Of a stretch of DNA of 35,267 nucleotides, positions 1 through 35,267 are shown piece after piece. The stretch spans positions 1 through 35,267 of the forward strand of contig NZ_FQUL01000024.1 of the NCBI RefSeq assembly GCF_900128965.1. Reading direction: 5' to 3'. Source of the stretch: Ferrithrix thermotolerans DSM 19514. GTDB taxonomy: Bacteria > Actinomycetota > Acidimicrobiia > Acidimicrobiales > Acidimicrobiaceae. The notes below the pieces were generated by a model. It was given only the letters and a program-made list of their open reading frames with translations, ran no database searches and was not told where the DNA came from. The stretch's first letter is position 1. The number at the start of each line of letters is the position of its first letter. A program made the translations under genes and the position numbers.

Positions 1-181
1 AGGCTTATGTCCACACTTGATGAACCGGTTGCCTACTTGGATCTCGATAACTGATAGACACTCTACTTCCACTGTCAAGGACTAAATAAAGATCAAAAGT
101 CAATGACAGTTCTATAACCACTTACTAAGATAGACACAGTTCCAAAGACTCTATGGCCTATTTGCACAACTTTAGGCACAC
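1..181. repeat. Left copy of 164-bp inverted repeat (probable insertion-element end)
   Basis: Bases 18-181 are the reverse complement of 35104-35267 with one mismatch (T at 64, matching G at 35221). The repeat stops sharply at 181/182, inside the end of the serine recombinase gene, which takes its stop codon (172-174) from the repeat. A short open frame at 7-51 reads MSTLDEPVAYLDLDN then stop. It may be the end of a transposase running into the window, but I do not recognise it. Two non-identical copies that each cut a different gene fit two insertions of one element better than an assembly mirror. The transposase itself is not in the window. Confidence 0.75.
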
Positions 182-1437
182 AACCCTCGTCGCTTGCGTT
201 CCCGCTCCAGGCCAGCGGTGGAGCGCCTCAGGGCACCGAGGAGCTTCTCTCGGACCTCCTCGCTGAGGGCGGTGCCGAGCTCGATGTCGCCGTAGGCGTC
301 GGAGACGGCCTCCTCGACCGCGGTCGTGGTGAGGAACGGCAGGTCGCAGCGGTTCTTGGCCTGCCTGCCGTAGCAGAAGAAGTAGTCGTACTTGCCGCCG
401 TTGCGGCCGGTGGCGACGAGGAACCCGAGCCGGCGCTTGCAGCGGGCACAGAAGACGGTGCCCTTGAGGTAGTGCTGGTGGAGGCGCTGCCGTTCACCGG
501 ACTGATCACGGGAGGAGAGGATCTCTTGGACCTTGCCCCAGACCTCCGAGGTGACGAGCGGCTCGTGACGGCCGGGGTACTGCTCGCCTTTCCACTCGAC
601 GACGCCGACGTAGAAGACGTTGCGGAGCATGTACGCGATCTTCGAGGGGCTCATCGGCTTGGGCGGTTCGCGATGGCTTCGGCTGGTGCGTAGTCCGCGC
701 TCCTTAAGTGCGGTGGTCAGGGTCCGCACGGTGTAGTCGCCGGTGGCGTAGGCCTCGAACGCCCAGCGCACGTGGTCGGCGTGCTCCGGGTGGAGGACGA
801 TGGTCCTGATCTCGTTGCCGTCGACCATCTCCCGGGTGTTGAGATACCCGACCGGGGCCTTGCCGGGTCGACCGCCCTTCTTGGCCTTCTGGTCCATGCC
901 CTTGCTGACCTCGGCGGCGAGGTTCTTGCTGTAGAACTCCGAGATCGAGGCCATGATGCCGTGCAGCAGGGTGCCGGAGGGGGTCTCGTCGATGTTCTCA
1001 GTGACCGACACGAGCGCGGCACCGGCCTCGCGTATCGCCAGGTTGATCGTCACGTCATCGGCACGGTTGCGAGCTAGACGGTCAACCTTGTGGACGATGA
1101 CGTAGTCGACGTCGCCCTCTTCGGAGAGTCGTTTGAGCATCCGCTGGAGAGCTGGTCGGTCGCTCTTTCGGGCGGACTCGCCGGCGTCGATGTACTCCTC
1201 GACGACCTGGGCGCCGATGGCCTCGGCCTTCCGGTAGCACGCTTCGCGCTGGGCCGGGATCGACAGACCCTCGGCATCACGGTCGGTGTGAACCTGGCCG
1301 GCGGTTGACACACGCAGGTAGATGACGGCGCGGCAGTTGCCGTTCACCGTGGTCAGGCGAGATGGCAGCTTCCTTCGCTGGTTGGACCGGCGCGCGCTCG
1401 CCGGTAGCTCGTTCGGCAAGGGAGCGGTGCTGCTCAT
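172..1437 (-). CDS. Large serine recombinase, C-terminally truncated
   Basis: Site-specific DNA recombinase of the large serine family, of the type that integrates and excises mobile elements. From the ATG at 1437 it has 421 residues. The resolvase domain (about 36-180) carries the nucleophile in LRVST (Ser44) and the helix motif VHKVDRLARN (about 115-124). A recombinase domain follows, then a zinc ribbon with CARC and two later cysteines. The ATG is chosen because AGAAAGGA lies just upstream and because it overlaps the immA stop as ATGA. The frame stays open to 1662, but that extension is low-complexity and overlaps immA. The protein ends KRRGLCA at the inverted-repeat boundary, just where family members continue into a coiled coil and C-terminal tail. 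It was therefore probably cut by the inserted element. Catalysis could be retained, but directional control and synapsis are likely lost. Confidence 0.9.
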   Translation of the reverse strand: MSSTAPLPNELPASARRSNQRRKLPSRLTTVNGNCRAVIYLRVSTAGQVHTDRDAEGLSIPAQREACYRKAEAIGAQVVEEYIDAGESARKSDRPALQRMLKRLSEEGDVDYVIVHKVDRLARNRADDVTINLAIREAGAALVSVTENIDETPSGTLLHGIMASISEFYSKNLAAEVSKGMDQKAKKGGRPGKAPVGYLNTREMVDGNEIRTIVLHPEHADHVRWAFEAYATGDYTVRTLTTALKERGLRTSRSHREPPKPMSPSKIAYMLRNVFYVGVVEWKGEQYPGRHEPLVTSEVWGKVQEILSSRDQSGERQRLHQHYLKGTVFCARCKRRLGFLVATGRNGGKYDYFFCYGRQAKNRCDLPFLTTTAVEEAVSDAYGDIELGTALSEEVREKLLGALRRSTAGLERERKRRGLCA

Positions 1438-2093
1438 GCGAGTCCTTTCTCCGACGATCCCGTGGCTGCCAGGGCGCGCCGGTGGTAACCCTCGGGGGTA
1501 CCAGTTCGGGGGAAGCGGGGCAAGCGCCAGTCGCTCGCCGTCTGTCCGCAGCGACGCTGGCGTCCGGTGAGACCGGTTTGAGAGAGCCGGACCTGGATGG
1601 CCTGCTGGGAGACTCCGAAGTGAGTAGCCAGGTCTGCCGGCCGTTGGATTCCTTCGCCCCAAGCCTTCTTCAGCCAGGGTCTGGGCACGAGGAAGCAGCC
1701 GGCGAAGTAGTCGCAGATGCTCTCGACGAAGTCTTCCCGGTCATCTTCGGCAACGCGGGCGTAGAGGATGTCGATGAAGCGGTGGTCGATGATGTGCTTG
1801 AACTCGTGTGCCAATGAGAAGCGCTGCCGTGCCGTCGACTCGTTTGCGTTCAGGATGATCGTCCAGCGGCCATTGGACCACTGGGTAGCGCCCGATACCG
1901 GCAGCGGGCTGAAGCGTTGCACCTGCAAGCGCGGTTGTTACGAGATGATCCGCTCGCTGGTTGGCGCTTCGTTTACCTGCATGAGCTTTAGGAAGCGGGC
2001 GGCTTGAAGTTCGGCGATCCGGTAGGCCTCGGTCCGGGTAAGCGGCCGGATCGGCACAAAGTCCCGCAGCACGGTCAGCACTCCCGGGTTCAT
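1434..2093 (-). pseudogene. immA: ImmA/IrrE-family metallopeptidase with internal stop
   Basis: Peptidase of the ImmA/IrrE (DUF955) family, which in ICEs and phages cleaves the neighbouring XRE repressor to release excision and transfer genes. The zinc motif HEFKH is in the middle of the protein, followed by DYFAGCFLVP with the expected downstream acidic region. The natural ATG at 2093 overlaps the repressor stop as ATGA. The frame then reads 51 family-like codons (MNPGVLTVLRDFVPIRPL...) and meets TAA at 1938-1940. It continues in the same frame with QPRLQVQRFSPLPVSGATQW. A TTG at 1928 could restart translation and give a 164-residue protein that keeps HEXXH. This is a nonsense mutation, not a frameshift. 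The gene is either dead or re-initiated. Confidence 0.85.
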
Positions 2094-2518
2094 GACGCCC
2101 TTCTTTCTTCGGTCTCGCCTTCGTCACGTGGCTTCGGTGGAAAGACCGGCTGATCTTCAGGTATGCCGTACTGATGTCGCAGGAAGTTGAAGTACGACTC
2201 CAGCTGATCAATGGCCTCAGGCGGCAGGTAGTACTTGCTGCGCAGGTAAGGTCGAAAGTTCGGTAGCTCGCCTTCGATCCGGTACCCTGCCAGCGCATAG
2301 AGGTCAGCCGGCTTCGCCTCGATGACCTCTGCCACAAGGTCAAGGGCTTTAGGGCTGGGCATTTGGTAGATACCTGCTTCCAGTTTTACCCAGTAACTGT
2401 AGTCGAGCCCACTGCGTCGGATGGCTTCAGCTTTGGTTATGTTTAATGACTCACGTCGCGCCTTGATGAACTCCCCAAGAGCAGCGTTCTTTATCTCTGG
2501 TGTTTTCCTCCTTTTCAT
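2090..2518 (-). CDS. XRE-family HTH transcriptional repressor
   Basis: A 142-residue DNA-binding protein. The N-terminal helix-turn-helix (about 13-70) reads LGEFIKARRESLNITKAEA followed by SGLDYSYWVKLEAG. The C-terminal half (LRSKYYLPPEAIDQLESYFNFL) resembles repressors paired with ImmA peptidases. The ATG at 2518 has AAAGGAG about 11 bases upstream and a strong promoter before that. Its stop overlaps immA. By analogy with ICEBs1 ImmR/ImmA and phage pairs, it should repress mobility genes and respond to cleavage by the peptidase. With immA interrupted, this switch may be locked. Confidence 0.88.
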   Translation of the reverse strand: MKRRKTPEIKNAALGEFIKARRESLNITKAEAIRRSGLDYSYWVKLEAGIYQMPSPKALDLVAEVIEAKPADLYALAGYRIEGELPNFRPYLRSKYYLPPEAIDQLESYFNFLRHQYGIPEDQPVFPPKPRDEGETEERRAS

Positions 2519-2543
2519 ATTGGTTGGTACTCCTTTCCCTTAT

Positions 2544-2572
2544 ATTATCTGCCGTTCCTGGACGGCTGTCCA
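2544..2572 (-). promoter_or_regulatory. Sigma-70-type promoter for xre-immA-int
   Basis: On the minus strand TGGACA (2567-2572) and GATAAT (2544-2549) are separated by exactly 17 bases and lie about 25 bases upstream of the xre start. The -35 region lies in an imperfect palindrome (GGACAGCCGTCC), which is a possible repressor operator. Confidence 0.65.
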
Positions 2573-2637
2573 TACTAATAATGTTGTGAATTGCGGATCG
2601 CTTGTCGTCCTATAAACGAAGCAACTGTCGGCAGCGG

Positions 2638-3726
2638 CTACGCCGCTTGTGATTCGTCTTTGATTGGCCGCCGTGCCTTGGCGATCCGCTGATCGGCGAT
2701 CTCGACAAAGTCGGGGTTGAGCTCGATCCCGAGCCAATCCCGGCCTAGATGCTCTGCGGTAACCCCTACGGTCCCGGCCCCCATGAACGGGTCAAGGACA
2801 CGACCGCTCCGCCAGTCAGCCCGGCATTCGCAACTCGGCGCGATCGTTCCGAGGCGATCCCGTCGCCGCTCCCGGACCCAGGGCTTAGTGCATCGGCTGC
2901 AGACGCGATCGGGGCAGCCGGCGAGGATCGGACGCCGGACAAGGTTCTCCGGGAAGACGGCGAAGTGCGCGCCCCGGTAGCCGGCTGTCGGCACAGTCCA
3001 GACGTCGCCGGGGTTCTTGCCGAGCGGATGTCCCGGCCGTCCTTCGGCACGGGTGCGCTCCAGGCCGTCGTTGGCTCCTGCGAGCGGTCCAGCCCAGGCA
3101 GGCCGGCGCCCGCCGTACTTGGTGTTGACCATGACCGGACCCGGCCGGCGGGTCGTCTTGTGCGGTACGCGCACAATGTCCAGGTCGAAGTAGTAGCGCT
3201 CCGATCGGACAAGGAAGTAGACGGGCTCCCAGGTGGTCGAGAAGCGGTCGGCGATCGAGTTTGGCATGGGGTTCGGCTTGGCCCAGACGACCTTGTTGCG
3301 CACGGACCAGCCACGTTCGGCCAAGGCAAGCAGGAGCCGCTCGGGCGCCAGGAGCAAGCTCTTTGCCAGTGCGCCGTAGCTCGGCCCGCGCGAGAAGCTG
3401 TCGCCGAGGTTCAGGAAGAGGCTGCCAGTCGGTGTGAGCACTCGGGCGAGCTCGTCGCAGACGGTGATCAGGTGCTGGACGTAGGCGTCGACGTGGGTCT
3501 CGGTGCCGATCTCCTTCTCTCCGGCGCCGTAGCGGCGCAGCAGGTGGTATGGCGGTGAGGTCACGACGCAGTCGAAGGTGGCGGTCGGTAGTTGGCTGAG
3601 AACCGTGACAGCGTCGCCGTGCAGCACGGTCCGCAGCGGCGGTGTCGACTCCGGCAGGGGCGCCGGGCGTGATCCTCGGGCGCGGCAGTACCGCCAGGCT
3701 GACGGCGTGATGATGTTGTTGGTCAT
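2638..3726 (-). CDS. Orphan DNA methyltransferase, N4-cytosine/N6-adenine beta class
   Basis: A 362-residue SAM-dependent DNA methyltransferase. The catalytic motif TSPPY is near the N-terminus (SPPY at 57-60) and the SAM-binding motif DPFMGAGTVG is near the C-terminus (312-321). This order is that of the beta group, and SPPY is most common in N4-cytosine enzymes. A Cys cluster (CPDRVCSRC ... CEC, about 270-300) sits just before the SAM motif and is probably a small zinc-binding insert. The start has AGGGAGG eight to ten bases upstream and overlaps the preceding stop (ATGA). There is no partner endonuclease next to it. Orphan methyltransferases like this are common on phages and ICEs, where they mask the element from host restriction. 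That role here is inference. Confidence 0.88.
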   Translation of the reverse strand: MTNNIITPSAWRYCRARGSRPAPLPESTPPLRTVLHGDAVTVLSQLPTATFDCVVTSPPYHLLRRYGAGEKEIGTETHVDAYVQHLITVCDELARVLTPTGSLFLNLGDSFSRGPSYGALAKSLLLAPERLLLALAERGWSVRNKVVWAKPNPMPNSIADRFSTTWEPVYFLVRSERYYFDLDIVRVPHKTTRRPGPVMVNTKYGGRRPAWAGPLAGANDGLERTRAEGRPGHPLGKNPGDVWTVPTAGYRGAHFAVFPENLVRRPILAGCPDRVCSRCTKPWVRERRRDRLGTIAPSCECRADWRSGRVLDPFMGAGTVGVTAEHLGRDWLGIELNPDFVEIADQRIAKARRPIKDESQAA

Positions 3727-4628
3727 GGTTGTCCCTCCCTTCGGGTGTTAGTGATGTACGACGGCAGATCCTCGGTGGTCACGACCTCCGACAGTGGCCC
3801 GGCCTCGTGGTCGGCAAGCGCGGCGCGCAGCACGTCGGCGCGGCGCTTGTTGGTGACGAGCCAGAGCACGGTCGGGAAGACCTCGTTGCGTCGCTGCTCG
3901 TTGCCCGTGCGCCAGTAGCGCACGTACTGCTGGGCCTTGCGGGCGATGCGCCCGGGATGCTCGGTTGCGCGGTCGACCTCCAGGAAGGCGTTCAGCTCTC
4001 ACTCACCGACGGCCCAGGCGAGGTAGGCGTCAGGCTTGAGGGTGACGGTCCTTCCGGCTGGTCCTGGAAATGATCGCCAGCAGGTCGGCTCGGTCTCGAA
4101 CTCCAGCAGCTCGACATGGGCGGTCTCGTGTAGCTGTACGTACAACTCGGTCACGCCAAGGGTGTGATCGACGAAGAGATCGCTCGGTGTCGGTCGGCGA
4201 ACGGTCTGGTTCTGGAGGGTCTGGGCTAAGCGCTGACCGTTGACGTCGAGGGCATAGGTGTAGCCCTGACTGCCGCCCTTGATGCCACCGACCTGACGAT
4301 GAAGGCGCGTCACTACCCGAAGCTCACTCAGGCGCTGCAGGTGTCTCCGGCAGGTTCGCGCTCCTGTTGGTGTAGTCGGCCAGATCAGCCGGTTGAGTTG
4401 TCCGCCCGACGCCATCCGTACCAAGGCAAGGGTCTCGATGACGAGTTGGTCAGCCTCGCTGAGCTGCTGGCTGAGGCGCTCCAGTCGAGGGGCCAGCGGG
4501 CTGCCAGCACCGCTTGCACGTGTTGGGTCGTTGCGCGTTTCGCCCCTGTTATGCGGACTGATCAGGTGGTTTCTCGTCGCCGTCTCCACCCGATCGGACA
4601 CCCGATCGGACATCGGCTCGTTGCTCAT
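3723..4628 (-). pseudogene. Replication-relaxation family protein with internal stop
   Basis: Matches the replication-relaxation family of actinobacterial and firmicute mobile elements: an N-terminal winged helix (ADQLVIETLALVRMASGGQL ... RRHLQRLSELRVV), then a nuclease-like C-terminal region. The ATG at 4628 overlaps the TraG-like stop as ATGA, and GGAG lies about nine bases upstream. After AYLAWAVGE an in-frame TGA (3999-4001) intervenes. The same frame then continues with ELNAFLEVDRATEHPGRIAR and runs to 3723. About 301 codons would be normal for the family. The stop removes the FLEVDR portion, so the gene is probably inactive. Confidence 0.82.
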
Positions 4629-6883
4629 GACGGACGTCTCCAACGCCTACCGACCGGGCTATCACCGTTGGTCGGGGCCTCCACCCGGGCCCGGCGTGCC
4701 GCGTCGATCTGGTCTCGGGGGACGCCCCAGCGCTCCCGTGACAGGCTCCGCAGCTCGCTCGGGGACCGCAGCGGACGTTCCGGCGGCAGGGTTTGGATGC
4801 TCGCTGGCGGTTGCACCTGACCGCCAGCGTAGATGGTGGTGATCGCCTGGTAGGGGTCGAGGCCCATGATGTCTTCGGGCGTGAGGCCGTGCCCGAACTC
4901 GCAGGCGAACACCCCGGCGTCGTCGCGGGAGGTGGCGAACGTGGCCTTGGTCCTGGCGTTGGTCATCGCCGCTGCTCGGATGTCTGCCGGGATCTGACCG
5001 AGGTGCTGGGCGGCGAGGGTGACCCCGACGCCGTACCCGCGCGCTTGGGTGAGCATGGTGTCGATCGAGCTGGCCGGGAAGCGCAGGACGGCACCGACCT
5101 CGTCGATGATGACGCTCGCCGGACGGCGTTTCGTCTTCGGAAGCGCAGCCCGGGCGGCGATCGCATGCCACAACTGGTTGATCAGCATCGCCCCGAGCAG
5201 CGCGGTCGTCTCGTCACCGAGGAGCCCGACAGGCAGCCGGACCAGGATAACCTGCTTGTCCCGCAGCAGCCGTCCGAAGTTGATCGCCGGGCTCGCCTGT
5301 CCGATGACAAGGGCTACGGGTGAGCGACCGACGAAGGCCCGAAGCTTGTTAAGCGGGGCGCCGGTCATGGCGTTCCACTCGGCCGTACCCAGGTTGTCGG
5401 CCCAGTTCCACCAGGCCCGGACGTCCTCGCCCGGATCATGGGCGGCAAGCACTCGGCGTCGAAACCCCTGATCGACGACCAGACGAGGTGCTTCAGTCAT
5501 GGTGAGGTCTGGGTGCGAGGCGATGGTGAGCAGGACGTGGCGCAAGATGTCGACTGACCGAGGCCCGAGGTTCTCACGCCAGATGTCGACCATCAGGCCG
5601 AGGACCCGATCAACGACGAGCTCTCGTTCGCTTGGGTTGGCGCGCAAGGGATCGAAGCCGACCGGCCGATCGTCGGTTGGGTCGAACAGGATCGTGTGCT
5701 CCAGTCGTTCGGCCGGAAGTCGAGCCGCAACCGCGTCGACCAGGTCCCCGTCCTTCGGGTCGATCACGACCAGGGCATGACCTGCTCGGGCATCGTGCTC
5801 GGCCAGATGTGTGAGCAGCACGCTCTTACCGGAACCCGTGGGGCCGACCACCAAGCTGTGGTAGGTGCGTGACCCAGGGTCGATGGCAACCGACCGGACA
5901 CTCCTGGGATGGGTGCCGATACCCAGCACCGTTCCATGGGTCAGCACAGCGGCGGTGACAGGAAGGGGGCGGCTACTGGCAAGGCTGACTCCGGGAAGCG
6001 CAGTCGCTTCAAGCGGGTAGCCGACCAGGCCAGTGGCTTCCTCGGCATTGAGGAGGACCGGCCACGCGGTGAGCGGACGCCATACGGTCGTGATCCGGCG
6101 GGCGACCGACCTGCCGCTCAGCAGCCTTAGCTTTAGGAGCGTCCCCGGAGCCCGGGTGGTGTGCCAGGACGCTTCCACGTCCCTGAGCAAGCTTCGGCTC
6201 CGCCCTGGCGTGGCGCCAGAGATGCCGATCCGCAGGGTGGCCAGGAGCAGCGGAGCACTTCGCTTCTTACGCAAGGCGCTGACGGCCTCGCTGGTCAACA
6301 ACACGCCGTCATCGAGGTTGGTTGCTTGCTCACGCTCGGCAGGAGTCGCCAGACGTGCGGGTAGGACGGGTCGCGCAGGCGAGAGCAATGTCTGAACGAC
6401 AATCGTCTCCTCTCCGAATAGCGGCTGCAGCGACGAGAGCAGCCCAGAGGAGAGTATGACGCTGTCGACGTTCAGGCTGCGCTCGGCGTTCGTCAGCCGA
6501 TACTCCGCGCCGCTGCCCAATTGCGGGTAGCGAATAACGGTGCTGCGCTCATAACGAACTGCGGGCAGATGCGCCGCAATTGCCGCTTCAATATGGCGGG
6601 TAAAAGCTCGCGGCACGAGCAGGCGGTGCCGAGCGCCGTGTCGATCGGCATGTATCTCGCTTACGACAAATGGGGTGTGCCACCACCGTCGCCACCATGG
6701 CGGTAGCAGCCCGCTGATACTGCCCAGGAATGCCTCGACTCCTTCGGTGTCCAGGTTGGTCGGGAAACGAAGCTCGAAGGCCTCCAATGTCTGGCGTTGC
6801 TGGCGGGCGTCAGCAGCCTTCGCGAGAACCAGCTCGAGCATGATGCCGACCGGGAGCAGCAGCGCCAGGGCGAGCCAGATCAC
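4625..6883 (-). CDS. TraG/VirD4-like conjugal transfer ATPase
   Basis: A 752-residue membrane-anchored ATPase resembling type IV coupling proteins, which bring DNA to a conjugation channel. The N-terminus has one hydrophobic segment (WLALALLLPVGIMLELVLA). Walker A is GPTGSGKS (347-354), followed by VVIDPKDGD. Walker B is VIIDEVG (591-597), followed by the TraM-recognition-type region (LTQARGYGVGVTLAAQHLGQ). It starts with GTG at 6883, which overlaps the upstream stop, and it ends in an ATGA overlap with the replication-relaxation gene, so translational coupling is likely. It appears intact. No relaxase and no VirB4-like channel genes are visible, so the element would need help to transfer or is incomplete. 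Confidence 0.85.
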   Translation of the reverse strand: MIWLALALLLPVGIMLELVLAKAADARQQRQTLEAFELRFPTNLDTEGVEAFLGSISGLLPPWWRRWWHTPFVVSEIHADRHGARHRLLVPRAFTRHIEAAIAAHLPAVRYERSTVIRYPQLGSGAEYRLTNAERSLNVDSVILSSGLLSSLQPLFGEETIVVQTLLSPARPVLPARLATPAEREQATNLDDGVLLTSEAVSALRKKRSAPLLLATLRIGISGATPGRSRSLLRDVEASWHTTRAPGTLLKLRLLSGRSVARRITTVWRPLTAWPVLLNAEEATGLVGYPLEATALPGVSLASSRPLPVTAAVLTHGTVLGIGTHPRSVRSVAIDPGSRTYHSLVVGPTGSGKSVLLTHLAEHDARAGHALVVIDPKDGDLVDAVAARLPAERLEHTILFDPTDDRPVGFDPLRANPSERELVVDRVLGLMVDIWRENLGPRSVDILRHVLLTIASHPDLTMTEAPRLVVDQGFRRRVLAAHDPGEDVRAWWNWADNLGTAEWNAMTGAPLNKLRAFVGRSPVALVIGQASPAINFGRLLRDKQVILVRLPVGLLGDETTALLGAMLINQLWHAIAARAALPKTKRRPASVIIDEVGAVLRFPASSIDTMLTQARGYGVGVTLAAQHLGQIPADIRAAAMTNARTKATFATSRDDAGVFACEFGHGLTPEDIMGLDPYQAITTIYAGGQVQPPASIQTLPPERPLRSPSELRSLSRERWGVPRDQIDAARRARVEAPTNGDSPVGRRWRRPS

Positions 6884-7032
6884 TGCGTGCCCCCGTCGGC
6901 TGGATCGGTCGCGTTGTTCGAGTGGCTCGTGTCGGCGATCTCGTGAAGCAACAGCAGCAGGCCCGCGACCAGTCGCTCGACGTCTACCTCTTCCTTCCGG
7001 ATCGCCGTGATCCGGACCTTGCGCTGCGCCAT
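6880..7032 (-). CDS. Small 50-residue protein of the transfer operon
   Basis: ATG at 7032 follows a near-perfect ribosome site (AAAGGAGGTGAC), so the longer upstream frame is not needed. The protein reads MAQRKVRITAIRKEEVDVER, then a Leu-rich segment (LVAGLLLLLHEIA) and a polar tail. The Leu-rich part is too short and amphipathic to be a sure membrane span. Its stop overlaps the GTG of the TraG-like gene. It is co-translated with the coupling ATPase. Function is unknown. Confidence 0.7.
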   Translation of the reverse strand: MAQRKVRITAIRKEEVDVERLVAGLLLLLHEIADTSHSNNATDPADGGTQ

Positions 7033-7200
7033 GTCACCTCCTTTCGTTTGCTGCAGTTGCGGCCAGGAGACCTGCATCGAGGACGCGCTGAACTAAGCGT
7101 CATGTGATGCGCTGTATCCCCGGAGGTCTCCGCCGCTGTCCACGATGTCTCACGCCGACCTATTGGCCGTCAAGTGATGTCGGCTATTCCACAACGACTA

Positions 7201-7371
7201 CTACCGGTAGCCACGTCCAGGTCTGTGCCGGCCGAACAGCCACCAAGCGATGATTGCCACGGCTACGACCCCGCCGAGCAAGGGCACCACCGGCTGGATG
7301 AGCGCCGCACCAACCCGAACGCCGACGCACACCAGCAGCACGACCCCGACAGCCTCAATGAGCTTCTTCAC
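7201..7371 (-). CDS. Small two-span membrane protein, 56 residues
   Basis: GTG at 7371 overlaps the stop of the preceding gene (GTGA). The frame encodes VKKLIEAVGVVLLVCVGVRV followed by a second hydrophobic stretch (VVPLLGGVVAVAIIAWWLFG) and a basic tail (RHRPGRGYR), then TAG. Two membrane helices with a positively charged end suggest a small transfer-associated membrane subunit. No family is recognised. The position and the tight overlap support its being real. Confidence 0.65.
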   Translation of the reverse strand: MKKLIEAVGVVLLVCVGVRVGAALIQPVVPLLGGVVAVAIIAWWLFGRHRPGRGYR

Positions 7372-7916
7372 GGTGAACTCACTGCCTCGGCAGCCACCTC
7401 ATCGGTGATCGCCTCGTCGAACGTGCTGTTCAAGCAGCGCAGCGCGAAACGTCTTTGATTACTGACGAAGCGTCCGGTGTGGGCCACGAACAAGGCCTGA
7501 CCGATCGTGTCGGCTTCCAACAGGCGGTACTCGATCGACCCGGGCGGATATCCAGCCCGGCGCAGCCGCGCCAGGTGACACGACGCGACGAGCAGTTCGG
7601 GTTCCGTCTCGAACCCGGCCCGCAGAAAGTACTGGCGGGAATCGTGTACAAACCGGAATGCGACGTTGTCGGCTGGTTCCTGGTAGATCGTCTGCTCGCA
7701 GAAGCGATTGGACACCCGTACCGGCAGCTCGGTGAGCATCGCCGCTCGGAACTCCTCGACTACCGCCTCCAGGGTTTGCGGGGCGATCCGCGCTCCACGC
7801 CAGCGCACTCCGAGCTCGGCGGCAGTCTCTTCCGCCAGGTCCCGAATCCAGATGCTGAGGTTGGCCTGCGCCTGCTCAATCTCTCGCGTCTCGGACGAGG
7901 TGTCGAGTAGCGACAT
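7368..7916 (-). CDS. Unknown 182-residue protein in transfer operon
   Basis: A soluble protein with no signal peptide or membrane span. The N-terminus is acidic and helical (SSETREIEQAQANLSIWIRD). The middle reads VSNRFCEQTIYQEPADNVAF and the C-terminus FVSNQRRFALRCLNSTFDEA. I do not recognise a family. It sits between two small membrane proteins and ends in a GTGA overlap with the next gene, so it probably belongs to the same transfer unit as the TraG-like ATPase. ATG at 7916 is preceded only by a weak GGCAGG. Confidence 0.7.
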   Translation of the reverse strand: MSLLDTSSETREIEQAQANLSIWIRDLAEETAAELGVRWRGARIAPQTLEAVVEEFRAAMLTELPVRVSNRFCEQTIYQEPADNVAFRFVHDSRQYFLRAGFETEPELLVASCHLARLRRAGYPPGSIEYRLLEADTIGQALFVAHTGRFVSNQRRFALRCLNSTFDEAITDEVAAEAVSSP

Positions 7917-7930
7917 CCTGCCAACCCCGC

Positions 7931-8152
7931 CTACGGCCGGTCGAAGCGACGACGCCCCGCCGCTTCAGCCATCGACACGAAAGCCGACCGGGTCAGATCG
8001 TGAAGCTGCCGTTCTGCCTCAGCTGCTTCAGCCCGGACACTTTGCAGATCAGCCATCCACGACTGGCCGCCCAAGCGAAACCCGAGCAAGTAGACGAGCA
8101 CGACCACCATCAGGAAGGCGCCGACCAAGCCGACGATGAGTAGGGCGGTCAC
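7931..8152 (-). CDS. Small membrane protein with one N-terminal span
   Basis: A 73-residue protein. A strong hydrophobic helix (LLIVGLVGAFLMVVVLVYLL, about 4-23) is followed by a charged helical tail (DLQSVRAEAAEAERQLHDLT) ending in RRRFDRP. The GTG start at 8152 overlaps the upstream stop as GTGA. It is probably a membrane-anchored accessory component of the transfer operon. No family is recognised. Confidence 0.7.
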   Translation of the reverse strand: MTALLIVGLVGAFLMVVVLVYLLGFRLGGQSWMADLQSVRAEAAEAERQLHDLTRSAFVSMAEAAGRRRFDRP

Positions 8153-8520
8153 TGGCGGCCCTCCCGGCAGAAGTCCGAGATGGTGTCGGCGATGATCTCG
8201 CCTTTGCCCATCTTTGCCACGTCGGTGAAGAACTTGAGGTCGTCTGCCAGGAAAGGGTCACCCTGAGCCAGGGTCGCCGCCCAACGGCTGAGCATCGCCT
8301 GACCGCTCATCGCCTCACGGGTGAGACGGTCGATCTCCTGCAGCTTCTCGTTCTGGACGATGGCATGGGCCTGCACCGATGCCATCCGCACCAGGGTGTT
8401 GCGCTGGACGGTGCTAAGCGCCCGGCTGGTGCGACGATCCGTTCCAGCGAGGGCCGACAGCCCGACGCCGACATTCGGCACCACCTCCGTGGTCGATGAC
8501 TTGGGTACCAGGTTGGACAT
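8149..8520 (-). CDS. Unknown 123-residue protein, first gene of leftward operon
   Basis: The ATG at 8520 is chosen because AAGGAG lies just upstream. A longer frame to 8562 lacks a ribosome site. The N-terminal 30 residues look disordered (MSNLVPKSSTTEVVPNVGVG). The rest is helical (LSTVQRNTLVRMASVQAHAI ... LQEIDRLTREAMSGQAML) and ends in a region with aromatic residues (LKFFTDVAKMGKGEIIADTI). No family is recognised. It appears to lead the operon that continues through the TraG-like ATPase. Confidence 0.7.
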   Translation of the reverse strand: MSNLVPKSSTTEVVPNVGVGLSALAGTDRRTSRALSTVQRNTLVRMASVQAHAIVQNEKLQEIDRLTREAMSGQAMLSRWAATLAQGDPFLADDLKFFTDVAKMGKGEIIADTISDFCREGRQ

Positions 8521-8628
8521 CCACGGTCTCCTTCTTGATCCGGGATCGACGCCGATCGTCAACCGCCGATCCTGAGTGTGAAGAGCGAGAAGTCCACGCG
8601 TAGGGTGCCGACTGGGTAATTTGTGGGT
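8521..8628. promoter_or_regulatory. Divergent intergenic region with 8-bp direct repeats
   Basis: This 108-bp gap separates the leftward transfer operon from the rightward genes, so it must hold both promoters. CGCCGATC occurs at 8550-8557 and again at 8564-8571, 14 bases apart and partly overlapping a weak TTGACG on the minus strand. TAATTT just before the 8623/8629 starts could be a -10 element for a leaderless or near-leaderless rightward transcript. No experimental-grade promoter match is visible. Confidence 0.35.
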
Positions 8629-9495
8629 ATGCCCGCGGCAGCTGTGCTCTCCTCGCCAACTGAGGAGCTGCGCCGCGAGCTAAAGCTGCTGCTTAAGAAC
8701 GGTTTCCCACTTACGGACGCGACCGCCGGTGATGTCCTGACCGAGCAGCGGGTGGTCATCGCTCACGCCCAACACCCCGAGGAGCGGGCCAGCCGGATCA
8801 GCGCCCTAGACCGGGTCATCCGGCGGCTCCTGGGCGACTTGGGTCCCTCTGCTCGGGGAGAAGCCGCACGCAGGCTGTTCGGCACTGCTCGGGGCATGCG
8901 TGGGACAACGCTCACTGCCCGCCGCTTAGAGGCGGCGCAGATCCTGGAACGCCACGAGGATCACGTCCGCAAGCACATCGAGCCGAAGCTGCTCGACGAA
9001 CTGGCCTTCGCCTTCCACCAGGAGAACCTGCGCTACAAGCCGGTTGCCGAACACGGCCGACCAACCATCGCCGTCCACGAGGACACGCCGGTGGTCACCG
9101 AGGACTCATACACCGAGCAGGAGGAACTGCTCTGCCGGGTCTGGAGTGCTGTCTACGGCTACCGGGCTGAGCTGATTGCCACCGAGCGACGCCTCCGAGA
9201 GGCCAGAAACGAGGAACGCGAGCCCGACGCCGACCTCAAGGAGCACCTTGACACCGGGACCTGGCAGCTGGCTCGCTTGCTCAGCTTCGTCTCGGACTAC
9301 CTCGACCGCTACGGCGAGCAGATCCTGCACGGGGACACTCCCTTCAACGTCGAAGGGTTGGTTGCCCTGGCTGGTTGGCATGGCGGTCTCGGCGGTGACG
9401 ACGCCAAGCGACTCCGCTACGTCTTGGCGCGTTCAGGCACTGAGAACCGAACCGACTTTTTGAAGCTACTCCGCGACAAAACCCTGTCCACATGA
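8629..9495 (+). CDS. Unknown 289-residue helical protein
   Basis: The frame can also open with GTG at 8623. Neither start has a clear ribosome site, so a leaderless start is possible. The protein is charged, largely helical and soluble: TEELRRELKLLLKNGFPLTD early, then LDRVIRRLLGDLGPSARGEA, and a C-terminal half with DTGTWQLARLLSFVSDYLDR. A stretch resembling a small regulatory domain lies at the start, but I do not recognise the family. It lies upstream of the type I R-M operon, separated by a promoter region, and is transcribed divergently from the transfer operon. A regulatory or maintenance role is possible but unsupported. Confidence 0.7.
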   Translation: MPAAAVLSSPTEELRRELKLLLKNGFPLTDATAGDVLTEQRVVIAHAQHPEERASRISALDRVIRRLLGDLGPSARGEAARRLFGTARGMRGTTLTARRLEAAQILERHEDHVRKHIEPKLLDELAFAFHQENLRYKPVAEHGRPTIAVHEDTPVVTEDSYTEQEELLCRVWSAVYGYRAELIATERRLREARNEEREPDADLKEHLDTGTWQLARLLSFVSDYLDRYGEQILHGDTPFNVEGLVALAGWHGGLGGDDAKRLRYVLARSGTENRTDFLKLLRDKTLST

Positions 9496-9518
9496 TGCAA
9501 ACGAGAGCGGAGTACAGA

Positions 9519-9547
9519 TTGCAAACGCAAGCCGATCACTGTATCAT
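9519..9547 (+). promoter_or_regulatory. Promoter of the hsd operon
   Basis: TTGCAA (9519-9524) and TATCAT (9542-9547) are separated by exactly 17 bases. GCAAACG occurs at 9497-9503 and again at 9521-9527, 24 bases apart, with the second copy overlapping the -35. This is a possible operator. The hsdM start at 9620 has CAGGAGGG about nine bases upstream. Confidence 0.6.
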
Positions 9548-10408
9548 GAGCGATAACAATATGAGACATATATATAGAACAAAGAGCGTTGCGACATATG
9601 CCGCCAGGAGGGCGACGGCATGACGCTGCGCAAGTCCGATTTGTATGGCTCGCTCTGGAAGAGCTGCGACGAGTTGCGGGGCGGTATGGACGCCTCGCAG
9701 TACAAGGACTATATCCTGACGCTGCTCTTCGTGAAGTACGTCTCGGATAAAGCCAAGACTGACCCCGACAGCCTAATCGAGGTTCCGGACGGTGGATCGT
9801 TCGATGACATGATAGCCCTCAAAGGCAATAAGGAGATCGGCGACAAGATCAACAAGATCATCGCCCGGCTTGCCGAGGCGAACGACCTACAGAAGGTCAT
9901 CGACCAAGCCGACTTCAACGACGAAGAGAAACTGGGTCGCGGCAAGGAGATGCAGGACCGGCTCACCAAGCTGGTCTCGATCTTCGCCGACCTCGACTTC
10001 AAAGGCAGCCGCGCCGAAGGTGACGACCTGCTTGGTGACGCCTACGAGTACCTGATGCGCCACTTCGCCACCGAGTCCGGCAAGAGCAAGGGCCAGTTCT
10101 ACACGCCCGCCGAAGTATCCCGGATACTGGCCAAGGTCGTAGGAATCGGTCCCACGACGAAGCTGGACCAGACGGTCTACGACCCAACCTGCGGATCCGG
10201 ATCGCTACTGCTCAAAGTCGCCGACGAAGCGCCACACGGGATCACGATCTACGGCCAGGAAAAAGATAATGCCACCTGGGCCTTGTCAAAGATGAACATG
10301 ATCCTGCACGGCAACGAGATCGCCGACATCCGCAAGGGTGACACGATCACCAGCCCGCAGTTCCTGAACGGAAGCCAGCTTCGCACCTTCGACTTCGCGG
10401 TTGCTAAT

Positions 10409-10417
10409 CCGCCGTTC
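10409..10417 (+). repeat. Left 9-bp core repeat at element junction
   Basis: CCGCCGTTC, the Pro-Pro-Phe codons of hsdM motif IV. The same nine bases recur at 21835-21843, where hsdM resumes in frame. The crossover must lie in or beside this shared sequence. Confidence 0.8.
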
Positions 10418-10418
10418 C

Positions 10419-10446
10419 TTGTAATGTCACCGTGTTGTGATATATT
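10419..10446 (+). promoter_or_regulatory. Probable leaderless promoter at the element's left edge
   Basis: TTGTAA (10419-10424) and TATATT (10441-10446) are separated by 16 bases. Transcription starting 7-9 bases after TATATT would begin at about the ATG at 10455, which has no ribosome site. This suggests a leaderless first gene. The promoter starts just inside the core, so it travels with the element. Confidence 0.5.
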
Positions 10447-10454
10447 GTGTTGCA

Positions 10455-11948
10455 ATGTTGGAGGACACAGAAAAGACGGACTGGCGGCTCTGCCGGGCAC
10501 AGCGCACGACGTGGAGAGGGAACTACAGTTCGTCGCTGCTTGACGAATGGGACAGCCTCGAAGAGGTTGAACAACGGCTGGGCATCGTTCCCGGTCTGCC
10601 GTTCCTGTTGCGACCAGACGGGACCGTCGATAGTGACGTGGTGGCGTACTTCACGAGTGCAAGCTTCAAGAGATTGGCTCCGGCATCTCGCCTGTCGTAC
10701 GCGATGGACTTGAAGGTGTTTTTCTCCTTCCTGGAGCGACAGGGCGCGAGTTGGCGAGATGCCACGCACGACAGCCTGCTCGACTACGAATACTGGCGTC
10801 GGCGTGACACCGATAACCTTCAGCGAGTGAGTGGTGCCAAGTTTGCCCGCGAACTGGCCGCCTGTGGTCGCTTCTACAAGTGGCAAGTTGACCACGGTGT
10901 CATCGAAGCGAGTCCTGTGCTGACGACGACGTATCGTGATCGGCGTGGTGACGTGGCGACAAGAGCGCAACTCCAGCCGACGAACGTGCGTTCCGTGAAG
11001 GTCAAGTGGCTTACTCCCCGCGCCTACCGGCGCTGGCGCGATGTCGGGCTTGGTGGTTACAACGGGGATGGCCTGCTGGACAGTTCGTGGCGAGGTCGCA
11101 ACGACGATCGCAATGTCTCGATGAGCGAGCTGATGTGGTCCAGCGGGCTGCGATTGCGAGAGGCTGGCTCGGTCTTGCTTACCGAGCTACCGACAGCGCA
11201 ATCCGCAGACCAGTACGTTCGTGGACACGTCGCTGAGGCAGTCGCGAAAGGTAGGGGTCGCGACTTTTGGGTCTCGCGCAGTGCCTTGCGGCGCATTGAC
11301 GCTTATGTCATGACGACTAGGGCTGCTGCGGTTCGACGTGCTCAGGTCTCTGGGCGCTACGACGAAATCGCCGAGCGGCGATTAGTCACTCAGATGAACG
11401 CTCGTGGAGATCTAATCATGGAAGACCGTCGTGGGCGATCCGAACGCACGAACATCAATGAGATGGACAGCGAGATCCGCCGATGCCTCTTCCAACAGAC
11501 TGACGACGGCGTCGAGCCGCTCTCTTTGTGGCTAACGGAGGCCGGAACTCCGATGCCTTATCTGACCTGGGAGGCGGTGTTCGCTGGCGCAAGCAGTCGA
11601 TGTGCCGCACAAGGTGTCCCAATCACTTGCCATCCGCACATGCTTCGTCACTCCTTCGCACTCCGCATGCTGGTCACGCTTATTCACAACTTCGACAGGC
11701 GTCTTGGGTTGAGCGAGCGAGAGCGCCTTGAGTACCGGCACCTATTTGGTGACCCCTGGGTGTTGGTTCAGCGATTGCTAGGTCACTCCAACCTCGTGAC
11801 GACCAAGTCCTACTACTTGGAACCGGTTCAGGGTCTACAGGTTGACATGTTTCTCAACGCGGACACTGACGATGAATCCGTACAGCAGCTGCTCACCAGA
11901 ATTTCTGAGATGTCGCCGCTGGTCCAAGACCTTGAAGGTCCCGCATGA
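10455..11948 (+). CDS. Tyrosine recombinase 1 of the trio (TnpA-like)
   Basis: A tyrosine-family site-specific recombinase, about 497 residues from the ATG at 10455. The frame also allows GTG at 10437. An N-terminal SAM-like core-binding domain (YAMDLKVFFSFLERQGASWR) is followed by the catalytic domain with all expected residues: Arg in SSGLRLREAGSVLL, HMLRH (His-x-x-Arg), LLGHSNLVTTKSYY with the Gly-His box, and the nucleophile Tyr. It is therefore probably active. Its stop overlaps the next start as ATGA, as do the following two genes, so the three are made together. Tn554 TnpA is shorter, so this is a relative and not an orthologue. The likely substrate is the element ends and a target inside hsdM motif IV. 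Confidence 0.85.
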   Translation: MLEDTEKTDWRLCRAQRTTWRGNYSSSLLDEWDSLEEVEQRLGIVPGLPFLLRPDGTVDSDVVAYFTSASFKRLAPASRLSYAMDLKVFFSFLERQGASWRDATHDSLLDYEYWRRRDTDNLQRVSGAKFARELAACGRFYKWQVDHGVIEASPVLTTTYRDRRGDVATRAQLQPTNVRSVKVKWLTPRAYRRWRDVGLGGYNGDGLLDSSWRGRNDDRNVSMSELMWSSGLRLREAGSVLLTELPTAQSADQYVRGHVAEAVAKGRGRDFWVSRSALRRIDAYVMTTRAAAVRRAQVSGRYDEIAERRLVTQMNARGDLIMEDRRGRSERTNINEMDSEIRRCLFQQTDDGVEPLSLWLTEAGTPMPYLTWEAVFAGASSRCAAQGVPITCHPHMLRHSFALRMLVTLIHNFDRRLGLSERERLEYRHLFGDPWVLVQRLLGHSNLVTTKSYYLEPVQGLQVDMFLNADTDDESVQQLLTRISEMSPLVQDLEGPA

Positions 11949-13780
11949 CGCGTAAGACTTCGGGTCACGCCGCAGCAATGCCGAAGCCGGGGTACAGCCG
12001 TCCTTCTCAGCGTGACGCGACTGGCCTCATGGTTACGCACATCACCGAGGACGGGGCGGTCACGAAAGTGTTTGACTTTCGTGAAGTCGATTGCCCGCCG
12101 GCTCTCTTACGGTCATTGGTCAGCGGATTCGCCGTAGCGACGGGAACTGACGGACGTTGGAAGTCGGCATCTTCCGCTGTTGCCGGGGCAGATACTTTGC
12201 GTCGGTTTATCCGCGAAATTGCTATGCAGCAGAGACCGCCGACTTCGATCAATGAGGTTGGACCAGAAGTGTGGTGGACCTGGCGTGCTGACGTTCAGGC
12301 TAAGAATCGTTGGCCGACCGCCGTCAATCACATGCGCGTTCTGCTTTTAGACACGCCTGGGCTTCCAGACACCACCCGAAAGGCCCTACGGGCTCGAACG
12401 CGTAAACCAAAAACCCGTCTTTACGATGCCTACACGCGAAGTGAGTTCCAACGAATTAAGAGTGCTGCATCAGCCATCGTTCGGACTGGCCAGCAGCGTA
12501 TTGACGCCAACCTTGCAATGCTCACCGCCTATCGCGCCGGAGAGGAGCCGTCCAACTCCCCGACGGTCCGCATACGAGGAGAGCTATGGAGCGCTGGCTC
12601 GCTGCTTGACTATCTTGCGCGAACCGGCGGCGTGCCCACCGAACTTACCGCCGCGGGACAATTCGCGTTGAGGAAGTTACTCAACCTCGAGGGCGCATCC
12701 ACAATCAATGAGGCCCTCTTCCCAAACTCGATGGAAGCTCTTTCGATGACGTACCTGCTCGTGTGCGAGCGTGGGTACAACCTTTCAGTAATCAATCAGC
12801 TGACAGTCAACCTTGACCGCGCCGATGATCGCAAGGATGAAATGCCAGTGTATGTGTTGCACCTGGACAAGCCACGTCGCGGACCGGCAGCACGATTCAG
12901 TGATGAGAGTCTCAGCGGTGAGTCGGGAAAGTTGATTGATCGAGCGATTGCGTTGACGGCGCAGGCTAGGGCCACAATGGCTGAACTGGGAAACCCTACA
13001 GATTCGCTGCTGTTATTTCGCAGCGGCAATCCATACGGCGGTAGGGAGATATTCCAGACACAGCTGGAAAATCCAAATCTGGTACAAAAGCGTTGGCACG
13101 CCTCGGCCGCCCTGTTGGCCGATGACGGAACCGCACTTCAAGTCACTCACCGACGACTTCGCTTAACCGAGCAGGTCCTCAACACCAAGCCTCGACAGAA
13201 CTCACCGACCGTCAGCGAGTCGGTGTACCGACGCCAAGATCCACAGACTCGCCGGGAGGCAATGGCCACCATCATTAGGGGGCAGGCCGAAGCGCTCGAA
13301 CACGCACGGGTGACCGTCGCTATGCGGTCACTGAGTGGCCAGGACATCGCTGAGGCGCAAGTGAATCCATCCGCACTCGCCGATCGTCTCGGCATTTCGG
13401 TGGAGAAGGTGCCTCTGCTACTTTCGGGCCTCCTGGATACCGGGACGGGAGCATGCCTCGACTTTCACAGCAGCCCCTTCACCCACGACGACTCCGGAAA
13501 TTGCACCGCGTCCTTCCTTGCATGTCTTGGCTGCCCCAATGCTGTGGCTACACCAGACCATCTACCGCGCTTAGTCGCCTTGAGCGACGCGCTTGAGCGC
13601 ATTGCGTCAGCCGTCACTCCAGCCGTGTGGAACGAGGACTTCTCTGACCACTTCGCACGCCTGACGGCACTGCTCACGGCCAACACCACCGCGGAGCAAC
13701 GCGGCCAAGCACGAACACAGCTCAGCGATGCAGATGAGGAGTGCCTCGAACGGCTACTAGCCAGGAGGCTTGACGCATGA
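11945..13780 (+). CDS. Tyrosine recombinase 2 of the trio (divergent integrase)
   Basis: A 611-residue protein of the large integrase type seen in trio elements. The C-terminal half has the divergent catalytic pattern VTHRRLRLTEQVL followed by NSPTVSESVYRR. The usual first Arg box appears as LLVCERGYNLSVINQL, without the typical G-[LI]-R, so its own catalysis is doubtful. A Cys/His cluster near the end (CLDFHSS ... CTASFLACLGCPNAV, about 503-530) is a probable zinc site characteristic of this subfamily. ATGA overlaps on both sides indicate coupling with genes 1 and 3. It may provide DNA binding or assembly while recombinases 1 or 3 do strand exchange. Confidence 0.8.
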   Translation: MTRKTSGHAAAMPKPGYSRPSQRDATGLMVTHITEDGAVTKVFDFREVDCPPALLRSLVSGFAVATGTDGRWKSASSAVAGADTLRRFIREIAMQQRPPTSINEVGPEVWWTWRADVQAKNRWPTAVNHMRVLLLDTPGLPDTTRKALRARTRKPKTRLYDAYTRSEFQRIKSAASAIVRTGQQRIDANLAMLTAYRAGEEPSNSPTVRIRGELWSAGSLLDYLARTGGVPTELTAAGQFALRKLLNLEGASTINEALFPNSMEALSMTYLLVCERGYNLSVINQLTVNLDRADDRKDEMPVYVLHLDKPRRGPAARFSDESLSGESGKLIDRAIALTAQARATMAELGNPTDSLLLFRSGNPYGGREIFQTQLENPNLVQKRWHASAALLADDGTALQVTHRRLRLTEQVLNTKPRQNSPTVSESVYRRQDPQTRREAMATIIRGQAEALEHARVTVAMRSLSGQDIAEAQVNPSALADRLGISVEKVPLLLSGLLDTGTGACLDFHSSPFTHDDSGNCTASFLACLGCPNAVATPDHLPRLVALSDALERIASAVTPAVWNEDFSDHFARLTALLTANTTAEQRGQARTQLSDADEECLERLLARRLDA

Positions 13781-15906
13781 GTAGATCTGCCGCAGCGAGA
13801 CACCGTGAACCGCAAATCTTTCAGACGGGTGCGGAAGAAGTCGTCTTCCGTAACGTGCAGGCAGATCCCGATAGCGGTCCGCTATCGCGCTACGGCGACG
13901 ATGCGTGGCTCTTGCACCCAATGGCACAGAAGCTCACGTCAGATCCTCTCAAGATTGATTTCGCGACCCTGCCTTCGTCGTATCGCGACACGGGTAAGCG
14001 ACTCGTCTGGACGTTCATCAATGAACGAACTCCAATGGATGCGCTGTCACGCCCTACGGCAATCCGAGATCGCCTCGCCGCTGGCTCAATCCCAACAATC
14101 TTTCACGACATTCGCATGTTCCTGAAGTGGTTAGACGCGCGTGGCGTCACTGATCTTCGTTCAGTGACGCCGGGCGATTTCCGGGCGTACGCTAGCCACG
14201 TCGCTGGGCGAAGTGTTACACGCGAAGTAAAAGGTCGCCAGCTTTTTAGCGTGACGCGCATCTGGCTGATTGCCCCGTATCTGCCACTCGACGATCGGAT
14301 GCTGCGTCCGACATGGGAAGACATTGCAGCGCAAGAAGATCGGATCGACTCCGTCATCGGACCCGCCAACTGGACTGGCGAAAACAAGAGGCTGCCGGTA
14401 CATCCACAGTCCATGTCAGCACTTCTGCTCGCTGCTCTTCGTTTCATAGAGGTGTTCCGTGACGACATTAACAATGCCGTCGCCGACAAGGCGAGGATGC
14501 AGACTCAGATTCCTCTGCGCCAAGAGCCCGAGCACGTTGAGAGGGCAAACGCGTATCTCCACCGTCTAAAGGCATCGGGTGGATCGCTGCCCGGAATGCG
14601 AGGAACCGGTCCAAAACCGCCTAACGACATAAACCTTGCCATTCAGTATCTGGCAGCCACGCTGAGAATCACTGAGAACCTGGCAAAGTCGTTGAGCAAT
14701 CGTGGCGTCGCGATTCGCCTCGGTACTGCGATGCCTACCACCATCACTGGTCTGGTAGATGGTGAGCCGTGGTGCAGTGCCATCGACTACTACGAAGTGG
14801 AGCAACTGCGTCACATGCTGATGATTGCGTGCTTCATAGTGGTTGCGTACCTATCGGGCATCCGCGTCGAAGAATGCCGTGCGCTTAGGCGAGGCTCTTG
14901 CACCGCCGCGCGCCCCGAGCCCGGCATGCCACCGCATTTCGAGATTCGCGGGCATTCGTTCAAAGATGCGTTGGACGAGGACGGCAATGCCATCCCGGGT
15001 GGAGTCGAGCGTGAAACTCCTTGGTTCGTCCTTGAGCCAGTCGCGAAAGCGATCGCCACCGCAGAGGCGATGCACAGCAGCGGTTATGTCTTCACACGTG
15101 GGTTGTTCAGAGCACACAAGCAGGAAGAACTCGAACCGCCGCTTGCGCAGGCTACTCGCGACTCCATACGCGGTTTCGTTGACTGGTGGAATGCCTATTG
15201 CGAGACCAACGGCAACACACGTGACGTAATTCCACCAGATCCTGATGGAGCCATAGTCCCTGCTCGTTTCCGGCGCACGCTGGCATGGTTTATCTACCGA
15301 GTACCCGGAGGCCGGATTGCTCTCGGTCTGCAGTACGGACACTTACGAGGCTATACGAGCGATGCCTACGGATCTCGTGTTGCGAGTGGACTACGCGACG
15401 TGTTTCCAATGGAAGAGGCATTGGCGGTAGCGGAAAGCCTTCACGAGGCGGCGCAGCGACTTGACGCGGGTGAACAAGTTTCAGGACCTGCATCCTCTAG
15501 GTACGTCAGTGGCGTCCGCGTTTTCCAGCGGACATTCGATGGCGCCTACTTGACCGCTCGCCAAATGGCGGCGCTTCGTAGAGATCCTCGACTACGTATC
15601 TACGACAACCCTTCTCGCGCACTCGCCTGCGTGTATGACCAGACGAAGGCACTCTGTCACCCGGACCGCAACCGCAACCGAGCGGATGTCACTCGCACTC
15701 CGGACATGAGTCGTTGCCGGGAGAACTGTGGCAACATCGCCCGCACTGATACTCACGCCGAATCGCTACAAGCGGAAATCGGTAATCTGCGTGAAGAGGC
15801 GGAAAGCCCGCTCACGCCCGAGCCAATTCGTGTGCGCCTGCTTGCGAGGATCGCCAAGCGAGAGAACGAACTTCAAGTACACACCCAGCAACGGAGCGTC
15901 TTATGA
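13777..15906 (+). CDS. Tyrosine recombinase 3 of the trio (TnpB-like)
   Basis: A 709-residue integrase-type protein. The catalytic half shows Arg in AYLSGIRVEECRAL, then RFRRTLAWFIYRVPGGRIAL in place of the HxxR box, then LQYGHLRGYTSDAYG, which holds the Gly-His box and candidate nucleophile Tyr. A C-terminal Cys cluster (CVYDQTKALC ... CRENCGN, about 611-650) probably binds zinc, and the protein ends in a charged helical tail. The size and layout fit TnpB-like proteins of Tn554-type elements. It starts in an ATGA overlap with recombinase 2 and ends in one with the TnpC-like gene. Confidence 0.82.
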   Translation: MSRSAAARHREPQIFQTGAEEVVFRNVQADPDSGPLSRYGDDAWLLHPMAQKLTSDPLKIDFATLPSSYRDTGKRLVWTFINERTPMDALSRPTAIRDRLAAGSIPTIFHDIRMFLKWLDARGVTDLRSVTPGDFRAYASHVAGRSVTREVKGRQLFSVTRIWLIAPYLPLDDRMLRPTWEDIAAQEDRIDSVIGPANWTGENKRLPVHPQSMSALLLAALRFIEVFRDDINNAVADKARMQTQIPLRQEPEHVERANAYLHRLKASGGSLPGMRGTGPKPPNDINLAIQYLAATLRITENLAKSLSNRGVAIRLGTAMPTTITGLVDGEPWCSAIDYYEVEQLRHMLMIACFIVVAYLSGIRVEECRALRRGSCTAARPEPGMPPHFEIRGHSFKDALDEDGNAIPGGVERETPWFVLEPVAKAIATAEAMHSSGYVFTRGLFRAHKQEELEPPLAQATRDSIRGFVDWWNAYCETNGNTRDVIPPDPDGAIVPARFRRTLAWFIYRVPGGRIALGLQYGHLRGYTSDAYGSRVASGLRDVFPMEEALAVAESLHEAAQRLDAGEQVSGPASSRYVSGVRVFQRTFDGAYLTARQMAALRRDPRLRIYDNPSRALACVYDQTKALCHPDRNRNRADVTRTPDMSRCRENCGNIARTDTHAESLQAEIGNLREEAESPLTPEPIRVRLLARIAKRENELQVHTQQRSVL

Positions 15907-16340
15907 CCCCTGACAAGCGCAAGCCCGCAGCAAAGATCGAGACCGTTGGTCAAGATGGTCTCGACCGTTTGCGCATCCGAGACGCGATGGCGCGTTTGAT
16001 TGATGGAGCGCCGCTCTACTCCGATGGGAAACTGACGGTGAAATCGCTCGCCGAAGAAGCCCAGGTGAAGCGTTGGCTCCTAACCCATAAGCACATTGAC
16101 CTGCAGGACGAGTTTCGAGCCAAGGTCGCTCAAGTCAACCACGTGCCGGCCGCTTTGCATCAGCATATTGACGCCAGACAGCAACTGGAACAGCGGGTCG
16201 CTCACCAGGCAGCAGAGCTACGCCAGGAACGTGAAACCGTGAAACGGTTGGAGCGTGTTGTGCTCGCTTTGACGTTGGAAAATCAACGTCTGCAAGTTGA
16301 GGCTTCAGCAACTGCCAACGTCGTGCGGATCAAGCCATGA
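15903..16340 (+). CDS. TnpC-like coiled-coil accessory protein (DUF6262-like)
   Basis: A 145-residue protein with an N-terminal HTH-like part (RDAMARLIDGAPLYSDGKLT followed by VKSLAEEAQVKRWLLTHKH) and a long C-terminal coiled coil (RQQLEQRVAHQAAELRQERE and onward). This layout matches the small third gene of Tn554-type elements, TnpC, which sets orientation and efficiency of transposition. The ATGA overlap with recombinase 3 supports one translational unit of four genes. After it, a gap of 115 bp precedes the cargo operon. Confidence 0.78.
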   Translation: MTPDKRKPAAKIETVGQDGLDRLRIRDAMARLIDGAPLYSDGKLTVKSLAEEAQVKRWLLTHKHIDLQDEFRAKVAQVNHVPAALHQHIDARQQLEQRVAHQAAELRQERETVKRLERVVLALTLENQRLQVEASATANVVRIKP

Positions 16341-16455
16341 CCTGCGGTCTCCAGATGACAGGGATGAGTGCCACAATTATGGCCTCGCGCACGATGGAGA
16401 TTGTCGGCGTGCGGCAATTGCGTGATTGGACAATAGGACGGAGGACGGTTACTGA

Positions 16456-17364
16456 ATGACGTCACTGAATAGATCGGTTCGTGCCGACACTAAGAACATG
16501 GTTGAGGGCGCAAAGAGTCACCTCCGAAATGAGAGCATAAGAGGGGCAAGTGCACCGAGGGGGAAGTTGATGTCTGCACCAAAATGGTGCTCAGCCACAC
16601 GAAGCGCTGACTGCGAAAACGATCCCGATGCTGGTTGGGTTTACGAAACTGATTCCAACATCGCTTGGCATGAGTCCGCCAAACTGGTGGAATTGACTGG
16701 CGATGCCATCCTGGCTCCCCTTGAAGCGCAGTTCGGTCAAGTCCGATCACGCCAGCGCGTTCGTGAGTTGGCGGAGGTATTCACGCATCAGCGCGAGGTA
16801 GACGCAATGCTTGACATGATCCCAGATGCGTTCACTGAACTCGACGTGACGTTCTTGGAGCCGACCTGCGGTTCCGGCAACTTCCTCGTCGAGATCCTAC
16901 GACGCAAGTTGCAGATGGTCAAAAAAGCGGAGTGCGTTTCCCAAGAGCACTATGAACATCGTCTGCTACGAGCGTTGGCGTCGATCTACGGCGTTGACAT
17001 CTCGATAGACAACGTCACCGAGGCACGAGCTCGTATGGCCCACACGGTGCTAAGCCACTACCAATCGGACGCCAATACCATCGAGCCAACGACTGGTTTC
17101 TTGAACGCTGCCGCACTCATCCTTGGCGACAACATCGTGCTCGGTGACTCAATCAACAAGGCAGACGAGATTGAGCTGTGCGAGTGGCGCCCGTATTCCG
17201 CTGGTCGGTTCCAGCGTGTCTGGAGCTGCGCGTTGGTCCCCGAGCATGCACGAAGCTTGTTTTGGCAGGAGCGAGTGCAAGACGTTGAACCGATTCACTA
17301 CAGCGAGCTGTTCGCCGCGGCAACGCCACCCAAGACCAAGAGCCGAACAAGGACGAAGAAATGA
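16456..17364 (+). CDS. Cargo gene 1: methyltransferase-fold protein lacking NPPY
   Basis: A 302-residue N6-DNA-methylase-like protein. The core reads VFTHQREVDAMLDMIP, then the SAM motif FLEPTCGSGNFLVEIL (134-149), then YGVDISIDNVTEARAR (motif II). It then runs through ALILGDNIVLGDS and ends without any [DN]PP[YF] catalytic motif. The SAM half of a methyltransferase is thus present and the catalytic half absent. It is followed, overlapping by four bases, by a full methyltransferase. The start at 16456 has GGAGGACGG about 11 bases upstream. ATG at 16570 has GAGGGGG at a better distance and starts where family-like sequence begins, so it is a serious alternative. It probably forms a subunit with gene 2. 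Confidence 0.75.
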   Translation: MTSLNRSVRADTKNMVEGAKSHLRNESIRGASAPRGKLMSAPKWCSATRSADCENDPDAGWVYETDSNIAWHESAKLVELTGDAILAPLEAQFGQVRSRQRVRELAEVFTHQREVDAMLDMIPDAFTELDVTFLEPTCGSGNFLVEILRRKLQMVKKAECVSQEHYEHRLLRALASIYGVDISIDNVTEARARMAHTVLSHYQSDANTIEPTTGFLNAAALILGDNIVLGDSINKADEIELCEWRPYSAGRFQRVWSCALVPEHARSLFWQERVQDVEPIHYSELFAAATPPKTKSRTRTKK

Positions 17365-19049
17365 GTACGACTGACTCAAAGATCACCACCATCGGCGTGG
17401 GGACCGTGCGCACTCACCATATCCCCGACATCCTGGACGTGATCGCGGCGCTCTCATCAGACGCAATTCCGACGCCACCGCTGCTGGCTCGTGCTCTGCT
17501 CGATCTACTGCCTATCGACGTATGGAGCAACCCCGACTATCGCTGGCTCGACCCAGCGACGAAATCAGGCTCGATTCTTCGAGAAGTTGCCCGCCGTCTG
17601 ATGGAGGGTCTGGCTAAGTGGGAGCCCGATCCCCAGGCGCGGGCGCAGCACATTCTGAAGAACATGTTGTTTGGCGCGGCCATCACCCAAGTCCACGGTG
17701 AGATGACTCGCCGGTCGGTCTACGTGTCTCGAGACGCTGCTGGTGCCCACTCTGCGGTGCTGTTTGATGATCCTCAGGGCAACCTGCCCTTCATTCAAGC
17801 TGAACATGATTACCCCACGAACAGGGATGGGCGAGCTTCGGGACCGTGTCGCATCTGTGGCGCCCCTGTCCGACTCGAACGTGGATCTACCAGAGAGAAC
17901 TACGCCTACGCCTTCATCCATGGGGCGTATCCAACCGAGGAGATGAAAGACATGAAGTTCGACGTGATCGTGGGTAATCCACCGTATCAGATAGGGACCG
18001 GAGGTTTCGGAGCTTCGGCATCGCCGGTATACCAACTGTTCGTAGATCATGCCATCAATCTCAATCCAAAATACCTTGTCATGATCATTCCGTCTCGTTG
18101 GTTCACCGGTGGCAAGGGGCTCGATGACTTTCGTGCCCGCATGATCGCCGACCGCCACATTGTGAAGATCGTGGACAACCCCAAGCTCTTCGACTGTTTC
18201 CCGGGCGTTGAGATCAAGGGCGGGGTCAACTACTTCCTCTGGGACCGTGACCACGATGGTGACTGCGAGTTCTCTACGCGCATTGATGGAACCATCATCT
18301 CAACTACGACACGTGACCTTCGTGTGGGCCACGGCGTCATCATCAGGGACAACCTGGCGCAGTCAATCGTCGAGAAGTGTCGGCCGGAGAAAGTGGAGGA
18401 CTCGCTCGTTCCTCGCTTCTCCATGAGGGCACCCTTCGGACAGTCTCTTGAGACAAACTTCTCCGGAGCTGCTGATGTACCGTTCGAAGGCTCACTTCCG
18501 CTGATCTTCGGCAGTCACATAGGCTACATCCGACCCGACCAAATCGAGAAAAACGCGGCCTGGGTGAAAAAGTGGAAGGTCCTGGTACCCGTCGCTGGGG
18601 ACGGACACGGCCGAGAAGTCTCTTATGTGTTAGGCGAACCGATTGCGCTTGCGCCGGGGTCGGCTTGTACTCAGACATACCTTGTCGCGGGAGTCTTCGA
18701 TACCAAGACCGAGGCGCGAAACTACGCCGACTTCCTCACGACCAAACTCGTCCGCTTTTTGGTGCTCCAGCGCAAGAGCACGCAGCACTTGCGATCAGAC
18801 CGTCTTCGTTTTGTGCCCATGCTTGACATGCAGCGGCAATGGACGGATGAGAACCTCTTCGACCACTTCGGGCTCACTCAAGCTGAACGCGACTACGTCG
18901 AAAGTTCGATCCATCCTCGTGAGGCAATCCTTTCGCTTGACTCCCCGATCCCGCCTTCGCACCTGCCAGGTGGATCAAAGTACCGCGCACCCGGTACTGA
19001 GCGCGATGCTACCGAGGCTCTTGATACGGACGTGGAGGACGAAGAGTGA
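17361..19049 (+). CDS. Cargo gene 2: Eco57I-type N6-adenine DNA methyltransferase
   Basis: A 562-residue protein. A degenerate SAM motif (WLDPATKSGSILREVARRL, 62-80) is followed by a Cys pair (CRIC, 163-166) and the catalytic motif VIVGNPPYQIG (NPPY 206-209), then the Eco57I-type core (PKYLVMIIPSRWFTGGKGLD, IVKIVDNPKLFDCFPGVEIK). The C-terminal half resembles a target-recognition region. It starts as ATGA inside the end of gene 1 and ends in GTGA with gene 3, so the three are one operon. It is the likely modification enzyme of the cargo system and may be paired with gene 1 as cofactor-binding or regulatory partner. Confidence 0.85.
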   Translation: MSTTDSKITTIGVGTVRTHHIPDILDVIAALSSDAIPTPPLLARALLDLLPIDVWSNPDYRWLDPATKSGSILREVARRLMEGLAKWEPDPQARAQHILKNMLFGAAITQVHGEMTRRSVYVSRDAAGAHSAVLFDDPQGNLPFIQAEHDYPTNRDGRASGPCRICGAPVRLERGSTRENYAYAFIHGAYPTEEMKDMKFDVIVGNPPYQIGTGGFGASASPVYQLFVDHAINLNPKYLVMIIPSRWFTGGKGLDDFRARMIADRHIVKIVDNPKLFDCFPGVEIKGGVNYFLWDRDHDGDCEFSTRIDGTIISTTTRDLRVGHGVIIRDNLAQSIVEKCRPEKVEDSLVPRFSMRAPFGQSLETNFSGAADVPFEGSLPLIFGSHIGYIRPDQIEKNAAWVKKWKVLVPVAGDGHGREVSYVLGEPIALAPGSACTQTYLVAGVFDTKTEARNYADFLTTKLVRFLVLQRKSTQHLRSDRLRFVPMLDMQRQWTDENLFDHFGLTQAERDYVESSIHPREAILSLDSPIPPSHLPGGSKYRAPGTERDATEALDTDVEDEE

Positions 19050-21655
19050 GCGTCAAGGCTGCCGGTCGCATCTACGTCTACACGGCACCGGGATACGACA
19101 CCGAGTGGACTCGCACGGTGGGGTCGTCGAGCATCGAGGGGCGTGGTCGTCTGAAGGTTGGCTGGACCGGTCGACCCGACCCGCTGGTACGTATCAAAGA
19201 GCAGTCGGGCACGATGTACCCCGACGGGGAAGGCATCGTTATCCTGCTAGACGAACCGGCGGTTCGCTCAGACGGTACAAGCTTCACTGACTCGGACATC
19301 CACAGGGTCCTCGACAACGCTGGGGTTCAACGAAGCAGCGAGGTTGTCGAAGCCACGCTTGATGAGGTCAAGGCCGCCATCGCCGCTGTCCGCTCGGGAC
19401 TGGACTATGATCCACTGCGCACTGAGGACTTCATGCCACGTCCTGAACAGCAGCAAGCCATCGAGCTCACGAAGACGTACTTTACCCAGCACGCCAATGA
19501 TCTTCGGCCACCACGCTTCCTTTGGAATGCGAAGATGCGCTTCGGGAAAACGTTCTCGACGTACCAGTTGGCTCGCCAAATGGCCTGGCGTCGCGTTCTC
19601 GTCCTGACCTACAAGCCAGCAGTACGAAACGCCTGGCAAGACGACCTGCGTAACCATGTGGACTTTGCTGAGTGGGTCTACTCAGATCGCGATCACCCCT
19701 GTGACCCGGACATCGATGCCCCCATGGTCTGGTTCGCCTCGTTCCAGGACCTGCTTGGAACTACGACCGATGGCGACGTCAAGGAACACAACGAGTCTAT
19801 CCACCTCATCGACTGGGACTGCATCGTCCTCGATGAATACCACTTCGGTGCTTGGCAGGGTGCAGCCAAAGAAGTCTGCAGCCCCGCGAGCGCCGCTAGC
19901 TCGACGGAGGCCGAACGCAAGGCCGAGCTGCGCGATCTCGATGAAGAGACAGGGCGCGCTGACGAGGTCACTGAGCTCGTTTATGACGGTATTCCTCGTC
20001 TGCTCGCCGCCACACCTGATTCCACCGGCATCAACCAGGACCTTGACGCTAAGGACATGCGACTATCGAGCCGCAGCTACCTATACCTCTCCGGTACTCC
20101 CTTTCGAGCTATCGCTGACGGCGAGTTCAACGAAGAGCAGATCTTCAACTGGACCTATCCGGACGAGCAGCGTGCGAAGCGTGCGTGGGACACAGACCCC
20201 GCCAAAGACCCGACCCGCAACCCCTACCGGGAACTCCCAGCAATGGAGATGTTCACGTACTCCCTATCGGAGTTGGCGTCGGTTAAGATCGATCAGCGAC
20301 CAGACGGACTGTTTGACCTCTCTGGGTACTTTGCCGCTAAGAAAGTCGGCTCGGAGTATCACTTCGACGATCCAGATCGCATCAACGAGTTCTTGAACAT
20401 GCTCCTCGGACGCCTGACTCAGTCAGCGACAGAGAAGCTGCTCAACAACTTCAAGCCACCCTTTCCTTTCAGTGACGGTCGTTTCACCGAGGCAGTTGAG
20501 CACACCGTGTGGTTCATGCCAAGCGTCGCATCAGCACATGCGATGAAGGCTTCGCTGCTAGCCCATCCGTTTTTCAAGGACTTCTTGGTCCACGTCGCGG
20601 CCGGTGGTACCAAAGTCGGTGCAGCAGCCAAGCCCCCCGTTGACAAGATGCTAGCGGAAGCGGCGAAGCTCGGCAAGCAGACGATCACGCTCTCTGTTGG
20701 TCAGTTGATGACGGGCGTGACGGTGTCCCAGTGGGGTGCAATCCTGATCCTGCGCTCCCTGAAGTCGCCCGAGGCGTACTTCCAGGCGGCCTTCCGTGTG
20801 CAGTCCCCGTGGACGTCCAAGCGACCCGATGGAACGCGAGTCGTCAAGAAACAGACTTGCTACGTCTTCGACTTCGACCCCAATCGCGCCTTGAGTCTCA
20901 TCTATCAGTACGGCACGAAGCTTGCACGCTCGACAACGAAGACGGCGCCGGCTGAGGTCATCGGCGAACTCATTGAGTTCCTACCCATCTTCGCCTTTGA
21001 CGGGGGCCGGATGGACCCGGTTGACGTCAACGCAGTCATGGACTGGGGAACCGCGGGGGCCGGTGCGGCCATGCTCGCCAAGCGCTGGGGAAGCCCTCGG
21101 CTCATCGACCTCTCCGAGGCGGTGCTCACAAAGCTGCTCGAAGACACCGACCTTCTCGACCGCTTGGAGCAGATGGAAGACTTCCGCAACCTGCGCGAAG
21201 ACGCGACCAAAATCATCGCGCAGTCCAAGAAGATCAAGTCCGGCAAGAAGCCCAAAGCGTTCGATGGCGACCCCGAAGACCCAGAGGTGACGGCGGCGCG
21301 CAAAGCTAAGCGTGAGCAAGTGAAGACCCTCAGGGCTAAGTTGCTCAAGTTCGTTCAGTCGATCCCCGTCTTCATGTACCTCACGGACTTTCGCGAGGAG
21401 TCTCTGGTCGACGTGATTGAGTCACTTGACACCCAGCTTTTCGAGCGCGTGACGGGGCTAACCCTGGACGACTTCCGCAAGCTCTCAGATGTGGGCATCT
21501 TCAACCCCGATCAGATGGACGAGGCGATTTGGCAGTTCCGTCTCTTCGAAAGAGCGAGCCTGGACTACCTCGGTACCGGCACTGGCGAGGACACGCAGGA
21601 GCGCGTGGGCCTATGGGAACGTACTGTTGCGACCGAAGGCGAAACGGTCACTTAG
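19046..21655 (+). CDS. Cargo gene 3: GIY-YIG nuclease plus SF2 helicase
   Basis: An 869-residue putative restriction effector. The N-terminal 110 residues resemble a T5orf172-type GIY-YIG domain: IYVYTAPG (9-16), LKVGWTGRPDPLVRIKEQ (36-53), then SDIHRVLDNAG and EVVEATLDEVKAAI. An SF2 helicase follows: Walker A-like NAKMRFGKT (161-169), LVLTYKPAVRNAWQDDL, DEYH (263-266), YLYLSGTPFRA, and late motifs MTGVTVSQWG and YFQAAFRVQSPW. The C-terminal 250 residues are helical and unrecognised. GTG start overlaps gene 2. By analogy with helicase-nuclease restriction subunits it would translocate on and cut unmodified DNA. That is inference. Confidence 0.82.
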   Translation: MSVKAAGRIYVYTAPGYDTEWTRTVGSSSIEGRGRLKVGWTGRPDPLVRIKEQSGTMYPDGEGIVILLDEPAVRSDGTSFTDSDIHRVLDNAGVQRSSEVVEATLDEVKAAIAAVRSGLDYDPLRTEDFMPRPEQQQAIELTKTYFTQHANDLRPPRFLWNAKMRFGKTFSTYQLARQMAWRRVLVLTYKPAVRNAWQDDLRNHVDFAEWVYSDRDHPCDPDIDAPMVWFASFQDLLGTTTDGDVKEHNESIHLIDWDCIVLDEYHFGAWQGAAKEVCSPASAASSTEAERKAELRDLDEETGRADEVTELVYDGIPRLLAATPDSTGINQDLDAKDMRLSSRSYLYLSGTPFRAIADGEFNEEQIFNWTYPDEQRAKRAWDTDPAKDPTRNPYRELPAMEMFTYSLSELASVKIDQRPDGLFDLSGYFAAKKVGSEYHFDDPDRINEFLNMLLGRLTQSATEKLLNNFKPPFPFSDGRFTEAVEHTVWFMPSVASAHAMKASLLAHPFFKDFLVHVAAGGTKVGAAAKPPVDKMLAEAAKLGKQTITLSVGQLMTGVTVSQWGAILILRSLKSPEAYFQAAFRVQSPWTSKRPDGTRVVKKQTCYVFDFDPNRALSLIYQYGTKLARSTTKTAPAEVIGELIEFLPIFAFDGGRMDPVDVNAVMDWGTAGAGAAMLAKRWGSPRLIDLSEAVLTKLLEDTDLLDRLEQMEDFRNLREDATKIIAQSKKIKSGKKPKAFDGDPEDPEVTAARKAKREQVKTLRAKLLKFVQSIPVFMYLTDFREESLVDVIESLDTQLFERVTGLTLDDFRKLSDVGIFNPDQMDEAIWQFRLFERASLDYLGTGTGEDTQERVGLWERTVATEGETVT

Positions 21656-21834
21656 GCTAGATTCACTTCTTAGGAACGTTTTCTCGAGGTGACTCAATCC
21701 AGCCGATTCGACCCATGTCTGTTCATTCTTGAAGTACACAAGCCTGAGGACCCCACTTATCTCTCAACACCTTCTAGAGCACATCCGTACAGATATTCGT
21801 ATTGGTTTGCAACACGTCTGAACTGTAGAAGGAA
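21656..21834. other. Right end of the inserted element, non-coding
   Basis: This stretch runs from the helicase stop to the core repeat. It is visibly less GC-rich than the genes, has no credible frame, and holds TTGCAACAC (21807-21815) overlapping CAACACG (21811-21817). These are the inverted partners of motifs at the left end. It probably holds the right recombinase-binding site. No clear terminator hairpin was found. Confidence 0.5.
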
Positions 21835-21843
21835 CCGCCGTTC
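21835..21843 (+). repeat. Right 9-bp core repeat at element junction
   Basis: CCGCCGTTC, identical to 10409-10417. The following base, 21844, starts the Ser codon that resumes hsdM in the original frame. Confidence 0.8.
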
Positions 21844-23478
21844 TCGGTCAAATCGTGGAGCAATGGCCTAGAGAACGACTACGGCCGCTTCGAGTTCGGC
21901 ATGCCCCCCGCCAAGAACGGCGACTATGCCTTCCTGCTACACATCCTGAAGTCGCTCAAGAGCACCGGCAAGGCGGCAGTCATCCTCCCTCACGGCGTGC
22001 TCTTCCGTGGCAACGCCGAGGCCACCATCCGCAAGGAACTACTCAGGCGCGGATACATCAAGGGCATTATCGGTCTGCCGCCCAACCTCTTCTACGGCAC
22101 GGGCATCCCTGCTTGCATCCTCGTTCTCGACAAGGAGAACGCCCAAGCACGTACCGGCGTCTTCATGATCGACGCCTCGAAAGGCTTCATGAAGGACGGT
22201 CCGAAGAACCGGCTGCGCAGCCGGGACATCCACAAGATCGTCGACGTCTTCAACCGGCAACTGGAGATCGACCGCTACTCCCGGATGGTGCCGCTCGCCG
22301 AGATCGCCGATCCGAAGAACGACTACAACCTCAACATCCCTCGCTACATCGACTCCTCAGAGCCCGAGGATCTCCAGGACCTGAGAGCCCACCTCCACGG
22401 GGGCATCCCTGAACGTGACATCGACGCTCTGAGCGCCTACTGGGAGGCCTTCCCGAGCCTACGGTCCACGCTCTTCAAGCCGAACCGGCCGGGATACCTC
22501 GATCTCGCCATCGACGTCACCGACGTCCAGCAGACGATTCTCGACTCCTCGGAGTTCAAGGACTTCGCCAGGCGTGCCCAGGACCTCGTCACCGACTGGT
22601 TCGGCGTTCACCGGTCCGAGCTCGAGAACATCAACGCAGACACTCGTTCCAACGAGCTGATCGCCAGTCTCGCTGATGACCTCCTCGCACTCTTCAAGTC
22701 GGTCCCCCTACTCGACGAGTACGACATCTACGAGCAGCTGATGACCTACTGGCACGAAACGATGCACGACGATGTCTTCCTGATCATGAACGATGGATGG
22801 CTGGAAGCGGCGAAGCCCCGCAAAGCCATAGAAGACAAGGACCGCAAGCTCGCGGAGGCTCCTGATCTCGTTGTCGGCTCAGGCAAGTCGGCAACCAAGT
22901 ACAAGATGGACCTGCTGCCTCCGAGTCTCATCGAAGCTCGCTACTTCCGGGCTGAGCAGGAACGCGTGGCGGAACTTGATGCAGCAGCCTAAGAGGCATC
23001 CCGAGCGGTCGAGGAGTTCATCGAGGAGAACGCCACCGACGAGGGCCTGCTGTCGGAGGCCATGGACGACGGCAAGGTAACGAAAGCTCTCGCTGCCGCC
23101 CGACTGAAGGATGCCAAGCGTGAAGGCTCCGACCCAGACGAAGTAAAAGCCCTGGAGTACTTGTTAGATCTCTACGCCAAGGAAGTGAACGCAAAGAAGA
23201 AAGCGAAGGATGCGCGCGGCGCTCTTGACCTTGCGGCCCTGAAACAGTATGACGATCTTACTGAGGCTGAGATCAAGCGACTGGTGATTGAGGACAAGTG
23301 GCTCATGACCATTCAGCTTCGAATAGGCAACGAAGTCAACGCTCTCACGCTCGTGCTTGTTGAACGGATCCAGGAGCTTGGGGAGCGGTATGCCGAGACT
23401 GTTCGTGATCTCGAAGGCAAAGTTGCGGAGCTCAGTGTCCGTGTTACTCAGTATCTAACGGAGATGGGGGTCGACTGA
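21844..23478 (+). pseudogene. hsdM: HsdM, C-terminal part, with an extra in-frame stop
   Basis: Resumes directly after NPPF as SVKSWSNGLENDYGRFEFGM, then the HsdM core (KAAVILPHGVLFRGNAEATI, KGIIGLPPNLFYGTGIPACI). A second break is the TAA at 22990-22992 (after AELDAAA). The same frame continues with EASRAVEEFIEENATDEGLL and a coiled-coil tail to 23478. The tail interacts with HsdS in relatives. Joined to 9620-10417 it would be about 810 codons with one stop. The stop argues that the gene was, or became, defective independently of the insertion. ATG at 21901 could start a fragment, but no ribosome site supports it. TGATG overlaps hsdS. Confidence 0.9.
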
Positions 23479-24572
23479 TGGAGACGAGAAAGACTTCGTG
23501 GCGGACACGACGTCTCGGCGATCTAATTGCATACGAACAGCCTGGTCGGTATCTAGTTCGATCGACGAACTACCGAGAACGAGGTCGGTACCCCGTGTTG
23601 ACGGCGGGCAAGACGTTTGTGCTGGGGTATACCAACGAAACTGACGGAGCCTACACACGCCATCCCGTGGTCATCTTCGATGACTTCACGACTGCCTCGA
23701 AGTACGTTGACTTCGACTTTAAGGCGAAGTCTTCGGCAATGAAGATGCTAAGTGCCCGATCGGGCGAGGCCGACCTACGCTTCGTCTACGAGCGGATGCA
23801 GCTGATCAACTATCCGATTGTTGATCACAAGCGTCGGTGGATCGAGGAGTTCAGCAAACTTGAGGTGGAGGTTCCCGGCCTTGAGGAGCAAACAGCCATT
23901 GCGGAGGTGGCAGACGAGCTTTCGAGATACATTACCTCCCTCAAGCGCCTGATAACCAAGAAGCAGGCTATCAAGCAGGGGATGATGCAGGAGCTGCTGA
24001 CGGGACGAACGCGGCTGCCAGGGTTCGCGGGTAAATGGCATCGCCGTCCACTGGCTGAGTTGCTGAGTTACGAGCAGCCGACTCGATACCTCGTCAAGAC
24101 AGTTAAGCAGCTTGATTCTGGTCGTATTCCTGTGCTGACCGCGGGCAAGACCTTCGTCCTGGGCTACACGAATGACTCTGACGGAGTGTATACGTCGCAT
24201 CCCGTCATCATTTTTGATGACTTCACTACCGCTTCACAGTATGTTGACTTTGATTTTAAGGTGAAGTCGTCGGCTATGAAGATTCTGACTGCTCGCCCGG
24301 GTGTAGATCTTAGGTTCGTGTACGAGCGCATACAGCTCATCGAGTTTCCGCTTGGGGATCATAAACGGTACTGGATCTCGGAGTACGGCAAGCAAGAGAT
24401 CGAGGTGCCAACGAAGGCAGAACAGACCGCCATTAGCCAGATCATCGCCGATAGTGATCGGGAGCTCACCTTGCTCGATCTAAGGCTCGCCAAGGCGCGC
24501 GCTATTAAGCAAGGCATGATGCAGGAGCTACTTACGGGGCGGACGCGCCTGGTGGTGGAGGGCGCTGCATGA
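23478..24572 (+). CDS. hsdS: Type I specificity subunit HsdS with two near-identical recognition domains
   Basis: A 364-residue DNA-recognition subunit. Two target-recognition domains and two helical spacers are tandem copies of one unit: YEQPGRYLV and YEQPTRYLV; VLTAGKTFVLGYTN in both; FDDFTTASKYVDFDFK and FDDFTTASQYVDFDFK; and both spacers end KQGMMQELLTGRTRL. Ordinary HsdS proteins have unrelated domains that read two different half-sites. Two alike domains predict a palindromic bipartite target. It starts in a TGATG overlap with hsdM and ends in ATGA with the next gene. The frame is intact but useless without a working HsdM, unless one is supplied from elsewhere. Confidence 0.9.
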   Translation: METRKTSWRTRRLGDLIAYEQPGRYLVRSTNYRERGRYPVLTAGKTFVLGYTNETDGAYTRHPVVIFDDFTTASKYVDFDFKAKSSAMKMLSARSGEADLRFVYERMQLINYPIVDHKRRWIEEFSKLEVEVPGLEEQTAIAEVADELSRYITSLKRLITKKQAIKQGMMQELLTGRTRLPGFAGKWHRRPLAELLSYEQPTRYLVKTVKQLDSGRIPVLTAGKTFVLGYTNDSDGVYTSHPVIIFDDFTTASQYVDFDFKVKSSAMKILTARPGVDLRFVYERIQLIEFPLGDHKRYWISEYGKQEIEVPTKAEQTAISQIIADSDRELTLLDLRLAKARAIKQGMMQELLTGRTRLVVEGAA

Positions 24573-25293
24573 ACACTGCGTGGGCAGTCGAGGAGTTGGA
24601 CCGGTTCATCGCTGCCACTGAACTGCATCACGTTTCGTCGCCTCCGAACGTTATCAGCGTTGGGACCTACAAGACGACTGCTGAGCAATCGGAAGTCGTA
24701 AGGCAAGCCCAGGTTATAGAGGAGATCTTGCATCGAGTGACTCCCGACTGGCGTTCCCTGGAGGTCAATACGACGCGCAAGCCGTGGGTCCTACATCATG
24801 AGGCAGCTATTCGTTGTCGCGAGGTGCTAGTTCGTCAAGACGAATTAAAGCGCAATCTCGGAGAGGACGCACCTGAGCTGTCAGCCGCTGAACTCCACCC
24901 CTGGATCTGGGGCGGGGCATCATCGCTTTGGCAGTCCGGTCATTACCGTGAGGCAGTTGAAGGCGCGATCCGGAAGCTCAACGCTGAGACGCAGAACAAG
25001 GTGGGACGCCGAGACGTCAGCGAGACCGATCTGTTCAAGCAGGCGTTTAGCTTGGACGTGCCAGGGATCGGTAAGCCTCGCCTCCGTCGTATGCAAAGCG
25101 ACGGAAGCAAGACCTACGAATCACTCCAGCGAGGCGCGATGAGCTTCGCCGAAGGTGTGTTCGCTGGTATCAGGAACCACTGAGTCATGAGGCGGATCGG
25201 GAGCTGCACGAGCAGGAGGCCCTTGAGTACCTTGCGTCGCTGAGCGTTCTCGCACGATGGGTTGATGCATCATCCGTGGAGGTCGCCTCATGA
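24569..25293 (+). pseudogene. TIGR02391 (Ymh-type) protein, frameshifted near the end
   Basis: A protein of the TIGR02391/Hypoth_Ymh family, often found within R-M and defence operons. The typical C-terminal domain starts at WIWGGASSLWQSGHYREAVE and reads EGAIRKLNAETQNKVGRRDV onward. At IRN the frame meets a stop (HIS then TGA). Adding one C in the run at 25177-25178 restores RNPLSHE, the family's conserved ending motif, and the frame then reads ADRELHEQEALEYLASLSVL to a TGA at 25291-25293. This overlaps hsdR as ATGA, which confirms that the restored frame is ancestral (241 residues). The present product (204 residues) lacks the RNPxSHE tail. A one-base sequencing error is possible. Confidence 0.82.
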
Positions 25294-28200
25294 GTGATGT
25301 CGGCCAGCCGGAACGTCGCGCACAAGAGCGCGTGGTGAAGCTCCTTCTCGAACAACTTGACTACGACTACCTGGGGAACTGGGAGTACCGGGAGAACTCC
25401 AACATCGAAGCTGAGCTGCTCTGGCAGAACCTGAAGGCTCGTGGCTACGACGACAACCTGACCACCAAGGCCCTTGACAAGCTGAAGAGCGACGCCTCCC
25501 TCGGTGGCGGCCGGGATCTCTACGAGGCCAACAAGGACGTCTACGGACTGCTGCGCTACGGCGTGAAGGTCAAGCCGGGCATCGGTGAGCACACCGAGAC
25601 CGTCTGGCTGATCGACTGGGAGAACCCGAAGACCAACCACTTCGGCGTGGCTGAAGAGGTCACCGTCGCCGGCAACCACGTCAAACGGCCGGACCTCGTC
25701 CTCTACGTGAATGGTCTGGCGCTCGGCACGATCGAGCTGAAGCGCTCCAAGGTCGCGGTGTCAGAAGGTGTCCGGCAGACGATCGGCAACCAGAAAGCCG
25801 ACTTCATCCGCCCCTTCTTCACGACCGTCCAGCTGGTAATGGCCGGCAACGATGTCGAGGGGCTGCGCTACGCGGTCATCGACACGCCCGAGAAGTACTG
25901 GCTTAGCTGGAAGGAACCCTCAAACATCGAGGCGCCACTCGATCGCGCACTCGTGCAGATGTGCTCCAAGGAGCGATTCCTCGAGATTGTTCACGACTTC
26001 ATGGTATTCGATGCCGGCACCAAGAAGACCTGCCGCCACAACCAGTACTTCGGCGTCAAGGCCGCGCAAGCCAGGGTTATCAAGCGCGAAGGCGGCATCA
26101 TCTGGCATACTCAAGGCTCCGGCAAGTCGCTCACGATGGTTTGGCTGGCCAAGTGGCTCCGCGAGAACCAGCCCGATGCCCGAGTCCTCCTTGTAACTGA
26201 CCGCACCGAACTGGACGAACAGATCGAGGGTGTCTTCAAGGGCGTCAATGAGGACATCTACCGAACCACCAGCGGTGCGGACCTGCTCGGCACGCTCAAC
26301 AATGGCCTGCCCTGGCTGATCTGCTCGCTGGTCCATAAGTTCGGAGGCTCCGAGAACGAGACGGAGCGGGATGAAGCGGACGGCGAGTTCATCCGGGAAC
26401 TGAAGGCCAAGCTACCGAAGGGTTTCCAGGCCAAGGGCAATCTCTTCGTCTTCGTCGACGAGGCGCACCGTACCCAGTCAGGTAAGCTGCACGAGGCCAT
26501 GAAGCAAATTCTTCCCGGTGCCATGTTTATCGGCTTCACCGGTACGCCTCTGCTCAAGTCCGACAAGGAAACGAGCATTGAGACCTTCGGCAGCTTCATC
26601 CACACCTACAAGTTCGATGAGGCCGTTATTGACGGCGTGGTACTCGACCTCTGCTACGAGGCTCGCAGCATCGACCAGGAACTGACCTCGCCTTCCAGAG
26701 TTGATGAATGGTTTGAGGCTCAAACCAAGGGTATGACCGACCTCTCCAAGGCTGAACTCAAGAAGCGCTGGGGCACGATGCAGAAGGTCGTCAGCTCGGA
26801 ACCGCGCGCCCGGCAGATCGTCAACGACATCTTGCTGGACATGTACAAAAGGCCACGCCTTCTGAGCGGGCGGGGTAACGCCATGCTCGTCAGCGCCAGC
26901 ATCTACCAGGCCTGCAAGTTCTATGAGCTCTTCTGTCAGGCCGGCTTCAAGGGCAAGTGTGCGATTATCACGAGTTACGAACCGCAGGCGGGTGATATCT
27001 CGAAGGAGGATTCTGGCGAGGGAGCTACCGAGCGTCTGCGTCAGTATGAGATATACCGGCAGATGCTGGCTGACCACTTCAACGAGCCTGCTGACCAGGC
27101 AGTCACAAAAGTCGCTCTGTTTGAGAAGCAGGTCAAAGAGAAGTTCCTGAATGAACCCGGCCAGATGCGCCTGCTCATCGTGGTCGACAAGCTGCTTACC
27201 GGCTTCGATGCACCGAGCGCAACCTACCTCTACATCGACAAGAAGATGCAGGACCATGGCCTGTTTCAGGCCATCTGCCGAGTCAACCGCCTCGATGGTG
27301 ACGATAAGGACTACGGCTACATCGTCGACTACCGGGACCTGTTCAACTCCCTGGAGTCAGCGATCACCGACTACACCGGTGGAGCGCTCGACGGCTACGA
27401 CAAGAAGGACATCGAGGGCCTGCTTTCAGATCGGATCGAGAAGGCTCGCGAGGACCTTGACCAGGCACTGGAGCAGATCCGTGCTCTGTGCGAGCCGGTC
27501 GAGCCACCGAAGGGGACGCTGCAGTACCAGAAGTACTTCTGCGCTGCCGAGCAAGGCAACGCCGAGCAGCTGAAGGCCAACGAACCGAAGCGAGTCGAGC
27601 TCTACAAGGCCGTAATGGCCCTGGTCCGGACCTACGGCAACCTCGCCAATGAGATGGAAGCTGCGGGCTACAGTGCCGAACAGGCAGCCTCGATCAAGGC
27701 GGAAGTTGCCCACTACGCGAGCGTCCGCGATGAAGTAAAGCTCGGTGCTGGGGAGGACGTCGACTTCAAGCAGTACGAGGCCGGCATGCGCCACCTGCTG
27801 GATACCTACATCCAGGCCAAGCCCTCCAAGGTCCTCTCCGACTTCGATAACGCCACGCTGATCGACCTGATCGTCAAGCTTGGACCGAGCGCCCTCGACA
27901 AACTGCCAGCCGGGATCAAGAAGGATCCAGGAGCGGTGGCCGAGACGATCACGAACAACATGCGCAAGGTCATCATCGACGAGCGACCGCTGAATCCCAA
28001 GTACTACGACCGGATGTCTGAGCTACTCGATGCGCTGCTTGAGGAACGTCGCAAGGGAGCGCTGGAGTACAAGGATTTCCTGGCCAGGCTCCTAGAGCAC
28101 GCTGCCAAGCTCGGCAAAGGTGAGTCAGACACCGCCTACCCAGAGTGGGCGGACAATGGCGCCCGACGAGCCCTGTACGACTTCTTCTACCCTGATCTCA

Positions 28201-28373
28201 ACCTGGCCGTTGATATCGACAAGGCCGTCCGGCACTCGAAACCCGACTCCTGGGTTGGCAACAAACTAAAGGAAAAGAAGGTCAGACAGGCCATCCGTGC
28301 TGCGCTACCAGGGGACTTCGAGAACCTCGATGAGCTGTTCGACCTGGTGAAGGCCCGTGATGAGTACCGCTAG
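25290..28373 (+). CDS. hsdR: Type I restriction subunit HsdR
   Basis: A 1027-residue motor and nuclease subunit of the type I complex. The PD-(D/E)XK nuclease is N-terminal: RPDLVLYVNGLALGTIELKR (about 133-152, Asp135 and Glu149-x-Lys151). The SF2 translocase has Walker A QGSGKS (275-280), DEAH (390-393), FTGTPLL, and the late motif LLTGFDAPSATYLYIDK with QAICRVNR. The C-terminal region (from about 780) is helical and binds HsdM/HsdS in relatives. The length is normal and no damage is seen. It needs an M2S core, which is disrupted here, so it should be inert. Confidence 0.93.
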   Translation: MSDVGQPERRAQERVVKLLLEQLDYDYLGNWEYRENSNIEAELLWQNLKARGYDDNLTTKALDKLKSDASLGGGRDLYEANKDVYGLLRYGVKVKPGIGEHTETVWLIDWENPKTNHFGVAEEVTVAGNHVKRPDLVLYVNGLALGTIELKRSKVAVSEGVRQTIGNQKADFIRPFFTTVQLVMAGNDVEGLRYAVIDTPEKYWLSWKEPSNIEAPLDRALVQMCSKERFLEIVHDFMVFDAGTKKTCRHNQYFGVKAAQARVIKREGGIIWHTQGSGKSLTMVWLAKWLRENQPDARVLLVTDRTELDEQIEGVFKGVNEDIYRTTSGADLLGTLNNGLPWLICSLVHKFGGSENETERDEADGEFIRELKAKLPKGFQAKGNLFVFVDEAHRTQSGKLHEAMKQILPGAMFIGFTGTPLLKSDKETSIETFGSFIHTYKFDEAVIDGVVLDLCYEARSIDQELTSPSRVDEWFEAQTKGMTDLSKAELKKRWGTMQKVVSSEPRARQIVNDILLDMYKRPRLLSGRGNAMLVSASIYQACKFYELFCQAGFKGKCAIITSYEPQAGDISKEDSGEGATERLRQYEIYRQMLADHFNEPADQAVTKVALFEKQVKEKFLNEPGQMRLLIVVDKLLTGFDAPSATYLYIDKKMQDHGLFQAICRVNRLDGDDKDYGYIVDYRDLFNSLESAITDYTGGALDGYDKKDIEGLLSDRIEKAREDLDQALEQIRALCEPVEPPKGTLQYQKYFCAAEQGNAEQLKANEPKRVELYKAVMALVRTYGNLANEMEAAGYSAEQAASIKAEVAHYASVRDEVKLGAGEDVDFKQYEAGMRHLLDTYIQAKPSKVLSDFDNATLIDLIVKLGPSALDKLPAGIKKDPGAVAETITNNMRKVIIDERPLNPKYYDRMSELLDALLEERRKGALEYKDFLARLLEHAAKLGKGESDTAYPEWADNGARRALYDFFYPDLNLAVDIDKAVRHSKPDSWVGNKLKEKKVRQAIRAALPGDFENLDELFDLVKARDEYR

Positions 28374-29088
28374 TGCCTACCTCACCGTTGCAGGCATTGA
28401 CGTCGACGTCGTCTACAAGGACATCAAGAACCTCCACATCGGCGTCTATCCGCCCATGGGTCGGGTACGGGTCGCCGCCCCACAGCAGCTCGACGACGAT
28501 CAGGTGCGCCTCGCAGTGGTACACAGACTCCCATGGATCAAGAAGCACCAGCAGCAACTTAGGTCCGCGCAGCGCCAGTCGCTACGTGAGATGGTGACCG
28601 GTGAGTCTCACTACGTGTGGGGCTCTCGGTACAGACTTAAGGTCATAGAGCGCCACGGAAGAGCGCACGTCGAACTGGAGGGGGAGCGCCTCTTACTCTA
28701 CGTCCCCGAGGGTACAGACGCCGATCGTCGGCGGGCTCTACTGGACCGTTGGTACCGCGCCCAGCTCAGGCGGGTTGTACCGGACGTACTGAGGCGATGG
28801 GAGTCGAAGATCGGGGTCACGGTCCCGAAGTGGACCATCCGACGGATGAAGACCAAGTGGGGATCGTGCAACCGGGAGACCGGCCACATCTGGTTCAACG
28901 TTGAGCTGGCCAAGAAGCACCCGGACTGCCTGGAGTACCTCGCTGTCCATGAGATGACGCACCTATTAGAGCGCGGCCACGGCGAACGCTTCGCGAAGCT
29001 GATGGACAAGCACATGCCGGACTGGAAGGAGCGCAGAGACCGGCTCAATCAGGCACCGCTCGGTCATGAGCAGTGGGTGAGATCATGA
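28360..29088 (+). CDS. YgjP-like (DUF45) zinc metallopeptidase
   Basis: A 242-residue protein of the YgjP/SprT-like family. The family core reads IRRMKTKWGSCNRETGHIWF, followed by the zinc motif HEMTHLLERGHGERF (HEXXH, with the third ligand in the usual spacing). It is commonly the gene after hsdR in type I operons, where its role is not settled. The ATG at 28360 lies inside the hsdR end. A GTG one codon earlier is also possible. It ends in ATGA with the next gene. Confidence 0.88.
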   Translation: MSTASAYLTVAGIDVDVVYKDIKNLHIGVYPPMGRVRVAAPQQLDDDQVRLAVVHRLPWIKKHQQQLRSAQRQSLREMVTGESHYVWGSRYRLKVIERHGRAHVELEGERLLLYVPEGTDADRRRALLDRWYRAQLRRVVPDVLRRWESKIGVTVPKWTIRRMKTKWGSCNRETGHIWFNVELAKKHPDCLEYLAVHEMTHLLERGHGERFAKLMDKHMPDWKERRDRLNQAPLGHEQWVRS

Positions 29089-30017
29089 CAGCGGCTTCCT
29101 CAAAGCGAGTGAGCGCCTCCGTCTTGCAGCCTCTCAAGGAAGCTCTGAGCCTGGCCTTCTGGTACAAAAAGGATCTTAGAGCGTACCTGAACGTTGTACT
29201 TCCAGACGTAGGGCTGGTTGGCCATCTCGACTGGACGGACTACAAGCGGAATATCGTTGCACGTCTTGTCGATACCATGGCAGCCAACCAGGGTAAGTAT
29301 CTGGACGAGCTGCTTACGTTGATCTTGGCGACAGCCGACATCACCGACCCTAGCCACCTTAAGCGCATCGAGGACGGGGACCGAAAGTACAAAGAGGCTG
29401 TTGAGGCGCTGTCGACCCTTCGCAACTTAGTCGCACCATACCGGGCGCTTCGGACTGAGTCCGAGGAGGCAGCGCGGCGGCAACGGGAGGAGGAGGCGCG
29501 TGCCGCAGTACAACGGGAGATTGGCATCAAACTCGCCGAACTTCGTGATCTCCTGTACGAACTCACGCGAAACGAAGACCACCAAGCCCGCGGTTATGCG
29601 CTCGAAAAGCTACTCAACGAGTTGTTTGCGCTATTTGACATAGATGCGAAGGCATCCTTCCGGATCGTGGGCGAGCAGATCGATGGAGCATTTACCTTCG
29701 AAGGTACTGAATATTTGTTTGAGGCGAAGTGGAGAAAAGATCGTGCGGAGGTGGCCGATCTTGACTCCTTCGCGGGCAAAGTAGGTCGAAAGCTTGAGAA
29801 CACGCTAGGCCTATTCCTGTCGGTCAACGGCTTTCAGGAGTCTGTGCTCAGTACATATTCGCAGAATCGGCCTAGACTATTCTTGATGGACGGTGGTGAT
29901 CTAAGTGCTGTGCTTGAGGATCGTATTGGACTGCCGGAGCTTCTGACGCAGAAGCGCCAGCATGCTTCGCGCACGGGAGAGGTTTTCATTAGTGCCTATA
30001 CGATTCTTGGTGCTTGA
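29085..30017 (+). CDS. Putative restriction-endonuclease-like protein (Mrr-cat type)
   Basis: About 310 residues. The N-terminal half is a helical region (KEALSLAFWYKKDLRAYLNV) and a coiled coil (about 125-160, ESEEAARRQREEEARAAVQR). The C-terminal half resembles a PD-(D/E)XK fold: Glu in RGYALEKLLNELFALF, Asp in GEQIDGAFTFEGTEYLFEAK, then Glu-Ala-Lys. ATG at 29085 overlaps the upstream stop as ATGA, and a GTG at 29073 could extend it by four residues. Its place at the end of the hsd operon suggests an accessory nuclease, possibly abortive or methyl-directed. The next gene overlaps it by four bases. Confidence 0.75.
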   Translation: MTAASSKRVSASVLQPLKEALSLAFWYKKDLRAYLNVVLPDVGLVGHLDWTDYKRNIVARLVDTMAANQGKYLDELLTLILATADITDPSHLKRIEDGDRKYKEAVEALSTLRNLVAPYRALRTESEEAARRQREEEARAAVQREIGIKLAELRDLLYELTRNEDHQARGYALEKLLNELFALFDIDAKASFRIVGEQIDGAFTFEGTEYLFEAKWRKDRAEVADLDSFAGKVGRKLENTLGLFLSVNGFQESVLSTYSQNRPRLFLMDGGDLSAVLEDRIGLPELLTQKRQHASRTGEVFISAYTILGA

Positions 30018-30688
30018 AAGTGAGCAATATCGAACATTGGTACTCCCCAGCCTTCATCCTCGAAGCTGCCGACATGGCGGTACAGCACTGCAAAGATCGT
30101 GGAATCAGGCCTGCATCGCTCGATCGGGCGATTGGAGAAGCCAGGGCAACGGCAATCTTTGCGATCGGGTTCAGCCAACAATCGGGCCAAGAGGTTTGGA
30201 TGAGAATGGTCGAGCCCTCGGAGCAGGCTCCTGACTGCCTCGTAATGTACGTCGAGAAGGTTGGTCGATCAAATCATCAACAGCGCCTAGAGGTGGAGGT
30301 GACTACCTATAATAGCCACTCTAGGGATGATCTAGCGTCGTTTCTGTTGCGGACGAAATTTGACGGCAATCATTCTTATTCGCCGTCTACAGTCATACTT
30401 GTCTATGTGCAGCAAGCAATGACCTTCGAGTTGCTTAAGTTGGCCCATGATCGACTCAGGGAGGTAGTACCGAAAGGAGTTTGCTACTGCGTTGGTCAGG
30501 TAGACGCTGATCTATTTCAGGTAATGCAACTGTATTCCCGGTTAGCCGGGCCAGTAAATGTTAGGTTGTCGGAAGCCCTAGCATCCGATCAGTTGCCAGT
30601 CGCAGACGTGGAACGTGGGATGTCTGCAGTGCAGGGACGTACGGAGAAGCCGGTACCGACAGCCAACCCGTTCTTTGCATACTTGTGA
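30014..30688 (+). CDS. Unknown 224-residue protein ending the hsd operon
   Basis: The TTG at 30014 overlaps the previous stop, and GTG at 30020 is an alternative. No ribosome site is evident. The protein is soluble: FILEAADMAVQHCKDRGIRP, a beta-rich centre (RLEVEVTTYNSHSRDDLASF, STVILVYVQQAMTFELLKLA) and a Pro-rich end (RTEKPVPTANPFFAYL). No family or catalytic motif is recognised. It always travels here with the Mrr-like nuclease gene before it, so a partner or regulator role is plausible. It converges on the recombinase remnant 13 bp away, with no visible terminator. Confidence 0.65.
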   Translation: MKVSNIEHWYSPAFILEAADMAVQHCKDRGIRPASLDRAIGEARATAIFAIGFSQQSGQEVWMRMVEPSEQAPDCLVMYVEKVGRSNHQQRLEVEVTTYNSHSRDDLASFLLRTKFDGNHSYSPSTVILVYVQQAMTFELLKLAHDRLREVVPKGVCYCVGQVDADLFQVMQLYSRLAGPVNVRLSEALASDQLPVADVERGMSAVQGRTEKPVPTANPFFAYL

Positions 30689-30701
30689 ACAGCAAGCATG
30701 G

Positions 30702-31906
30702 CTACTTCCAGCCTCGACGAGGGCGAATCGCTACACCAGCCTTCTTAAATTCGCGCCGGATTGTCTCGGCGTCGACGCCAAAGTGCGATCCCGTGGCTTT
30801 CAACGATCGCCCGCTCGAATAGAGCGCTGCCGCCCGCGCGACATCGTCCTTTGAGAGCACTCTGTGGGTTCTTCTGCGATCGATGCCCTGTTGTTCTAGA
30901 TGGTTAAGGACCGTAGTGCGGTGAACGCCATATCTCATGGCGAGTTGGTTCACGGTTGACCCAGCTGCGTAGTCTTGCGCAAGCCGGGTGATCTCGGAGG
31001 GTGCCAGTCGACGCTGTCGCTGAACAGACCGACGGGTTCTAGGAGCACACTGATCCTCGCGCTGCCCCCCGAGGGCTGCTTCAAGAGTCGGGGCGACCTC
31101 CTGTTTCGCGAGCAGCGCGATCACCTCCACCAAAGTATCCGTATGAGAACCCTGCACCTTGGCGGTGCCCTCGAAACTAGTCTCAGGCCCGCCCTCCGAA
31201 GTATCCGGATGGGCGGTTTTCCTTATGTCGAGAGTGTGATGAACGCGTGCTGGAATGAGGCGTGAGAGCAAGCTATCGAAGGGCTCGTTGTAGTCCACTT
31301 GGACGGTCTGCTCGCGTGTCTCGTCGTCCTCATCGATGTAAATCTTGGCGAAGAAAGCCTGGTTGAACAGGCGTCGTGTGCTGTCATTGGCTTCGAGGTA
31401 GGCAGCGTGGCAGTCTCGAGTCAGATTCAGTGTGTCGGCCGGCGTCCTTCGTGCCTGCTCATAGTTTGCGTCAGCTTCTGCGAGACCTTCGTGGATCCTC
31501 ATGAGCTGTCCACCGATGCGGTCCTGCTCCGTCTTCAAGAGATCGAGAGGGACGGCATAGTGAGCGTCGAGAAGCTTCTGGCGTTGGGCGTTCAGCTCGA
31601 TCCGCTGTCGCTCACCAGCAGCGGCTGCTTGCAGGCTGTCGAAGTCCTCCAGGAGGAGCTCCTCGATGTCGTCCCGCAGCTGGGGGGAGAGGGCGATGGT
31701 GCGGTACTCGTCTTCGATAAGCTCCGCGATGAGGGTGATCGGCATGGCTTGGCGCTGGCAGTCTGTGGTCCGCCGTGACCGGCCGGAGCAGATGAGGTAG
31801 GGGTTACTCGGTGCCCCACTTGTTGCGGGCGGTGGTCACCATGAGCCGGGATTCACAGCTGCCGCAGTAGACGCTGCCTCGCAGGTAGTGCTGGGAAGCC
31901 CAGCAC
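30702..31906 (-). pseudogene. Serine recombinase, C-terminal remnant with frameshift
   Basis: The 5' end is missing. From 31906 it reads QHYLRGSVYCGSCESRLMVT, which corresponds to the zinc-ribbon start of the left-hand recombinase (QHYLKGTVFCARC). A one-base insertion then gives TAA (31804-31806). Removing one base gives EYPYLICSGRSRRTTDCQRQ and joins the open frame from the ATG at 31745. That frame holds the coiled coil (about RIELNAQRQKLLDAHYAVPL), the C-terminal recombinase domain and two resolvase-type HTH units (VNQLAMRYGVHRTTVLNHLE and LKATGSHFGVDAETIRREFK), ending PRRGWK. The ATG at 31745 is internal, not a true start. It is a different recombinase from the left one. The catalytic domain is gone. 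Confidence 0.85.
31888..31906. repeat. Perfect hairpin at the recombinase breakpoint
   Basis: GTGCTGGG-AAG-CCCAGCAC: an 8-bp perfect stem with a 3-base loop, lying exactly where recognisable recombinase coding begins. The hairpin could mark a deletion or insertion scar. Confidence 0.55.
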
Positions 31907-32040
31907 CTTGACAAGATGAGGGCTAGGATTCTGTGCGTAAGCGGGTTTCTTGGAGTCGCCAAGCCGCAGTGAAGATTCGAATCGTCATTGGACTAGCGGA
32001 ACGATAAGTATCTCACACGGTTTATGGCGTAGAGAACTTG

Positions 32041-32478
32041 TTAGCTACAGCGTTGCCGGTGTCTTACGGGTATGTCGGCCTTGCTTAACTTCCGCCGAAG
32101 CGTTTCCACGTGATTTCAAATCTTTCTACCGTTGTCTTTCGGGACCCCTGGTTGGGTAGAGGCAAGCTGCCTTGTCGTCGTCGGTGCCGGTCATTCTACG
32201 CAGTTGGCACGACGGCTGATTTCCTGTCGTTCAAGGTGAGCAAGAACCGTAGTGCGGTCGACTTCAAATGTTTGTCCGAAATCGAGCACCGTTGAGTCGG
32301 CCAGATTTTGCTTGGCAAGCTCGGACACCTGGCCGAGCGCTAGGCGATGCTGTCGCTGAGTTGATACAACGGGTCGGGGCTGGAGTTTGTCCCGGTCTCC
32401 CTAGTTGAGAGTGGTGTCGAGAAGGGGATTGGGGTCCTGTTTCTCAAGTAGCGCGATTGACCCCACTATACGTGTGAC
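32041..32478 (-). pseudogene. Second, more decayed serine recombinase C-terminal remnant
   Basis: On the minus strand one frame from 32478 reads VTRIVGSIALLEKQDPNPLL, a TAG, then QRQHRLALGQVSELAKQNLA and an HTH (STVLDFGQTFEVDRTTVLAH). These parallel EVIALLAKQEVAPTLEAALG and the first HTH of the neighbouring remnant. It ends ISRRANCVE at a stop (32191-32193). Further down, LPNQGSRKTTVERFEITWK and, after a frame change, LRRKLSKADIPVRHRQRCS (stop 32041-32043) match that neighbour's second HTH. Length, order and orientation all agree, so it is an older relative of the same gene, with several stops and frameshifts. Confidence 0.75.
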
Positions 32479-32978
32479 GAACTGTTATAGTAATGGTGCT
32501 TTATGACCAATTCATGAACATGGCTGATATGACTATTTAGTCCTATGGGATCTCGATTAGGCGGTTACTGTCACCTAAGCCGGTGTTGTTGGTGGTGGAG
32601 ACGTTACTGGTACTGGTGTGCACAAGCACAGGGACTCTTTTTTGTAAATCTAAATGGTGATTTTCGATTTATGGTGTGTTAGATCGCCAATAACAATGAC
32701 TGTTGATCCTTCGGGGCTAATCTGGGTCAAGAAGTCGTGAAAATGGGGTAGTTTCGGAGAGTTAGTTGTTGTTTGATGACGTTACATAAAGAAGATATTG
32801 GTCTGTGAGGGAGTTCGCTGGGAGTTTGATGGATTAGCGACGGTGAGTACGACGTTGTAAGGGATTTAGGATGACAGCAGAGGACTATTAGTGGTAAGTC
32901 TTGTACGGCTGGATTAGTAAGCTCTGGAGAAATTAAATTTTCTCTAACAAAGAATCGTATCGGGATGGGAGCAACGCA
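32479..32978. other. Non-coding, less GC-rich flank
   Basis: About 500 bases with no frame I can support on either strand. Base composition is visibly closer to equal AT and GC than the island. Apart from a palindrome near its end I see no RNA gene, repeat or promoter that stands out. It is probably decayed coding or host flank DNA. 31907-32040 is similar and equally empty. Confidence 0.5.
32927..32944. promoter_or_regulatory. 18-bp palindrome upstream of winged-helix gene
   Basis: GAGAAATTAAATTTTCTC: a perfect 6-bp outer stem (GAGAAA/TTTCTC) with an AT-rich centre, 34 bases before the GTG at 32979. It could be an operator for the gene that follows. Confidence 0.4.
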
Positions 32979-33539
32979 GTGGAGTACAGTGAGGTCAATG
33001 TCGCCTTTGAGATTCTTCTGGAAGAGGTTGAGGTTGCGACAAATGCCCTACAGGAGTCCGGGGCCGAGCTGTTGCGTTGTGGCGACTTCGTGGGGGCAAG
33101 AGATGCTATAGCAGAGGTGGAGAAGCTCACAGATTTCCGCCAACGTATCAAAGATCTTCAAGTGGATTGGGCGACACTGAGCTCAGTCAAGGATAGGTCG
33201 AAGACAAGTGCGACTAGGAGACCCGTCGACAGGCGGTTGTCGAAGGGACTAAGGACCCCAGAAGATGCTTTTCGCATGCCAATTCTTGAAGCGCTCATTG
33301 AATTGGGTGGTTCAGCCGCGATAGCAGAGGTGTTGGACAAGGTTGAGGACAAGATGAAAGGTAAGTTGAACGATCATGATTTGCAACCGCTTGCCTCAGA
33401 TCCGCGTTCAATACGCTGGCGTAATACTGCCCAATGGTGCCGGAATACTCTAGTCAAAGAAGGGCTTATGAGAAGTGACTCGCGGACTGGCGTGTGGGAA
33501 ATTTCGGATCGTGGAATGAGGGAGTTGAATCGCAGGTGA
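32979..33539 (+). CDS. Mrr N-terminal-like winged-helix protein
   Basis: A 186-residue protein starting with GTG, with GGGAG seven bases upstream. The N-terminal half is helical (VNVAFEILLEEVEVATNALQ, AIAEVEKLTDFRQRIKDLQV). The C-terminal 95 residues form a winged-helix domain of the Mrr-N type: RMPILEALIELGGSAAIAEV, then PRSIRWRNTAQWCRNTLVKE and GVWEISDRGMRELN. It has no nuclease domain. Similar winged-helix proteins occur alone as regulators or antitoxin-like partners, and the function here is unknown. The base composition matches the flank, not the island. Confidence 0.75.
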   Translation: MEYSEVNVAFEILLEEVEVATNALQESGAELLRCGDFVGARDAIAEVEKLTDFRQRIKDLQVDWATLSSVKDRSKTSATRRPVDRRLSKGLRTPEDAFRMPILEALIELGGSAAIAEVLDKVEDKMKGKLNDHDLQPLASDPRSIRWRNTAQWCRNTLVKEGLMRSDSRTGVWEISDRGMRELNRR

Positions 33540-34089
33540 AGCTCCTTTGTGTTCTTATTTTCCGGATGCATTAGTCCTGCCCTGAGCTCTCTCAGTGACG
33601 CGAGGGATGTTAGGAATGAAAAGGGGAAGAAGCTCTCAGCGGTAAGCAACTGAAGGGGTTTTAAAAAGTTTCATCGCCTGTCTTGAATGTTGTCCACACG
33701 TTGAGTTGGTTGGGGGACGGGCAGGATGAACTTGCAAATAGTCATTGAGTAGACGCTGACAGACCCTTTACTGGGTCGTTCAACCCTGTACGGGATACAA
33801 CAGAGGACTCAAATATGGAGGTGTGAAGTCGACGAAGCAAACTGGAAGAAACCTCCAACATGCCTCAAATATATCTCATGCAAGTAGTAACAGAGTTTTG
33901 AAACAACTAGGTGGATCTTCCGCCGGTATAGTCGGCATAGCTATCTGATACTCTGACCTTTTCCAAACTTCAAAGACCTTACGAGGTGTTAGGTTCTGGC
34001 TGTAATTGCGTGTTGAGAGATACGCAAGTGACACTTTCTTTCACTGAAGAGCTGAAGTTCGATTATAACTATAGGGTATTTGCGCTAAC
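33540..34089. other. Non-coding intergenic stretch
   Basis: About 550 bases without a supportable gene on either strand. It has AT-rich patches, a small CTGAG-CTCT-CTCAG hairpin soon after the winged-helix stop, and no strong terminator. It separates the convergent winged-helix and solute-binding genes. Confidence 0.5.
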
Positions 34090-35103
34090 TCAGGACTTTG
34101 TATAGTACCAGTACTCTGGAGTTAGGTTACCATATGGGCTTTGATCAACACCTTTTAGGTTTGAAGCTATCTCTGAGAGTTGGTACGGCGGATACGGCTG
34201 GTACACGACCGGAGCTTCCTTTATCATGAAGTTTTGGTATGCGTCCAGGGCCGCCTGAGATTCAGACGGTGGAGCGGTGTGTGTATTGTCGATCAGTGTT
34301 ACTGTCTCAGGTACAACCTTTGAGAATCCAACCCTTACCCCTGAGGAGAAGAGTTCCCCACCGGTGGGGGAGTAGTCAGGACCGTAAGACCAACCGCCGC
34401 CCCAGTTTGCCATGCCCCAAGTGCATGTAGGTCCTGAAGAAGGAGCCTTGCTCGCAATTACCTTGCTAAAGGGAGCCTCGGACAGGTTGATCTGAATCCC
34501 GACCTGAGCTGCTACGGACTTGTAGGCCTGCATCTCCTGAGCTAGAGATGTCGTTCCCGAGGCAAACAGCAGCGGTATGGTGAGTGCTGTACCAGCCGAT
34601 ACCCCTGCTCCACACTCATTTGAAGCCATACCTGGCCTTATGCACGTGGAGACCCCATTGGGAACAACCTTCCATCCGTGGGACACAAGTAGCTGTTTCG
34701 CCTGGGCAACGCTAAAGCCATAGATTCCTGTTTTTGACAGGGAGTCTGCGAAGGGATTGGCGACCCCGGTGGGTACTGGACTGTAGGTGGGGACAGCGAG
34801 ACCATGTAGGAAGCTCTTTATCCACTGGGTCTCATCTACTAAGTGCTGTAATGCCTGGCGGAAATATAGCTGCCTGAAGACGGGACCAAGAACCGGGTTG
34901 TTAAAGTTTTCCACCCAAAAGTCAAAGCCAAAGAGTTTGCATGGTGACAACGTGTATCCTAGCGACGCTAGGCGGGACTGTTGCGTTATGTCGCTTACTG
35001 GAAGGTAGCCGTACTGAAGCCCCTTGGACGCTAGCTCGTTGAACTCTGAGGATTCAGATGTGAAAGGTGGCTCGACAAACGAGGACGAAGAGGGTTTCAG
35101 GTC
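34090..35103 (-). pseudogene. Family-5 (peptide/nickel-type) ABC solute-binding protein, N-terminally truncated
   Basis: C-terminal part of an extracellular solute-binding protein of the SBP_bac_5 family, which delivers peptides or similar solutes to an ABC importer. Characteristic text includes FGFDFWVENFNNPVLGPVFR, LYFRQALQHLVDETQWIKSF, YSPVPTGVANPF and GFSVAQAKQLLVSHGW, then PDYSPTGGELFSSG. The frame is open back to 35103, beginning DLKPSSSSFVEPPF, and meets a TAG inside the inverted repeat. The 5' half, including the signal peptide, is missing. It was therefore cut by the repeat element. Its composition suggests host-type DNA. Confidence 0.8.
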
Positions 35104-35267
35104 GTGTGCCTAAAGTTGTGCAAATAGGCCATAGAGTCTTTGGAACTGTGTCTATCTTAGTAAGTGGTTATAGAACTGTCATTGACTTTTGATCTTTATT
35201 TAGTCCTTGACAGTGGAAGTGGAGTGTCTATCAGTTATCGAGATCCAAGTAGGCAACCGGTTCATCA
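35104..35267. repeat. Right copy of 164-bp inverted repeat
   Basis: Reverse complement of 18-181 with one difference (position 35221). The outer edge, GTGTGCCTAAAGTTG, starts exactly where the solute-binding protein frame is lost. The window ends inside this copy. Confidence 0.75.

Follow-up and report, generated by a model that had tools for sequence, protein, structure and literature searches.

A putative tyrosine-recombinase-operon element class that targets the Pro-Pro codons of DNA methyltransferase motif IV and exchanges defence genes

In the actinobacterium Ferrithrix thermotolerans DSM 19514, a type I methyltransferase gene (hsdM) is split at the two proline codons of its catalytic motif IV by an inserted element of about 11.4 kb. 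We analysed positions 1-35,267 of contig NZ_FQUL01000024.1, referred to below as the window, together with the junctions of related elements. The insert is very likely a site-specific element mobilized by a tyrosine-recombinase operon, of the group that comprises SEs, GInts and Tn554, which inserts at the CCNCCN sequence of methyltransferase motif IV and thereby swaps one defence system for another.

The interrupted hsdM gene and its insert

Positions 10403-10417 of the window read GCT AAT CCG CCG TTC (A-N-P-P-F), in frame with the HsdM open reading frame that begins at 9620. The left half of the gene matches Pfam HsdM_N (E 1.4e-17) and positions 3-135 of the 311 in the N6_Mtase profile (E 9.2e-43); the remainder of that profile (156-309 of 311, E 4.6e-51) is found in a downstream open reading frame at 21901-22989. 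The exact right junction, 21835-21843, is CCGCCG TTC followed by TCGGTCAAATCG, and the 3' half of hsdM restarts at 21835 as CCG CCG TTC TCG GTC (P-P-F-S-V), with hsdS and hsdR behind it. Joined together, 'LRTFDFAVANPP' from the left and 'FSVKSWSNGLENDYGRF' from the right match 'LRTFDYIVMNPPFSVKSWNNGLENDYGRF' of the uninterrupted orthologue, the HsdM carried as cargo on Mycolicibacterium poriferae plasmid pJCM12603. Identity to this protein is 86% over 244 aa on the left and 74% over 382 aa on the right, and the window halves rejoin without loss to match intact HsdM elsewhere. Homology also runs on in frame past the TAA at 22990-22992; such a stop is expected in a dead gene, and an assembly error is also possible. 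Downstream of hsdR, the window contains a gene for a YgjP/SprT-like metallopeptidase (28357-29088) with a 72% identical counterpart in the M. poriferae cargo system. Its place behind hsdR in both suggests that type I systems of this kind may regularly be accompanied by such a gene.

The left end of the element is followed by a four-gene operon (Table 1). In our alignment, R239, H401, R404, H450, and Y460 of IntA are invariant; these are the usual tyrosine-recombinase residues. Protein B has no Pfam or NCBIfam match, and the alignment reveals neither catalytic residues nor an HxxR; the best Foldseek matches of its AlphaFold model (mean pLDDT 76) are Cre chains, at a weak E of about 0.01. Protein C, which likewise has no Pfam match, retains invariant R363, R497/R500, H522, and Y531 in an integrase-like context without the box-II His. 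No conjugation gene was recognised among the main open reading frames of 10415-21834. In the M. poriferae copy (L009), an IS21-type element lies between intA and the second operon gene (11476-13897 of that locus).

Table 1. Features of the window and, in the last row, insertion sites of the second recombinase-operon clade
Feature	Coordinates	Strand	Basis
Interrupted hsdM, 5' part (type I methyltransferase), ending ...DFAVANPP	9620..10414	+	Pfam HsdM_N, N6_Mtase; orthologue
Left (IntA-proximal) 6-bp core CCGCCG	10409..10414	+	Sequence
Inserted element, about 11.4 kb	10415..21834	+	CCGCCG repeats; imperfect inverted ends TTCCTTGTA...GTGTTG / CAACAC...TAGAAGGAA
Left terminal inverted repeat region	10415..10460	+	TTCC...GTGTTG conserved at left end in relatives
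intA, tyrosine recombinase, 503 aa	10437..11948	+	Phage_int_SAM_1, Phage_integrase
Protein B, second gene, 611 aa, apparently non-catalytic recombinase relative (Tfp-like position)	11945..13780	+	Weak fold match
Protein C, third gene, 709 aa, large tyrosine-recombinase-like	13777..15906	+	Alignment
Fourth gene, small protein, 145 aa (GinD/Srap/TnpC position)	15903..16340	+	Conserved, syntenic in relatives
Cargo: methyltransferase-like N-terminal part (MmeI/PglX-like)	16456..17364	+	Profile searches
Cargo: Eco57I-type methyltransferase with its own NPPY (AATCCACCGTAT at 17976)	17361..19049	+	Pfam Eco57I E 6.2e-28; motif
Cargo: 869-aa protein, like part of a type IIG enzyme	19046..21655	+	PADLOC REase_MTase_IIG E 1.9e-20
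Right terminal inverted repeat region, TTGCAACACgtctgaactgTAGAAGGAA	21790..21834	+	Same pattern at right end of 10 other insertions
Right 6-bp core CCGCCG	21835..21840	+	Junctions; polarity from two comparisons
hsdM, 3' part, in-frame TAA at 22990-22992 before the last ~137 codons	21841..23478	+	Homology
hsdS	23478-24572	+	Methylase_S
hsdR	25290-28373	+	HSDR_N, SWI2_SNF2; 73% identical to M. poriferae cargo HsdR
Rest of the presumably disabled type I system (hsdS and hsdR)	23478..28373	+	Methylase_S, HSDR_N, SWI2_SNF2
Second-clade sites	L106 (M. vanbaalenii plasmid NZ_CP126903) near 5990; L140 near 2900; L141 near 2950	antisense	

Targets, junctions, and cores in relatives

Close relatives were collected from plasmid records, one scan of 84,980 genomes, and one family-level search. 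The operon is rare near the host, with protein B in 2 of 98 relatives (the window's own genome included), and is present in other Actinomycetota; viral contigs searched with protein B and IntA yielded no useful relative. The left junction reads [N/D]-P-P in 21 of the 22 located copies. Among copies with an IntA about 47% or more identical and a readable left end, all but one abut an Asn or Asp codon followed by CCNCCN. When targets were counted as flank clusters, with genes 90% or more identical entered once, 18 of the 19 were DNA methyltransferases cut at [N/D]PP. By Pfam or sequence, these belong to the HsdM, ISP (ISP_coupler, Type_ISP_C), N6_N4_Mtase/type III Mod, DUF1156, MmeI, and Eco57I families. 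One copy with a small frame break in its record (L015) is counted as an additional case, and another, with an IntA broken at its start (L016), was excluded. Such a proportion rules out chance, as P is about 5e-9 even if 30% of acceptable sites were methyltransferase sites. In the one exception, L017, the junction reads VSPPF; this copy is located 3' of a different gene, and no methyltransferase is in frame there. An earlier, sequence-only reading of the window had proposed the codons of NPP[YF] as the integration target and suggested checking whether motif IV is enriched among the insertion sites of relatives. The junctions of close relatives bear out this description, extended to DPP[YF], as does the enrichment among the sites checked; close relatives outside methyltransferase genes, which that reading held would refute it, amount to the single case of L017.

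Right ends could be read for 11 insertions (the window, L009, L011, L015, L018, L019, L022, L023, L027, L035, and the outer of two copies in M. austroafricanum). A search for attR with GGAA plus Phe returned the window alone, and relaxing the residue to Tyr returned the others. For L017, L010, L025, L036, L042, and short contigs, where the sequence ended or no matching end was present, the evidence is the left junction. All 11 right junctions resume PP[Y/F], with cores that are all CCNCCN; the reads include PPFSVKSW, PPYKSGQG, PPYNTGND, PPYSVGQT, PPYYDNIG, PPYG[VF]DWK, and PPYNTGKD. It is the right junction that gives the native codon after Pro-Pro, a Tyr codon in the majority of relatives. 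The Phe seen at every left junction is the element's own TTC, and the native residue is Tyr or Phe, as the right junctions show. The sequence-only reading had placed the targeted motif at 10403-10417: hsdM is indeed cut at this motif, but the TTC at 10415-10417 belongs to the end of the element and not to the target.

The element terminates in imperfect inverted repeats, with TTCC...GTGTTG at the left end and CAACAC...GAA at the right end, around a 6-bp core, and the overlap is 6 bp, CCNCCN, that is, two Pro codons. The left cores of the 22 copies are CCGCCG (8), CCGCCC (8), CCGCCT (2), CCACCC (2), CCTCCC (1), and CCTCCT (1). Two comparisons are informative on which core belongs to the target. 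A plasmid of M. vanbaalenii carries an ISP gene 99.6% identical to that of L009, uninterrupted at the site and with the core CCGCCT; L009 itself has CCGCCG at its left junction and CCGCCT at its right one. The second comparison is between M. canariasense and M. austroafricanum, each with an element in hsdM. The elements differ (89% identity over 5.85 kb), whereas the hsdM flanks agree at 1932/1932 and 1941/1941 bases; both right cores read CCTCCG, and the left ones CCGCCG and CCGCCT, respectively. From these two comparisons, on which the polarity rests, the target's six bases stay on the right (IntA-distal) side and the left six arrive with the element. The opposite arrangement, a footprint at attR as expected from SEs, was considered and rejected, as both comparisons place the footprint at attL and the target's 6 bp at attR. 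By analogy with these two relatives, the right core CCGCCG of the window is probably the target's own and the left CCGCCG was probably brought from the previous site. Because left cores are always CCNCCN, the previous homes of these elements were probably Pro-Pro sites too. Empty alleles exist for three target families: the ISP gene above, hsdM orthologues (81-88% identical), and Mod orthologues (83-86%).

These data suggest a mechanism in which the four-gene operon would join a circular form of the element to the 6-bp CCNCCN of the two prolines in motif IV ([N/D]PP[Y/F]). As the two wobble positions of the core are free, the same recombinases would fit many unrelated methyltransferase families. 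Insertion would split the gene such that the left half ends in [N/D]PP and runs into the element's TTC, while the target's six bases and the remainder of the gene come to lie on the right. Since the M part is indispensable to type I, type III, ISP, and comparable systems, an insertion probably inactivates the resident system with no toxic effect on the cell, and the cargo would supply another.

Clades and the source of target specificity

In the IntA tree, all methyltransferase-targeting copies and L017 fall on one side of a branch with support 94/91, recovered in 96% of bootstrap trees; the window IntA is a long branch, and its exact place is less sure. Clades with other targets adjoin this one, and the sites differ as well in more distant relatives, where IntA identity drops below about 47%. 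Motif IV targeting is hence a property of one clade and not of all such recombinase trios. One sister clade, represented by L028 and L031 (left ends near 9970), occupies ...PED-IE-F in each of two genera with the core ATCGAG/ATCGAA, perhaps in dprA, which suggests that other clades also use conserved protein motifs. Another (L033 and L037, left end near 9970) lies antisense beside a gene reading WLQAYMLEAARLRLGSRVLEIGSGGYNAAL, which by eye looks like a protein-isoaspartate-type methyltransferase, at a site other than motif IV. A second recombinase-operon clade, with an IntA about 30% identical to that of the window, is inserted antisense at methyltransferase motif I in three of the three nearest relatives (L106, L140, and L141), where the sites are FTGTGTF in an ISP gene, ACGCGNF in MmeI, and TCGSGAF in an Eco57I gene. 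A search for further members of this clade in 396 genomes at E 1e-110, run without a positive control, returned none.

In the sequence-only reading, recognition of the motif's coding sequence by a recombinase would provide targets in most genomes. The 12-mer RAYCCNCCNTWY occurs 26-78 times per genome, similar to a reversed control pattern, at sites by no means confined to methyltransferases. With T added at -8 and -11, the second codon positions of the usual hydrophobic residues, there are 3-12 sites per genome versus 0-4 in the control, and about two thirds of the extended sites inspected look, from sequence, like amino-methyltransferases. Genes resembling the housekeeping methyltransferases PrmC, RsmD, and RsmC carry the same motif, as judged by a sequence look, and no insertion in them was found among the located copies. 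Since the 12-mer is not enriched and no hit was found in these housekeeping genes, the codons of the motif are not by themselves enough to account for the targets; recognition extends further into the flank, or insertions at other sites are lost through selection.

One could accordingly propose that sequence specificity is loose and that the methyltransferase bias comes from selection, with insertions elsewhere being lost and a broken restriction-modification system being tolerated or even aiding entry. The control-level frequency of the 12-mer, the untouched housekeeping genes, and L017 all speak for this. Selection alone, however, would permit insertion anywhere in the target genes, whereas every hit falls on the same codon pair rather than being scattered across dispensable restriction-modification genes, and the right cores of all eleven insertions are CCNCCN. 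As a full account we find it rather unlikely, although some additional selection is likely at work. We think, from these sequence patterns, that recognition of the motif codons in DNA and selection for harmless targets both act.

The two remaining explanations fare far worse. A single old insertion, inherited and spread with its flanks and diversified by recombination around one site, would account for copies that share a target gene (L009, L030, and L032; likewise L015 and L027). It is very improbable: the methyltransferases hit come from six or more unrelated families, their flanks form 19 clusters at 90% identity, an identical gene holds two different elements, and uninterrupted alleles exist. 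More improbable still is that the split hsdM is an assembly artefact or a chance truncation beside an unrelated recombinase operon: the window does come from a draft genome of 95 contigs, but both halves are colinear with the intact orthologue and the same architecture is found in complete plasmids. Site-specific insertion at motif IV remains the best reading of the window.

Cargo, known systems, and a possible turnover of restriction

The expectation that the element brings in new methylation-type or other defence genes holds for those with cargo examined. L009 carries a type I M-S-R set with SIR2 and a DUF87 protein; L010, L011, and L027 carry type IIG-like genes; L018 has the BREX genes pglX-pglZ-brxL, L022 a type III Mod-Res pair, and the outer M. 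austroafricanum copy an HmaC relative. SNF2/PLD-type helicases are present in L011, L019, and L035, and the one 566-aa protein scanned from L023 gave no match. From gene content, the element would replace the host's defence. Five of the six cargo methyltransferases inspected have a CCNCCN motif of their own, as does the cargo HsdM of L009; the same scan did not find it in the IIG protein of L027. Because cargo methyltransferases hold the motif, nesting is expected, and it is seen in M. austroafricanum (contig C5 of genome G485), where an outer element (40294-81600) splits hsdM and an inner one (49198-70245) of the same clade, carrying BREX genes, lies in a DUF1156 methyltransferase close to the HmaC relative.

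The gene order resembles that of SEs more closely than that of GInts, the latter compared by description. As in SEs, a catalytic IntA comes first, followed by a non-catalytic protein, a large catalytic recombinase, and a small protein, an approximate likeness given that the third lacks the box-II His; imperfect inverted ends, a 6-bp spacer that leaves a footprint, and target specificity are also shared. SEs are described in Gammaproteobacteria only, with the target's 6 bp at the IntA-proximal attL and the footprint at attR, and methyltransferase targets are not mentioned (PMC10214605); the polarity here, from two comparisons, is the opposite. GInts combine three tyrosine recombinases and a small protein at one end with cargo behind, restriction-modification genes being mentioned, and have imperfect direct repeats and 6-nt staggered cuts (Bardaji et al. 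2017, PMC5385486). They target conserved genes such as those for ssb, an ABC transporter, and ribonucleotide reductase, either internally or at an end, and neither Actinobacteria nor methyltransferase targets are mentioned (PMC5385486). The degenerate recombinase is the third gene in GInts and the second here. RIT elements have three recombinases of 315-410 aa, all with the catalytic Tyr, and 34-bp terminal repeats (PMC10214605), unlike the 503, 611, and 709 aa and the fourth gene found here. The Tn554 family shares three-protein transposition, a 6-bp footprint, a small third protein, and site specificity; it differs in that TnpA-TnpB-TnpC, of Firmicutes, has no counterpart of the second gene, against four conserved genes here. 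Tn554 itself uses the fixed att554 site.

Homing introns and inteins occupy the codons of highly conserved motifs and tolerate silent changes. The sequence-only reading had drawn this parallel, and its target logic stands; homing introns and inteins, however, splice out and preserve the host gene, whereas the present element disrupts its target. Methyltransferase targeting is not wholly new, as it is reported for streptococcal ICEs of the Tn1806 type, which use triple serine integrases, insert in and split methyltransferase genes, and nest in other elements (PMC12942858, PMC4701971, PMC7563491). According to the excerpts of these papers, one of them from 2026, the targets are hsdM, SNF2-methyltransferase, and Eco57I methyltransferase genes, as shown experimentally in Streptococcus agalactiae, and within those excerpts the site is not connected with the catalytic motif. 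We note that the Tn1806 core in them, TGGG-GGGA/T, may be the antisense of Asn/Asp-Pro-Pro codons. These elements are conjugative and from Firmicutes, and their serine integrases are unrelated to the tyrosine-type IntA. In a literature search with subscription papers and preprints outside its scope, we found no description of motif IV targeting, nor any account of methyltransferase integration sites for tyrosine-recombinase operons or for Actinobacteria; the rule at the level of the motif and the core with its tolerance of wobble changes appear to be new.

For most site-specific elements, the insertion site is a tRNA gene or the end of a conserved gene. In the present case, the site of an entire clade is a catalytic motif common to unrelated gene families. 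This provides targets in most genomes, and these targets are part of the defences that the host itself sets against incoming DNA. From the CCNCCN core follows a clear and testable rule on the silent codon changes that a tyrosine recombinase can accept. On balance, we lean modestly toward the broader view that separate recombinase lineages have converged on the catalytic motifs of restriction methyltransferases, the tyrosine trio on motif IV in sense, the second trio clade on motif I in antisense (three of three nearest sites), and the streptococcal triple-serine ICEs possibly on motif IV. Together they would form a class that swaps one methylation-based defence for another and, because most cargo methyltransferases examined carry the motif, whose members are themselves targets. 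The interrupted type I system of the window and the cargo system of the M. poriferae element are orthologues, which offers a concrete route for the turnover of restriction systems.
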